Shown: piece by piece, positions 1 to 64,000 of the stretch
Layout: every line of letters begins with the position of its first letter
How positions within the stretch are numbered: position 1 is the stretch's first letter
Source: Nitzschia sp. DOCU1
Taxonomy: Eukaryota; Bacillariophyta; Bacillariophyceae; Bacillariales; Bacillariaceae
Direction: 5' to 3'
Length of the DNA: 64,000 nucleotides
Assembly: GCA_951394045.1 (NCBI GenBank)
Contig: OX595985.1
Location: forward strand, 3,224,001-3,288,000
Translations under genes and position numbers: made by a program
Notes under the pieces: generated by a model
Seen by the model: only the letters and a program-made list of their open reading frames with translations
Databases searched by the model: none
Told to the model about the DNA's origin: nothing

Positions 1-377
1 GTCGCAGATGAAGCTGATCGCTGGTGTGTAGCCATCGTCCTAATTCGATATTTTCGCCAGAGCTCTTGTTGTCAAAGCACCATCGACGAAGGAGGCGTTA
101 CCACCGACGGCGGATCTGATGGAGACTCGGCCGGCGCTGTAGAGTGATAATTTGTTGGGGATCGAACCAGAGAGGTCTCTCGCAGTCCCAAATGTGTGGC
201 ATGATCTTGGTACCAGCAGCGTCGAAGAGGTCCGAAATTGTAACGACGTGGAGATAGAGTCGGCAATAATTCAGGATGCGGAGATCCTTGTCGTCAAATT
301 CTTCAGAAGCAATGGCGGTGGACATGATGTGGAAGTCGCCGATGCGTTGCAACGGTGCAACGAATGTTTCATCGACT
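1..377 (-). pseudogene. LINE ORF2, C-terminal part
   Basis: Minus-strand open frame from the DIRS junction at 377 down to a TAA near 98. It then continues in another frame to the window edge (ending ...LGRWLHTSDQLHLR). It reads AVDETFVAPLQRIGDF followed by LNYCRLYLHVVTISDLFDAAGTK. The region resembles the conserved post-RT segment of this LINE type, with an 'N-x-C-R-x-Y-L-x-V' motif and a later 'LGRWL' motif. It is the continuation of the ORF2 that is interrupted at 13025. The shift of frame near position 98 means this part would not be translated intact. The assignment rests on position, strand and general similarity of the tail; no catalytic motif lies here. Confidence 0.65.
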
Positions 378-617
378 GCTAGTAACCGCGGAGAGAACGG
401 ACGGCGAAGGGACCGGGGAACCCGGATCGAATTTCGAACTATCCCTTCTACCGCCCTACTAAAAGGAAGAAGGGAGGAAGAGCTAGGAGAAGACTACGCT
501 ACGTGTTGAACGACCACGACCATAAACTTTTTCTTCTTGCTATCGATAGCAAGAACTGGGAAGGAAAGCTTGATCCCAAGCCGACACTAGCAGACAAATA
601 GTTTACGATTGATTAAC
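378..617 (+). repeat. DIRS terminal repeat A1
   Basis: The 240-bp left terminal copy of the A repeat, matching 12628-12867 with two differences (cggcg/cgacg and cacga/catga). It begins with TAGTAACCGCGG and ends GATTAAC directly before the gag-like ORF, so it probably holds the promoter and 5' leader. Confidence 0.92.
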
Positions 618-624
618 TGTGATA

Positions 625-2790
625 ATGGTCCGTTTTGCTGAAGCCCCTGCCTCGCTAGCCGAGGCTCCTACCACTTACCATTCTCTTTACGAGAACGTCG
701 ACTGGCGCGACGCTCGTTTCGGGGATCAAGGTGGTGTGTACCAACTCTTCAGTACTACCGACGAGACTACTTGGAAATCCGGAGCTGCGCTCTATGACGA
801 AGTGAAACGTACCTGGGATGAGATGCCCCACGTATACGTTTCCGTTTCGAAGGACGTGGCGCCGGTGATCTTCTACCACCGCGCCATGGTGTTCCCCCAA
901 GCCATGGGAAACCCAAACTCGCGTGAGTGGCACGACAAGGTCGTGATGTTCAAGATGGATGTCATCGGCGCCCAGGTACCTCCAGCCGTGTACTTGCCAG
1001 CTAAGCTGTTCGACGTACTTGGCGGCGATGTGAAGGTTCATCCGTGGGCCAACTACGTGTTGCATTACACGGAGAACGATGGCGCTGACGTCCCGCTTGA
1101 AGCTGTGCCCAACGATGCACCGGAAAGTGTCTTCGATACAGTGAGGACTCGCCACGGAATGTACCTGCCCCCTCAAGTCGCGTCCCACCTGTGCCGAGCT
1201 GAGCTCAAAGTAGGTCAGCTGATCGTCCAGCTTGAAGCCTATCTGCAGACTGTGGCGCCGGAACAGCGCACCAGCTTCTCCCCGATCAAGGACTGGTTGC
1301 GTGTTGTCGGCACTGCCGGGGGCCACGCCAGAGTGGAACGTGCTACGCCACCGACGGCTGTTAACATGGACGCCGAGTTGATGAATCGCTTGGTCACCAT
1401 TGTTAATTCTGACCTGCCCGCATGGAACCGCCCCGCGGTCGCGCCTGTGCCCAGTACTGCCGAACGTAGCCCCGTGGCTGGAAATGACACCAACGTCGAG
1501 ATGCTTCGGATCTGGGCGGAGATCATGGCCGCACAGCAACCTCAAGGACGCGCCGACGAAGGTGACGTAACCAAGAAACCCAGCAGCAAATGGAAGATTA
1601 CGCTGGCAACCTTGCTGAGTCTTACCCGTTGTGAAACGGAAGAACAGCTGCCCAGCCTCTATGGGGCAATGGCGAATGCCTGAAAGAGCGAAAGACGCGC
1701 GGTTCTCCAAGCACTCTTTGACACCACAGCCAACGAGTTGCACTACGAGACGCCCCTTGCCACCACCGAGATCTGGGGAACCCTCGAACGTCTGGAATTC
1801 CGTGCTCCCACGGATTACGTGCCTGAGCGTGGCATTAACCCGTTCTTGGTCCTCGCGGGCAACGAACGTGGCACCCAAGCGCGCCGCCTGTTAGAAGAAC
1901 AGCAGATGTTGCTGGAAGGTGGCTCGAACGCTGCTCAGCTCAGTGACGTTAGGGAACTGCAGAGGGCAAAGGCCATCTTGTTCCCTACGAGCGAAAGAGC
2001 TGCACGCAAGACCCTGGAAGCCTTCGCCGTGCTGCTGGCTGTGGTAGCAGGGCGAAACTCCGCCATCTTCCAAACCTTCAATCGCGAGATTGTGGAAGGT
2101 TGGAGAGGAGTGGAAAATCGCCTAGGAGACCTGGATGGGGACCACGGCGGGAGAGGCTTGATCTACATCAAGTATCTCTGCGCCATTCGCAGCGAACTCC
2201 AAGACTACTGGGAGCGTTGCGTAGCCACCCCTCGGGGCCACGTCGACGTACCCAGGTTCTTCGATCTTCAAAGCAACGTACGTCGCCTCGCATGGACGCC
2301 GCCCACGTTGCCCCTTGCCTACCGTCCAGCGGGCCTGGGCCAGGCCTCGGGCCTGACCAGTCCCGGAACTGGACGAGCCGCCGGGACCAGGTCCAACCCG
2401 GTCTCCGTGGCTACTTCGCCGGCCCACAGCGTGATCTCTATCGCCGGTTCGCCGGACAATCAAACGCAAGCCAAGAACGACGCCGTAGATGAGGAACTAA
2501 AGGCCCTTGGGGACACTTTCGGAACAATCAAGAAGTTCCTCCGTGCTATCGCGCCCGAAGGGTCGGCAGAGGCCGCGCCGCCTCGGCTTTCCAACGGAAA
2601 GGTAGCGTGCCTATCCTGGCACGTCAGGGGGCAATGCTTCACGGGATGTGGACGTGTGGCTTCGCACAGCCCCCTCAACCCCGCCGACAAGGCGACCCTC
2701 AAGGATTGGATCGAGGCTGGCCTGGCGCTCCGCGCCACGAGAGAAGGTAGTAGCAATAGAAGAGCCACTACTACTGGAGGAAGCGCTTGA
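625..2790 (+). pseudogene. DIRS ORF1, gag-like nucleic-acid-binding protein (one in-frame TGA)
   Basis: One reading frame from the ATG at 625 to the TGA at 2788, broken by a single in-frame TGA at 1681-1683; the frame is open on both sides of it. It would give about 720 residues. The first half is globular without a family I recognise. The second half has a long Pro/Gly/Ser-rich linker (about 2290-2450). Near the C-terminus there is a Cys/His cluster (ACLSWHVRGQCFTGCGRVASH), which fits the zinc-binding segment found in gag-like ORF1 proteins of DIRS elements. It directly follows repeat A1. The TGA could be a decay mutation or a regulated stop; from one copy these cannot be told apart. A long antisense frame (655-1878) is a shadow of this gene. 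Confidence 0.7.
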
Positions 2791-2817
2791 GAAGGCGGTC
2801 GAACGGCGACACCCACG

Positions 2818-4130
2818 ATGGTGGGAGCCGCCGCTTGCAGACCGCCCCCTCAGCATACAAGCGCTAACTCTGCAAACATGGCTATCATTAGTAGCTACGT
2901 AAATGAATTAGGTGAGTATGTTGATCGGGCCAAGAGTTTGTATTCTAAGCATGGCTGGCATCGTACGTGCAACGAAATGCGCGGCCGCTCGGATATACAA
3001 GATTCGGTCAGCAAGCGCCCGCACCCAGCAGCACCGCTGCTCGAGAGAATTCGGCGAAATGGCGTACCCGTCACACTACGGACGGAACCATGGAGTCGCG
3101 ACACATTGGACTCCCGCCTACAACGGGGGTCCCACCGATCGGCACTAGACCACTCGGAATTCCTTAGAGAGGAATTCACGGACTTTTGCAGAAAAGGCTT
3201 TTGGATGATCCTACCTTATGATCTAGTCAAGGACGAACCGGGATTGAGGTTGTCCCCTCTAGGAGTTGTCCCGCAACGAGAGAGGAGGCCGCGCATCATA
3301 GTCGATTACAGTTTCTACGGGGTAAACGACGAAACTGTCAGGCAAGCGCCGCAATCAGCGATGCAATTCGGAAAGGCGCAGGAAAGGCTGACCGACCACG
3401 TTGTTTTCGCTAACCCCGCGTTCGGCCCAGTCTACGGGTATAAGATTGACATCTCTGACGGTTTTTACCGTATTCCAGTCGCTAACTCTGGGTCTATCAA
3501 ATTGGGGGTTCTATTGCCCCCGGGCGTAATCGGAGATGAACCGATGGTCGCGTTTCCGCTAACCCTGCCGATGGGATGGACCGAATCGCCGCCGTGGTTC
3601 TGTGCCTTCACAGAAACAGCGTGCGATTTGGCAAATGTCGAATTACGGAAAAACACACCTCATCGACTGGAGCATCAGGCCGGCAAGGACGACTTCGTAG
3701 CCAACGACAAATTAGGAGACGACGACTACCCTACGAGAGCTACCCCCAACTCTCACCGACCTTTGGTCAGAGGAGGGCCGCTCGCTACAGTAGATGTGTT
3801 TGTGGATGATTTTTGTGGCGTCGGCCAAAACCACCCCAAAAACCCGATCCAAAATCAGAGACAGACTGTACTACATTGCATCGACCGAGTCTTCCGGCCA
3901 AACGACGCTGAGGACCCGCCCTTTCGCAAAGAACCTATTTCACAAAGCAAGCTAGAAAAAGTGGACACCACCACTCAGACGAAAAAGCGCTTCCTAGGGT
4001 GGGATTTTGGCACAAAGTCAAAAACCCTGCACAAGGCACAACATCGTCGAGACAAGGCCTTGGCGGCGATAGACGAAGCCCTCTCATCGAAACGAGTTAA
4101 CCACACGAAATGGGACAGTTTAGTCAAATT
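2818..4130 (+). pseudogene. DIRS ORF2, reverse transcriptase (5' part, interrupted)
   Basis: Begins at ATG 2818, in the same frame as ORF1. RT landmarks in order: RPRIIVDYSFYGVND (fingers), YKIDISDGFYRIPV (motif A with the first catalytic Asp), LPMGWTESPPWFCAF (motif B), VDVFVDDFCG (motif C, VDD) and FLGWDFGTKSKTL (motifs D/E). After LVK (codons at 4123-4128) Copia-1 interrupts the gene. The frame resumes at 10684 with FVVGQLQSL, a normal RT thumb sequence. The apparent extension to 4197 only reads into the Copia LTR. The gene makes cDNA of the DIRS element and is inactive in this copy because of the 6.5-kb insertion. Confidence 0.88.
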
Positions 4131-4331
4131 GATGCTCCCGTATCGGGCTAGCTCAGTTGGAATAAGAGTAATAAAGGTGCAGCTACCTAATCGTTAAAAC
4201 AAAAAGATGTGGGAAAGGAAACCAAACAATTGGTCTCCTAACCATTCATATTCTTCGCGGCCTTCTCTGTTGTTCCGTGCCTAGCACAGTTAGGCGCTTG
4301 TTCTGCTTGCCTCAGATGGACTGGTCGGATT
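4131..4331 (-). repeat. Copia-1 3' LTR
   Basis: 201-bp direct repeat of 10481-10681. It starts GATGCTCCC on the plus strand and ends GGTCGGATT, and is not bordered by the usual TG...CA. The left flank carries the AATT target duplication. Near its left edge it contains TAGCTCAGTTGG, a perfect match to a tRNA/Pol III A-box consensus. Confidence 0.9.
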
Positions 4332-4425
4332 AATTCGGTCCCCTTGATTGCCGAGACTTGACATCATAGTCCCTCAGTGATCACCTTTGATCCGCCACCT
4401 GACTAGGCTGCTTCCTTCCTCTTCA

Positions 4426-7400
4426 CTAATACATGAACCGATCCAACAGCCCCTCTCGTTTTGGTTTGGCCATGACCTTTGTAAAGAGGTCTGCCAGGTT
4501 GGTGTCCATTCCTTCCTTGGCTATTCTGACAACCTTGCTTGCAACTGCTTCACGTGCCGCATGGTACGAGATGCTGTGCTGCTTCTTTGATAGCACGGAT
4601 TCCGGAATTGATGTATTCTTGTACACTGACTCGTTATCACAGAAAATATTAGTGGGTCCCTCGATAGGGATTCCAAACATCCTCAATTTGTACCGCAATG
4701 ACCTCACTAATTCAATTGCCTGCTGCATTGCAACCAGCTCTGAACCGTAAGTGCTTGTCTCCACGGAGTTCTGACGCTTGCTGAATGCAATGATTGGGGC
4801 ACGATTGCAGAACAGTAAAATCCCTGTCTGTGATCTCCTTGTTACTTTGTCCCCAGCATGGTCAGAATCAACAAAACAGTGGGTAGAGAATGCTCGTCCT
4901 CTTGGCTTTGGCATATTCGGAGGTAACAAGTCCTCTGCATCACGATAGAAGTCTGTCCAATCGTAGCTGGAAAACCGATCTTCTGAGATCATTGGATGAT
5001 CTGGGTCCAAATACAGCGTTCGTTTTGGTGCCATCTTCATGTAACCAAATATATGATACACTTGCTCCAAGTGTCCCTGTCGAGGAAGGGCAAGGTGAGA
5101 TGATAACAATGCAACCTCCAACAAAATATCCAACCGCCCAATCTCAACCGCCCATCGTAATACACCAATGAGCTCCTGATATAATGAAACACCATCAGCA
5201 GATAATTCCACGGTGGTGTCGTCTGCTGGGTGGTAGCCACTCATCAAGGGTGTCAGGCACTTGCTCGGCAGTCTGAGGCCATCCTTTGACAGCTTCTCTT
5301 CAATATTAGCAACGGATGCATTTACGTATTTTTCGGGTGAGATGGTCCAACATGCAGTCCCCTGAGAATTAACCTTCTTCTCGATATTTGCTCCCAAGTA
5401 CATATCAGGAGGCGATGCTTTGTCACCTTTCAACTTGAAGACTGCCTGTATTTCCAAGATGGTGCACCCTGGTTCATGACTGATGGCCATGACATCGTCA
5501 ACGTAGCATAAAACCATTTCATAGTATTCGAATCCGCATGGCTTGGCAGCAGCCTTAAGCCAGACATCTGGGTCGGCTAGCGATGGCCTGTAGCCCATAT
5601 CATGCAATACGCTGGCCAATTTTCACCTGAATGCCGCGCCAGATGATTTGAGGCCGTACAATGCCATCTTGATGATCATAATAGTCCCTTCCTCTGAACC
5701 AAACTCGGGTCCTGCCCTGATGTAAATCCTCTCCCGGCACTTGGCAGTGAGATAGGCTCCTTCAATGTCACACACCAGAATGTCCAGGGCGTTCAGGGCT
5801 GCCACTGTGAGTGCAATTCGGACGGAATCTCTGGAGACAACAGATGAGTAGGTTAGTGCTGATGGCGTCCGGGTCTTATGCCCATCAGCAACAAGCCTGG
5901 CTTTTCTTCGGAAATTTTCTGACAGTTTTATATCAAACACAAAATGGACCCCTATCTTCTGGTACCCAACCAGTGCTGACACATCACCCTCATGCACCTC
6001 AAATGCCGGCCTAACAACAGTCATTTCCTTTCGAACCGCCTCCTGCCACAAGGAATTTCCATTCTCCTTGTCAATTCTGACACAGTCAGCATAGGACTTT
6101 GGTACTTCCAATCCATACTTGTGCGTTCTCTGCCAATATGACGTCTTTGTTCTGGCAATAATTCGGTCCCTCTTCTTGAGAACAAATGGAATCCACCATT
6201 TAAATGCTGGGATTTCATCTATCCCGTTCTCGACTGCGTACTCTGCAACTTGTGCAGGATATGAGTCCTTGGCATCCTTCAATTTGGACCATGTGGTGGA
6301 ACCATCCTTCCACAAAATTTGTATTTCCCACCCCTTGGTGGTCTCCTTTCTTCGGTGCACTCCATTGGACGACTTGACAAATGCGTCCTTTTCCTGCACG
6401 TGGGTGCCGTCATTTCGATGCCCAATGATGCAATCAAAAAGTATTTGCCTGTGACCGTCATGGTCGACCTGGGCAAACATGTTTTCGGCAATGACATTGG
6501 CCGCTAGTGCAGCCTTGTGCCCATCAACATATTCAACCTCGTATAGTCTCGTGTCCAACATTGGATTATTGGGGTGGGCTATACCAATGGGCTTGCCTTC
6601 GTGATCACGCAGGCGCTTAGTCACTCGCGCAAATTCTGGTCCATCTGGGCGTGGCATGGCCAGTTCCATGTTGATGCAGGAGTCATAAGAGTCTGGGTCA
6701 AACGCCTCATCAGCTTCTGGGACGTCTGGGTTGTCAAATGTTGACGCAAATTCTTCGGCAAAGTCTGGGTCGCTTTCGATGATTTGTGCCCAGTCGGCTG
6801 GGTTGGGCTTGTCCCCATGCTTTCCTAATCGCTCTTCTTTAAACCGGGTTGCAATGGCCTTGTCGAAAGCCTCAATCCTTGCCTTGTGCACAGTGTTTGA
6901 TTTTTCGGCTTCGGTGACACGCTGGACGGTGGTGCGAGATATTGGTACTCCTGAAACCGGTAATACAAAGTAGCTCATCAATGAGCCCACCTTATGGGAC
7001 ACGTCCAGGAATCGACCAAGCTTCACTTCGCCCAGTCCTGAGTCTTCTTTGAACCAAACTAGGTCATAGAACCCAAAGTCAAGGTACTCGGAGATGTCAG
7101 GGGTCTCCCCCATCACAGACTCAATGGGGGTCCTCCCTTGTAGTCTCCCCGAATAGCTTGCTGTCATCCTCATGATGGCACATACATAGGGTATGCCATA
7201 GCTCCACAATCTCCTTGGGCAATTGGTCCGAAATATTTGCTGGTACCATTTCTTTTGGACTTCCCTGATTACTCCTTCCGCTGGGTTTTGGTTTGGCCGG
7301 TCACGTTCGGCTGTCTTGTGCTGTATTTTAAACTTGCGAAGCTTCTGCTGAAATTTGGAGTGTCTCCCAACTTGTTCTCCAGAGCCGTCGCTGATCAGAA

Positions 7401-8021
7401 CTTCAGGGGCTCCGAAATCAGCCACAAAGCTATCAATTGGCTCATGTGCATCTGACTTCCTTTCGATGACATAAGCCGCTGCAAAGAAGTCCTTATTGGC
7501 AAACACTTGACAGTACCTCTCACCACTGATGGCATTGCACCGCATGTCCATAGTGTCTGTTGCAAAGGTCCCCTGGAGCCTATTGGCCTGGAACATTCGA
7601 TCAACGCGATATCTTCTTGCAAGTGGCATCAATGCTGACCGTACTAATTTCCTGGTCGTTGCTTTGAGGGTCAGTGAGGCCTGAGCAATGCTGAGGCCCC
7701 AGCGTTCTGCTAGTTCCTCAGGTGTCGTTCGGGAATGTCGGTCACTCGACAGGAACGTGTGGCCTGGCATGACGTCCTGCTCGTCCAAGGGCCCCGGCAT
7801 TGGTGGTAATGCTGTAGCAACATTTTGCATTATTCTCCTTCGCGCTACCATTTTTTCATATTCATCGCTGGTTATCCGAGCTGATGCAACTATACATTTT
7901 CGAAACTCGACTGGGCTGTACCGGGTATCCTTGATTATTTCATGCCCAATTCCAAAAAATGCCTCTTGCTCTATTGCAACAGCCTGGATGCTCCTGCTCT
8001 CGAGTTCTTCTTGCTCGAATT
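4426..8021 (-). pseudogene. Copia-1 pol: integrase, chromodomain-like tail, RT and RNase H (broken)
   Basis: One frame running down from 8021 to a stop at 4426, with a single TGA at 5620-5622. The integrase core has FATDTMD, VLISDGSGEQ and NPAEGVIREVQ, giving Asp, Asp and Glu with the last two 37 residues apart, the DD(36)E pattern. After it comes a chromodomain-like segment around 6230-6330 (GWEIQILWKDGSTTW). The RT has CDIEGAYLTA (motif A), LYGLKSSGAAF (motif B) and CYVDDVMA (motif C). The TGA falls right after motif B (GAAFR-stop-KLASVL). RNase H has FVDSDHAG, TYGSEL, FCDNES and NLADLFTK, all four acidic positions present. A partial LTR at 8022-8200 cuts this part from the protease. Confidence 0.88.
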
Positions 8022-8200
8022 GATGCTCCCGTATCGGGCTAGCTCAGTTGGAATAAGAGTAATAAAGGTGCAGCTACCTAATCGTTAAAACAAAAAGATG
8101 TGGGAAAGGAAACCGAACAATTGGTCTCCTAACCATTCATATTCTTCACGGCCTTCTCTGTTGTTCCGTGCCTAGCACAGTTAGGCGCTTGTTCTGCTTG
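8022..8200 (-). repeat. Partial Copia-1 LTR copy inside pol
   Basis: A 179-bp copy of the Copia-1 LTR lacking the last 22 bp, in the same orientation as both LTRs, with two differences from them (caaac/cgaac and cgcgg/cacgg). It sits between the protease and integrase parts of pol. On its left it shares six more bases (CGAATT on the plus strand) with the internal sequence next to the 5' LTR, so it seems to derive from a 5' LTR plus leader rather than from a complete insertion. No target duplication is seen. Confidence 0.85.
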
Positions 8201-8865
8201 TGTGATGTTGTCCCGGGGAACTTGACCTGTCTGGGGTTCCATGGCACTGATGCACACAACACGATATGTGGGTATGCACTCAAATCAGCAGTTGATGGCG
8301 ACCATGTCTTCAGGTAAATATCGGTCCCCTTGGACTGCAGGCATGCTGTGAAGGCCCCGTCTGCCGAAGTGATATTCATGGGCTCGTGGCTGTATGGGTT
8401 GTCTTGAACAATGGTGCCAAAGTCTCGGAGCTGATTGGGATTGAACAAGCTGTGCTCCAACGTTGGCATGTACAGTGCCTCCAGGAAAACCAAAATGTAA
8501 TTGAGTCCTTGTGATGAGGTGAACCCTGTTGCAGCGGTGATGATGGGGACATTCCTCATCGGCTTATACTCGTCTGAGTATGGCTGGACATCACAGGTGC
8601 GCTCCGTATAATTGATTGCCACGCAATTCTTCCCTGCAACAAAGGTATCTGCGTGGGAATTAGCCTCCAACGTGGATACAAATCCGGCATGCTCCAGGTG
8701 AGCTTGCACCATCCTTGCTTCAGAGACACGGTAATTAAGTGTAGTGAACATGCTTATGATGCAATAGTCATTTACCATACTTTTCGGGATAATTTTCTTG
8801 GGAACAGCAGCTTTCATCCATGCAATTACCGATCGCATGAACGACAGTGCTGCTCCCCAAGACCA
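8201..8865 (-). pseudogene. Copia-1 pol: protease part
   Basis: Begins in the codon after the gag stop (TGA at 8866-8868) and stays in the gag frame. It has TLEANSHADTFVAGKNC, the retrotransposon aspartic-protease active-site region in the diatom form HADT-x-V (D-T-G replaced by A-D-T). It then has the conserved LEHSLFNPNQLRDFG and ends VPWNPRQVKFPGTTS, where the partial LTR begins. There is no ATG at the start of pol, so it can only be made by readthrough of the gag stop or from a later internal start. The function would be cleavage of the Gag-Pol polyprotein. Confidence 0.8.
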
Positions 8866-10329
8866 TCAGGTCTTGGTCTTCATGGAGCTCTTTCCTCCAA
8901 AGGAGTCTCCGGCCCGATCGTTCTTGTTGTCTTCAAAGGATACATTGGTCTTTGCCTTTTCTTCCGTCTTTAAGGCAGACAAGTTTCGCTTGAGTTCTGC
9001 ATTTGACTTCTTCAATGCGGCTAATTTCTTCCTGGCTTGCCCAAACTTGGACTTTTTGTTGAAGTTCTTGCGACCACCACTGCCGTCTCTACCTCCCCCT
9101 CGAGATTTGCATTTGTCGGGGTTGGCAGATCGAATCTCGAGAATAGCCTCACGGTGTGGAGCCATTTCGTCACTGAACCAATGATTGGGTGGGTATGACC
9201 CACAAAAGAGCTTTCCCTCAGCAGTGTAGGCCCCACTGCCTGGTGCTGTACCATCGAAGGTCCAATTGCTCTGACCGACTCCGCTGATTCTGGGTTGGAA
9301 ACTGGAGCTTTTTGTGAGGTTAGGAACCTCTTTTGCGATTTCTTGCAAGATCTGGCGAGAGGATCGTGGCTGCATACCCTGGGCAACTTTAAGGGTGGAT
9401 ACGAGCTGTGATAGCTCCCCGTTTCGCACATGCTGCCAAATCCAATCGATGACATCATCATCGTGCTTGGGGCGTCCTGCATTTTCAAAATACTGCAGTA
9501 CCTTTGTGAGCTTCTTACAAAAAATCTCAAATGACATGGCTCTTTCATTCTTGTAGGTCAATAATTCCCAAGTTTTGTTGGCCATGTTGACCCGTGCTTG
9601 AATGGTAGCAGCATTTTCATAACGGTCCTCCAGGGCCTTCATGTCTCGCCTTCCATCATTGCGGAGCAGCAGCGGCTGGATGTAGGCATAGGCATCCAAG
9701 TCTTCCTCTATATTGTTCAGAAAGAATAGATGTACTGTCTTCCTGTCGGCCTCATAGTCCAGGCCTATATGAGGGGCCGCTTTTATGGCCATCTCTTCCC
9801 AGTCTTCTAGATCAGCATCGACCTCTGGCACATCATTTTCACGGATAACATACAAGAGAGGGACTCCTTTGGATCCATATGCAAGTAGCAATAATGCCTT
9901 GACGGACACAATCCACTGGTCCCACCCTGCGCTAGCTTTCAATGGTGGGTCAATCTTGGATGTGGATAAGGCTTCTGCATTTTTCTTCCTTTCACCACGA
10001 ATCTTCTCTCGTTGCTGTGCACTTTCCAAGGCTTCCACAAATTGTGCTTGTGTGGTGCCCCCTTCAAATTCTGCTGGCAAATCCAAACGGACTGAGTCTT
10101 TTACCCAGAGTGTAAGTTGCACAATTCTTTTGTTGCTGATTGCAGAGATATTAAATCTCTGGGCTTGGACTGCCAGGGACCGGAATCCCTTCAAGGCATC
10201 CTTTATCTCTTCAATACTATACCCATTGAGATCAGCAAGCCCACCTGGCATTAGTTCCTCTTGAACTGTTGCCCTCTTATTGGCAGGTACCCGGCACCAG
10301 TTCAACAATGTATTGATTGGAACTGCCAT
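8866..10329 (-). CDS. Copia-1 gag
   Basis: 487 residues from ATG at 10329 to TGA at 8866, intact. It would form the virus-like particle that packages element RNA. The middle has the conserved Copia gag segment (TWELLTYKNERAMSFEIFCKK, reduced here to its landmarks TWELL and MSFE). Toward the C-terminus there is YTAEGKLFCGSYPPNHW in place of a standard CCHC knuckle. The last 90 residues are very basic with a probable coiled coil (ALKKSNAELKRNLSALK), suitable for RNA binding. The stop is followed in the same frame by the protease without any frameshift. The leader between the 5' LTR (10481) and the ATG is about 150 bases. Confidence 0.85.
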   Translation of the reverse strand: MAVPINTLLNWCRVPANKRATVQEELMPGGLADLNGYSIEEIKDALKGFRSLAVQAQRFNISAISNKRIVQLTLWVKDSVRLDLPAEFEGGTTQAQFVEALESAQQREKIRGERKKNAEALSTSKIDPPLKASAGWDQWIVSVKALLLLAYGSKGVPLLYVIRENDVPEVDADLEDWEEMAIKAAPHIGLDYEADRKTVHLFFLNNIEEDLDAYAYIQPLLLRNDGRRDMKALEDRYENAATIQARVNMANKTWELLTYKNERAMSFEIFCKKLTKVLQYFENAGRPKHDDDVIDWIWQHVRNGELSQLVSTLKVAQGMQPRSSRQILQEIAKEVPNLTKSSSFQPRISGVGQSNWTFDGTAPGSGAYTAEGKLFCGSYPPNHWFSDEMAPHREAILEIRSANPDKCKSRGGGRDGSGGRKNFNKKSKFGQARKKLAALKKSNAELKRNLSALKTEEKAKTNVSFEDNKNDRAGDSFGGKSSMKTKT

Positions 10330-10480
10330 CTTTTATTTTTCCTTTTGGCGGATCACGCAGGCGTCCCTGCTCCACGCTGTCTTCCAATTCACCTCGAATT
10401 GGCAACAAACTTGTTTGACGAGTCTACTCGTTTAAACCTTGTTGTATTACTTTTGATATGGGTATCTGATAAACCGAATT

Positions 10481-10681
10481 GATGCTCCCGTATCGGGCTA
10501 GCTCAGTTGGAATAAGAGTAATAAAGGTGCAGCTACCTAATCGTTAAAACAAAAAGATGTGGGAAAGGAAACCAAACAATTGGTCTCCTAACCATTCATA
10601 TTCTTCGCGGCCTTCTCTGTTGTTCCGTGCCTAGCACAGTTAGGCGCTTGTTCTGCTTGCCTCAGATGGACTGGTCGGATT
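10481..10681 (-). repeat. Copia-1 5' LTR
   Basis: Second 201-bp LTR, identical to 4131-4331 by eye, followed by AATT (10682-10685). On the element's own strand the LTR is followed by AATTCG and then GTTTATCAGA, the same ten bases that directly follow the 5' LTR of Copia-2, so this is the likely primer-binding site. Confidence 0.9.
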
Positions 10682-10683
10682 AA

Positions 10684-12126
10684 TTCGTAGTTGGGCAGCT
10701 ACAAAGCTTGGTACCAGGTATGCCAGGCGCCCTGGGCCAATTTTCGCTGCTGCGAGCTGCACGCCACCAAGGGGACGAAAACAGAGTGCGCATGACGGAA
10801 GCAGTACGGGAACAGCTACTAACCTTCCAAGACCTACTCAAGGATGACGAACCAACTCTATTGGAAGAAATAGTGCCTGGAGAACCCGAAGATATCGGCG
10901 CCAGCGACGCCGCCAAGACAGGCATGGGCGGTGTATGGTTCACAGCCGACCAAAAGGCACTAGTGTGGCGCCAACGTTTCCCCAAGGCCGTGCAGCAAAG
11001 ATTGGTGTCCAGTCAAAACCCCCGAGGCACGGTATCCATATCGGATCTAGAGACCGCCGCCACTATTGCCCATCAAGCGGTACGCGCGCACGACAGCGAA
11101 ATATTTGGCGAAACGCTGCATAGCCTAGCCGACAACACCAACTCGGTGGTTTGGCGAGTGAAAGGTTCTACTACAACGACAAAGCCGGCAGCTTACCTCC
11201 TAAGACAAGCTGCACTACTAACTCGCCGCCACCGAGCCGTGTTCACATGGAACCATATAGCTGGAGACGACAACAGAATGGCGGACGATGCCAGCCGACT
11301 ATGGGACCTAAGCGATGCCGAATTTCTCACCTATTTTAATTCTAAATACCCGCAGGCGATCTCCTGGAAACTCTGCACGGTCCCAAGCGAATGGAACTCG
11401 AGGCTGATATCCGCCTTGTTGCAGCAGAAGTCCAGCATGGTGTCACTGGACGACGTGCCCAGGCGCAGCGCAGCAACTGGGACCTCTGGGTCGAATTCTG
11501 TGCACGCTACAACATCGACCACATGCTCGCCGACAGAGCAGACCCAATCCCCATCCTCCAAATCTTCATGCGACGGTATCGAGATGGGAGGGCAGCACCC
11601 TCTGGGCAGCAGGTCCGCGCTCGTACAGCGGAAGACGCCTTACGTCAGGTGGCGCAGACGATGGCCGTACTGGGGTCCCCGGACCCACGCAAGGATTCCA
11701 CAGGTTGCATCGACCACCGAATCACCAGGCAACTTTCAGCCTGGAAGAAGCAGGACCCACCCTCTCGACGAAGAAAGCCAATTCCCAAGATTGTCCTCGA
11801 GGACTTCACAGCCGCCGCCTGGGCCTCACAACGCCACCACCACCAAGTCGGCGCCGACCTCCTGTGGATTGGGGTCTTTTGGCTCCTCCGACCAAGTGAG
11901 TACTTGCGCACCTCACACAAGGACCAACGGCCCTTCCGGCTGCAAGACGTCGCCTTCAAAATACCAGGAGGGCGGACAAAACCCGCTACCACCATTCCGT
12001 TGGACGAGCTCAACCAGGCCGAAAAGGCCAACCTCCACTTCGAACTCCAGAAGAATGGAGTCATGGGGGAGGACATCTGGGCCACAAGGACCAACGATCC
12101 CCAGCGCTGCCCGGTTCAATGCTTGA
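10684..12126 (+). pseudogene. DIRS ORF2, RT thumb and RNase H (3' part)
   Basis: Continues the frame of 2818-4130 after Copia-1: FVVGQLQSLVPGMPGALGQF is the RT thumb. RNase H follows, with ASDAAKTGMGGVW (first Asp), the segment SVVWRVKGSTTTTK, and the C-terminal FTWNHIAGDDNRMADDASRLW carrying the final acidic residue. The recognisable protein ends near 11400. The frame nevertheless stays open to 12126, overlapping the recombinase gene by about 735 bases in another frame. The overlap frame is also open and similar in the second DIRS fragment at 33490-34045, so part of the overlap may be real. Overlapping RT and recombinase ORFs are known in DIRS elements. Confidence 0.8.
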
Positions 12127-12458
12127 TCCGACGGGTACAAGAGTTGCGAATGAAAAATGCAGCCGCCGACACCCCACTGCACCGCTTCTTTGATGCGTCG
12201 GGCGGGGCCCGCTCGATCACGGATTCCCAAATGACCGCCCTGCTCAAGATATACGCGCGGGCCCGCCGCCTCCACGTGGAGGTCTCCATTGGAGCCCTCC
12301 GCGCCACAGCCGCCACGGCACTACTCAATGCCCAAGTAGACGTTACCTTGATCAAACTAGTAGGCCGCTGGCGCTACGACGAAGTTATGCGATACTTCCA
12401 CACCCAAGCGGACACCACAGATCCGCTTGCTCCCGCAATTCTCGCTAACCTCCCTTAA
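11391..12458 (+). CDS. DIRS tyrosine recombinase
   Basis: 355 residues from ATG 11391. It integrates the circular cDNA of the element. The N-terminal SAM-like segment (about residues 20-110) is followed by the catalytic domain. Visible active-site residues are Arg about 167 in FWLLRPSEYLR, Arg about 304 in SIGALRATA, Trp about 327 in VGRWRYDEV and the nucleophile Tyr about 335 in MRYFHTQ. The canonical His of the HxxR box is Gly here (GALR). The ORF is intact in this copy. In the second fragment (33490-34045) the equivalent frame has a TGA where this copy has CGA. It ends 32 bp before repeat B1. Confidence 0.88.
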   Translation: MELEADIRLVAAEVQHGVTGRRAQAQRSNWDLWVEFCARYNIDHMLADRADPIPILQIFMRRYRDGRAAPSGQQVRARTAEDALRQVAQTMAVLGSPDPRKDSTGCIDHRITRQLSAWKKQDPPSRRRKPIPKIVLEDFTAAAWASQRHHHQVGADLLWIGVFWLLRPSEYLRTSHKDQRPFRLQDVAFKIPGGRTKPATTIPLDELNQAEKANLHFELQKNGVMGEDIWATRTNDPQRCPVQCLIRRVQELRMKNAAADTPLHRFFDASGGARSITDSQMTALLKIYARARRLHVEVSIGALRATAATALLNAQVDVTLIKLVGRWRYDEVMRYFHTQADTTDPLAPAILANLP

Positions 12459-12490
12459 CCCCAACCACCACCCTACCTTTGGCTATTATG

Positions 12491-12627
12491 GAGAAAAGTT
12501 CACTCGAAGGGGTCAAATCGCGCGCGCGAAACCCCATTCTAGTAAACACGTCAATTGCCAACAGAGTGACAATAGAAACGTAGCGGTTCCTAGAGCGAGC
12601 TGCTGGAAGAAATGGAGGCGGCTCGCT
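12491..12627 (+). repeat. DIRS repeat B1
   Basis: 137-bp repeat, first copy, from GAGAAAAGTTCACTCG to GGCGGCTCGCT. It matches B2 (12888-13024) except for one base (GCTGCT/GCTGCC). It directly abuts A2, reproducing the junction expected in the circular intermediate. Confidence 0.9.
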
Positions 12628-12867
12628 GCTAGTAACCGCGGAGAGAACGGACGACGAAGGGACCGGGGAACCCGGATCGAATTTCGAACTATCCCTTCTA
12701 CCGCCCTACTAAAAGGAAGAAGGGAGGAAGAGCTAGGAGAAGACTACGCTACGTGTTGAACGACCATGACCATAAACTTTTTCTTCTTGCTATCGATAGC
12801 AAGAACTGGGAAGGAAAGCTTGATCCCAAGCCGACACTAGCAGACAAATAGTTTACGATTGATTAAC
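12628..12867 (+). repeat. DIRS repeat A2
   Basis: 240-bp second copy of A1 (378-617), two differences. Placed between B1 and B2, with a 20-bp spacer before B2. The B1-A2-B2 block lets the reverse transcriptase rebuild complete ends. Confidence 0.9.
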
Positions 12868-12887
12868 CCGCCGCGCCCACCCTTTGA

Positions 12888-13024
12888 GAGAAAAGTTCAC
12901 TCGAAGGGGTCAAATCGCGCGCGCGAAACCCCATTCTAGTAAACACGTCAATTGCCAACAGAGTGACAATAGAAACGTAGCGGTTCCTAGAGCGAGCTGC
13001 CGGAAGAAATGGAGGCGGCTCGCT
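12888..13024 (+). repeat. DIRS repeat B2 (right end)
   Basis: 137-bp right terminal copy of B1. Immediately to its right (13025 on) the minus-strand LINE ORF2 resumes. Confidence 0.9.
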
Positions 13025-16000
13025 CGTAGCTGCCCTCCAATGTGGGAGAGAAAATCGCGAAGGCTTGGAAGCCAGCGTCCTTCGAGGTAAGACAGTGGGG
13101 TATGACGTCAGTGAGGATGGATTCGCTAATGCCGGCTTGCCACTGGTGCCACGCCAAAGGATATCAGAGTCCCGGTGCGCCAATGCTTGATAAACAAGGT
13201 GATCTGACCCTCGCCTTGCAATGTGTACCACAGAACGAATCCACCACCGGCATATTCCGTTGGGCAAAAGATCAAGGCGGAAGGTGTCGTTCGAGCTAAC
13301 CCGCATTTGGTGATGATAGCGCCCATTGATTGTTTTTGCGCTTTATCAAGTGATTTCTTGGAAAAGAACGATTGTGGCAGTGCGTATTTGATGCTGGCCA
13401 CGTACATAGCGTGGTATACAAGGAACGCCCCATACCTTTGAATCGGGCTCATACTAATTTTGGTGCTGAGCGTTTTGGCCTTCTTGACGAGCGTTTGAAG
13501 TTGGTTTGGTGGCCTTGGCTGTGATGGATCTTCGGGAGGACGGGTCTTCTGGGGTGACAACGGCGATTTCAAATGTCCAAGGGTTTTGTGCGGGTCGTGG
13601 GGCCCTTTAGCTTCGATTGGAAGTGGCTGGCCAGAAATGGCGTCCGTGATATGGATCCTGTTGTCCAAGGCGTCTAGGAGTGGCACGGGGGTCCCATCTG
13701 GTTTGAAGGTAAAGTGAAGAACGTGGAACGAACATTTCTTCAATTCGAGGCGGCTGCCGGAGCAAAATAGAAGGTCGTTCCAGACCTGCGCATCATGCTG
13801 CATTCGCTCAATTAGGTCGTCGAGTGAAGTTTCGGCTTGAGGGCAGAAATCGTTGCATGTACCCGTAGAATCGTCGACAAATCCCACCATTGTTAACCTA
13901 GTCGTATATTTTCCATCGGGAGTCATGAACGTAGCGCCGTGTGCTTGTTTTGCGTGTGCGTCGAATAGAGTCAAAGAAATGAAAAGCCAGATACAGGGTG
14001 AGTTGCCGGAACCTTGCCCTGTGCCATGCAGGGAAAAACTCTCGCAATGGGAGTATTCCAAATCGGATATGCCAATAGCTGTGCGCAGTTTGTACTTGGC
14101 TTCTTTGAGTGTCTTGGCGTGAACTGCAACTATGCTTCGATGTTGGCCGTATTTACGGTTTATCAGTGACGTGAGGGCAACAATGATGCGGTCGTAACAA
14201 CTCATGGCGTCATTGTCAAAGTTGAAAAGAGTACGGCGGGACACGAAAGAGATGTTGTACTTGAGTTCTTCCAAGAAAGTCAGGGACTGGGCTTCACATC
14301 CTGGGCGGCCGCCATATTGGCCATCGCTGATAGTGCCATGCTCATCATCGTGGGAAAGAAGTTGCCGCCATTTAACTGCTAAGAGTAGGTTGAAATCCGC
14401 TTCGTAGATATGAATGACTCGCAGGCGATGGATTTTGTATTCGCCGACGTCCTTGAAGATCATTGTATTTACATTAGATATCCAGCGACTAAGTACATAG
14501 TTATTACGAATACAATAATTGATGAGGGATACTAAGATCCCAGCAATAGCCAATTGTTTGGATTCAAAAACTTGAGCGGCTTCAGGATCTGTATGGGGAT
14601 CATATGTCCCAGGCTTGAAGAGTGCTTTATAACGGCCAAGGTGCCGCCCTGATGGAGAGGTAGTGGTAGACTCTCTCCATTTCTTGATCTTCCCGGCGAA
14701 ATCTTCGAGAGTAAGGGTGGCAGAAACGGCATCTAGTTCGGATGTGGCTTTGCACTCTTGGAGTAATTGTGCGCATTGGGCGGTAGGAACAGTGGAGGAA
14801 TATTCCCCTGTCAGGACGTCTTCGACAAAGATGGAGCTCGCTTCCCAGTCCAAATGGTCCGATAATGGAGGGGTGGTGAAGGGGGTGCCTTGGGCCTGTC
14901 CGAAATGAAGGCGGTTGCGTAGCATTAAATAATACTCTATCTGAAAGGGGTCGGTGATCATCTTCCATTCGATACAGGAGCTCGAATTTTCCAACGTTGT
15001 CACGGTATCGGGTGGGGTGTCGGGCGTGGGCCATGATGATGGGACTTCGAGGCGATCGAGGCATTGGACGCTGCCTTGTGAATTGGTGATTTGTGACATG
15101 ATCTGCCACGTTTTCCGACCGGATTCAAACTTATTAATCAACTTGAGGATCCGTGCTTTTGCGCTATCTCGAGTGTTGGTGGCTGCATCGGTCTTGAGAT
15201 TAAGCTCGGCCCGGCGTAGTTTCTTGCTAGTGGACTGTTTCCGAAGGACTCGTTTTTCGGCGGCGGCAAGTGCAATTCGAGCCGCTGGTAGAAAGACCGG
15301 AATATTGAAGTCCATACCCACTGAGCGCATCCGTTCTTGAAGAGCAGGAAGACGATCTTTACCAAACTTGAGAGCCGACACCTGGCTCCTCAAAATCTGA
15401 ACTTGAAGCCGTGCTTGTACGAGTTCCTGGGAATACCATTCGGGTCGGCGACGTTTACAGTGTGACTCGCCGCTCAGCCCAGCGTCACCAATGATGATAT
15501 CCATGCGTTCCACTGCAGACGAATCGAGTTGATCAAGATTGAGAGCGCTTTGGCGATCAAAAACTGAGTTGGCAGCGAGGTGGTCGTACATCGTTTCAAC
15601 GTAGGTGGTGACGGATTGTTTGTCGGAAGAATTTACCGCTCGATGGGGTAATGCTGGGAGTGTGTCTGATTGTTGCCCGAGAAGTTGTTGTGTGTCAAAT
15701 TCGATGTACACTCCGTGATGGTCGCTGTGCAAAAAGCGGTGGAAGGGGGTGTAGCCGAGCTTGTTGACGCTTGAGACTAAACCGGCGGAGAGGAAGACGG
15801 CATCGATGCGTCTAGATCCTGTCTCTTGAGATCGAAATGTCGGGCTGTCAGGATGCCGTAAATACCACGGATCGCAGAGATTGGTGTCCGTCATCAGGCG
15901 CAAAATGCCCGACCGTGCGTCCTCGACGGTCTCGTTAAAATCGCCTCCAACAACGATCTCGTGGCCTTTGGCCTGGAATTCTTTGATTTGAAGAGTCAAA

Positions 16001-16632
16001 TCGGTGATAAAGGCGGTGTGGGGTGGCTCAGCTTCGCGTCCTTCGAGAGCCAGGGCTCGGGTTTGTTGGTGCCATGCTGTGTGACCAATTTCGTTGGTGG
16101 GTCGAGAGCAAACTTGGTAGACGGAGAAAACGGTAATGGGAGGAGCAGCTTTGCGCCGGATATGGACAAAACTCCATCGTCCCATGGGATCGCCGCCGCG
16201 CCCGTTCGCTTCCAGTTTAGGAACTAAAGTGCCAACCATGGTAATTCCTGTCCCACCGCATTGGTTACCGGTCATTGAGGATTCTTGGCATGAATCAAAT
16301 TGGCAGGCAGCCTGGCCTGGGGCACTGCGATGGACTGTGTCGCTGAGACGTAGCCGGCGAGTGACCATCGTTGCGTCCTGATGATGTTCGGACATACCAA
16401 GGAGGTCGATGCCATGGAGTTGCTGAAGCCGAATCAGATCTTCCAATGTGTCTTCGTCTTTCGTCTTTTGCAAGCCACGGACATTTTGGAACAAAAACCG
16501 GGTGGCGCCTTCGGGTTTATCGGGGGTCATGGCGTCTCCTTGCCATAAAGCGTCGGATGGTAAGTGAACTGGGTTGGTTGGATGTCGAGTTTGATATAGT
16601 CGAGCCGCCGGGGGGTGGTCTGGAGTGGACAT
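13025..16632 (-). pseudogene. LINE ORF2: AP-type endonuclease and reverse transcriptase
   Basis: Opens at ATG 16632, overlapping the ORF1 stop in TAATG, and is open for 1168 codons to 13126. Endonuclease domain (first ~330 residues): FLFQNVRGLQ (Asn), DLLGMSEHH (Glu), GGDFNET (Asp/Asn), RRIDAVFL (Asp) and HSDHHGVYIEF (SDH). RT domain (about 740-990): FDNDAMSCYDRI (motif A), HGTGQGSGNSPCIW (motif B) and VGFVDDSTG (motif C). It nicks target DNA and primes reverse transcription there. The stop at 13126 results from a frameshift: another frame gives WQAGISESILTDV, the expected continuation, up to the DIRS insertion at 13025. The distal end is at 1-377. Confidence 0.88.
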
Positions 16633-18420
16633 TATTTCGGGGCGCCTGCTGCTTCCTCTGAAGTAGCTGGGCGATCGATTTCCATTCTGGTGTCATTGAT
16701 GTTACTCCTCTTGCGTGGTGGCGACATGGTATCCGTTACGTCAGTGGGCTGGGCGAAAGGGCGGCTGAGCGAGGCGACTAAGGCGTCCAGAGTGGATTGA
16801 ATGCGTTCGACGGATGCGTTCAGGGTGGCCTGATCTTCTTTAGTTGCGAACGGAGACATGGTAGAATTGCTGAGACCGGCAATCGTCTTGTCGATAATCG
16901 TGTTGATTGTGGCGTCCAATTTAGCATTCAGGGCGTGGAGCTCCTTTTTGAACTGAGTTTCCAAGGTGGTCAATTTAAGAGTTTGCTCGGCTTGCATGGC
17001 AGCAAGAGCGTCGTTGAGGCGTCGATCCAAGGTGGCTTCGTCGAAGGTGACAGTGCTCTGGGCTTGAGTCATTATTGTGTGTGCTGTCGTACCGGTCGCG
17101 GCTGGTTTGGGTGGGGGTTCCAAAGGGGGAAAAGCGGCGGCCGAGAGGTCGCAGATAACGGTGATGGGGGCTGGGCATTGCCAGGCGGTCTTCTTGGACT
17201 GAGACTTGGCGGAACGGACGGTAGATTCGCCAACCGACGCGTCATCGTTGCCCCACGCATATGCGGCAGAGTACTTCCCAGCTGAGGTGCTATTTCAGCC
17301 GATGGAGCTTGTTGCGGTACGGTTGCCGTAATTTCCAGTGTAGCGTTTGAAGGCGGTACCAGAGAGAATAGAATCGAGCCAGGGGATGACGCGAGCGATG
17401 GTTTCTTCAGTGACAGAGATGTGGACGCGGCGATTATCCAAGTCGGGATAAACTCTGTAAATATCCGGATTGTCTTCCAATTGTTGCTGGAGGGATACTG
17501 GGGTATCGACCGTACTGACAAAGGCGCCGTAGGTCTCGACATTGTGGATTTGCAAATTGCGATGAGTAAACATATAATCGTCATGTTTTTCCATGCATTT
17601 ACCAAACAGCGTAGGCTCGTCTTTGGACATCGCGAAGGGCAGGAAAGTAGTCCATTTCTTGGAGTGGAAGATGCTGCGGTCGAGAAGAAATTTGGCTAAT
17701 GCAAGAACGGAACGAGTAACTGTCAATTGAATGACAGACTGTGTCTTTGCGTTGGCCTCCAAACTGGTACTTCACAGTAGCTTGCTCCAAGCCAATAGGA
17801 AATTCAAACTCTTCAATGCTCGTCCATTGTTTGAGATCAAACTCCTTGACTTTGCTTTTGATTTCTTCCTCGGAAGCAGTTTCCACGTAGGTATCCCACG
17901 CAGTTTGGAAATGCAAGTTCGTTTTATTTTTCAGCGTGGCGACGTCGAAAAAGCGAGGGTGTTCCTGGGTCCAGTAGCCGAGAAGGACGATATCCACACC
18001 GTGGGTAAAGTCCATCGGATGCTTCCTCAAGAAGTACCCGTTGTTGTGCCACCAGGCCATGTCCGAGCGCGATTTGAGGGTGGAAAATGGAGTTTTCGCC
18101 TTAACGGTGAAGCCCAGGACCACTTTTTGGTTTCTTCCAGCGACATTAACCACTCCGAAATTCTCCAAGAAGGTGTCCATGTTAGGAGGTTTGGCAGGGG
18201 AGAATGGGTTGCCTTTGATGTCCTCGAAGACGATCGGGTCATAAGCTTCCGCGGCATCAGCGAGGGGTTTGATGACCTGCATCAACGACTTGGCCGCATT
18301 CACTCGGGCGGCTCCCGTTTTTGGCGCGATTTCGAGACGACAATGGTGGATGACAAACAGACCAGTACCTGTGTACCCGGTGGCCGGATAGTTGGCGGTA
18401 GTGGTGTTGGCAACGGTCAT
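16632..18420 (-). pseudogene. LINE ORF1 (frameshift and one in-frame TGA)
   Basis: Starts at ATG 18420. The first part (to about 17750) is globular and unfamiliar (GLFVIHHCRLEIAP, later AWWHNNGYFLRKHPMDF). Near 17750 the frame shifts by one base (QFGG to LEANAKTQSV) and continues to a TGA at 17295-17297. It then stays in that same frame to the TAA at 16632-16634. The last 160 residues contain a probable coiled coil (LTTLETQFKKELHALNAKLD) and a basic, phosphorylatable tail (PPRKRSN). The coiled coil fits a trimerising nucleic-acid chaperone like other LINE ORF1 proteins, though no zinc knuckle or RRM was recognised. A natural internal ATG at 17123 could restart translation after the TGA. Confidence 0.7.
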
Positions 18421-19454
18421 GGTAGTTAGATTTTTAGGTAGGAATTTACGTGAAATTTCTACGGTTAGGTTTTTCGCACTGCTGCGCTCTCTGTCCGGCA
18501 GAAAGTAATGTTGTGGGTTCTAGCACATAGGTATGAACCATATCTACGCAAAATTAAGTCCTTCAGGATTCGCGCCTGCCATTGATTATATGGTCTTAAG
18601 TCATGTATAAAAAGACAACATCGGACTCCCGCTCGCTCCAACGATAATGACCAAAACATCGCACCTTCATTTTCCTCCGATCAATGGTCGAGTCCCCTCT
18701 CCTTTAGAACATTCTGTCTTTAAAGCCTTGCATGAAGTCTCTCATTTCTTGGTGCCCCTTCTTTTATGGACACTGGTTGATCATTGTCCAGCTACTGGAG
18801 GAGTATCATTTGGGATGATGGGCTCCTGTGACAGCAATTTGCACTTGTCCATATGACATGCTGCAGATGGACCAGTCGATGCTCGATCATTGGATTGCAT
18901 GACGTCAGGTTGATTTTCAATTTCCTATGTGCGCTCATCATTTGGGGTGCTACTGCTATCTGCTGCTCCTAGCCAGCGACAATTCAAAACCTCGACCAGT
19001 CGATGAGATTGAATTCCCAGCGACAAGAAAAGCAAAACTTTCATTCGGAATTGTCAAAACTGGTAGTTGTTCCGCGTGGTCATCCTGCGACAATTATTTA
19101 GCGCGCCTGCCACCCATTATTAGCATATGCTTTTTAGGTATAAACCATATCTACGAAAAACGCGTGTGCCGAACCGACAACTTTGTGGGTTCGGCACACG
19201 TGCACCTACATCTCGCGCTAGCCCTACCCACCATGTTGTGGGTTCTAGTACATAGGTATGAACCATATCTACGCAAAATCCGTATCCTGTCGGTGTATCA
19301 ATGTAGGCAAAGACTTGACATTTTTCCCTGACCTGGTACTTGTGTCCTGTAGCCATTCTACACGAATTTTTTGCTATTTATTTACTTAAAGAACATTGAA
19401 GGTGATCGCTTAGCAAGCCACTCAGATTAACAAACACCTGGTCGAAGTGGCGAC
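18421..19454. other. Non-coding stretch with a repeated 47-mer and a perfect hairpin
   Basis: No convincing gene. It contains the probable 5' leader of the LINE near 18420, two direct copies of a 47-bp sequence (18507-18553 and 19233-19279, one mismatch; core TAGGTATGAACCATATCTAC), a shorter related piece near 19137-19158, and the hairpin at 19163-19200. It may be a remnant of a small non-autonomous element. Confidence 0.6.
19163..19200. repeat. Perfect 13-bp inverted repeat (hairpin)
   Basis: CGTGTGCCGAACC at 19163-19175 is repeated as its reverse complement at 19188-19200 around a 12-base loop. It is not followed by a poly-T run, so it is not an obvious terminator. Confidence 0.85.
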
Positions 19455-20006
19455 TTAAGAACAGAGTGTGCGGTTCTTGTTGGGGGGAACATCAAGGGGA
19501 GAAATCTGACGTTCAGGAGGCTGGAAAGTCAAAAGGCTGGAGTCCTCGTAGGTCAATCTGCGAGCAGAAGGGGCAGCGGGCACGAAGTCATCCAAGTCGA
19601 GAATAGGAGGGCCATTATTCACAGTACCACCAGTTGGTGGTCCGTTCACCAAAACAGCAGCGGGAATATCAATTCCGAGAACAGCCGGAGCCACATTTCC
19701 GTCAGTGCCTGCACCAAGAAAGCCTGTGATAAATATTTGTGAGATCACATAATAATGAAAATAAGGACAGTCGGTAGAGTACTTACTGGCAGGGGTGCTT
19801 CTACCCGCATTGCGTGCCAACTCAGCAGCCTCCCGCTTCTCTTTTGCAAAGCGATACCAAGCGCAGCGAAACTGATGCAGGGTGAAAGACTTAAAGGCAT
19901 CACTAAGCTTGTGCGCATCGATGGGCTTAGTGGTGAAGTCGATTGCTCCGGAGTCAAATAGCCTCTTAAGCTCCTTCTCGGCGATGGTACCTTTGAAAGC
20001 CGGCAT
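19455..20006 (-). CDS. Hypothetical protein, one 63-bp intron
   Basis: An unrecognised gene of about 162 residues after splicing. The ATG at 20006 (MPAFKGTIAEKELKRLF) is preferred over the upstream one at 20090. The intron is 19724-19786 with donor GTAAGT and acceptor ATCACAG. It is 63 bases and free of stops, so retention would add 21 residues without changing frame. Exon 1 carries a compact basic helical segment (KLSDAFKSFTLHQFRCAWYR followed by FAKEKREAAELA). Exon 2 is Pro/Gly-rich and ends in PPNKNRTLCS. It lies 98 bp from the left LTR of Copia-2 and may be a host gene or a passenger of an older element; I cannot tell which. Confidence 0.55.
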   Translation of the reverse strand: MPAFKGTIAEKELKRLFDSGAIDFTTKPIDAHKLSDAFKSFTLHQFRCAWYRFAKEKREAAELARNAGRSTPASKYSTDCPYFHYYVISQIFITGFLGAGTDGNVAPAVLGIDIPAAVLVNGPPTGGTVNNGPPILDLDDFVPAAPSARRLTYEDSSLLTFQPPERQISPLDVPPNKNRTLCS

Positions 20007-20104
20007 AGTGAGGAAATATTTCGTTTCAGTTGAGAGAAAGATAGCCCTATGAAATTTTATGACTACGGCGGTTTGCAAATTTTTTGGCATCGGTTGGACT
20101 CCTC

Positions 20105-20395
20105 TGAATAAATCTAGTCATGCCAGTCCTAAATCCGTCACGCTTGTCACGCTGTGGTATTGGGCATGCGAGTTGTTTCTATCATTGTTAGAAAATCAAA
20201 AAGTGTGTGATTCCAAAATATTGGTCCTCTCCTGCGCGGTGCAGGATAGAAAGCTTCATTACGGGGCTCTCCATATTGTCAACATAATACGGTTATCGCA
20301 CCATTATTGACATCTCTATTTAGACGTATTGATGGACTCATTGGACCATTGCTCACATGGAGCAAATATTACGCGAGTATGACAGGATTCAAACA
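20105..20395 (-). repeat. Copia-2 3' LTR
   Basis: 291-bp LTR starting TGAATAAATC and ending GATTCAAACA on the plus strand, preceded by CCTC. Its first 86 bp are identical to 33212-33297, and a diverged full-length relative lies at 34046-34327. Confidence 0.85.
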
Positions 20396-20524
20396 GTCCC
20401 CGCGATGCGATTACGCTCATCAAGAGCGGATCGGACCGGCAACTGTAGGTCAACTTCATGCAGAGGCCCGCTCAAAGGCTATTATTGGGGGGTGGGTATT
20501 TCAACCCGGTCCTTTTGACCATCA

Positions 20525-21960
20525 TCACCACAAGATTCGACTTATCAACTTCTTCAGTCTTGGTCCCGGTAGTAGCTTGGTTAGAATATAGGCAAGATTT
20601 GTCTCGCCATCTTCTTTTGCAATTCGAACAGTTCCAGCTGCCAATGCCTCCCGTACACGGTGATAAGCAATGGCATTGTGCTTCTTCTTCAATGTACTCT
20701 CGGGCCGGGTAGAGTTCTTGACCACCGAGTCATTGTCACAGAAGATATTAGCTGGACCGTCTATTGGGACGCCAAACATTCTCAGTTTGTAGCGCAGTCC
20801 TTCAACCATCTCAATTGCTGTTTTCATCGCAATAAACTCTGATCCAAAAGTGGATGACTCAACAGTGTTTTGTCGTTTGGAATACCAAAGGATTGGCGCT
20901 CGGTTAATGAAGATGATAACCCCGGTGTGCGACCTCCTAGTGACGCGACACCCTGCATGGTCTGCATCAACAAAGACTGTGATCTTCACTGATTGGCCAC
21001 GCGGGCTTGGCATGTCACTGGGGATTGCTTCCTTTGCACCTGGGTAGAATTCACTCCAATCAACCTGTGCGAAACGCCTCTCGTCAAACACTGGCTCCGT
21101 GTCGTCAAACACTAGAGTTGACCTTGGATGCAGCTTGAGGTAGGCAAACACGTGAAATAGTTGCTCCAGATGCCCCTCTCTTGCTGATACCAAGTATCGC
21201 GATAGCATTGAAACCGGTGTCAAGATGTCCAATCTCCCAAGTTCGCAAATCCAACGAAGTACTCCAACAAGTCCTTGATAATAACTCAACCTGTCGGCAT
21301 CAAGCTCTTGGGTCGCGTCTAGCTCTGGTCGGTATCCTGCTGCGAGGGGTGTAGTAACTTTAGTTGCCAGCCTTTTGCCAACAACTGCAAGCTCCTTTTC
21401 CACCTCAGCGATAGCCTTCTTTGTGTAGTTCTCCGAGCTGAGCGCCCATCTTGGCTTCTCCGGGTCTTCAGATCCTTCTATGTACCACTTCTTGACATCT
21501 GCTCCCAGATACAAATCTGGTTCCTTAACGCTGCCGTCTTTCAGAGTGTATACTCTTCCCAATGCTTCCATGATTTCGGAAGGTCTTTCGGCTGCACATA
21601 TGATGTCGTCAACATAGGTGATAACATACTGATAGTATTGTTCACCGCTGGCTCTCTTTGCTGGTCGCATCCAAACATCTGGATCTGCCTTGGTGCTCAC
21701 GAAGCCAATGGATCTCAAGGTAGCAGCACAGTGATCTCTGAACCTGGCTCCGCTGCTAGGGAGCCCATACAATGCTCTTACAAGCTTTGCCGGCCTACCC
21801 TTGTCGGATCCAAAAGCTTCGTCTGCTCGTATCCATAGCTTGGCGTCCGTCTCGGCATTCAAATAGGCATTCTGGATATCTGCCGATAGGACTTTCAAGT
21901 CGTTGAGGGCCGCAAGTGTAAAGAAGATTCGCACTAAGTCTCGAGAAACTACGGAAGAGA
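20525..21960 (-). pseudogene. Copia-2 pol: RT and RNase H
   Basis: Frame open from about 21960 to the stop at 20525. RT: LSADIQNAYLNA (motif A), LYGLPSSGARF (motif B) and ITYVDDIICA (motif C). RNase H: FVDADHAG, TFGSEF and FCDNDS are present. The last catalytic Asp of the usual NLADxxTK box is Tyr here (NLAYILTK), which should abolish RNase H activity. Upstream it is out of frame with 21949-22415. Confidence 0.85.
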
Positions 21961-23906
21961 AGGTTGACTCGTATCAACTTCATTCCCATTTGCCACCAGA
22001 CGAGCCTTCCTTTGGAGTGTCATCATTTTGATGTCAAACACCCAATGTAGGCGTAAGTACTCGTGGCCCAATGGTACTTCATCCTTGTCGTTGAATTCGA
22101 AGGCAACTCGGACGTTCTTCATCTCCTTCTCTATTGCTTCCTTCCAGTAGTTATTCCCATCTTCTTTATCAAAACGCAGGGCCTCTTGGACTGTCTTTGG
22201 CAGCCGAATTCCATATTTGTGAGTGCGCGACCAATACTTCTTCTTGACTTTTCCGATTATTCTGTCACGTTTCCGTAAGACATCTCGGATCCACCAAGCA
22301 AAGGCTGGTTCATGCTCCAACTTGTTGCCAACAGCATATTCGGCAAGCTCGACAGGGTATCCTTCCTTAACTATTCTCAATGGAATCCATTCAGAAGTCC
22401 CGTCTTTCCATTGGATCAGGAGCTCCCATCCTTTCGTTGTCCGCTTGTGGGCATCTTGTTTCCTGACTTGGAAGTATACCAGCCATCTGCCGCCTTGATT
22501 GCAGAGTCATCTGAACGGTGGTCAATGATCTCGTCAATTAGTTGGAATGATCGGCCTTCTTCATCAACTTGGGAATACAAGTGCTCCGCTATGAGATTGG
22601 CTCGGTAGACCTCAGTGGCACCGTCAGGAAACTCCACCTCATATTGTTGGGTGTCGAGAATTGGGTTCTCTGCTCTTGTTCCGACTGGGTTTTCATCGTC
22701 ATCCTTGACTCGCCTCCTGATAGTCCCTCGCTCCAGCTCGCCATTCCTAGGCAAAAGCACTTCTGCTGTCAAATAATTATCAAAGCTGTCAGGGGTGAAG
22801 TCATCAGCTTCCGGGCGATTCTGCCCTTCTTGATCTAACTCAATAGCTTCGTCAAGTTCTTCAAATAGGTCCCCGTAATCTGGCAAGTCTGGTGGGAATT
22901 CTATTTCACCGTTGACCGCCTCTTGATTGGTTCCCAATAGTTCCCTGACTCTTGCATCAAACGCATCTCTCTCAGCATTCTTTGTTGTCACGTCAAAGTC
23001 TTCTCTCGGAATACACCAGACTGTTGAGCGCACTATTGGCCTGCATGATCGGGGCAAGATCCAGCTTGCATCTCCACCACCAACGTCATCGGCAGCTCCA
23101 AGCCATCGTCCAATCCTTGTTTCTCCATCACCATCTAGGTAATAGATCCAGTCGTACCACTTGTGCTGAACGAATGTTGAAATATCCGGGGTCCACCCCA
23201 TAACATTCTCAAATGGAGTGCGTCCCCGTTCCGATGGTATTGATGATGCTGTCCGTGCTCGTATCTTGGCCACATGCTCTCCCAAGTAGCACCATAGTCG
23301 TTTTGGAGACTTGGTCTTGTGGGTGAACCTTCTAATCATCCGTTTCAGTTCCCGTATCTCGCCTTCTGCCCGGTTCTGCCACGGTGACGCTGGTTCAGTG
23401 AGGGTCTGGTGTATGTGATATTGTCTGAGAGTCTTCCTCCATGCCGTATTGATTTGTCCCTGCTCTGGAGCTCCATCAACGATCAAACGTTCTGGTATTC
23501 CAACTGTCTGGATAAAGTGCACAAGTGCGTTGTTTGCTTCGGACTTGGCGCGCATTGTCCAGAATGTGCTGAAACCCTTTCCATTGGTTGTGATCTGGGC
23601 ATACTTGTCGCCCCGAATGCTCCTGACTGGGAAGATGGCAGTGTCAGAATAGAAGGGTCCTGGGATCCTCCTTTTCCTGATATGAGGTTGCGCTGTTCGA
23701 AACCGCCGTTCCACAGGGTGAATTGCCTTTCTCAACCCTTTCTGAGTTGATACGTTAATCGTTTGCCTTGCTCGTTCCAAACCAATCTTCCATCTTGATG
23801 AGAGCAATTCAGGTTCGAGGTCAGCTCCTTGCTGGGAAGTTGTTGCTGCCACGTCCCGAGTTGTTTCATGGCGATGCAATTGAGACAGCAGGTGCCAATT
23901 AAACAT
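21949..23906 (-). pseudogene. Copia-2 pol: integrase, chromodomain-like tail, RT N-terminus
   Basis: Two frames joined by a shift near 22.4 kb. The integrase core has GPFYSDTAIF (Asp), RLIVDGAPEQ (Asp) and QNRAEGEIRELKR (Glu). A spacer and capping region (YEVEFPDGATEVYRANLIAEH) follows. After the shift comes a chromodomain-like strand set (KGWELLIQWKDGTSEW, PVELAEYA). The start of the RT fingers (HWVFDIKMMTLQRKARLVA) is the last part before the next shift near 21960. Related segments occur in the same place in Copia-1 and Copia-3. Confidence 0.85.
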
Positions 23907-24757
23907 CCAGCTGCTCTTTCACAACAAAACACTTGATGCCCTGCTCTCACAGCAAAGATTGAAAAGTTTTGAAATCCAGCATCGGTCATAACGTCCCCGT
24001 GTGGAAAGTAGCTTGGATTGTGCTGTACGAGTCGATCAAATAACTTGTTGTCGTTCGCAATCTCTACTGTAGAGATTTTCCTGATGGTCTGGGGAACATT
24101 CGCCTCTTCTTCCATAATATATTCAGGTTGAGAGCCAAGAGAACCAATTGTTGAGTCAGTCAATCGCTCTTCTGTGTGAGCAAAGTCAGAACTCTTAGGA
24201 TCCCATGGCCGGTCTTCCGTCATTTCAATTCGTGGAGTGAGTTGTACTTCCTCATCGGTGGGTTTTCTCAGGGGAATATAGGATATCACGCCATGCATGT
24301 AGAGTGGCATTTCAATTCCGTCAGTGGTAATGATTGAATGTGAAGATGTAGTGTCAAACTGCCTTGGGCAGTCATTGACTGTATGCCCTGCAGCACGAAT
24401 CTGATTTGGATTGAGCAATGAATTTGCTAGTCGGTCGCCAAGGTACATGGTCTCATGAAAGATGAGAACAAATGTTTGTCCTGATCTAGGGCAATCATAT
24501 GCAGCAGCACAGGTGCCCACTGGAATGTTTGCCAATGGCATTTGTTCTGGCGAAAAGGAGTGCACTGTAACGACATTACTAGGGTTATGCTCTAACAGAA
24601 TCATGTTTGCCCCACCGACACAAGTGTCGGCATGAGTGTCCATGTCTGCTCGAGTCACTGCCATATAGTCCGTTTGATTGCTTCCAACAAGAGACACATA
24701 GCAAGCCAAGTCCCGCCACCACCATTGATTTACTGGGCGGGAGGCTAGTAGTCGCAC
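23732..24757 (-). pseudogene. Copia-2 pol: protease
   Basis: Directly follows the gag TGA (24758-24760) in the same frame. It has the active-site region MDTHADTCVGGAN, then the conserved SLLNPNQIRAAG and the later RPWDPKSSDFAHTEERLTD. It runs out of frame with the integrase near 23.9 kb, where both frames overlap. There is no ATG at the junction; the first codon after TGA is GTG. Confidence 0.82.
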
Positions 24758-25522
24758 TCAGCCCTTCTTGCCATTCTTCATGTGAGCTGCACGTCCAAAC
24801 TGGTCTCCAGCATTTACGCCAACCTCTTCATCACTAGTCTCAATATCTTTCTCGCCTGCTTTCTTGGTCTCAAAGCGGACCTTAGTCCTTGAAACAGCAG
24901 ACAGGTTACGGCTATCTGGGCCTTCTTCATCATTATCCTTACTGACTGCTGCTGCCTTGCGCTTCGTCTTCCTCTCCCGACGGCCTTTGTTCTTTTTGGC
25001 TTTCAAAAGAGCACGAACTTGCGCTTGCTCGTCTTCTGTCATGGTCTTCCATTCCTCCTTGGGATAAAACTTGGCCTCAAGTTTTCTCTTCTTGGCTGCC
25101 TTTTCGCTGTGGTTCATGGAGGCAACTTCTCGTGACCTCTGCCCTTGCTTGTGAACGTTGGTCGAGGTCACTAACTTTGTGATGTACTGCTGGCACTTGT
25201 CAAAACTGCTGATATAATCGTCCACACTGAAGATGGTGGAGATTGCTGCAGCAAGTGAAGGGTCCGTGATTCCCTGTACAAAGTGCATGACTTTTGTCTC
25301 CTCCTGCATTGGGCTGTCGCAATCCTCAAGCTCATTATGAGCCTTTTGGTGCCTCGCCACATACTCAGAGAACGGGTAATGCTTCTTTGGGCCAGTGTAG
25401 CGGGCTTCTTGAATCTGATTGTAGGCCCTTGCTTTGCGAATCATGGGGGAGTTCTCGCCAGCATTCTGTGCTACAAGTGCAAGCACTGCCCCACGTCCAT
25501 TGGTAGTAGCCTCAAATTTCTT
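24758..25522 (-). pseudogene. Copia-2 gag, C-terminal part
   Basis: Resumes the gag frame left of Copia-3 with KFEATTNGRGAVLALVAQ. It includes the Copia gag core (KHYPFSEYVARHQKAHNEL and MHFVQGITDP) and a strongly basic C-terminal tail (KKNKGRRERKTKRKAAA), and ends MKNGKKG-TGA. No zinc knuckle is seen. The other part is at 32051-32859. Confidence 0.82.
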
Positions 25523-25798
25523 TTGTAATGGGTTTTTGATAATTTGGATTTTTATTTTATGAGAACTACAAAATGATCAAATATTTGTGATTTTTGATGT
25601 TTTTGTGTTTGAGTCTTGTTTTGGAAGAGATTCTGAGAGACTCTGAGATACTCTAATTTGAGTCTTGCTTTGCACAGAAACTCTTAGAGTTAGAGAGTTC
25701 TTGAGTCCCATGATATAATGGGGATTACTCATATGTAGGATGTGTAGGTATATAGATAGAGGGTTATGACTAACGTGATTCCTATTTTGTAGTCACAA
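25523..25798 (-). repeat. Copia-3 3' LTR
   Basis: 276 bp, TTGTAATGGG...AGTCACAA on the plus strand, with short inverted ends TTGT/ACAA. The only difference from the other LTR is CATG against CACG near position 25709. Confidence 0.93.
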
Positions 25799-25804
25799 CT
25801 CCCC

Positions 25805-26440
25805 TTAATCACCATTGGATCGTGTGAAGAGAATGTTGTTGAGAAGAGTATAGTAGTCGGCTGGGCCAAGTGGCTTAGTGAGGATATCAGCCCTGTTTGC
25901 TTTAGAGCGAATATGAGCGACACGGACAATGCCAGCAGCGACAGCTTCTCGAACTTTGTGGTAAGCGATTGCATTATGTTTCTTCTTGAGAGTACTTGAG
26001 GGTAGCGTGGTATTTTTGACAACAGCTTCATTATCCATAAGAAGGGTAGTAGGTGTGTCAATACGTACACCCATCATACGCAAACGATAGCGGAATTCAA
26101 TAGCCTTTTCAACGGCAATGCGCCCTGCAACAAACTCAGAACCATAGGTGGAACTTTCGACAGTGTTCTGTAGTTTAGAGTAGGAATGAATGGGAGTGCG
26201 CTGAACACAGAAGAGTAATCCTGTAGTACTGCGTCCAGTGAGTTGGCAGTTACCATGGTTGGAATCGGCATAAATGGTTGTATGAACACTGCAAGTAACA
26301 GGTTCTGGAGCATCTTCAGGAATTTCATCTTCAGCATTGAGATAGATAGACTTCCAATCATGCTCAAGGAACGTGAAATGATCATAGGAAGGATCATTGG
26401 TATCAAATACGGTGTTTGGGGTGGTGTTTGAGGTAGCCAA
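25805..26440 (-). pseudogene. Copia-3 pol: RNase H (frame-shifted)
   Basis: The RNase H domain continues pol in another frame after a one-base shift around 26430 (LKHHPKHRI to VFDTNDPSYD). It has IYADSNHGNC (Asp), TYGSEFVAG (Glu), LLMDNEAVV (Asp) and ANRADILTKP (Asp), so all four catalytic positions are present. The stop at 25805 lies just inside the 3' LTR border. Confidence 0.85.
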
Positions 26441-29400
26441 AAAGACGTAGCATACGTGTGTGATGGCCAATGCGGGGCTTGGAAGCAAAGCGTGCCATAG
26501 TATTGGTAGCATATTGAACATCATAACGTCCAAGAGTGACAGCCCATTGTGCACAGCCAACAAGCATTTGGTACCTAGTGATGCTTGGAGGGTCAAGATA
26601 ATCAGTATCATCAAGTTCAGGATGATCACCAGATTCAAGTGGGGAACCGTAGTTGCGTAGGGTAATGCCAAAGAGTGATTCAATTTTGGCGCAAGTATTC
26701 TTGATATAGGTCTTGGCGCTCATTTCATAAAAGCCAGTGATAGGATTGAAGTATATATCAGCACCATTGTAGTACTCAGGTGGGCCGACATTCTTGAGTT
26801 CATATCCAGTTGTGGAAGTAAGTTGATTGAGGATGGCCTGTGGGTGTTTGGAGAATACCAACAGATCATCAACGAATACACAAATGTACTCATAGTGATC
26901 ATCAACTTTGCGCATCCAGAGATCAGAGTCTGCCTTGGATGGCCGAAATCCAAGATGGGAGAGGTCATCAGCAAGTTTAGAATGCCAGGCAAATCCGGAG
27001 GCTTGGAGTCCATAGAGTGCTTTTTGAATAATCATAGTACGTCCTGCAATGTCACCAAATTCTGGACCAGCACGGGTGTATATGCGTTCACGTGTATGTG
27101 CTTGCAAATAGGCATGCGAAACATCAGCAGCAAGAACAGAAAGGTCTTGAAGTCCAGCAGCCAAGTAGACCAGTTTGATCGTGTCAGGACTAATGGTGGA
27201 GGACGATTTGTCTTCAGGGTCAAGTGGAGGGGTGACATGGCCACCAGCAACCAGGCGTGCACGTTTGCGCCCATCATATTTGACATCGAATACCCAAAGG
27301 AGTGGCACATAGTTATAGCCAGGAGGGGCTTTGGATTGTGGAGGTAGGACGTCAAAACAGCTGAATTCCTTGTAGAGCATATCAATCTCTTTCTGCATAG
27401 CATCCTTCCATCCAGTAGTGCCAGTCTGGGCATCAAGGTCTAGAGCTTCTTTTACAGATTTTGGTACACGCTCACCAAATTTGTAACGTGGACCAGCTTG
27501 TAGTCGTCGCTTAACATAGATTTGACGGAGACGGTGGCGTGAAGTTGTGCTCAAATGTAAATAGCGGTGAGCCCATTTCCAGCGAGATTGCTTCAGGAGA
27601 TCCATATCTTTAGCATATTCTGCAAGAGTAACTGGATCATCTTCCTTGATAATAGAAATAGGTTCCCAGGTTGGTTCATCATAGCCGAGCCACTTGATTT
27701 GGATCTCAAGTTGACCTTTGTGGGTTGGAGACCAACGATGACCAGTAATGGCTTCAATTTCCCAACGTTCATCACCATCAGCATCAGCATTGGTGAGTTG
27801 GCGTACAATTTCTTCATAGTTCATGATACCATTCTTGCGATTATGGTCATAGAGGATCCGGTAGTCAGTATTATTGACTCGTTCAACAATTCTCCCCTTT
27901 TTGTTGCCATAGTAGACAATCTTGTCAATTAGCTCATCTGGATTGATAATACGGGCTTTACCAATTTTGGTTCCATCATAGACTTGAATGGGGGCATAGT
28001 TAAGAAGGGGAAGTTCATTCACACTTTCTGTATCGGACTCGGATTCGGCATCAGAATCACGTGCAAGGAGGGGTGGTAAATCATCATCGTCATCATCATT
28101 GGAGTCATGTGGGAGAAGTGGAGGTAAAGCATCATCATCCAAGTTTGGTGTAATGAGTGGTGGTGGTGCATCTTCATTATCATTGTCGATGTTGGTGTTG
28201 GGCAGAACGCGGTTGCTGACATCAATGTATCCTTGTTGACGCAAAGCTGTGCATTCGTTTTCTGTAAGATTGCGGACACTTCCACGTACAATAGGGTCAT
28301 CACCATCTATAGGGAGTACCCAATAGCACATAGTATCTCCATAATCCTTGGAACGCCCTAGCCAGCCGCCATAGCGTTCATCTTCGGTAGGAATAAGGCT
28401 CCACCATTTGAAGTGCAGGAGGCCTGAAATGTCAGGTGTATGGCCAGTACTTTTCTCATAGGGTGTACGCCAATCTAGTGTAGCGCGGGCAGTGGATTCT
28501 TTGACATTGCAAACGTGGCAGGCAAGTCTGAACCATGCACGTTGATCACAGTTAGTTTCCGCAAAGATGCGCTTCATAACATTCTTGATAATTCCAAGTT
28601 CACGTTCAGCAGGGTTCTGCTGTGGGTTGTATGGTTCAATAAATTCATCCTTGACATTGTAGTCCCGCATAATGTCTTTCCATGCTCTGCTAGCTTGCAT
28701 TTTGGAGTTATCTCGTCGCAATGCGAGAGGGACACCAATGTTGCGAAAGAAATCAAGGAGAATACGAGGTCCGTCCTTTTCAGTGGTCATACCATAGACA
28801 ATAGGACGCTTGGATTTGTTACCAACAAAGATCTGGGAACAGTTGTAGCCTTCATAGCTTGTAATAGACCAGAACCAAGTATCGGTTGACCAGGTTTCCA
28901 TAAGTCGGACACAGGATAGGATAGGGTTGCGTGTCTTGAGATGGGGACGTGTAGGGATACGTTGGCTAATCTTGCCATACTGAGTAGTAGCTTGAAGTGT
29001 TTTGGTACTTGTTTCTTTCCCAGGATATAGGAGAAATGCATTGACTTCATCAATATTCTTGTCAATAGTATGCGTAATCATTGCATTGCTGTAGCGAGTG
29101 TCAGTCTCTTCATCGCTACTGGTTTGTAGGGCAAGGTATTCATGGATATCAGGCTTAACATGACCAAAGGTATGTGGCTCCCAAGGGGCATCAGCGGTCA
29201 ATTGAATAATTTGACAAGTTTCAAGTTCTTCCTGAGTAGGACGGCGAATGCGTAGAACAAGTAGTCCATTGAGTTCCTCTAGAGGAATGACAATGTCTTC
29301 AACTCTAATATGAGGGATGCCTCCATAGGCTCGTGATAGATCGTTCACATAAATCCCATAGCTCCTGGCTTGGTTTGGGCAAAGAACAGAGCTCCCCTTA

Positions 29401-30593
29401 GTACCTAGCACGGATGATTCGCACATTTTGATAAGGATAGTTTCATCATCAGGTAGATCAACAGCAGTAATACCACTACCAATAACAATATTCTGGAGTG
29501 GTGCGGCATTGTTGACTCCATTGATGTCAACAGTACGGTCAGTGAGCTCATCAATAATCCAGTGTGGTCCACCCATACCAGAAGTATCGCTTCCTCCATC
29601 CACAAGGAGGAAGTTGGAGAAGTCATTCGCGTCAGTAGTAGGATTACATGCAAGATGATTCATCTTAGCACTCGGCTTGGAATCTTCATGTTCATCTTCA
29701 TTGTCACTGAGGACAACATTGTCTTGAAGTAGCTCGATAGGCTTGGCATATTTCTTGTAGCGATTAGCCTTGTATTCAGCAATCAACTCTGGATATAGCA
29801 GTTCTGCCTTTTCCAAAGAGTACTGCCTGACATAGTAACTGTGTGTGTGGATGTCATAATCCATGATATTGACTTGTTCCACTCTGGTGTTGGTAACAGC
29901 ATAGTAGATGTAAAATTCATCAACTATATATGGTTTCCATTTTTTGGGATAGGTAGTAGTACCAGGTAGTTCAATCTTGTGAAGTTCCCCCTTTTGTAGC
30001 AGGGATGACTTTGGGGGATCAGGTGCAATCTTTTCAAATTTCCTCTTGTTGGCTATGATTTCCCCAGTAGTAAGCTTGGGTTTCTTTTTGGGGATCTTGA
30101 ACTTTTCAATTTTGTCTTGGGGGGTCTCCTCTTTGGGGAGAATTCCTTGTTCTTGAAGTTGTACAATCTGCTCAGGAGTTGGACCATCCGGTCCGAATCT
30201 CACTGGTTGGTACTCTTGTACATCAGCGTCGTACGTATACGGCTCTTCAGGGAGCTTTCTGGTAGGAGGGTACTTTAAATCCCTGTGTGGATTGGTCTTC
30301 CCCATCTTGGTAAGCCTTGCTTTGACTGACGTTTTGTCATCATGTGCCTTGTCTTTAGGACGTACTGTTTGCCAGATGTCCCCTTCGGGGTTCTCATCAC
30401 TGGGCTTAGTTAAGTGCTGTTCAGTTCTCTTGATGTTGCGAGGGACATTATCGCCTGCAAGAGGTTCTTCAACGAAGTGATCACTCTTAAGGCCATTCTC
30501 TTTGAGAGCAGACATGTATATGCCACGTTGTTTAGAGGTCATCTTGTCCCATAGTGACTTGGGAAGTCGGTATTCATTTGGCTTCTTCGAGGC
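26403..30593 (-). CDS. Copia-3 pol: protease, integrase, chromodomain-like segment, RT
   Basis: Continues directly from the gag TAA (30594-30596) in the same frame; the first ATG is at 30542. The protease region has FLLVDGGSDTSGMG (D-x-G-S-D-T variant of the active site). The integrase has METWSTDTWF (Asp), LALRRDNSKMQ (Asp) and QQNPAERELGIIK (Glu). An acidic linker (DDDDDLPPLLARD) follows. The chromodomain-like segment QLEIQIKWLGYDEPTWEPI is the clearest of the three Copia elements. RT has LAADVSHAYLQA, LYGLQASGFAW and CVFVDDLLVF. The protein makes and inserts cDNA. It is truncated by the shift near 26430, so RNase H is lost unless frameshifting occurs. Confidence 0.88.
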   Translation of the reverse strand, partial: ASKKPNEYRLPKSLWDKMTSKQRGIYMSALKENGLKSDHFVEEPLAGDNVPRNIKRTEQHLTKPSDENPEGDIWQTVRPKDKAHDDKTSVKARLTKMGKTNPHRDLKYPPTRKLPEEPYTYDADVQEYQPVRFGPDGPTPEQIVQLQEQGILPKEETPQDKIEKFKIPKKKPKLTTGEIIANKRKFEKIAPDPPKSSLLQKGELHKIELPGTTTYPKKWKPYIVDEFYIYYAVTNTRVEQVNIMDYDIHTHSYYVRQYSLEKAELLYPELIAEYKANRYKKYAKPIELLQDNVVLSDNEDEHEDSKPSAKMNHLACNPTTDANDFSNFLLVDGGSDTSGMGGPHWIIDELTDRTVDINGVNNAAPLQNIVIGSGITAVDLPDDETILIKMCESSVLGTKGSSVLCPNQARSYGIYVNDLSRAYGGIPHIRVEDIVIPLEELNGLLVLRIRRPTQEELETCQIIQLTADAPWEPHTFGHVKPDIHEYLALQTSSDEETDTRYSNAMITHTIDKNIDEVNAFLLYPGKETSTKTLQATTQYGKISQRIPTRPHLKTRNPILSCVRLMETWSTDTWFWSITSYEGYNCSQIFVGNKSKRPIVYGMTTEKDGPRILLDFFRNIGVPLALRRDNSKMQASRAWKDIMRDYNVKDEFIEPYNPQQNPAERELGIIKNVMKRIFAETNCDQRAWFRLACHVCNVKESTARATLDWRTPYEKSTGHTPDISGLLHFKWWSLIPTEDERYGGWLGRSKDYGDTMCYWVLPIDGDDPIVRGSVRNLTENECTALRQQGYIDVSNRVLPNTNIDNDNEDAPPPLITPNLDDDALPPLLPHDSNDDDDDDLPPLLARDSDAESESDTESVNELPLLNYAPIQVYDGTKIGKARIINPDELIDKIVYYGNKKGRIVERVNNTDYRILYDHNRKNGIMNYEEIVRQLTNADADGDERWEIEAITGHRWSPTHKGQLEIQIKWLGYDEPTWEPISIIKEDDPVTLAEYAKDMDLLKQSRWKWAHRYLHLSTTSRHRLRQIYVKRRLQAGPRYKFGERVPKSVKEALDLDAQTGTTGWKDAMQKEIDMLYKEFSCFDVLPPQSKAPPGYNYVPLLWVFDVKYDGRKRARLVAGGHVTPPLDPEDKSSSTISPDTIKLVYLAAGLQDLSVLAADVSHAYLQAHTRERIYTRAGPEFGDIAGRTMIIQKALYGLQASGFAWHSKLADDLSHLGFRPSKADSDLWMRKVDDHYEYICVFVDDLLVFSKHPQAILNQLTSTTGYELKNVGPPEYYNGADIYFNPITGFYEMSAKTYIKNTCAKIESLFGITLRNYGSPLESGDHPELDDTDYLDPPSITRYQMLVGCAQWAVTLGRYDVQYATNTMARFASKPRIGHHTRMLRLFGYLKHHPKHRI

Positions 30594-31690
30594 TTATTTG
30601 TTCTTATTGAAGGAGCCTTTTGATCCGGTACTCACATTCTGTAGTGAAGTCTTGCTTGAAGTTGAAGTGGCTTTGTTATTGCGCCTTGTGTCATGGGCAT
30701 ATTTCCAAGTTGAATCGTTAACTAACTTGTGAAGCTCATCGTAAGTAGCCTCATAAGTCAACTTGTTAATGAGACAGAACTGTGCGATATTTTTAACCTC
30801 CTTGTCCATAATACCATTCACAAGGAAGGTTCTCTTCTGTGCCTCTGTAAGAGGATCTAAGGGCTCAAGGGCTTGCACACCCTTGGAGAACTCGAATAAG
30901 TACTTCTCTATAGCCTTTGGGGCGGAGGAAGTGAGTCGCAGGTTTAAAATTTCGGACATAAGTACAGCAGAATAGTCATCCTTATTCCCACGATTCTCAT
31001 ATGCCTTGAGAAGGGAATGGAATGCCTTGTACCCATCCTCAGTGTCTTTGTGGGCTTTAACCTTGGTTAGGGCCATTCCATTGGCACAACAGTGACGGAG
31101 GATAGAGTACAGAGTTTCACAGTCTCGTTTATATTTAGGGTCACTCGTTAAGCGAGCATCATGGTCTGACTGTTCCTTAAGTAGGTAGCCAATACCTTGA
31201 AGAGAGGCGGCTGCGGCGAACTTGTCATAGAATTTTGGCCAGTCCAAAGTGCACCAGAGTACGTAGGGTAGTCAGACAACTTGACTGATATTTTATGGTC
31301 TTCAATAGGCACTGTAGAGGGCATATTAGGAGTCTCTTTAAGTAGACGGTCAGGGTTGAAGGTCTGTAACATATCAAGGGAGAAGGCACTCGTAAGGCCA
31401 TTCAAGTCTCCATATGAATCTTGGTGGTACTGTAGATAAGCCCCCACTCGGTCAAGTGTAGAGCACAGCCCTTCAGGGAACTCCTCACATTGGAGGGCAT
31501 AGATCTTGTCACGCTTCCACGCATTGAGGATAGCGATAGGGGAACTGAAGCCCTTTTGAAGGAGAAACTCCTGCTCAGCTTCAGATAGTTCAAGTACAGT
31601 ATAGATGTGGGTCACCGCATCCTTCATAGAAGAGCGAGTGCCACGAGGAGGGGGCGTAGCAAAGCGGGTTGCTTGCTCAGTAGAGGGCAT
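30594..31690 (-). pseudogene. Copia-3 gag (one frameshift)
   Basis: Starts at ATG 31690 (MPSTEQATRFATPPPRG) and is open to about 31240. There the frame shifts: DYPTYSG runs into the other frame's LDWPKFYDKF, which together form the conserved 'P-x-[FY]-S-G-x-x-D-W-x-x-[FW]' start of the Copia gag core. The second part ends in a basic, Ser/Lys-rich tail (GSKGSFNKNK) and TAA at 30594. Pol follows in the same frame. The shift may be a real mutation or an assembly error, because the element is otherwise young. Confidence 0.85.
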
Positions 31691-31774
31691 ATTGGTCGTA
31701 ACCTTGGTCGTAACCTTAAGTGGTAATAGTGCCTTGAATTAACAAAGAGGGTGTTTGGTACACGACTCTTAATC

Positions 31775-32050
31775 TTGTAATGGGTTTTTGATAATTTGGA
31801 TTTTTATTTTATGAGAACTACAAAATGATCAAATATTTGTGATTTTTGATGTTTTTGTGTTTGAGTCTTGTTTTGGAAGAGATTCTGAGAGACTCTGAGA
31901 TACTCTAATTTGAGTCTTGCTTTGCACAGAAACTCTTAGAGTTAGAGAGTTCTTGAGTCCCACGATATAATGGGGATTACTCATATGTAGGATGTGTAGG
32001 TATATAGATAGAGGGTTATGACTAACGTGATTCCTATTTTGTAGTCACAA
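31775..32050 (-). repeat. Copia-3 5' LTR
   Basis: 276-bp copy of the 3' LTR (275/276 identical), flanked by TTCTT on its right. On its left, plus-strand GACTCTTAATC abuts the LTR. This equals the anticodon loop (CTCTTAA) and flanking stem of a lysine tRNA (anticodon CUU), so it is a likely primer-binding site for a tRNA half. Confidence 0.93.
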
Positions 32051-32859
32051 TTCTTTATGTACGCCCAGCCATCACCATCACAGACCAAGGGCTTTAGTTC
32101 ATGCCACAATCTTCTGTTGTCACGCACAAAATGATCGCCCTCCAGCTCAAGTATATTGTAAAGACGTTCCTGGCGTGAGCCATAGTCTTGGCCAAAGATC
32201 TCTGGTGTAACAGTCTCATGCTTGCGGTAGATGTAGTTGATCGGTATGTCGGCTACTCCAACAATTTGTTGGGTGTAGTTGTCAAAACTCTCGAACCAAG
32301 TCTGCCATTTCTTGAAGGACTTGAGCTTTTCTGGGGTCTGGGGATCAACTCCCTTCATTGATTTCTCCAGCTCCTGAACTTCTCGAATTCTTTCTTGGGC
32401 AAACTCAAGTTCATCTTCATCAAAGTCACCAGCAACCCACGTCTGGCCAGTCCACTTTCGAATGTCAATCCAGTATCTGAGGGCTTGGAGCCTCTTCTTT
32501 TGGACAAAGGTTATGACTACGTCTGGGTTCTGGTCAACCTGAGCTTGCTTCTTGATGTCCTTGACAAAGTCTTCAACGTCCTTGTAGCCAATCTCTGCAA
32601 AGAGATCGATGGTATCTACCTCCTGCTCATCAGTAATGGCTGCAACAGTGTCGCCATTCAGCCCAATGATGTTATCCAGTACTGCGCCCCAAGCTACAGC
32701 AGCTGCCATTGTCCTTTTGTATGCCTTGTTTCTTTTTATCTGCGATGCTGCTAGAAGAGTGAAATCTTGATGATTCCAAGTGGAAATGTTAACAGTGTAT
32801 CGCCAATAGGGACTGTCACTCGCCAACAGCGATTCGACCATTATTGGTAACGGATACAT
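32051..32859 (-). pseudogene. Copia-2 gag, N-terminal part
   Basis: From ATG 32859 (MYPLPIMVESLLAS) to the Copia-3 junction, reading ...GDGWAYIK before the insertion. It contains the TWEL-type core in the form RRLWHELKPLVCDGDGW, together with an N-terminal helical region rich in acidic residues (FDEDELEFAQERI). Apparent codons after 32051 are Copia-3 LTR. It is continued at 25522. Confidence 0.82.
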
Positions 32860-33211
32860 TGTATTGGCATTTTGTGCCTAGGATGCCGAGCCTCTCAGGT
32901 TCCACAATTTTCTGCCTCCGATCGCCCTTTTTTGTGTGAGCGCTCTCCCCTTTTTTTCTCGTCCCACCATGGCGTCAATCAATGATATTCAATTGTATGA
33001 ACACATCTTGCGCCATTGCAAAGAGTGTGAAAGGTGTGAGACCATTGTCGGTTCAATGGGTGCCATTTTCGGTGGCAAAACCGTTTGCAACGATGCAGTA
33101 ACGCATGCGTTCCGTGTGGCCAACACTTACACTCTGTCGTCTGCTTTCTCGACCATGGCACCACCGAAATCGTTGCGGTTTCAGCTCTCCAGGGTGCTGG
33201 GTCTGATAAAC
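32860..33211 (-). other. Copia-2 5' leader
   Basis: The 352-base untranslated leader between the gag ATG and the 5' LTR. It begins, on the minus strand, with GTTTATCAGACCC, the probable primer-binding site. No ORF of note. Confidence 0.6.
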
Positions 33212-33297
33212 TGAATAAATCTAGTCATGCCAGTCCTAAATCCGTCACGCTTGTCACGCTGTGGTATTGGGCATGCGAGTTGTTTCTATCATTGTTA
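33212..33297 (-). repeat. Copia-2 5' LTR, truncated to 86 bp
   Basis: Identical to the first 86 plus-strand bases of the 3' LTR (20105-20190). The match stops abruptly at ATTGTTA, after which unrelated DNA starts. Only the end next to the leader is left, so the promoter part is missing. Confidence 0.85.
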
Positions 33298-33489
33298 TAT
33301 GTGTAACGCTGCGACTCCTTTGATCGCTACGTCGGTGCGCCGTCAGCGACGACGTCATCGCTCGTTCTCGTCCGTGTCCGTTAGCCGTCTGTACGTCGTC
33401 CGTCCAACGGACGACTCCGTTCGTCTATGACTACTAAGACTACCAACGTAAAGGACTAACTTGACTAAACTAATTATGCGTCTCTGTGG
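33298..33489. other. Unassigned CG-rich segment
   Basis: 192 bases rich in CGTCG words, with GACGACGTCATC near 33348. No ORF, no match elsewhere in the window that I could see. It sits between the truncated Copia-2 LTR and the DIRS fragment and could be the end of another retroelement. Confidence 0.4.
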
Positions 33490-34045
33490 GGTATGGCAAG
33501 CCATCGTCTGCGCCACTTGATGTAGGGCGTCTTCCGCTGTTCGAGCGCAGACCTGCTGCCCAGAGGGTGCCGCTCTGCCTTCGGGATATCGGCGCATGAA
33601 GATTTGGAGGATGGGGATGGGGTCAGCTCTCTCGGCAAGCATGGGGTTGATGTTGTAGTGTCCACAAAATTTGGTCCAGAGGTCCCAGTTGGTGCATTGC
33701 GCCTGGGCACGTCAGCCAGTGACACCATGTTGGCCTTCCTCTGCAACAAGGCGGATGTCAGCCTCGAGTTCCATTCTTTCGGGACCGTGCAGAGTTTCCA
33801 GGAGGTCGCCTGTTGGTATTTAGAATTAAAATAGGTGAGAAATTCCTCGTCATCTAGGTCCCAAAGTTGGCTGGCATCGTCCGCCATCTTGTTGTCTTCA
33901 CCGGCGATGTGATTCCATGTGAACACGGCTCTGTGTTGTCTGGTCAGCAGCCCTGCTTGCCTTAGCAGATAGGCGGCAGGTTTGGTGGTCGTAGTCGACC
34001 CTTTCACTCTCCAAACCACCGCATTCGTGTTGTTGGCCAAACTGT
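33490..34045 (-). pseudogene. Second DIRS fragment: RNase H end and recombinase N-terminus
   Basis: Close relative of 11120-11660 on the minus strand. In one frame it has ANNTNAVVWRVKGSTTTTK, FTWNHIAGEDNKMADDASQL (RNase H) and TPYIKWRRRW. In the recombinase frame it has ERADPIPILQIFMRRYPEG. The recombinase frame carries a TGA at the codon that is CGA (Arg) in the first copy. Both ends are cut: at 34045 by an LTR and near 33490 by unrelated DNA. Confidence 0.85.
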
Positions 34046-34327
34046 TGAATAAATCTAATCATGCCAGCCCTAAATCCGTCACGCGTTAGTATTGGGCATG
34101 CGAGTTGTTTCTATCATTGTTAGGAAATCAAAAAGTGTGTGATTCCAAAATATTGGTCCTCTCCTGCGCGGTGCAGGATAGAAAGCTTCACTACGGGGCT
34201 CTCCATATTGTCAACATAATACGGTTATCGCACCGTTATTGACATCTCTATTTAGACGTATTGATGGACTCATTGGACCATTGCTCACATGGCGCAAATA
34301 TTACGCGAGTATGACAGGATTCAAACA
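34046..34327 (-). repeat. Diverged Copia-2-family LTR (solo type)
   Basis: 282-bp relative of the LTR at 20105-20395 with about seven substitutions and a short deletion near 34080. It starts TGAATAAATC and ends TTCAAACA, and is followed by CCTC, the same four bases that precede 20105. It is less like the 3' LTR than the 86-bp piece at 33212 is, so it probably comes from a different insertion of the family. Confidence 0.8.
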
Positions 34328-35574
34328 CCTCTATGTATTTCGACCGTTCGGAAATGTACATCCTGAACAACAGCGGCAGGTTTCGGCAGCATGCGTCTCC
34401 CGCTAATATCGAGTTGTAAAGAACACGTAGCATCCCGTCGTTTTGTGTACGATGGGGCCTTGTGGTCGTGCACGATTCCTTTGGGCGGGAAGAACAATTT
34501 CCCGCCCAAGGTAGCGAACCTTCTCAAGACTCACAGATACTTAGGGGATAGCGCAACTACTGGGTAAAGGAACAACACGTAATTTCCCGACGGTCATTTC
34601 GGGAAACCAACACGTTCAACCAAAATGGATAAGCCTTGGAGGCATATCACAAGAAGAAGGCATCTCACAAGCTGCAAAACTGCTCGATCGCTCGCGATCA
34701 ATCGTGATCCGATAGCGATCAATCGCGAGCAGTTTTGATCCATTTTGCCAATCTTTGACCGCCTCTATCTCCATCTTTAGTTAATATATTTCTAAGCCGA
34801 TTGTTGTGACGTTTGCGTCGTTTTGTTGTCTTTCCATTGATACCATTTATAGTATTATTAAGGCTATGGTTACTGAGATATAGGCATTTTAAAAATGGCG
34901 CTCGAAAATATGCCCGAATTTGAGCACATTTTAAAACATAGAGAACTCCGCGATTATGTCCGAACTATTACGATATGAGGTATCGATAGAGAGATCTTTA
35001 AAAGACGCACACGGTAAAATAAACCGTTTTGCAATACGTTGGCTAGATAGAAAGCGATCGGATCGCTTTGCTCGCGATCTTTTTGTTAAGTATTGCGAGC
35101 ACTTTGATATGCCTCGATGATCCATGTGTAACACGGCGCTCCAAGTGCTCGAAGTACATGTGCATCCATTATAACCAGGTACCTGAGATGAAACTGCCTT
35201 TGACCAGACTTCGACGCTTCGCAAAGAACGAAGCGAAAGCACTACTACTCTGGATTAAGGGGGTTCGCGAAATCTCGTGCTTCCGAAACGAATTACCAGG
35301 ACTATCCGGTACTGCGCTTGTATAAACGATTCGTTTTTGGTATAAAATTTCCACCCCTACTTTCGCCTTCCTGCGCGCACTTCCTCTCCCCCATATCTCT
35401 GTCCGATTGCCACCGATTGCCACCGATCACCCCCCCCCCCTTCACGACTCCCCTACGTCTCCTCAGCCGCACTCAACGCTCCTCGCATCATCCCTCCAGG
35501 GGTCACCAGTCATAATCACACTCGTTTGCCATCCGTCCACACATTTCCCCTCTCACCTCCCTCCCAACAACAAG
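34328..35574. other. Gene-poor stretch with an inverted repeat
   Basis: No gene supported. It contains CAAAACTGCTCG at 34675-34686 and its exact reverse complement at 34726-34737, with GATCG/CGATC-rich sequence between. Similar GATCGC-rich sequence reappears near 35055-35080. The last 200 bases are C-rich and may be the promoter and leader of the next ORF. Confidence 0.5.
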
Positions 35575-36384
35575 ATGCCTCGATCCAATAATAACAACTC
35601 CCCCCCTAGCTCCCAACCCCAAGAACCCCTTAGGCGTAAAACAGACTACCTTCACTCTCTTGACGCCCATTGCTTGAAGGAGTTCGTGGTACGCTTTCTG
35701 GGAGGACACGTCATCAGTGGTCTAATCGCCTCGGCGGAAAAATTTCGTTTGACAATTCCCGACGAAAGCCTAAAGTGGCTCCAGGAACACAATGGTCGAT
35801 TCAAGCTCCATGCCCATCCGGGAGATCGCAAGACCGCCGACAATCTGAATCAAGATATTCTTGTTGGGCTGCCAATGGAAGAACGCCATGCCCGTGTTCT
35901 CTCGCTAAAGCACACAGTGGTCGGCGAATCCCCTCGCTTCCGCGGATCCCACCACAAGCCTTCCACCACCACAGCATACGAAGAGCATCTCCACAAATTA
36001 TGGTGCTTCTTGGCCATGATTGGCGACTACGATAGCATGCTCATCCTTCTCCCCCAACCTCCCCATACAGCTGGATTTGTCCCCACTATTGACGCCAATT
36101 CACTAAAAGCTTTTGTCCAACATCGCTTTCTCCCCCCCCTTACCCCCCTATATCGCCCTGGGACCACCCAAGAATTTCTCTGTGACATTAACGGTGTCGC
36201 CATAAAAGCAGAGGGCACTACGAAGAACCACATACGTTTTCAAGCCCTCTTTGCTGCCGTATCCTACATCTGCACGCTGCACAACAACGGTGCTGACTAC
36301 AACCGCGCCTGCGAGCAATGTTACGGTAACTTTGCATTGGAGCGCACCAACCCATGCCAGTATCATCCCACCCAATTCCGTTAA
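35575..36384 (+). CDS. Hypothetical protein, possibly element-derived
   Basis: About 269 residues from ATG 35575 (MPRSNNNNSPPSSQ); an upstream in-frame ATG at 35407 lies in C-rich sequence that looks like leader. After a low-complexity N-terminus come helical segments (LHSLDAHCLKEFVVRFLGG, then a second similar one starting DANSLKAFVQHRFLPP). The two may be a duplicated fold of about 110 residues. The C-terminus has ICTLHNNGADYNRACEQCYG. The layout recalls N-terminal DNA-binding regions of recombinase-like proteins in algal genomes, but I cannot name a family. No catalytic tyrosine domain follows. Confidence 0.5.
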   Translation: MPRSNNNNSPPSSQPQEPLRRKTDYLHSLDAHCLKEFVVRFLGGHVISGLIASAEKFRLTIPDESLKWLQEHNGRFKLHAHPGDRKTADNLNQDILVGLPMEERHARVLSLKHTVVGESPRFRGSHHKPSTTTAYEEHLHKLWCFLAMIGDYDSMLILLPQPPHTAGFVPTIDANSLKAFVQHRFLPPLTPLYRPGTTQEFLCDINGVAIKAEGTTKNHIRFQALFAAVSYICTLHNNGADYNRACEQCYGNFALERTNPCQYHPTQFR

Positions 36385-37030
36385 TTCCCCGTGATAGTCA
36401 CCAAGATTAGGGACTCAGGCGGGACTGGAAATGCCCGCGATATAAAGTAAGGTCACAATTTTGTTTCGTCCAATTGTTGAATCACCATCCATCGTATCGT
36501 GTGTTTGTGCTTGAATCGTCCGCCACTCCTTGCTAGATTTAATGGTTTATCAGACCCACAGTCTCCGTACAGCCTGGGAAGGCTACGACAATATCTGTTT
36601 CTCCATAAAGATGATGAGGAGATTCGGCGCAAAGAGGCAAAAAGGAAAGCCCATGGTCGTCGCTTCGTGTTTTGCATCCGACGCGGCAAAACTGGCGATC
36701 ATGCTGCCATGCTCGCATACGGGCTGGTATGCGCGCGCCAACTAGGTGGACGCACCTAAATACAAACCCTGCGTTCGGGGGTTAACGGCACGGGTATTTA
36801 AGAGAGAAAAATGTGCAATGCACGAAGTATACCCTTTTAAGCAACCTTGTGGAGCGCATCGCCTGATCAGCGATTATCGTTAGCACATGGTACCTGCGGT
36901 CTTGCTCGACAGAATGTGTGACTGAGCAAAGTGATGTGCCGATTTCACCAATGCTGGAAAAATCCTCCAAAAAGATATCAAAAGGATCTTTCGTTACCGT
37001 ACCCTCGTACCACGTTCGTTTCTGATCAAC
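36385..37030. other. Intergenic region
   Basis: No gene supported. Short overlapping frames at 36499-36759 show no recognisable motif. The last part leads into the gag ATG at 37031; no LTR could be matched between this region and the sequence after 38332. Confidence 0.4.
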
Positions 37031-38332
37031 ATGGCTGCTGCTGTCGCTTTTCGTAATTACCTTGAGGCCACCCTTGGTTTTGATGGGACCCAGTCCACGG
37101 CTGTCACCGACCAAGGTTTTGATGACCCTGAGGAGTTTCGCCAACTGACCGATGATGATGTTGATCGTTTGTGTGCTACCATTCGTCGTCCTGGGGGACA
37201 GGTTGGTGGCAACCCCAATCCCGGGGTCCTCATTGGCCAGAACCATGCTTTGCGTTTGAAACAACTTGCCTATTATCTTCGTTATTTGTATGCTGTTGGT
37301 CGCCCTTGGAACGCTGCTGCTGCAACTCGTAACGTTTTGAGAACCTTGTGGCAGTACAAGCTGCAGATTGATGAGGTGATTGCTGCCGGGAATCCCGACT
37401 TCCCCGAAAAGTTCACTACTTCCAAGAAAGCGCGTGAAACTATCGAAAACATGGAAGCGTGGGTCCACTCGTCTTACGGCTTGGAGAGACTTCCATTGGC
37501 TTACCTCGTTCGTACCGTTGTCGATGTTCCGGATCCCGCAAATGACCCGTTTGGATATGGCCAGCCCTCATTCCACGAGGAGCTTATTCGTCGTGCGTCT
37601 CACAACGGGGCTGTTTATGCTGCCAACAATGAGAAACTATGGCTCATGGTCCGCCATGTTACTCATGGGACCGAGGCGTGGTCTTTCGTGAAAGGCAATG
37701 CCTCGACCAAGAATGGTCGGGCCGCTTACCATGCCATCAAGTCCCAGTATACTGGGGCAAGCCACGTTAATCAATTGAAATTGGAAGCTGATCGTGTTAT
37801 CGCCACAACGTTCTGGAACGGTAAAGCACGCAACTTTACCTGGCAGGGCTTCGTTGCTCGTTTAACTTCTGCCTTCACCGATTTGGCTGACCATGGTGAG
37901 GCTAGGAGTGAAAACTCCAAAGTTCGTACTCTCCTGGATGCTATCAGCGATCCGAAGCTCCAGGTCGCAAAAGGATTAATTGCTGGGGATGATCGTCGCT
38001 CGAACGACTATCAGCTTGCCGTTGATTTCTTGGGCGGGCAACTCGCTGCCAATGAATTGTCGGCCTCGCGTAACCCCTTGCCTCGTAATATTTCGTCCGT
38101 GACACAAAATGATAATTCAGGCCGTGGAGGTGGCCGTCAGCGTCGGCGTTGGGGAAAGCTTACTGATGCGGTACCTTCAACTGCACGCTGGAAAACTGTT
38201 TTTGAGAGGAGTGGAATCAGATTTGGTGGCTGGACTTTCTTGCAAGTTGCCGCGACGCAATCTAACGATGGGGAAACCTCCTACATCGAAACAAGCAAAC
38301 CTTGTTCTTGGCATGAATGGGCATTTCGATAA
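37031..38332 (+). CDS. Orphan Copia-type gag
   Basis: 433 residues from ATG 37031. It has the diatom Copia gag layout: an N-terminal helical part (FRNYLEATLGFD, TDDDVDRLCATIRRP), the central LWLMVRHVTHGTEAW, and FTWQGFVARLTSAFTDLADH followed by KVRTLLDAISDPKLQVAKGL. The tail is basic (RGGGRQRRRWGKL). It is the only plus-strand Copia gag here and no pol follows; other frames downstream are closed. The tail region is duplicated after the stop (38138-38223 and 38422-38506). It is either a remnant of a fifth element or a gag kept without pol; the intact ORF leaves both open. Confidence 0.75.
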   Translation: MAAAVAFRNYLEATLGFDGTQSTAVTDQGFDDPEEFRQLTDDDVDRLCATIRRPGGQVGGNPNPGVLIGQNHALRLKQLAYYLRYLYAVGRPWNAAAATRNVLRTLWQYKLQIDEVIAAGNPDFPEKFTTSKKARETIENMEAWVHSSYGLERLPLAYLVRTVVDVPDPANDPFGYGQPSFHEELIRRASHNGAVYAANNEKLWLMVRHVTHGTEAWSFVKGNASTKNGRAAYHAIKSQYTGASHVNQLKLEADRVIATTFWNGKARNFTWQGFVARLTSAFTDLADHGEARSENSKVRTLLDAISDPKLQVAKGLIAGDDRRSNDYQLAVDFLGGQLAANELSASRNPLPRNISSVTQNDNSGRGGGRQRRRWGKLTDAVPSTARWKTVFERSGIRFGGWTFLQVAATQSNDGETSYIETSKPCSWHEWAFR

Positions 38333-38506
38333 TTTCCGAACTATTCTCTTGTAACAGGTCGACGCTGCGATGACGCGGGTGGGAACCAATCTCACCTTTG
38401 GACGAGATCGACTTGCTTCTCCAGCGTCGGCGTTGGGAAAAGCTTACTGACGCGGCACCTTAGACTGCATACTGGAAAACTGTTTATGGGAGGAGTGGAA
38501 CCAGAT
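38138..38506 (+). repeat. Direct repeat spanning the gag end
   Basis: Two copies of about 86 bp (38138-38223 and 38422-38506), both starting CAGCGTCGGCGTTGGG and ending GGAGTGGAA-CAGATT, about 88% alike. The first encodes the gag C-terminus, the second is non-coding (TAG inside). Confidence 0.8.
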
Positions 38507-39237
38507 TGCCCTCTTTGGCGGAACGCGTAAGGAATCGAGTTATCTTGCATTCATGATGATGAGTCCCCTACGATTTTGACCGTAGCACGACTGCAAGAAC
38601 CGAGTATCCATCCTTCTGAGAGTAACCGACTCTTGACGGACTTTTTGTTCATTGCGGCCATTCCAAAGTAGTTTGATCATGGGGTATGACATAAAACTAC
38701 TTGTATTGCATGGTAGCAACGAGTCTACCCTAGGATAGTGTTTACTTGAAGCAGCAGCATAACAGCAACAGACCACTCGTCGGAGCAAGAATGACGAATT
38801 GCTGCAAAGGTACTACTAACTAGCTCACTACTGCTTGCTCGTTGGATATAGTGCGTACTCTACGCTTTTGTAACTTTAGACAAGCCCCCAATCGTACTCG
38901 AGCGACGCATACCTTCATAGGTTTCAATTTTGGTGGTCGCTCGCTCTGTATTATCTGGTTCTCTAGTACGAATCCTCTTTGTAGACTACGCTTGGATTCG
39001 AGAGACCGCCACGACCCAATTGGAGAGGCAATCTGGGACTCGTGTTCGCATTCGTATGTTGCCCCCTTGCAAACCGTATCAAGGTAGCTAGTTGTAGATG
39101 TACCAGGTAAATGATCTAAGCATGTTTAGTATTCATTAGAAATGTAGCAAGTAGCAAATGTAGCAGCAAGCGTAATAGCAAATATAGCAGTTGTACAGCA
39201 TTGAAACAGGGTGGTAGATTGATCGTCCCTCTCCCTC
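38507..39237. other. Intergenic region
   Basis: No gene supported in 38507-39237. The frames at 38842-39087 and 38540-38788 show no motif. A GTAGCA-type run (AGCAAATGTAGCAGCAAGCG) near 39147-39190 is low complexity. Confidence 0.4.
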
Positions 39238-40032
39238 TTACGATCCGAACCATTGAGACCATCCTTCCGCCGCCCACGATTCCACGGGAGGCTGATACGA
39301 GCACACCTGGATTCGTGGTTGAAAGTGGACATGATTACGAAGAGAGGTAGTAGATGTTTTAGCTACTCCACCACTGAAGCGGCCTTGTCGCAATGCTGAC
39401 TTCAAGGGAGTAGTGTGGAGAGCCGAATCGGACTGTACGTAGCGACTTCGTGTCAACGGACCACCCAATCCTCGCAAGCCCAGCGTAGGAGCGGATGCAT
39501 TGCGCTTGGTAAACCAGGACATCCAAAGCGGTGCATTCTCGTAGGGGGAAGTGGTGGGTAATCTCCAATTAGGAAGAACCTCGCAACTCTTGAGGGTTCG
39601 TTCGTAAGTGTTCATTGAATCATCATCCTCGTTTTGTTGCTCGACCCCATGCCCCGACAAAAGCATGTCGAGCGTGGGACTAGAGTAGGGGGGTTGATAG
39701 TACGGATCTGCCATTACGCACATGGGAGAAACCGATCGGGCAGGAGGAATGATTTTCTTCGGAGGGCATTCGCCTCCTGCTTTCCAGTAGTTTCCAAAGA
39801 TGGATCGAGGTTTGGAAGGAACAGAGAGAGGACTTTCGTCTTCGTCCTCCTGACTCAAACTCGATACTGACGAATCGAGAGAATCATTTTCATCGTCTTC
39901 CTGGGAGCTCTCCTTGGGAGCAAGGATGAGCTCTTGAGGCGGGATAACCTCAATGATGTTTGCATCTTCTCTGACGATTTCAGCTTGCGAAGCGGAGCCG
40001 ATGGACCCGAGAATAATGGACCGTCTTGCCAT
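39238..40032 (-). CDS. Hypothetical protein with conserved-looking C-terminal motif
   Basis: 264 residues from ATG 40032 (MARRSIILGSIGSA); the frame extends upstream only to a TTG. The N-terminal half is acidic and Ser-rich (SQEDDENDSLDSSVSSLSQ). The middle is Pro-rich with probable phosphorylation sites. The C-terminus (HVHFQPRIQV, then ESWAAEGWSQWFGS) resembles a short W-S-x-[WY]-F end box that I associate with uncharacterised diatom proteins. No enzyme domain or membrane segment is seen. Codon use and isolation from repeats suggest a host gene. Confidence 0.6.
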   Translation of the reverse strand: MARRSIILGSIGSASQAEIVREDANIIEVIPPQELILAPKESSQEDDENDSLDSSVSSLSQEDEDESPLSVPSKPRSIFGNYWKAGGECPPKKIIPPARSVSPMCVMADPYYQPPYSSPTLDMLLSGHGVEQQNEDDDSMNTYERTLKSCEVLPNWRLPTTSPYENAPLWMSWFTKRNASAPTLGLRGLGGPLTRSRYVQSDSALHTTPLKSALRQGRFSGGVAKTSTTSLRNHVHFQPRIQVCSYQPPVESWAAEGWSQWFGS

Positions 40033-40740
40033 GGTGTTTATTTGCTCGAAGGGATGGAAGGGTATTGTAAGTCTATAAAGCAACGTCGTCTATTGGAACA
40101 TTGAAAAGGCTCGTTCGGTAGTAGAAGAGCAAAGTGGGGCACCACAAAAGAGGCGGGTACTGATTTATGAGACCTTGGAAGTGCTTGATATTTGGGTTTC
40201 GGGTTGATGCGGTGCAATAGCGCAATGGAACAATGATAACAATGAGAAAAGCGAACGATGAAATCGGATGGGGCTTCTTCCAGTTGCAGCTGTTGTATGT
40301 ACGATATTAGTTGTTGACGCAGTTGTTCGGTTTGCTAGTAGTGATAATAATAGCGCTATTACGCCAATAGGCGGAAAAATCAGGCAGCTTTTCTGGTAAG
40401 AGGTCCCGTCGCGTGTGTTCGGGTTGATGGGCCTTCTTCGTGTGCCGTCTTCTTTGATAGATAGGCCCGCATCCTTTTCGGTTGACGGAGAAAGGGCATA
40501 TCGAAAAATCAAATGGCCCATAAACGATTGACACTAGGACTTGCATTGATTGGTTGTGTCAACGAGGGGGATTGCGAACATGTTGAATCTTCTTATGAAC
40601 CTTCGGATCGGTCGGAAGGAGTTTTGGGGGGTTGCGAGATCTTTGATTGGAACAAATCATTCCCGTGGGCGGAGATTAAATGGTGAGAAGGCGAATAGCC
40701 TCATTCAAGAGAATTCCTCGGATTATGTTGTCACAAAACA
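40033..40740. other. Intergenic region between two minus-strand genes
   Basis: Short frames on both strands (for example 40165-40521 minus) lack any recognisable feature. The region should hold the promoter of the gene at 39238-40032. Confidence 0.4.
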
Positions 40741-41319
40741 TCAGCACTTATGGGTCATGACGAGAAGGAATGCGAGCCTCTCAATTCCGATCAACCCTTG
40801 TTGCCTTGCCGTCGGCGGAAAGCCTTGAAAGAAATTGAGATGATCTTTGCAAAACCCCCTAACTTGTTCTTTTTCTTGACACCACTGGGGGCGTGTTTCT
40901 TCCGCAAGCTGTTCATACCTTTCTAACAGATCTGCTTTAAAAACCGAATTTTGTATTGTCGGAGGCGAGAATGAACGTAGAACCCCGCCTTCTCCCCGCG
41001 TTGCCGGCACCTTGATGACGGTCCATGTCTCATCTCTCGACCACCGGTGTTGGGAGGGTGTCAAAAGTTCAAGAGAAAGAATGTCTTTCGTCGTTCTTGG
41101 CCTATGAATATTCCCGACGATGACGACCATCAAGGCATCGGGGGCTATTTGATACTTCGTCAGGGTCACGTCGCGCATCATTGGCCAGCATGGGGCGAAC
41201 TTTTTCGCACGCGCGATTGACCTGTACGATTCCAGTTCCTGGTATCGTAATAAGACGTGATGGTTGTCGCCTGCTTCGTATGAACCTAAGACTTTTATGT
41301 TACGATGGAAACACCGCAT
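40741..41319 (-). CDS. Hypothetical protein, probable host gene
   Basis: 192 residues from ATG 41319 (MRCFHRNIKVLGSYEAG). It reads like a compact globular protein: LLRYQELESYRSIARAKKF, then PCWPMMRDVTLTKYQI, followed by the strand-like DALMVVIVGNIHRP. The C-terminal third is charged and ends FLLVMTHKC. No family recognised and no targeting signal apparent. A CCAAT-type sequence (GCCCAATGAC) lies just upstream of the ATG on the plus strand at 41320-41329 but in inverted sense (ATTGG on the coding strand). Confidence 0.6.
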   Translation of the reverse strand: MRCFHRNIKVLGSYEAGDNHHVLLRYQELESYRSIARAKKFAPCWPMMRDVTLTKYQIAPDALMVVIVGNIHRPRTTKDILSLELLTPSQHRWSRDETWTVIKVPATRGEGGVLRSFSPPTIQNSVFKADLLERYEQLAEETRPQWCQEKEQVRGFCKDHLNFFQGFPPTARQQGLIGIERLAFLLVMTHKC

Positions 41320-42367
41320 CGCCCAATGACACCCTGAAGGGCACCCTCCAACAGGAGCATTACTAGTTTTTGCTACTAGGGAGGATTAGTAGCACCAGTA
41401 ATAGCTTCTCCCGACGACCCCCTCCTCTTTCTCTCGATTCGACGGTAACGAGAATACTCTCTACCTAACAGCACTACCACGGCGCTGCTTCTGATGTGTT
41501 TCGTTCACAAAGAGGAGAGATGGTTGGGTAAACAAGACGGGGAGAAGGGAGTTCTGAAAGTGGGGTTGCTGCAAATAAGGGATAGCATCACCCAAGGATC
41601 CGCTTTTTCGATGGGTGCGTCGGTCGGGGGTGGCGCCGAAATGCGCTTTGCTTCATGGATTCATTCGATTCGGGAATGGTCGAATGGTATGGAGGCGCGG
41701 GGAGATTAATTAATTGATGTCGAAAATGCAACAACACGACGAAAGATTACGAAGGCGAATTTTTGCATCTCGCCATTTCTCATTGAACTCCACGGAATGC
41801 GGCAAAAGTGGCATTAGCCATTTGCCCGAAAATATCGATTGAAATTTTGATCTGATTGGGTCGATCGGTGCTGGATTTTCCAAACCAGTGTGCTGTACGA
41901 TTACCTGGTAACAAAGCAGTTGGATCCTCCCACTACTTGAGGCTGCCTAAAAAAGCGTCCGGTACAGTAGTACCAAAGAGCTAGAGAGAGAAGAGGGCAC
42001 CTGGTGCTCTGATGATTCCTACACAAGAGTATTAATATTACGTCGTACATTCCCCGTATCGCCGTGCTCGTCCTTGAAGTTGAGTCAACTCAGTTGCATT
42101 CCCGCAAAGATTGCATTCCATGCCTAGAGTACGCAAGGAAGGGAAGGCAAGAGAACTAGAAGAATTACCAGCAGTGGGACTGCGCCGAAAATGTTCGTCG
42201 CCATTTGTCTTCGTCGTCGACAACGAAGACAAATGGCCGAACTGAGTCTTCGGTCCCTTGGCGAACGACTGTCAAAGCCTATCTGCACTGATTGTCCTTA
42301 AGCCTCCCCTTGGACTACAGCCATTCCCCCCATAACTTTGAGAAATTCAAGACGAGGAGCCACGACC
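41320..42367. other. Intergenic region upstream of the HSF gene
   Basis: No gene supported. Between divergent genes (41319 minus, 42368 plus), so it likely carries both promoters. A near-perfect inverted pair, CATTTGTCTTCGTCGTC and its complement GACGACGAA...AAATG around 42202-42234, flanks a short centre. Confidence 0.45.
42202..42234. repeat. Inverted repeat upstream of the HSF gene
   Basis: CCATTTGTCTTCGTCGTC is followed after a short centre by GACAACGAAGACAAATGG, giving a stem of about 14 matched bases that begins CCATTTGTCTTCGT. It lies about 140 bases before the HSF start codon and could be an operator or a cruciform. Confidence 0.7.
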
Positions 42368-43180
42368 ATGAGCCTGTCCCTCTCACACAATAGTTCTCCC
42401 ACGCCCTCCGAATGGCACGGGGTCAAGGGTCTATGTATCGGATATATCTATCCAGCTTTGGCTGAAGACGGCGCGATGAATTCGATGCCTTTTCCGTGGC
42501 AACTTCACTTTATGCTCGAATCAGCTGCCAAGGGAGGTTTCGATCACATTGTCTCGTGGCTGCATGACGACAAGTCCTTCAAGGTACACAAACCGAATAT
42601 TTTTGTCACGGAAGTGATGCCACGCTTCTTCAACCGTCAAACCCAGTACAAGTCTTTTCAACGGCAGCTTAACATCTGGAATTTCGAACGCTTGATCGGA
42701 TCTCGGGGTCCGTGCAACGGAGGATACTCCCACATCTATTTCCAGCGACACGATACCTCTTCGCTGCGTTTCATGAAGCGCCGTGACGGCGAAATGCATT
42801 CAGAAAGAACTGCTTCTAGACACGATTTCGAATTCAATGTCTGTGAACCACAAGCCTCGCTATTCTCGATGGTGACCAGGTCTCCACGAGAGCTGTCCTC
42901 CGGCGAGACTGACCACGAGCCCCAGAAATTGCAGTGGGCGCTAGAGCAAGGGGAATGTGAGGAAGCCGAGCCTATCTTTCTCGAAGAAGAAATCGCGATG
43001 ATAAGCCGGGATACCAATAAGCCTCCATCGAACTCGCCCCAACAGACTTCAAGTTATGTTGTTCAAAGCTTTCCTTCCCAACCTCACGTTGCTATCCCCA
43101 CCGGACCCACTCTCGACGAAAGCAAATACGTTCAAATTGGTTTGCAGATGGCTTGGCGCGACTCGTTTTCGATCTCCTGA
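42368..43180 (+). CDS. Heat-shock-factor-type DNA-binding protein
   Basis: 270 residues from ATG 42368; the frame reaches a TTG at 42338 but the ATG is preferred. The HSF DNA-binding domain covers about residues 41-139: FPWQLHFMLESAAKGG (helix 1), IVSWLHDDKSFKVHKPNIF (the W..HG-like strand region), then the recognition helix TQYKSFQRQLNIWNFERL (92-109) and GGYSHIYFQR. The protein would bind nGAAn-type sites in promoters. No hydrophobic heptad (HR-A/B) trimerisation region is visible in the 130-residue tail, which is acidic and Gln/Ser-rich. HSF domain genes are the largest transcription-factor family in diatoms, so this supports the host assignment. A frame at 43160-43277 continues with basic residues and might be an alternative 3' end. 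Confidence 0.88.
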   Translation: MSLSLSHNSSPTPSEWHGVKGLCIGYIYPALAEDGAMNSMPFPWQLHFMLESAAKGGFDHIVSWLHDDKSFKVHKPNIFVTEVMPRFFNRQTQYKSFQRQLNIWNFERLIGSRGPCNGGYSHIYFQRHDTSSLRFMKRRDGEMHSERTASRHDFEFNVCEPQASLFSMVTRSPRELSSGETDHEPQKLQWALEQGECEEAEPIFLEEEIAMISRDTNKPPSNSPQQTSSYVVQSFPSQPHVAIPTGPTLDESKYVQIGLQMAWRDSFSIS

Positions 43181-44315
43181 TGCATTTGATACCAAAAGGA
43201 GGCGTGTCGAATACACGGAAAGGCCATGGGACTTGCTGATTGCAGACAGCTCACCCTTGCATATTCCTGGTAGATAATTGAAGTTCCAAGATCTCGCCCA
43301 ATCCAAGATACCCGAAAGCTTGTATCTTCAGCAGATAGTGTCGCATGTAGTTGTCGCATCATTAAAGAAAGCGAATGGCGCTGCTGGTCGATGCACGCCA
43401 TGCCCAACAGAAATTGTAAACGATGATAGGTGAATGGCTTAACGATCGCTAGTTGAACGCGGATGCCATCCAAGTATTTGAACTTGTTTGGACGACCGTA
43501 GTTGCATTGAGGATGGCTCACAATCGTTTGGCGCTAACAGATTGTTGCATTTTCCCATTTCACTGCGTGTGCGGGGGTATACATCAATTACGCCAACTCA
43601 CACTAACTGGTAACGTTTCCAAAGGCATCACAAGTTCTGATCTTGCCCGAGACGATATAGCTCCTGCACATTNNNNNNNNNNNNNNNNNNNNNNNNNNNN
43701 NNNNNNNNNNNNNNNNNNNNNNNNNNNNNNNNNNNNNNNNNNNNNNNNNNNNNNNNNNNNNNNNNNNNNNNNNNNNNNNNNNNNNNNNNNNNNNNNNNNN
43801 NNNNNNNNNNNNNNNNNNNNNNNNNNNNNNNNNNNNNNNNNNNNNNNNNNNNNNNNNNNNNNNNNNNNNNNNCCATTAACATCCGGTACGGTTAATGTAG
43901 CCAATACCGGTTCAATTCGAAAATGTACTTAGTGGCGTTCCGACCGTTGTAAATTCGCTGTAATAAATCGCTGTAATTGGTCCGTCCTTCCATCCGGAAA
44001 AGAGCCTAATTACGCTAAATCTGTCGCACGGTCGGAAGGTGCCGAAATGAATTGGGTAATAAGATTCAAATGGGTCCCGTAGAATTGTAGCAATGTCTCG
44101 GCTTTACCGAGTGCCACCATTCATGGCGCCATCGGCATCAATCCAACTGTCGAGCAACTGTTCTATGCTGCAACCAGCATCACAGACAAACAAATCTTTC
44201 TCCGCCATTCAAACCTTAATAATTTACCCTAATTCAAAATGACAGCTTACACTACTCAAACTTCCGAATGGAATCCACACAGAGCATTGTCTCATAAAAT
44301 GGAAAATCAATCGTG
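43181..44315. other. Intergenic region with assembly gap
   Basis: No gene supported. It includes the run of 200 N at 43673-43872, a standard-size scaffold gap, so an unknown amount of sequence is missing. Confidence 0.6.
43673..43872. other. Assembly gap (200 N)
   Basis: Exactly 200 undetermined bases, the usual placeholder for a gap of unknown size. The order and distance of features across it should not be relied on. Confidence 0.99.
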
Positions 44316-44719
44316 ATGCCGCCTAACAAAGATAAATATCATGCACCGCCCCCTGTGCCCCTGGCTGACCTGCCTAAATCAAGAGCCCACCTAGGCGATC
44401 TTGCGACTTGGATGGCCATGCTGCAAGACATGGGTAAGCCAAATCCCAAAAAGAACAACCTCTTGGAGTATCCACTTCTCGACTCATACTGCCGCCATTT
44501 GGTAAAGCGCATTTTGCCCTGCAATGTGCCTGGCATCCCGTCAAACCAAACACGGATCAAGGAGCAAATCCAGCAAGCAATCATTGGGCTTCGCAAGAAG
44601 GTGCTTCGAAGCAGTCTCTTTCCAAACCTCGTTGAAGGCATTCCAGCCACTGATGATAATCATGTGTACCATATTGAAAATGATCAGGACTATGCTGGAT
44701 TTGATAAGGTCATGAATTT
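44316..44719 (+). pseudogene. Hypothetical protein truncated by the 16-kb transposon
   Basis: From ATG 44316 (MPPNKDKYHAPPPVPL) a frame of about 135 codons reaches the left inverted repeat at 44720, after which it reads transposon sequence to a stop at 44810. The native part has LDSYCRHLVKRILPCNVPG and QIQQAIIGLRKKVLRS, probably helical and basic. The codons after 44719 (IRGPANAHPH...) come from the TIR. I do not recognise the protein, and no continuation could be identified right of 60676. Confidence 0.45.
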
Positions 44720-44741
44720 CATCAGAGGGCCGGCAAATGCA
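44720..44741 (+). repeat. Left terminal inverted repeat
   Basis: 22 bases starting CATCAGAGGGCCGG, the reverse complement of 60655-60676 except at one position. Confidence 0.75.
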
Positions 44742-44819
44742 CACCCCCATAATTTCAATTCTACCCCCTTTCCATGCCAGCATATTCTTGATACATATGC
44801 CTGCACTTGACATCGGCTC

Positions 44820-45318
44820 CAAATCCATATTAAGCCAGCCCTAAATGCGGCATATTCCGTGGCGAATATTCACCTCCAAAGTAGAATGCTGCATCCAAAT
44901 TCACAACTAATGCAGCATCCCCATGTAAACATCTACATCAATGAAGCAGAATGCAATATCCAGACTCCACTTCCGTTATGCACACCCCGCACCCCCGCCA
45001 TACCACCTTCCAATCTCATGTTAGCCTTCAATCTGTATCCATCAACACTAAACCCCACTTTGTGTACCTCATTCCCATGATTCAACCAACAATGCCCCCC
45101 CCCTAGGCATGACAATACCTCAATGCTGGAGGGGATCCCCACAATCCAATGTTGGTTCTCAAGTTTTCGCATCATCGCCTCAATGCTGGACCCCATACCA
45201 ACAATCCAATGCCGGTCCTCAAGTTTCACCCCTCTTGCATAACCATTCTAATCTAACCATAATGCTAATCCTGAACAGTCAAACATTCCTTTCCATCTCC
45301 ATTTATCATTATAGAACT
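44820..45318. other. Left subterminal region with 60-bp tandem pair
   Basis: No gene supported. A 60-bp unit beginning CTCAATGCTGGA occurs at 45119-45178 and again at 45179-45230, about 80% alike. Its position just inside the left end suggests subterminal transposase-binding repeats. Confidence 0.6.
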
Positions 45319-46421
45319 CTACACACCCACATCCATTAGCCGCATAAGTTTTGACATTCCATTTCTCACCTCCACTCGTCCTGCAAACTTCCTCTTGCTC
45401 TTACCCAAATCTTTCCTCTGTACTAATTTTTTCACTCTTTCATCAAAGGACTTCCTACTTCCCAACGCCAGTCTTTGTCTCTCCAGCACCGCAAAAACCA
45501 GATTGTACAATACCATAGCCTCATCCGACCATCCCGAATACTTGCCAGTACCCCTGGAGCAATCGGTGAAGCGGGAAGGAACCCCAGCACTACTTGGAGT
45601 TGCAGCCGTCAACCCACTAGTCAAAGTGGCACTATCTTCATTTCCCCACTTCCAGTATTCGTTCATGAATTTGTCATAGTTGTTCATATACAGCAACACA
45701 GCAAAACTTTCCATTGGTACTTCCACATATTCACTCAACAACTCCCAATGCGACCTTCCATATCTCCTCTGCCCTCTCCCGCCTGCATCTCTTTCAACAA
45801 AAACACTGACAAACTCAGCCCAGAACCTGGCATATTCCTCCTTACCCACACCCTCACCCAGACCCGTTCTTGACCAACGTTGTATCTTAACCTCATCAAA
45901 CTCATCTTCCTCCAAATCCTGCCCCTCCTGCGCATCCGCTTCCTGCTCTGTGCCGGACGACCCATCAGAGTTGTTAGGTGCAACAGCCAACACTACTGGA
46001 AATCCTTAACAACCAAACATTCCCGTTAGTACACGATCTAGGAAAACACCCCCCATTCTTGAATGGTACTTACTCTGACTGTCCATATCCACTGGTATAA
46101 ACATCTTTGGATCTGGAGGTTTCACCTTATCACCCTCCTCATTCACCGGTGGTTTCTCACAGTACTTTCTAAAGGCCACATTCAAGGCATTGTATAGTGT
46201 ACTTCTTTTCCTTCTAACCGCCTCCTCATAGGAGGAACATCCGACAACAGACCAGAAATCCTCTGCATACTGGTCCGGCACACCCACATCCTTACAAGCT
46301 GCCCTCTGTGCAACACTACCAAACTGCACGAGAACCATGGAATTAATAAACTGCATGTGGACAAATGCTTTCTCGTACACAAAGTTTTTGACATCATTTG
46401 ACCACCTGGGGTAGTAGGTTC
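45319..46421 (-). CDS. Hypothetical protein with introns, cargo of the 16-kb element
   Basis: At least two exons: 46421-46074 and 45995-45319, separated by a 78-bp intron (45996-46073; donor GTAAGT, acceptor TTCCAG; the splice keeps the frame, MDSQ-I-VLAVAPNNSD). The upstream exon opens after an acceptor-like CTAGCAG at 46422 with GTYYPRWSNDVKNFVYEKAF, so a first exon further up is likely but not identified. In total about 340 residues are visible. Part 1 has PDQYAEDFWSVVGCSSYEEA. Part 2 has an acidic stretch (EEDEFDEVKIQ), then EEYARFWAEFVSVF, and a basic C-terminus (KDLGKSKRKFAGRVEVRNG). No family recognised. It is convergent with nothing and lies nearest to the left end. Confidence 0.6.
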
Positions 46422-47330
46422 CTGCTAGCGCCTAAGCCGCCGTGACCATACAACAACAAGGTCAGTTGTCAATTACTCATATTCTACAAACAGCTATGAC
46501 AATTTACCTCCTCAGATACGGCCAGTTGTTGTACTGCCATTTTTCAAATAATATTGTGGTTCCGCCTTTCTTATGGTGTTTGCTGCTGCAGGGGGCTGCT
46601 CACAACACCACCGCTGCTCACAACACCACCACGGACTGGCAACACCACAAGCTTTCCCCCCACGTGTTTTCCATTCAAATCACAGGCTTATGTCCATCAA
46701 TTCAAAAGTATGTCTTCACGACATTACCCTCCTATTAATTTTCTATAGCATTCAACCTCTATGCCATACTAGCTCAATTCAAAACATACTTTCCAAACCC
46801 CCACCGCTCCACTGCTAATTGTACCAGGCAGTCATCCAACGACAAGACCTGCCTTCTCACCTTTCCTCTTTTTTCCATGGGCATATTTAAAACACCCAAG
46901 CCATTTTGGTGTCGCACCACGACACTGTCACAATTTCTCATTGTGTGACCTTTTTGTAATCTCACAAAAGGGCATATTTGAACTGGGACACCTCAACCGG
47001 ATTTTCCGTTCCATTTTAAGGATTATTAGTGCCATTCAAAGGATATTATTAGGACGGTGCAATTCCATTATTGCCTGATATTCTTGGTGTTGTAGGTACT
47101 AAAGAAAGGTACGGTAGAAACTGCTTATGTACTTACACCAGATAAAAAGGAAGCCATAACCGGATTAATGCAACCATGTAATTCGAATGATTTTACGAGG
47201 CAAACCTGCGCACAACCCATGATCGCTTGTTAATTTTTCCGTACTAATCTTACTGTGTTTTCAATTTTTATAAGCACAGGCTGCTAAATAGCATCACCCT
47301 TTAAATTTAATAGGTTTGATCGGCACCATC
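46422..47330. other. Intergenic region of the 16-kb element
   Basis: No gene supported, although the unseen first exon of the minus-strand gene may lie here. It contains a short CACAACACCACC tandem (46610-46645), GGGCATAT at 46879 and 46970, and one copy of the 39-bp dispersed repeat (46939-46977). Confidence 0.5.
46939..46977 (+). repeat. Dispersed intergenic repeat, copy 1
   Basis: Starts CATTGTGTGACC and ends AAAGGGCATAT. Related copies, all in the same orientation, lie at 53969-54005, 58107-58143 and 58392-58430, each in a spacer next to a gene of the 16-kb element. It is followed by GGATTTTCCGTTCC and AAGGATTATTAG, words that recur near the other copies. Confidence 0.7.
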
Positions 47331-48535
47331 ATGCCATCGAACGTTTCAATTCTCTATCGAAACTTACGACTTTTGTTGCCGTCATTGTCCCCTTCCTCCC
47401 TAATAGTGGCAATGTCAATGCCACCATTACCACCGGCCCTACCTTTAAAGGTGTCCCTTCTCATCGGCAGCTACTGGGACTGCATGCCCTACTTGGAGAG
47501 AATGATATTATATCGCGGAGTTGTAAAATTTTGTTACATTGACATCAAAGAGTCCACGATCAAAGAATGGGAGGAGCTTCTATCTGTCCACCCATGGCTA
47601 GGGAAATATCCTATTGAGCTTAAATTCACCAACCCTGCGGGCGGCGGTGCTCCACGTGGTGGTGGTCCTCCATCTCGTTTTGCAACTTTAATGAAATACT
47701 TTCCATCCTTACAGACCATATCTCTACTGGATGGCGTCTTGAATCTAAACAACGAACAAAAAATAGCATCCTCCCTACTGCAATGCACCCAAATCACACA
47801 TCTGGAAATAGAATACTCCCACCACATAATGGTTGGCAATTCCCTCCCAAGTCACCCATGCATTCCCTGCTCTTGGCTACCGGCCTCCCTCGAGCAGCTA
47901 ATCAAGCTGAAAACATTGTTAGTAGACGGCTACACAATTGGAGGAGCCGGTGGATTAAGATTTCTTCGTTCCATTTCAAAGCTCGCAAACCTGAACACGC
48001 TCATTATAAGCAATTGCAAGGTGGGCCAGAGCTGTCGCACGGTACTTGGCTCCACCCTCCAACACCTACCAAACTTGAAGTCACTACACCTCGACTCTGT
48101 CAAACTATCACTGACTGGTGGTCAAGGCCTCTTGCACGGGGTGGTCACGATGCAAGAGCTTGCATTTCTTGACCTTGGGAGTTGTCGACTTGGTCATAGG
48201 GGGTTGGGTTGCATGTCCCTATCCTTTCACTGCCTTCCAAAATTGGCGGTGCTGATTCTCCAAGACAATAACCTAACATGTGCCGGGGCACACAAGTTAC
48301 AGAAACATGTCCACCATCTTGTCGCTTTGGAAGAACTCAACTTGGAAGCAACAAGATCGGTCCAAATGGCATGCAAGCCATCATGAACTTCATAGAAGGA
48401 AATGGTGCATCGGCCCTAAAGTACCTGTCCCTTGGCGATAACTTATTCGCCTGTGAGAAAAAGGAGGATGTAATGGTACGGTTGCACCGTCATTTGCCAG
48501 AGTTGCAAATTAAGTGGAGCCTTGATGTTGTTTAA
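47331..48535 (+). pseudogene. Leucine-rich-repeat protein (one frameshift)
   Basis: From ATG 47331 about 350 codons, then a one-base shift near 48345 (EELNLEATR in one frame, QLGSNKIGPNGMQAI in the other) and a stop at 48533. At least five LRR units of the ribonuclease-inhibitor type are visible: LSIKTLLVDGYTIGGAG-like, LNTLIISNCKVGQSC, LKSLHLDSVKLSLTGG, LAFLDLGSCRLGHRG and LAVLILQDNNLTCAG, with LEELNLGSNKIGPNG spanning the shift. LRRs bind other proteins. In this place it would be cargo of the DNA transposon. The shift could be an assembly error; an RNA read would settle it. Confidence 0.75.
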
Positions 48536-48712
48536 TTCTAAAACAACCAGTCCACTTTTTCTTTTTGGTCCATTCTTTAGTAGAGAATACTTATCAAAAA
48601 AAAAGGTGACGGGCACGTGCGTACTTGTCTATTTTGTTCTTAATTTTTGGGTGGCGAAGTAACGGATTTTTGGGTAGCAAAACACTTCTTTCATCTGCAC
48701 CACACGACCATC

Positions 48713-51700
48713 ATGGTGAACCCAAAAAGCAAAAGGTTCATGTGCGCAACGTGCCTCAAATGTTATAAAAGCCTCTCTTCACACTACAACCAGAGTTGGA
48801 ACTGTAATCCACGAACTAGAGGGCCATCTGCATCTTGGATGGGGGGCCGGCAAGCATTCGCAGCTGGTTCTCTACTTCAGCAGGTGCCCCCGCCACCCTC
48901 ACTGGCAGGAGATCAGGAATTCGACAACTGTGGTATTCACATTCCTGACATGGCAGCTGAAGATGAGGAAGAGAGTGACGACGACGGAGGTGGTAAACCT
49001 GCATCTGTTCCAGAACGACGCCTCCTTTCCCGTGTGCGCACACAGCGAGTATGCCTCCAGAAACCAACGACAGGTTCCAAAAGAACTAGCAATAAATCCG
49101 GCCCACGAGAAAGGTTGGAGAGGTACCAGGGCAAGACAGCTTGTATTCCATCTTTTGCTTCAGATTTGGACGGTGATAGCACAGATGAGGACAGCAACCA
49201 CGGGGATGGCTGGGTCATTGAACACAACTTTCACCTAAACCAAAATCCGGACAGAAATGTTACCAAGCTCGGCAATTCCACGGCCACCGTGGGCAATAGT
49301 TTTGCATTGGCCTCCCAAGTGGACGGTCAACCTGATGCAGAAATGGAGTTGGGCACCATGGAAGAGAAACTGGCATCTGACCCACCTGAAGACATATCAT
49401 TCCCGCTCGATATCCAAGATTCCATGGAGTTTGTTGCTAACGCTTCTGATAGGTCGATGGCGGAGCTTTATGCTCTAACTGACCAGGCTGGTGCTCCACG
49501 ACATCTTATGGATGACATCATTTCAACAATGAAAAGAGAAAAGGAACAAAGAAATTTCAGTCCGTTCATGCCAGGTATCACAACGAGAAAGCACTTTTTC
49601 AGTAGGGTGTCAAGGAAAACCAGCTATCAACCACCTTTTGGAATTAACATAACCTTGGAGTCTGGGCAAAAAGTGGTGGTTAGGAGATTTGACTATCTTA
49701 ATGACCTAGAGGAGAAGTTGGTTTCAGAGGTGTATTCAAATCTGGACAATATCAGGTGCGACATGCGTCACCCCTTTGCCAACATCCCACCCCCGTTGGA
49801 CGATAAACAGGCACCACATCTCCTCGACTTCAGCTGGTATAGGGATACTTACAACTCAAAATTCCTGCCTATGATAGGCGGATCACAGTTCGATCCCTGG
49901 TATCATCTGCTAACCTTATCATTCTATACTGATGCAACAAGTCGAGCACTGCGCTCCATTGAACCAGTCGCCTTGGTGGATTCACGTCTTACCGATGTGG
50001 CTAAACGGGACCCTAACAATTGGATTATTATAGGCTATATGCCTTATATAGAGGCCTATTCCTCGGCAACAAGACGAGCCTACCAGTCGAGGGCTGCCTC
50101 CACAGACATGACCGCAAGGGACTACCATCTGTGTATGACGGTACTCTTGGAACCACTTCTAGACTTTGTCAACAGAAAACCCAAATTGATGATAAGACGT
50201 GGTCAAGTTTTACGATCTCTTAAGATTGTGACCGAGTTTTCTGTGTTCACCCTCGACAACAAGGCAGCCGACATGGTATGTGCAAGGCTGAAAAACATGC
50301 AACCTGGCTCTGTGCGAATGACTAGGCGTTGCTACTGTAATTTTGATGACACGGCAAAGCCACTGCATGGCTGTTTCCCGGTCGATGCATACTTTGTACA
50401 GGCACTGTCACAGGCGGCACTTGGTTGCACATATGGCTGTTTTGGTGTCGATAATGCTGATGTTAATGTCCCAGTGGATGATCAACCTCACATCAGGAAC
50501 CTGATCAAAGCAAGGATGGGGGTTAGAGAAGGGAACGCCCTAGCCAAGAACATGACCATAAATGATGCCGTCAATCTGCCCAGCATACCTTTGAGCGAGA
50601 ACCTTGATTCCTGGTTGCAATATCTGGACATATTTACAAACAAGGTCAATAGGGATGCTGCCATTAAGGCTAGGGGGGTGCGGGAGAGGTTGTCAGAGTC
50701 TATTCTCAGACAAGTTTTTGGGAGTAAGGCTGTGGACAACCCATTTGCCCGCTTACCGTATGGTGCAAACATCAATGGAATCCACTCAGTCACCACAGCA
50801 GACATCCTCCACACAATGAAGAGTGGTGTTATCCAACACTTTCTCAACCTTGTGATAGGACCAATGACCGATGGATCAAAGGCAGCAATTGACAGGCATG
50901 TGGAACAAATGTTTGCAAAAGGCTTAAACCGTTCCGGTGAGGCAAGCAATTACCCCCGGGTCTCCTTTCGTAAAGGATTTACCAAGCTTACTGAGCTTAC
51001 AGGATCTGAACGTGTTGGTCAACTCTTCGTCCTTGCATTCTTATTGAGAACTAAGAAGGGCCGAAAACTGTTGTTACCAAGACTGGCCGCCAACTTTGAC
51101 GAGAACAAGAATAAGAACAGGGATAAAACAGTTGCAGTTGAGGGAGCAAGTAGGAAACGCAAAAGGATTGCACCTGCTGCAGGCCCCCACGCAACAAGTA
51201 TTGCAAATGCCGGAACAGGCTTGTCACGGGATGAGGCCCTGCAATTCCTGCGACTAGACAAACTTGTTGTTGAGATGGAGAAGGTACATAGTCTCCCCCA
51301 CAACTTGCACGTCCGATTAGAAGAGGTTTTGAAAGAATTCTTAACCAAGGATTGCAGGCAGAAGCTGTACAAACACAAGACACGCATACTGCAATTGCCG
51401 ATGGCGATATCCATGGATTACAGGTGTTCCATTGAACCCACCGGCAGCCGGGTAGATCGGAACCACCATGAACAGTCTCAACAGGTGGTTATGTTTCCAC
51501 CCTCAACTATTCACTTTGATTGTCAAACTGCAGGAGTGCACCGCACCTGTACCCTGTCAATTGACCATCTATCCTATCTATGTGAAACTCTTCTAACATA
51601 TTGGGCCTTTCTTGAATATGCAGACAGGGAGATGTTATCCACTGAAAACATCTCAAGGGCATCCGCCAACCTTGAATTGATGCGAAGAGTTCTTGTAAAT

Positions 51701-52666
51701 GGTACTAGCCGGGGATTTGGAACTAATGGATACTCTTATCAAAAGTTTATCGAGATGTTCCATCTACTCATGGAGACACCCGTCTATGGAAGGGCGAGTG
51801 GGAGAGACACCAATGATGGTGAAAGACACTTGAAGGTATGGGCAGTCCGTCCGGCCAAGACTGCACAAAAGAGGGACGATGGAACTTTCACAGGTCAGAT
51901 TTCCATAAGGAGGGCGGAGAGCGAAGTCCTTGGGAAAATTCTGAAATCTAACAGAGTACAGAACCGGAAGGCCGGTGGTCAGCCTACTCATAATGGCAGC
52001 AAAAGCGTGGGTCGTTACCGTGTGCAATCTGAGAATGAAGGTACCTATTTGTCATTTAGAACAGGCAAAAACAAGGACATAAGCTTTGAGGTTGATCCTT
52101 TGATAGTCCATTGGTTATCAAATGAGACCCCTTTGCTGGAGGATGAGACAGCCGAGCCTATTTACATGTACACCAAGACAGAACTTGCGGACGGTTCCAT
52201 CATACGTTGTCATCCTGACTTTGAAGGCAGGGGCCCCAGGTATGATTGTGTATCCATTCAAGAACAGTTGGGTGGTCAAATGATTATCCGGCCGGCCAGG
52301 GTGGTTGCATTGCTTCACATGCTAGATGAAGTCAACATTGGATGCGATGCACCGGCGAATGCTGCACTTGTGATGAAAGTTATTGAAAATGATGCTTCGC
52401 ATGTGGACAACAGTCAATTGTTCCGGAAGTGGACGTGGGCAAGCGATAAAGTTGGTGATGTCTACCATAGTAGACTACACCTTGTTCCAATGACAAGCAT
52501 CAAAAGAACAATCTATTGTATAGATGAGGTTCCTTGCCGATCACTCACCAAACCAAGCCTCGATTCTTTCCGTACTTTGGAATGCCGCCACTTGCGCACT
52601 GAGTGGGCATCACAATTCTTGACCAAAAGTTCTTCCTACCTCCACAAGAAGATGCAGGGAATTTAG
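48713..52666 (+). CDS. Plavaka/CACTA-like transposase
   Basis: 1317 residues from ATG 48713 (MVNPKSKRFMCATC); the frame extends to a TTG at 48647. A zinc finger at the N-terminus has Cys11, Cys14, His24 and Cys31, the layout of Plavaka-type transposases. An acidic, poorly structured linker runs to about residue 230. The core has WYHLLTLSFYTDATSRAL (Asp about 407, candidate catalytic), then DPNNWIIIGYMPYIEAY, the cysteine-rich RRCYCNFDD and GCTYGCFG, and NPFARLPYGANINGI followed by TADILHTMKSGVIQH (about 697). The last block matches the 'NPFW-LP...PDILH-xxKG' signature I associate with Plavaka transposases. The family call is by motif memory and moderate. ORF intact, no introns. Confidence 0.6.
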   Translation: MVNPKSKRFMCATCLKCYKSLSSHYNQSWNCNPRTRGPSASWMGGRQAFAAGSLLQQVPPPPSLAGDQEFDNCGIHIPDMAAEDEEESDDDGGGKPASVPERRLLSRVRTQRVCLQKPTTGSKRTSNKSGPRERLERYQGKTACIPSFASDLDGDSTDEDSNHGDGWVIEHNFHLNQNPDRNVTKLGNSTATVGNSFALASQVDGQPDAEMELGTMEEKLASDPPEDISFPLDIQDSMEFVANASDRSMAELYALTDQAGAPRHLMDDIISTMKREKEQRNFSPFMPGITTRKHFFSRVSRKTSYQPPFGINITLESGQKVVVRRFDYLNDLEEKLVSEVYSNLDNIRCDMRHPFANIPPPLDDKQAPHLLDFSWYRDTYNSKFLPMIGGSQFDPWYHLLTLSFYTDATSRALRSIEPVALVDSRLTDVAKRDPNNWIIIGYMPYIEAYSSATRRAYQSRAASTDMTARDYHLCMTVLLEPLLDFVNRKPKLMIRRGQVLRSLKIVTEFSVFTLDNKAADMVCARLKNMQPGSVRMTRRCYCNFDDTAKPLHGCFPVDAYFVQALSQAALGCTYGCFGVDNADVNVPVDDQPHIRNLIKARMGVREGNALAKNMTINDAVNLPSIPLSENLDSWLQYLDIFTNKVNRDAAIKARGVRERLSESILRQVFGSKAVDNPFARLPYGANINGIHSVTTADILHTMKSGVIQHFLNLVIGPMTDGSKAAIDRHVEQMFAKGLNRSGEASNYPRVSFRKGFTKLTELTGSERVGQLFVLAFLLRTKKGRKLLLPRLAANFDENKNKNRDKTVAVEGASRKRKRIAPAAGPHATSIANAGTGLSRDEALQFLRLDKLVVEMEKVHSLPHNLHVRLEEVLKEFLTKDCRQKLYKHKTRILQLPMAISMDYRCSIEPTGSRVDRNHHEQSQQVVMFPPSTIHFDCQTAGVHRTCTLSIDHLSYLCETLLTYWAFLEYADREMLSTENISRASANLELMRRVLVNGTSRGFGTNGYSYQKFIEMFHLLMETPVYGRASGRDTNDGERHLKVWAVRPAKTAQKRDDGTFTGQISIRRAESEVLGKILKSNRVQNRKAGGQPTHNGSKSVGRYRVQSENEGTYLSFRTGKNKDISFEVDPLIVHWLSNETPLLEDETAEPIYMYTKTELADGSIIRCHPDFEGRGPRYDCVSIQEQLGGQMIIRPARVVALLHMLDEVNIGCDAPANAALVMKVIENDASHVDNSQLFRKWTWASDKVGDVYHSRLHLVPMTSIKRTIYCIDEVPCRSLTKPSLDSFRTLECRHLRTEWASQFLTKSSSYLHKKMQGI

Positions 52667-53800
52667 TGTTTGAAAACAACTATGAATGTACGCTTGAAAT
52701 TAGTATTACACAAACAAGAAGCACTGCATTCCTACTTTAATCCATGAGTTATGTAGTACATCGAGCCCACAATATCCCCTTTGCGCGCACATGCGCATCA
52801 TTACCTGGGTTGAGCTAGGTACCAAAATTCTAAACTATGAAGTCCACTCTCTCACAAGTCAGTAATGGTACTTCATTGAGTACATCCTTTCGATCCCAGC
52901 CAAATATTTTCAGGAAGTCAGCAGGGAAGGTTAGGATCCTAACTTTATGTTGTCGTGTATATGGCAGTTTTCAAATAAAGAGGCAGGTAAGATAGCAAAG
53001 TCACTGAGTGTTGCCTAATAATAGGCTGTGCACCTCCAATACAGCTCTATTCCAACATATTATCAATTCATCATATACATTTTGTAATTCAGCATCTAAA
53101 AATGCCTCGCTACGTATGAATGAGTTCCTGGGCCCAAAGATATGGGTCTTTGAAGCGGGCTAGCTGAAACAAACACCCCATTTGTGCATTTGAATAAGTG
53201 GGTCCGTGTAATGGTAATAGGTAAACCACCATAGTTTGACCTCATTAACAAATGCTTGTAATTACAACTGGAAGGTCAACAATATCAATTTAACTATACG
53301 TTTGATATCCGTTTGGTTGAGTAATGTTATGTCATAGAGTACAAGAGACCATTGTTGTCCACCTAAAGTAACACTCCTCCTCCAATAAATCCTTAATCCA
53401 CTATGTTATCAAGTTTCCAAGTTAGCATTTTAATTGCGCATCTAACGAGTCCTTGCTATAATCAATCTTGTGCCTATGTCAAAAGATGTGTGATCTTAAA
53501 GACGGCCCCTAGAAATGGACCCCATATTCAAGGAAAAGGAAAAACGTGTCTGGCAATTGTAAAAGTTGTGCCCTGTTAGTTTGCCTACAGCAAACATTCC
53601 TCACAAATTTAACCAGCAGGTGAACGGCGTGAGTTCAATCATACCATCTATATCGCTATTGTCGAGGAATGTTAGGTCAAAGAGTACCAAAGAACATTGT
53701 GGTCCCCAAAAAGCTACATTACTCCTTCAATAAAATCATATCCCAAAATGTTATCAAATTACCATGTACGTGTCGCAAATCTTCATCTTATGACACCTTT
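52667..53800. repeat. Degenerate ~350-bp tandem repeats downstream of the transposase
   Basis: No gene. Three units related along their length: the landmark (T)CCAATA...TTATCAA recurs near 53035, 53381 and 53731, that is every ~348 bases. Upstream of it, AATGTTATGTCATAGAGTAC at 53323 recurs as AATGTTAGGTCAAAGAGTAC at 53671. Units are about 60-70% alike by eye. Confidence 0.65.
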
Positions 53801-54177
53801 CAATTTTGAAACAGATGCCTGCATGGAAAGATACGGCTATGTAAAGTTGGGACTTTATTCTATAGTTTCCAAAAGTTGGTACGTGGCACGAGTGGTTGGT
53901 AAGTGCAGCATATGCCCTTCTGAGGGGTCACATTATGAGCCAATTTGTGCCGACCATCTCTTCCCCCTATTGTGTGACCATTTAGAAACCTATGATGGGG
54001 CATATTATATCAGTCCTCTGCGATAGGGTTTTTTTGTGTTTGCATTATGACCTGTGTTCCCATATGTGGATTATCGGCTACCAGTCAAGGATTATTAGTT
54101 CCCTCAAATGGATTTATTTATGATTAAGTGTAACTCTACAGTGGAAACGGTTCTATTGTTTGATCTTTAACCTTTAT
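53801..54177. other. Spacer between convergent transposase and 1240-codon gene
   Basis: A 109-codon frame here (ending near 54026) starts from a TTG and shows no motif, so it is not called. The spacer holds dispersed repeat copy 2 (53969-54005) and the second word AAGGATTATTAGTTCC at 54091. Confidence 0.5.
53969..54005 (+). repeat. Dispersed intergenic repeat, copy 2
   Basis: ATTGTGTGACCATTTAGAAA, then GGGGCATAT; same orientation as copies 1, 3 and 4. Confidence 0.7.
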
Positions 54178-57100
54178 TCAAATACAGCCAATCAGTCCGC
54201 CATCCACCGTAGCCACCCCATTCCAGTCACCAACAAACCTTCCAATTGCATTCTCCAAACTCTCCCATTGACGCTCCTTGGATAAGAATTGTATCCAGGT
54301 TTTCTTGGTACCCTCTTTTACCCGGATGGGGGTATACAGTGCCCCGTCATTTGACCACAGAATGAGATCTTTTTTGCGGCGGTCATCCTCAGTAATCTGC
54401 CATCGGTGGAAAAGGCAGCAGCATTGGTCCAGCCAGGACATGGTTGCATAGACCGAATGTCGACGGAGGACACTTATTGTTTTGTTTGCAATGGCATTTG
54501 CCTCGGAGGTGGAAAGGGAGTCCCCGGTACTTTCACCTGCAAGGTATTCCACAGCCTTGTAGAAGCCTGATGATCCCTTAGTAAGCATTGCCCATGTAGC
54601 GTAGGGAAGGGGGATCAGCATAAGACATGCTGCCAACTGGATCCCCACACTTAACCTCACACATCCAAGTTGTATATTCTCGGTCACACGCTTGCCCAGT
54701 TTTTGCTTACGGTACTCGGCGGAGGTAAGCATCTGCAAGGCTTCCTGCTGTGACTGTTGGTTACCATTTAACAACTCAAATTGACTTGTCAAAAAACAAA
54801 TGAAGAGTCCACAGTCCTTTCGGCTTTTGTCCAAACCCTTTGTATCAACATCGAACAACATCCGGTCAATTTTTTGGTACCGAAAGTCTTTACACGATAT
54901 CACCCCGGAATGACCACGGTTGCCAATGACCTGAAGTGATAACCATTCGTATAAGGCCTCCACTCTTAAGTCTCTTAGAATGGTTTCCGTCTCGACCCGG
55001 CGCCCCTTATTCAACTCCTGTTCCATTAACCCGATGATCAGTGTTTGACCATTGCATTCTCTGGTGATGAATGCTACAAAAGATGCGGTGTGGCGGAAAG
55101 TGACGACTGGTGAGTACATTCGCACAAAACGAGCCCAGACGTTGACAAATGATCCAATGTACCAAGACCGGTTGGCAGACTCTGGTATGGCTTGATGTTG
55201 GAACGGGTAGTCATATCCAACTGTCATTCGTGGGTTGAGGTTTTCGGAAAAGCGTTGGAAGTGCTGTGGTTGGTCCAGTTTGCTTGCATCCTGCCAGAAG
55301 TCAACCTCATTTAGTGCCATCATTTCCTTGATGAGAGGGTCATCGATGTCGGCAAGTCCCTCCATCTGCGCTGCCTGAGAATCGTTAATTGACCGACCGT
55401 AGTTGACCACTGTGACAGAGGAGCCAACAAGGGGCACCTGGCTTGACAAGAGTTTGGAAATGTTTTCCTCCCTCTTAACATGGTTGCGCCAATCAATCTG
55501 TTTTGTCACGACCGTCACTTGGTCTGAATGACCGACCTTTGCTCCGTTCATTGAGTCGAAATGTAGATATGCGCTACCTATCAAAACCGAAACGGCATCC
55601 GAAATTCGTAGACCAGTTGTGCATAGATTCCTTTGTTCCAACGAAAGAGACACAGGTAAAAGGAAATCTAACCACTCCTTGACCACCTTTAGACGGGTAT
55701 TGTCATTGCGGCTCTGGCGATCATATTCGGCTAGATGCCCCACCATAATCTCCAAAATCTGGTGGTGAGCGATCACATTCAGCCTAAAGAGGGCACTCCG
55801 GTAGGAATCGGACAGGATTTTGGAACTTGCGAATAGACCTGGGGTTGCGACACCAACCCCATTGGCCCGCTTCCAAGACTGGCCTGCTCTTGGACAACTA
55901 CCATTGTGCTGTGCGATAACATTGCGGAAGGAGTCTATGCTCGAATTGTCGATCATCTCGTCTGCATGCGAGAGAAGGCTGTCCATCGCCCAGTCGAGCT
56001 GAACCAGGTAGGAGCAGCCGAGCAGGGAAGCAGGCATCTTGATGAGAGACCCCAGTGCTTTGTCTTGAATACCGGCAACATCATGAGTGTTGATCACACA
56101 GGGTCGGTTGCTATTGAGGAACAAATGGTCGACATTGTTTGCCATGATTTCTGGTGTAATGTTGTACCTCTTGGCGAACTCTTCTAAGAAGCCTCGGCCC
56201 GACACCGTGTGCACCTTCTCTCGCAAACCGAACCAAAGGGTGCACGAGATTTTGTCCGATTTTTCAACCCAGTAGCTCTCAGGCCCGAAATTGCTTTTTA
56301 TCAATTGCTCGTTGGCGAGGCGGAAATTGCGACGCAGCATGGTCGATGACATCTTTTGGTCCCGTGGTAGAATGGCCAGCGTCCCCTTTGGTCCCGAGGT
56401 TGAGTCGGCCATCTTCATTTCTTTTTCGATTGTGCGGTTGACAGCATCATGATCTCCCTGCATCATCTTGGCCTTTGTTGGGCGATCGTTGTGGCGTGGG
56501 TTTGATGGAGGTTTTACAACCCGGTCTTTCTTGGTTTCCCTCTCTTGCCATTCACAGCTAGAGCCGTCATCACAGCTCTGATTGTCTTCATCGTCATCCG
56601 GGATAACACCGGTCCACCAATCGGTCTTCACTGCCCGCTCGACAGCAGACCTGGCTGGCGAGCGCAATGACAGGGACTGGCAACACATGCGCCTTGGACG
56701 CAGGTACAAATGGCAAAAAGGACAAGTCACTTGATCCCTGCTATTATTTACAAGGTTGGCTGGTTGTGCCTCAGGCACATCGCTGGCCTCGCGACGACTT
56801 AGGCAGAGAAAACGGCACCTTAAAGTAGCATCAGGGAAGCATAGCGGGAGCAATTCGTAGAGTAGTGAAGGTTTGGTGACGCAGGTAGTCTCCAGGAGTT
56901 CTTCCACCTCGCTCCTTAGGACACCGTTGGGCAGTACCCCATCGTCCTTTCCTAGCAATTTAAGATCCAAGCTGTCGGTAACTCTTTTGAGCACCATCTC
57001 CTCTTCCTGATCCGGTCGCAGAAATCGTAAAAGGAAATGACATTCCAGAAATGGAGTCCAATTCTCGAAGATCCTCTGCAAAATTGGGAAGGAGAGGGGT

Positions 57101-57900
57101 AGGTACACTCGACCTCCCTTCGGCATCCGGCCCGATGCCAAGTCAGGAAGGAAACTTTGACAAAAATCTCTGCTAATGATGCCCAACAAATACTCCGATG
57201 GCATCCAAATGTAGTCAACGTAAACCTCGTTGAAGATAAGCTCGGGTGGGAACGGCTTTGCCCGTCGGTAGCTCGTCAGGTCCATGTCATAGTGGAACCT
57301 GGAATTGGTAGGATTGCGATTGACAGTGTAAACCCGCCGTTGAATTCCATCGTTTTCAGTTGCAACAATCCGCGCTTCATCTCGTATCCGCTGCCGTAGG
57401 GAGGATGGTAGCTTTGTCGCCTCTTGGTACAAAGTTTCAATATTTCGAACATAGCCAGGGCGTTCCATTCCGATGTAGAGGATGTTGTAGTCGCGACGAG
57501 GGGGTTTTCGTCCATTACGAAGCCTTCTCATGGACGCATTTTTCTTTTCCCGGTTACATTTGTACCGAGTTGAAAGTTCGTCGTAAACAAATTGATGTAG
57601 TACCAATAGTTTAGGATCGCGGCTGTGGAGGAAGGTTGTTTCTTGGACATCAAGGGATTCTGCTCGTTGGTTTGCTGTGACGATGATTGTGTCAGCGCCA
57701 ATCGAGGATGTTGGAAGAAGAACTTTTTTGTTAAAAAAGAACACAAGGGCTCGCCGTTGATCGGTCTCTTGTGTGTATACGGCGCTGATTGCACGATAAA
57801 TAAAGCTCCTCTTAGTAAGGTGGATAGAGGCGACGCCTTGAACATCCACAGAAAGGGTCGGCTCGGTTCGACCACCCGAGCGTTTGTAGGATGAGGTCAT
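54178..57900 (-). CDS. 1240-residue protein of unknown function, partner of the transposase
   Basis: One uninterrupted frame from ATG 57900 (MTSSYKRSGGRTEPTLS) to 54178, convergent with the transposase. I recognise no family. Visible parts: a basic segment near residue 125 (RRLRNGRKPPRRD), a Cys-pair motif (VTCPFCHLYLRPRRMCC) that may bind zinc, an acidic/basic low-complexity linker (PDDDEDNQSCDDGSSCEW, then KKDRVVKPPSNPR), and a long C-terminal helical region with FAKRYNITPEIMANNVDHL, GLRISDAVSVLIGSAYL and SRKDCGLFICFLTSQFEL. There are no signal peptide or clear membrane segments. An ORF of this length kept open in an element suggests an essential role in transposition, such as target capture or a second subunit. 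That is inference. Confidence 0.7.
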   Translation of the reverse strand: MTSSYKRSGGRTEPTLSVDVQGVASIHLTKRSFIYRAISAVYTQETDQRRALVFFFNKKVLLPTSSIGADTIIVTANQRAESLDVQETTFLHSRDPKLLVLHQFVYDELSTRYKCNREKKNASMRRLRNGRKPPRRDYNILYIGMERPGYVRNIETLYQEATKLPSSLRQRIRDEARIVATENDGIQRRVYTVNRNPTNSRFHYDMDLTSYRRAKPFPPELIFNEVYVDYIWMPSEYLLGIISRDFCQSFLPDLASGRMPKGGRVYLPLSFPILQRIFENWTPFLECHFLLRFLRPDQEEEMVLKRVTDSLDLKLLGKDDGVLPNGVLRSEVEELLETTCVTKPSLLYELLPLCFPDATLRCRFLCLSRREASDVPEAQPANLVNNSRDQVTCPFCHLYLRPRRMCCQSLSLRSPARSAVERAVKTDWWTGVIPDDDEDNQSCDDGSSCEWQERETKKDRVVKPPSNPRHNDRPTKAKMMQGDHDAVNRTIEKEMKMADSTSGPKGTLAILPRDQKMSSTMLRRNFRLANEQLIKSNFGPESYWVEKSDKISCTLWFGLREKVHTVSGRGFLEEFAKRYNITPEIMANNVDHLFLNSNRPCVINTHDVAGIQDKALGSLIKMPASLLGCSYLVQLDWAMDSLLSHADEMIDNSSIDSFRNVIAQHNGSCPRAGQSWKRANGVGVATPGLFASSKILSDSYRSALFRLNVIAHHQILEIMVGHLAEYDRQSRNDNTRLKVVKEWLDFLLPVSLSLEQRNLCTTGLRISDAVSVLIGSAYLHFDSMNGAKVGHSDQVTVVTKQIDWRNHVKREENISKLLSSQVPLVGSSVTVVNYGRSINDSQAAQMEGLADIDDPLIKEMMALNEVDFWQDASKLDQPQHFQRFSENLNPRMTVGYDYPFQHQAIPESANRSWYIGSFVNVWARFVRMYSPVVTFRHTASFVAFITRECNGQTLIIGLMEQELNKGRRVETETILRDLRVEALYEWLSLQVIGNRGHSGVISCKDFRYQKIDRMLFDVDTKGLDKSRKDCGLFICFLTSQFELLNGNQQSQQEALQMLTSAEYRKQKLGKRVTENIQLGCVRLSVGIQLAACLMLIPLPYATWAMLTKGSSGFYKAVEYLAGESTGDSLSTSEANAIANKTISVLRRHSVYATMSWLDQCCCLFHRWQITEDDRRKKDLILWSNDGALYTPIRVKEGTKKTWIQFLSKERQWESLENAIGRFVGDWNGVATVDGGLIGCI

Positions 57901-58106
57901 GTTTGGAAAGGATTATGTGAGCCTTCAAACGGATTTTCTGTGATGGTGTTGGGCTGCTGCCGCATCCTGGACCCTGCATACCAGGATAGAGATGGGTCGA
58001 TTCGATTCATTCCACTCACCAAAAATGATTTCGTGGTAGGTTTTCTACACGGGTAGGTGGATTAGACACTTCTGCAGTACTGAGTAAAAACTTGTCTCGA
58101 CGGCTC

Positions 58107-58143
58107 ATTGTGTGACCGTTTAGAAATCGATGAAAGGGCGTAT
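58107..58143 (+). repeat. Dispersed intergenic repeat, copy 3
   Basis: ATTGTGTGACCGTTTAGAAA, then AAAGGGCGTAT; one base differs from the GGGCATAT consensus. Confidence 0.7.
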
Positions 58144-58391
58144 TAAATTAATGGGTCTACGATTGGCTGATTTTATTTCCTTTGTATTATCGTGTCTGTG
58201 GCGTTGGTTGGATAATCGGTTACCTTGAGAGGATTATGTGTTCCTTCAAACGGATTTTCTTGACTAGCTCGAATAGTGTGGTGGATAGGACAGTGGGCAT
58301 ATGTGATTATTTTGGCAGCCGTTTTCATTGGTGGGATCAGGTGGATAAATCCTCTTTGATTGGATACCGTATTTCAAAAGATGGAACCGGC

Positions 58392-58430
58392 CCATTGGGT
58401 GACCCTTCAGAAATCATTGCATGGGCATAT
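58392..58430 (+). repeat. Dispersed intergenic repeat, copy 4
   Basis: CATTGGGTGACCCTTCAGAA, then ATGGGCATAT; the most diverged of the four. A further lone GGGCATAT lies at 58295. Confidence 0.65.
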
Positions 58431-58549
58431 CAAAATTTGAGAAGTCTGATTGGTTGTTGTGTTGGAGCCGTTGCTTGGCGAAGAAGGTTGTTGGAATAGA
58501 AGCAAAGGGTAAGTGATGAATTTGTTGTGGCAGTCGTTGTAGATTGAAA

Positions 58550-59542
58550 ATGGAGGAGGCAGTTGCACCACCCGTCCCAGCTGTGGGGGCACCACAGGAT
58601 TTTATTACCGATTACCCTAGGCGGTATTTCAATTTCCGTACACAGGTTGTCTTGCATGGCAAGAGTAAAGGTCGAAGATTGAGGCAGATGTTGCTGCAGA
58701 AACGAGAAGAATTGAAAGACCGGTCGCTGAAGCTGGAAGCTGGAAGAGATGTTGCTCACGAGATTGGTTTCCTTTTCGGCTCATGGATGGCAAACAAGCT
58801 GTCAAGCAGGACGGTTAGGCGAGATACAAAGAAAAAGGTGGAGTTGCCCGATGGTTCTGTCAAATATAGGAGATTGCGATACGATAATTGGGAGGACGAG
58901 TTCAAGGATCTTGGGTTTATTTTGTTGCACGATGTTTTCGATGAAGATGGGCTGACAGCAATCCGCAGTGAATTATTTGATAGGAGCAGGAAGAAGGCTC
59001 GACAAGGTGATGAATTCAAGTGGGAGACCATGTTTAACGGAGCGGTCAGTCGAAAATATCTGTTTGAGCAAAAGGCAAGTGGGCGATGGGGGATAAAGTT
59101 GGATGGTTGCCCGGTCACTTCGGGTTTCATCGATGGACTGAAGGAGGTCATGGGGTGGTTGGAGAGACGGTATTGTGATGTTGCGTACATCAAGCCTTTC
59201 AAGAATCAAGCTGCTATTGCCGCTGGGAAGAAGGATCCAGAGTTGCACGTGGATATGGATACGGACGAGCTCGAGACGACCAGGTGGGGGTGTCCGGAAT
59301 ATCCCATCGTGATATTTTTAAACCTCGACAATGGCAAGATGTTGAAAATTTGGCATCAGAAACTTGGTGGTACTAGGGGGCGGCACGGAAGTCCCTACCT
59401 AATGGAGGTCCCTCCAGGTGCTGTTCTTATATGGGATCCCACCAAGTTCAAGCATGCTACAGCTGCCATAATGGCAGATCCAACCTATACAGACCCACCT
59501 CACCGGGTGAATATATTATTGCATGGAGTGGGAGGATTGTAG
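58550..59542 (+). CDS. Candidate Fe(II)/2-oxoglutarate-dependent dioxygenase
   Basis: 330 residues from ATG 58550 (MEEAVAPPVPAVG). The second half has the facial triad and cosubstrate pattern of the double-stranded beta-helix oxygenases: His233-x-Asp235 in ELHVDMDTDE, the strand YPIVIFLNLDNGK, PGAVLIWDPTKFKHATAA with His302, and HRVNILLHG with Arg319. Known members oxidise bases in nucleic acids (TET/JBP, AlkB) or protein side chains. The N-terminal third is basic and charged (KSKGRRLRQMLLQKREELKDR, cut here to its landmarks GRRLRQ and KREELK) and could bind DNA. Intact ORF with its own spacer repeats, divergent from the 1240-codon gene. The spacing from His302 to Arg319 (17) is longer than usual, so the call is tentative. 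The substrate is unknown. Confidence 0.55.
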   Translation: MEEAVAPPVPAVGAPQDFITDYPRRYFNFRTQVVLHGKSKGRRLRQMLLQKREELKDRSLKLEAGRDVAHEIGFLFGSWMANKLSSRTVRRDTKKKVELPDGSVKYRRLRYDNWEDEFKDLGFILLHDVFDEDGLTAIRSELFDRSRKKARQGDEFKWETMFNGAVSRKYLFEQKASGRWGIKLDGCPVTSGFIDGLKEVMGWLERRYCDVAYIKPFKNQAAIAAGKKDPELHVDMDTDELETTRWGCPEYPIVIFLNLDNGKMLKIWHQKLGGTRGRHGSPYLMEVPPGAVLIWDPTKFKHATAAIMADPTYTDPPHRVNILLHGVGGL

Positions 59543-59649
59543 TAAATAAATTAAATAAAGAATAGATTGAGCTAGTTCTTTATTACTAGTATTAATGTTG
59601 TGGTACTGTCCGGTAGGATCGTTGGAGACCGTTGATTAGTGGATGATAC

Positions 59650-60045
59650 TTACTTAGTTTGGTTGGTAGGTGCCACAAAGTTGTGAACTTCTGTTATATG
59701 AAGGGACATAGCAAGGCTGCGGTCTGCTTGCATTTGGGGTGTCTGGTTGATGGCGCTTTCTGGGTTTTTCTTCTTTTGCTGGGCTGTTCCATGAAGCCAC
59801 TGTGATATAGTAGATTGGTTGGGTTCATGTGGAGTATGAGTCTTTTTCTTGGTATAAGAAGAGCGCCATTTGCGGTAGTGCGAGCGGACTTTGATTCTTC
59901 CCCGTTTGTTGTTGTTCGTGGTGGCCACAGGGGCGGTCATGTCACGGAGACGCTTTGCTAATTCCGATAGGGGAAGCTGCGGAAATCCCTCTGCATCGAA
60001 GTAGGTATCTTCTGGGTCTTGGGTAATGTTGTTGGGAGTCGGCAT
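59650..60045 (-). CDS. Small basic protein of the 16-kb element
   Basis: 131 residues from ATG 60045 (MPTPNNITQDPEDTYFD), convergent with the oxygenase gene. Acidic N-terminus, then a basic middle (NNNKRGRIKVRSHYRKWRSS, KKKTHT) and QSTISQWLHGT. The last segment loosely fits a PCNA-interacting peptide (Q-x-x-I-x-x-aromatic-hydrophobic), a motif found in several transposon proteins. One loose match in a short protein is weak evidence. Confidence 0.45.
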   Translation of the reverse strand: MPTPNNITQDPEDTYFDAEGFPQLPLSELAKRLRDMTAPVATTNNNKRGRIKVRSHYRKWRSSYTKKKTHTPHEPNQSTISQWLHGTAQQKKKNPESAINQTPQMQADRSLAMSLHITEVHNFVAPTNQTK

Positions 60046-60654
60046 TTGGTGGCAGGCAGTGGGCGATTTGTGTGTAGTAGGAAGTTGAGGAGTGGGTTTT
60101 GTCTTTTATGCCACAATGATATTGGGCGTGAAAAACTTGCGGCAGGGATTACCGTTGATATAGGATTGGCAGTTGATGGGGCGTGTAAGTGAGTTGCAAC
60201 GGTAGCATTTGAGATGGATTGCTAGATAGAATTTGGAAAGAGGATGGGAATTTCACGTTAGAGGGCCAAGTTGGAAGGGCAGTTCCTAAAGTTGAGAGAA
60301 TCTGGAATTTGCTTATGGGGACTGGGAGGTTGACATAGGAATGCGGGGGGTTGGTCCAATCTTTATGGTTACATCATAGGTTGGATGCACGGGTAGTGGA
60401 TGTGGTTCAGGATTAGAGTACTGGGTTGAAAGTGTGGATGATGAATGTGAAAGGGAATGTTGGTGCGATGTCGGATTTGAGGGCAGACTTTGAATGTGTG
60501 GCATGGATGCGACGTGGTTCGGGAGATGAGGGTGGCATGAGGGGGGGGGGGATATGATTTGTTCCTAATTGAGGATTGGGGGGCAATATTGTGGAGTGGG
60601 ATTCTTAAGTCAAATCTATAGGGCATACCTAATTTAAATTCAATAGTACGAGAT
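60046..60654. other. Right subterminal region
   Basis: No gene supported; G-rich on the plus strand with GATTGGGGGGCAATA-type words and a run of 12 G at 60541-60552. GGGCATAC at 60621, close to the right inverted repeat, is a variant of the dispersed GGGCATAT word. Confidence 0.5.
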
Positions 60655-60676
60655 TGCATTTTCCGGCCCTCTGATG
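60655..60676 (-). repeat. Right terminal inverted repeat
   Basis: 22 bases ending CCGGCCCTCTGATG, inverted copy of 44720-44741 with one mismatch. Confidence 0.75.
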
Positions 60677-60677
60677 C

Positions 60678-60838
60678 GGGGGCATATCTGACCTTGATGG
60701 AACCTTGACTGAAGCACGAGCGACCAATTCGGCCGAATCAGAATTCGGGAACGCTCTCATTGGGGGCATATCTGACCCTGATGGAACCTTGACTAAAGCA
60801 CGAGCGACCGATTCGGCCGAATCAGAACTCGGGAATGC
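60678..60838 (+). repeat. 84-bp tandem pair next to the right end
   Basis: Unit 1 at 60678-60754 and unit 2 at 60762-60838 (period 84), differing at about five positions. Each starts GGGGGCATATCTGACC and contains the palindrome GATTCGGCCGAATC (with A/G change in unit 1). The GGGCATAT word links them to the 16-kb element although they lie just outside its right TIR. Confidence 0.85.
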
Positions 60839-61150
60839 AAGGCATATACCTATTATTTAGTGTCTAAGACTTTTAGATATGCCACACCTCGACCGAATGC
60901 AAAAAGTCGTTGCATCCAATGTCGTGCTCTGAAGATTCACGAATGGCTACCCTATAGAAGTTTTGAATGCAAGCAACTGTGTTTCACTATTTTCTATGTT
61001 ACAGCTAACTTGCCACCAATGCCATCAATGCAAGCCACTGTGCTTGGTAGGCTTTGGTAGGCTTTCTACCAATTCCTACAAAGCGGCGCTCTGCAATCAC
61101 CGAGCTTCGCAAAAAGAAGCCACATTTTCCTCTCGGCAACGATTGCAAGC
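60839..61150. other. Intergenic region
   Basis: No gene supported. It contains a repeated GGTAGGCTTT at 61047-61064, and presumably the promoter of the next ORF. Confidence 0.4.
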
Positions 61151-61657
61151 ATGGTTTCCACACGCTCGCACACAAAACGCCCTGCGCTTCAATCTCCACC
61201 GGACCCTCATCCACGTTCAAGCCTTTCAGCTCCTCCTTCTTCGAAGAAGAAAACGCCTACAAGCAACACTACTGCTGCTTCTCGTCAGCGGTCGAAGAGC
61301 TCACCCCCGTCTTTGCTTGCAAAAGGCCGAAAGAACGGTCTGCCACTCGAAGTCCGCAAGCAGCTTGTCATCGAAATCGAAAAGCAAGGCGGAATCCAAG
61401 TCCTCTGTGATTCCAACCAGCAAGATATTTCCAAGCTTCTCAACAAACTTGGTGGGTTTTTTGGAAACAAACGCGGTGACGAAGTTGAACGTCGGACACA
61501 GGCTCGACACTTTGTCAAACATCTGAAAAAGGTCAACTCTCAAGGCGACTACAAGCGCATTCTTGGATCGTATCTTTGTGTGGAGTCCTTCGACAGCTAC
61601 GTGGCATCGAATCCGGATTTTGACTTGAGAAAGGTTTCGTTCAAGCCTCGTTCTTAG
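61151..61657 (+). CDS. Small basic hypothetical protein
   Basis: 168 residues from ATG 61151 (MVSTRSHTKRPALQSPP). The first third is a basic, Ser/Pro-rich unstructured tail with possible nuclear localisation (SSKKKTPTS). It is followed by a compact helical part: LPLEVRKQLVIEIEKQGGI, then NKRGDEVERRTQARHFVKHL and GDYKRILGSYLCVESF. The 'LP-x-x-x-[RK]-x-x-LV-x-[ED]-IE-x-x-GG' opening looks like a module common in uncharacterised diatom proteins, but I cannot name a family. An (AGC)7 microsatellite follows at 61676-61696. Confidence 0.55.
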   Translation: MVSTRSHTKRPALQSPPDPHPRSSLSAPPSSKKKTPTSNTTAASRQRSKSSPPSLLAKGRKNGLPLEVRKQLVIEIEKQGGIQVLCDSNQQDISKLLNKLGGFFGNKRGDEVERRTQARHFVKHLKKVNSQGDYKRILGSYLCVESFDSYVASNPDFDLRKVSFKPRS

Positions 61658-61675
61658 TCTTTGAATAGGGCAAGA

Positions 61676-61696
61676 AGCAGCAGCAGCAGCAGCAGC
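61676..61696 (+). repeat. (AGC)7 microsatellite
   Basis: Seven AGC units right after the stop of the 61151-61657 ORF, in its likely 3' untranslated region. Confidence 0.9.
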
Positions 61697-62367
61697 GACA
61701 ACAACAAGTCAAGCAGCTTTTCACCAACGATTTCCGACCTTGCAAGAAAGCTGAGCTTTGGTGCCCGATTGAGTGACGACGAGTGCAGTACACTGCTTTG
61801 CACGTCGACTCCTTCGAATGATTGTAGTCCAAAATTATTAGTCTACTTAGTCATGTGTGACATCATGTGTGATGACGTAGCATGACGAAAGCGTTGCGCG
61901 CGGACGCGGACGCTAGGCCGGTCTCGGACATCGTCGGACAGGCCCATAACCTATTGACGTCACCGATGACGTGACGTTGCACGACACAGGCATTGCGCAT
62001 GACTCCTGCTGGTCGAATGCCGATGAGATCCTAGTGTCAATGCCACCTAAGATCTGGCACCTCGATGACATTGAGGTAACTATACTTTATTCCAGAGTAG
62101 CTGACGACGTCCAAAGAACCCTAGTACAACGTCGTAGCTAGTCTACTACAAGATGCATCAACCTCCTGTTCGGATTGTTGTCAATGCATGTCAAAGGTCT
62201 CGACTCTACTCGAACTACGAGAGCCTACGAGACAACTTGCATGAGAAATACATCTAGTTTTTAACTTAGCCATAATTTTCACAACTATTTCGATCCTACA
62301 AACGACGTAGTGCATAGTCTTAACACTCCACGACAATCGTCGTGATCAAGACTAACTTACCATCAAG
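61697..62367 (+). other. Gypsy leader and probable LTR region
   Basis: No ORF. By position this holds the 5' LTR and leader of the Gypsy element that starts gag at 62368; the matching 3' LTR is outside the window, so the borders cannot be set. A candidate LTR start is TGTGACATCATG near 61855. A short hairpin CACGAC/GTCGTG lies near 62327-62344. Confidence 0.5.
61955..61977 (+). promoter_or_regulatory. Cluster of TGACGT (CRE-like) motifs
   Basis: Three TGACGT words in 23 bases (61955, 61967, 61972), the first as the full palindrome TGACGTCA, with a fourth at 61873. These are bZIP/CREB-type binding sites. In diatoms TGACGT elements upstream of carbonic-anhydrase genes mediate CO2/cAMP response. 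The cluster lies in the presumed LTR, where it could set when the Gypsy element is transcribed; this is inference. Confidence 0.6.
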
Positions 62368-63543
62368 ATGAAGCTTTCTAACGCAACCGTCGCGGCCGTT
62401 GCCGCTATCCCTCGGAACGACATGATGAAAAGGGGTTTTCAACGCGCTCCAATCCCTATCCAACGTGAACCGGAAGTGATTGTGAACAAAGAGAAGCTTG
62501 TGACCTTCAAGTGCCGCAACATTCCCGACGATCCAAACTCGACTCAGTTTGAACTCTCGATTCTGCCTTTCAATGGCGACGAGTCGGCCGAGACCTGGTT
62601 TTGCTTGCAAGACAAGGCGGAAAAAGTGATCAAGGGTCAGAACTTGACCACTGGTCCGCAGAGGTACGAGTTCTATCGCCGTATCCTCATCGGAAAGGCT
62701 CTCGCCAGGTTCGAAGAGTCGGCAGCAGCCGCTGGAAACGAAACGATTGCAAATCTCAAGGCGACCCTACAAGGAGTCACCAATTACGTTCTCCCGGCTC
62801 GTGCACTTCAAACTCAGAAACGCTACATGCGCCGTTTGTGTCGCAAGCCTCCCGAGATGACCATGAAGGAGTACACCAGTCGCTTCCAGCAGCTCAACCA
62901 TTATTTGGCGTTGTTTGATACTACGCGTGGCGACAGGAACAAGCTACCCAAGGACGAGATTATCGAGCATGCAGAGTTTGCTATCCCCGCTAGTTGGCGT
63001 CAGCAGATGATCCTACAAGGTTTTGAGCCGATTGATCACACTTTGGATGAGTTCACCCAGTTCTGTGAGTGCCTCGAATTCACTGAAAAGTTACATGAAG
63101 CTAATCACGTCCGTAAGCCAAAGCCAGATGGCGCCCATCCTCCGAAGGGGAAGCGAGACCCGAGAATGGATCACTCGAAGCCCGCTGCTAAGCGCGGCGC
63201 CAATGACAAGACTCCTCCCTTTAAATGTGCCTACCATGGCCCTAACTGGTCCCACAACACCGGGGACTACAAGATGGTGGTGGCGCAGGCCCAGAAGATG
63301 GCTGCCGCCCATGGAAATTTCATCAAGAACGGCGAAAAGAAGCCTCGTTACGGCAACCGTACTTGGGTACGTGACGATGGCGGCGCCAACAAGAAAGAAG
63401 AACTGCATGCCATGATCCAGAACATGGTCAAGGATGCGGTCAAGGACGAGCGCAAGCGCAAGGCGGTTGATCCACCCGACGAGGAAAACTTCAATGTGGA
63501 TGAACTCTTGGCTAACCTTGTCGCTAGCGACGATGAAAACTGA
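62368..63543 (+). CDS. Gypsy-type gag
   Basis: 391 residues from ATG 62368 (MKLSNATVAAVAAIPRN) to TGA 63541. Core gag helices: AETWFCLQDKAEKVIKGQNL, ALQTQKRYMRRL, MTMKEYTSRFQQLNHYLALF and EIIEHAEFAIPASWRQQMIL. These correspond to the retrotransposon-gag fold that packs the RNA. Near the C-terminus, CAYHGPNWSHNTGDYK is the Cys/His box of this gag type (C-x-x-H-G...H-x-T-x-x-C-K), but the last Cys is Tyr here, so zinc binding may be impaired. The tail is basic. Pol continues in the same frame after the TGA. Confidence 0.85.
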   Translation: MKLSNATVAAVAAIPRNDMMKRGFQRAPIPIQREPEVIVNKEKLVTFKCRNIPDDPNSTQFELSILPFNGDESAETWFCLQDKAEKVIKGQNLTTGPQRYEFYRRILIGKALARFEESAAAAGNETIANLKATLQGVTNYVLPARALQTQKRYMRRLCRKPPEMTMKEYTSRFQQLNHYLALFDTTRGDRNKLPKDEIIEHAEFAIPASWRQQMILQGFEPIDHTLDEFTQFCECLEFTEKLHEANHVRKPKPDGAHPPKGKRDPRMDHSKPAAKRGANDKTPPFKCAYHGPNWSHNTGDYKMVVAQAQKMAAAHGNFIKNGEKKPRYGNRTWVRDDGGANKKEELHAMIQNMVKDAVKDERKRKAVDPPDEENFNVDELLANLVASDDEN

Positions 63544-64000
63544 AGGTGTGAGCGAGTTGTACACGAAAAAGCTAGTTTAATGCATAATGTTAAGGACGAT
63601 TTATCCTATTACAAAGTCTCTGAAAGAGTAAGTGGGAAACGCAAAAATTGCGGATGTGACGAAGTTTTCGTTTTCCACGAGCAACGCGATGGAGCACGAC
63701 ATGCGCGCCCATCTGTCTATATACCATCCGAGCCGGGCGAGGTCTTCGCCTCATTGGACCAATGCATTAACAACTACCGTATCGCGGCGGAATCGCACAC
63801 GATAACACGACTGTACAACCGGAGCTCACCAAAACGCCAGAAAACCGCGCCAGACGAAATTCCGTACTGTTTCGCGCAAATTAACACGCGCCTAGGCAAG
63901 GCCAAGGCGGCAGCGTTGACGACGCTACTAGACACCGGAGCATCACGAGGACTGATCTCCGAGAAGCATGTCAAGAAACTACGTGTCAGGACGACACCAT
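63544..64000 (+). CDS. Gypsy pol, protease start (runs off the window)
   Basis: Directly after the gag TGA the same frame is open to the end of the window (over 150 codons), starting RCERVVHEKASLMHNV. At 63931 it has TTLLDTGASRGLIS, the active site of an aspartic protease (D-T-G-A-S), followed by KHVKKLRVR. It lies where pol is expected, and the RT, RNase H and integrase would follow outside the window. As in the three Copia elements, the only barrier between gag and pol is one stop codon; there is an in-frame ATG at 63580 that could alternatively serve as a start. Confidence 0.8.

Follow-up and report, generated by a model that had tools for sequence, protein, structure and literature searches.

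A PlavakaB-like DNA transposon in a diatom genome with an oxygenase candidate and a giant protein as cargo

Background

What kind of mobile element brings together a transposase, an oxygenase candidate and a giant protein of no database family, and what could such cargo do for it? The question is raised by a segment of 15,957 bp (positions 44720..60676) in a 64,000-nucleotide stretch of DNA, here called the window. An earlier sequence-only reading took the segment for a diatom transposon, possibly of a new group, that combines a CACTA/Plavaka-like transposase with an oxygenase; the genome holds many silicon-transporter matches, as expected of a diatom host.

Oxygenases have been described in several groups of fungal DNA transposons, including PlavakaB, KDZ (Kyakuja, Dileera, Zisupton) and EnSpm; according to the available part of the source, they are of the TET/JBP type, the sole type sought (PMC12730594). 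The reports that we found of transposons with DNA-modifying oxygenases come from fungi only, mostly as judged from literature listings, and the accessible portion of a paper on Kyakuja elements of Chlamydomonas mentions no TET gene in them (PMC8226300). By comparing the copies of the window element, a divergent sister family in the same genome, and the published systems, we propose, with a probability of roughly 0.7, that the segment is a recently active cut-and-paste transposon of the PlavakaB kind, whose defective copies may be moved in trans, whose oxygenase would counteract silencing, and whose giant protein would serve as an accessory factor.

Results and discussion

Ends, copies and target sites

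The element is delimited by a 22-bp inverted pair with one mismatch, as had been read from the sequence:

44720..44741, plus strand: left terminal inverted repeat (TIR), transposase-side end, CATCAGAGGGCCGGCAAATGCA; also present unchanged at this end in six other copies
60655..60676, minus strand: right TIR, oxygenase-side end, CATCAGAGGGCCGGAAAATGCA read inward; also present unchanged at this end in seven other copies

A genome search by the terminal repeat, which the sequence-only reading had proposed, found seven more loci, giving eight with the window copy; at one of the eight, only a single end is seen. All 15 ends read begin with CATCAGAGGGCCGG, are identical over their first 14 bases, and have CATCA..TGATG termini, although the search pattern lacked the CAT; they share one boundary, with none of the differing boundaries that would have spoken against a single element. 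Leaving out the relict L090, each alignment of fetched stretches of the copies shows 0-2 base differences. The 11-mer of the TIR used as search pattern has two occurrences in the window; across the genome there are 42, versus 13 for a reversed control. Fifteen of the 42 matches were assigned to ends of the window family and 14 of the 27 others were read: 12 sit within an unrelated repeat (GTTACAGAGGGCCGGCGATTTG) and two are single, which rules out that all 42 are element ends; the 13 unread sites are absent from the listings of genome searches with the two end regions.

Target duplications of 2 bp flank five of the seven two-ended copies (the chance of five or more is 1.8e-5), the exceptions being the window copy and the copy on C6. 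The lack of a duplication at the window copy, already remarked in the sequence-only reading, is thus real, and the family nevertheless makes 2-bp duplications. Together these features support its interpretation as a TIR transposon.

The missing duplication also bears on the quality of the assembly, and it is unlikely, if worth weighing, that the window copy is a chimera and that no element with these boundaries is present at the locus. The two flanks of the window element come from different repeats, a 200-N assembly gap (43673-43872) lies 847 bp to its left, and the other duplication-less copy, on C6, has a run of N 39 bp away; 200-N gaps also interrupt the copies on C1, C5 and C17, and since these gaps coincide with the breakpoints, true internal deletions or duplications at the gaps in those three copies were rejected. 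On the other hand, the window element contains no N, both of its junctions coincide exactly with element ends, and the copies on C6 and C10 share its ends and gene order in fetched stretches that are N-free inside the element. Recombination between two copies would explain the different flanks equally well.

Gene and repeat content

Six genes had been read within the element, three of them large and intact. The transposase, giant protein and oxygenase candidate stand; of the other three, one requires an intron, the leucine-rich-repeat (LRR) gene has an interrupted frame, and one is a 151-codon open reading frame that found no support. The features between the TIRs are as follows:

45319..46431, minus strand: spliced gene, read as about 344 codons, start not placed; inferred 78-nt intron at 45996-46073
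46926..47054, no strand: dispersed spacer module, copy 1, between the divergent spliced and LRR genes, in their promoter region
47331..48386, plus strand: LRR protein gene, weak LRR matches
48713..52666, plus strand: transposase, open from 48644; Plavaka profile PF18759, E 2.9e-4
50004..50370, plus strand: stretch encoding the second conserved Asp (D537) of the transposase; missing in the C1:263k, C6, C10 and C17 copies
53008..53846, no strand: degenerate tandem repeat with three units, each about 345 bp long, at roughly 60% identity
53957..54123, no strand: dispersed spacer module, copy 2, at the convergent 3' ends of the transposase and giant-protein genes
54178..57900, minus strand: giant protein of 1,240 codons with conserved motifs, assigned to no database family
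57901..58435, no strand: divergent promoter region of the giant-protein and oxygenase genes, with module copies at 57906-57941, 58093-58260 and 58388-58435
58550..59542, plus strand: candidate 2OG-Fe(II) oxygenase, 330 codons; H235xD237, H304 and R321 (numbered from 58544)
59653..60105, minus strand: 151-codon basic open reading frame, coding status unsupported

The inferred intron has the form GTAAGT..TACTAAC..CAG, and the spliced gene has a weak match to DUF6729 (E 0.0055 for the exon, 0.014 when spliced, both below the cut-off). LRR-like sequence goes on in another frame to about 48535, and the LRR frame is therefore interrupted; this gene was probably captured from the host. The repeats that had been seen dispersed in the spacers are genuine, their best ungapped scores being 76, 31 and 31, compared with a maximum of 16 across 12 first-order resamplings.

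Assignment to PlavakaB

The Plavaka profile, one of the searches that the sequence-only reading had called for, matches the window transposase weakly (20.6 bits, below the Pfam cut-off of 26.3 bits). In an alignment of six transposases it matches five, among them that of the window (best E 1.7e-7). Three residues (D429, D537 and E1059, numbered from 48647) are invariant in all six sequences. PlavakaB is characterised by C(2)C and H(3-4)H between the last two of D, D and E. An H(3)H motif is present in the transposases of the sister family and of a third family (whose boundaries were not delimited); the window protein lacks the first His of the pair and retains the second, and C(2)C is not seen in it.

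Of the CACTA/Plavaka-like label, the Plavaka half holds. The transposase is distantly related to that of CACTA/EnSpm, within the CMCT clade, but CACTA/EnSpm proper is rejected, as neither the CAC ends nor the 3-bp duplications given for it in the consulted sections of the source (PMC12730594) are found here. The KDZ elements of fungi likewise pair a DNA transposon with an oxygenase, but they have another transposase, and the same sections report duplications of 7-8 bp for Kyakuja and Zisupton, versus 2 bp here (PMC12730594); with only Plavaka matched in Pfam, KDZ is rejected as well. Nor does the element form a new group, as had been considered, because CATCA..TGATG termini with target duplications of 2-3 bp are, in the material available from that paper, the published signature of PlavakaB (PMC12730594). 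This probable assignment draws on the ends, the target duplications and the Plavaka profile.

As far as the accessible text goes, the PlavakaB elements of Agaricomycotina (Kojima 2025, PMC12730594) resemble the window element in their CATCA..TGATG ends, 2-bp duplications, Plavaka-like transposase and oxygenase within the TIRs, and differ in host and in lacking the giant third protein. Two further non-fungal cases, each known to us from part of the paper, compare as follows: the Plavaka giant repeats of Amoebidium (PMC11244446) also place a Plavaka transposase beside large intron-poor genes and are methylated, but their genes include tyrosine recombinases in tandem clusters of up to 50 kb, and they come with no mention of an oxygenase; the EnSpm-Plavaka elements of the green alga Auxenochlorella (PMC12633428) are algal and potentially active, again with no oxygenase mentioned.

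A sister family and conservation of the cargo

A sister family in the same genome has 22-33% protein identity to the window family. Its end pattern has 39 matches versus none in the control; 13 pairs (26 of the 39 ends) were used, and all 13 two-ended pairs have 2-bp target duplications, 12 of them independent since C11:1994k and C11:2014k share one flank. All 26 ends read have CATCA..TGATG termini, a sequence that the search pattern itself included. Among the six sister pairs longer than 10 kb, the full three-gene set in the window order was found in four, the oxygenase and giant-protein genes alone in one, and none of the genes in one. In this family dN/dS is 0.21-0.29 for the oxygenase, 0.16-0.41 for the giant protein and 0.09-0.21 for the transposase (computed on three, four and three sister copies), and the cargo genes are under purifying selection.

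These observations bear on whether the oxygenase and giant-protein genes are captured host genes, riding along as passengers that bring the element no benefit. We consider this improbable: the sister family has the two genes in the same arrangement, at 24-33% protein identity and under the selection just described, and within this genome no identical copy of either turned up anywhere but at the eight element loci, contrary to what cargo independent of the transposon would predict. What favours passengers is that the element's LRR gene, with its broken frame, looks like one, and that a domain of the giant protein is shared by a frame at C9:1303593, which is not known to lie in an element.

The oxygenase candidate and its possible substrate

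The HxD...H...R motif of the oxygenase candidate is present as had been read, and is conserved in four aligned sister proteins, three of which were re-aligned; the alignment left out C5:97k (one stop), C11:1950k, C16, the 50% relatives and C4:2136k. One sister copy outside both alignments (C4:2136577) reads HxN, having lost the Asp. Looser relatives occur at C11:2276k, C42, C8:2096k, C4:2136k and C16, where surrounding two-ended elements were not established. From this motif, the protein is a probable 2OG-Fe(II) oxygenase. The profile searches proposed for it gave nothing in favour: no Pfam, NCBIfam, PHROGs or PDB match supports a 2OG or TET/JBP assignment, neither PF12851 (Tet_JBP) nor solved TET/JBP chains match it (one TET/JBP profile search had no positive control, no control genome scoring over the cut-off), and the N-terminal half has no profile match either. 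An AlphaFold model (mean pLDDT 50) was too poor for use, and gave no Foldseek match at E <= 0.001. In the part of Kojima's paper that was available, the Plavaka oxygenases are of the PE type with HxE (PMC12730594); the diatom protein reads HxD and has no detectable TET/JBP similarity.

The host has DNA methyltransferase genes: their profile, PF00145, has seven matches at six genome sites. Between sister copies, transitions at pyrimidines before G occur at 0.029 per site versus 0.008-0.012 before A, C or T, and the rate is highest before G in five of five pairs. This CpG mutation bias, measured between transposon copies only, fits 5-methylcytosine; low CpG is itself not peculiar to the element, as a Copia stretch at 24-32 kb is equally low (0.54-0.56).

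The same evidence weighs on a somewhat unlikely alternative, namely that the element is a PlavakaB but its oxygenase acts on protein or RNA (for example, a histone tail) and not on DNA. Such a substrate would suit a protein that has no sequence match to TET/JBP and an unmatched N-terminal half, and the two-His-one-carboxylate site is, in the available text, common to the entire 2OG superfamily (PMC12730594). The TET/JBP type of the oxygenases described in fungal DNA transposons, within the limits of that survey given above, and the mutation bias of the sister copies point instead to DNA.

The giant protein

The giant protein has invariant HxDxMN (780-785) and RH...RExNG (936-951) motifs. Its N-terminal part looks methyltransferase-like when read by eye, and Pfam and PDB profile searches for such a domain there returned nothing; the AlphaFold model (pLDDT 33) is unusable. 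Apart from proteins of the window itself, the giant protein and the oxygenase retrieved a single entry in protein searches: P0003, from JGI, with a length of 1,229 aa (53% to the giant protein over the profile region). Viral contigs contained no relatives of either protein or of the transposase. The giant protein is a conserved family, with that one JGI protein as the sole relative found outside this genome.

A bolder and quite doubtful reading joins the two cargo proteins into a transposon-borne system that rewrites bases, in which the giant protein would be a new enzyme family (methyltransferase-like N-terminus, HxDxMN centre) making or extending a modified base and the oxygenase would belong to a lineage outside TET/JBP. 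If so, the element's action would go beyond the removal of host marks to the marking of its own DNA.

Conclusions

Under the PlavakaB reading that we prefer, full-length transposase, from the window and C11 copies, would bind the CATCAG ends, cut, and insert the element at 2-bp targets, and it could also mobilise in trans those copies in which the second conserved Asp of the transposase is missing. The oxygenase candidate, with Fe(II) and 2-oxoglutarate, would oxidise a methyl group, most likely that of 5-methylcytosine on the element, and so may keep the element expressed and mobile, escaping silencing; the giant protein would be a required accessory, perhaps for targeting or as a second modifying enzyme.

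As far as we have searched, a PlavakaB-like element of a diatom that encodes both a 2OG-Fe(II)-like HxD...H...R protein and a giant protein unassigned to any known family is new. A diatom case, apparently still mobile and sharing a conserved two-gene cargo with a second, divergent family, would show that the strategy has either originated or spread well beyond the fungi.

Ends and copies of the element

The window element (15,957 bp, 44720..60676) is a real and recent PlavakaB-like diatom transposon whose cargo, beside the transposase, is conserved and unusual: a giant protein of 1,240 codons and an oxygenase candidate of 330 codons. The 22-bp inverted pair by which the sequence-only reading had bounded it is indeed present, at 44720-44741 and 60655-60676. 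An 11-base core of this terminal repeat occurs 42 times in the genome from which the window comes (52.08 Mb, 63 contigs), against 13 times for the reversed control, and 15 of the 42 matches were assigned to ends of the element's family at eight loci; the search for further copies which that reading had proposed thus yielded ends at seven loci beyond the window. These are, by contig and approximate position:

Two-ended copies: C1:3268k (the window element), C5:523k, C6:480k, C10:640k, C11:401k, C12:1928k, C17:1149k
Single-ended locus: C1:255k

Because all 15 ends carry CATCAGAGGGCCGG, the end of the element is placed at CAT; the base 3' of the second GG is C on the transposase side and A on the oxygenase side. 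Among the 27 core matches outside the family, 14 were read, 12 of them lying in an unrelated repeat and two being single, while the 13 unread ones are absent from the matches to either end region of the window element. Copies of the unrelated repeat (L001-L004, L006, L008 and others) have GTTACAGAGGGCCGGCGATTTG in common and hence the same 11-mer, which they perhaps share with the element ends by chance. A relict end (L090, C9:111983), which matches the transposase end at 84% identity across 77 nt, is perhaps that of an older relative.

Fetched stretches of the other copies, aligned over as much as 7 kb, differ from the window element by 0-2 mismatches per alignment. Complete, identical versions of the giant protein are present at six loci, and of the oxygenase candidate at seven of eight; the transposase is complete only in the window and on C11. 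At C6, C10 and C17 it has 1,221 codons, and residues 454-575 of the query transposase, which hold the second conserved Asp, are missing there and at C1:263k. Since copies with the shortened transposase occupy different sites, we infer that they moved in trans. The C12 copy is an internal-deletion derivative of 7.4 kb, the C10 copy has a further deletion of 176 bp, the C11 copy has about 6.3 kb of additional sequence between element end and oxygenase, and 200-N gaps lie inside the C1, C5 and C17 copies.

Target sites

Exact 2-bp duplications flank five of the seven two-ended copies (C5 TG, C10 TT, C11 AC, C12 AT, C17 AT), the chance of at least five being 1.8e-5. They are absent at the C6 copy (GA/TA), where a run of N lies 39 bp from the element end, and at the window copy, whose flanks (TT/CG) bear out the earlier remark that no clear target duplication is seen. 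The left flank of the window copy (44120-44719) consists of a repeat whose open frame is interrupted by the element; of its copies at C4:2775k and C10:614k, the former continues unbroken past the junction. The right flank (60678-60838) is a different repeat with an 84-bp tandem unit, and of its copies at C13:1770k, C1:3622k and C1:5117k the first two are unbroken past the junction. Both repeats break exactly at the element ends, and a 200-N assembly gap (43673-43872) lies 847 bp to the left. We infer that the window copy either arose by recombination between two copies or is an assembly chimera.

Transposase and cargo proteins

The Pfam Plavaka profile matches five of six aligned transposases (best E 1.7e-7), including that of the window, at E 2.9e-4, which is under the curated cut-off. 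D429, D537 and E1059 are invariant across all six and, from their position, would form the catalytic triad. A third set of Plavaka-like transposases on C3, C8, C9 and C11 (L035, L037, L038, L033) shows 97.7-99.7% identity in long alignments. The published mark of PlavakaB is CATCA..TGATG ends with 2-3-bp duplications, and in that study the oxygenase-bearing fungal Plavaka transposons are all PlavakaB (Kojima 2025, PMC12730594). No report of a Plavaka-like transposon with an oxygenase outside fungi was found in the literature searched, whose reach mostly stopped short of subscription papers.

For the giant protein, searches brought no noteworthy match to a family or structure. Identity to a JGI protein (P0003, 1,229 aa) is 53% in the profile region and 48% across the full alignment, and in alignment A4 the motifs HxDxMN, RH...RExNG and an N-terminal DxxWM are invariant. 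A 623-codon frame on C9 (L057, 1303593-1305461), not known to belong to an element, has the N-terminal domain in common with the giant protein (34% across 89 residues, E 5.9e-4). Between transposase and giant protein (53008-53846) there are three degenerate tandem units of 345 bp.

The oxygenase candidate has no match in Pfam or NCBIfam and none of note among PDB profiles; PHROGs gave one, to a one-member family (E 0.41), and its structure model was of too low quality for fold comparison. H235xD237, H304 and R321 (numbered from 58544) are kept in four aligned proteins of a sister family of distantly related transposons in the same genome; one further sister copy, left out of the alignment, has HxN instead of HxD. 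The motif contexts are strand-like (YPIVIFLNLD, PPGAVLIWD..KFKHAT, HRVNILLHG) and presumably 2OG-Fe(II)-like, making the protein a candidate by motif reading, not homology by score. The Tet_JBP profile had no match in the genome, but the control genomes, too, stayed under the cut-off.

Host genome and neighboring repeats

Silicon-transporter matches (18, often several exons of one gene) support a diatom host, and PF00145 matches seven times, at six sites. Comparison of five pairs of sister-copy stretches shows transitions at 116 of 3,962 pyrimidines before G (0.029), against 35/3,405, 55/4,437 and 35/4,166 of those before A, C and T. The window element has a CpG observed/expected ratio of 0.64, versus 0.88 in the remainder of the window, where other transposon stretches are as low as the element. 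This pattern, compared without a host-gene control, would fit CpG methylation of the elements. Two further frames in the window are:

26406-30542: Copia-type polyprotein frame; RVT_2 (E 1.8e-23), integrase and chromodomain matches
13129-16632: LINE-like frame; endonuclease/exonuclease matches, weak reverse transcriptase matches

The sister family

The sister elements, reached through weak protein matches, have ends CATCAGGAAAGGGAAAA, a pattern with 39 genome matches and none in the control. All 13 two-ended pairs read (1.5-16.5 kb) show a 2-bp duplication, giving 12 independent duplications, since two pairs have one flank in common. Four of the six pairs above 10 kb (C4, two on C5, C14) carry the genes for oxygenase, giant protein and transposase, ordered and oriented as in the window element; among the matches listed, C11:1949k has just the first two of these, and C11:2014k none of the three. 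Values of dN/dS are 0.21-0.29 among sister oxygenases (three pairs), 0.16-0.41 among giant proteins (six pairs) and 0.09-0.21 among transposases (three pairs).

In the C4 element the oxygenase resembles the C5 one more closely, and the giant gene the C14 one; against C14 (L080, L081 versus L049, L050) the two genes differ in history, at 86% and 98% nucleotide identity, respectively. Because their nearest relatives differ, modules seem to have been exchanged between sister subfamilies. Between the sister and window families, the oxygenases are 31-33% identical in protein sequence, the giant proteins 24-25% and the transposases 22%; judged from a gene set shared at such divergence, the three genes have been associated for a long time.
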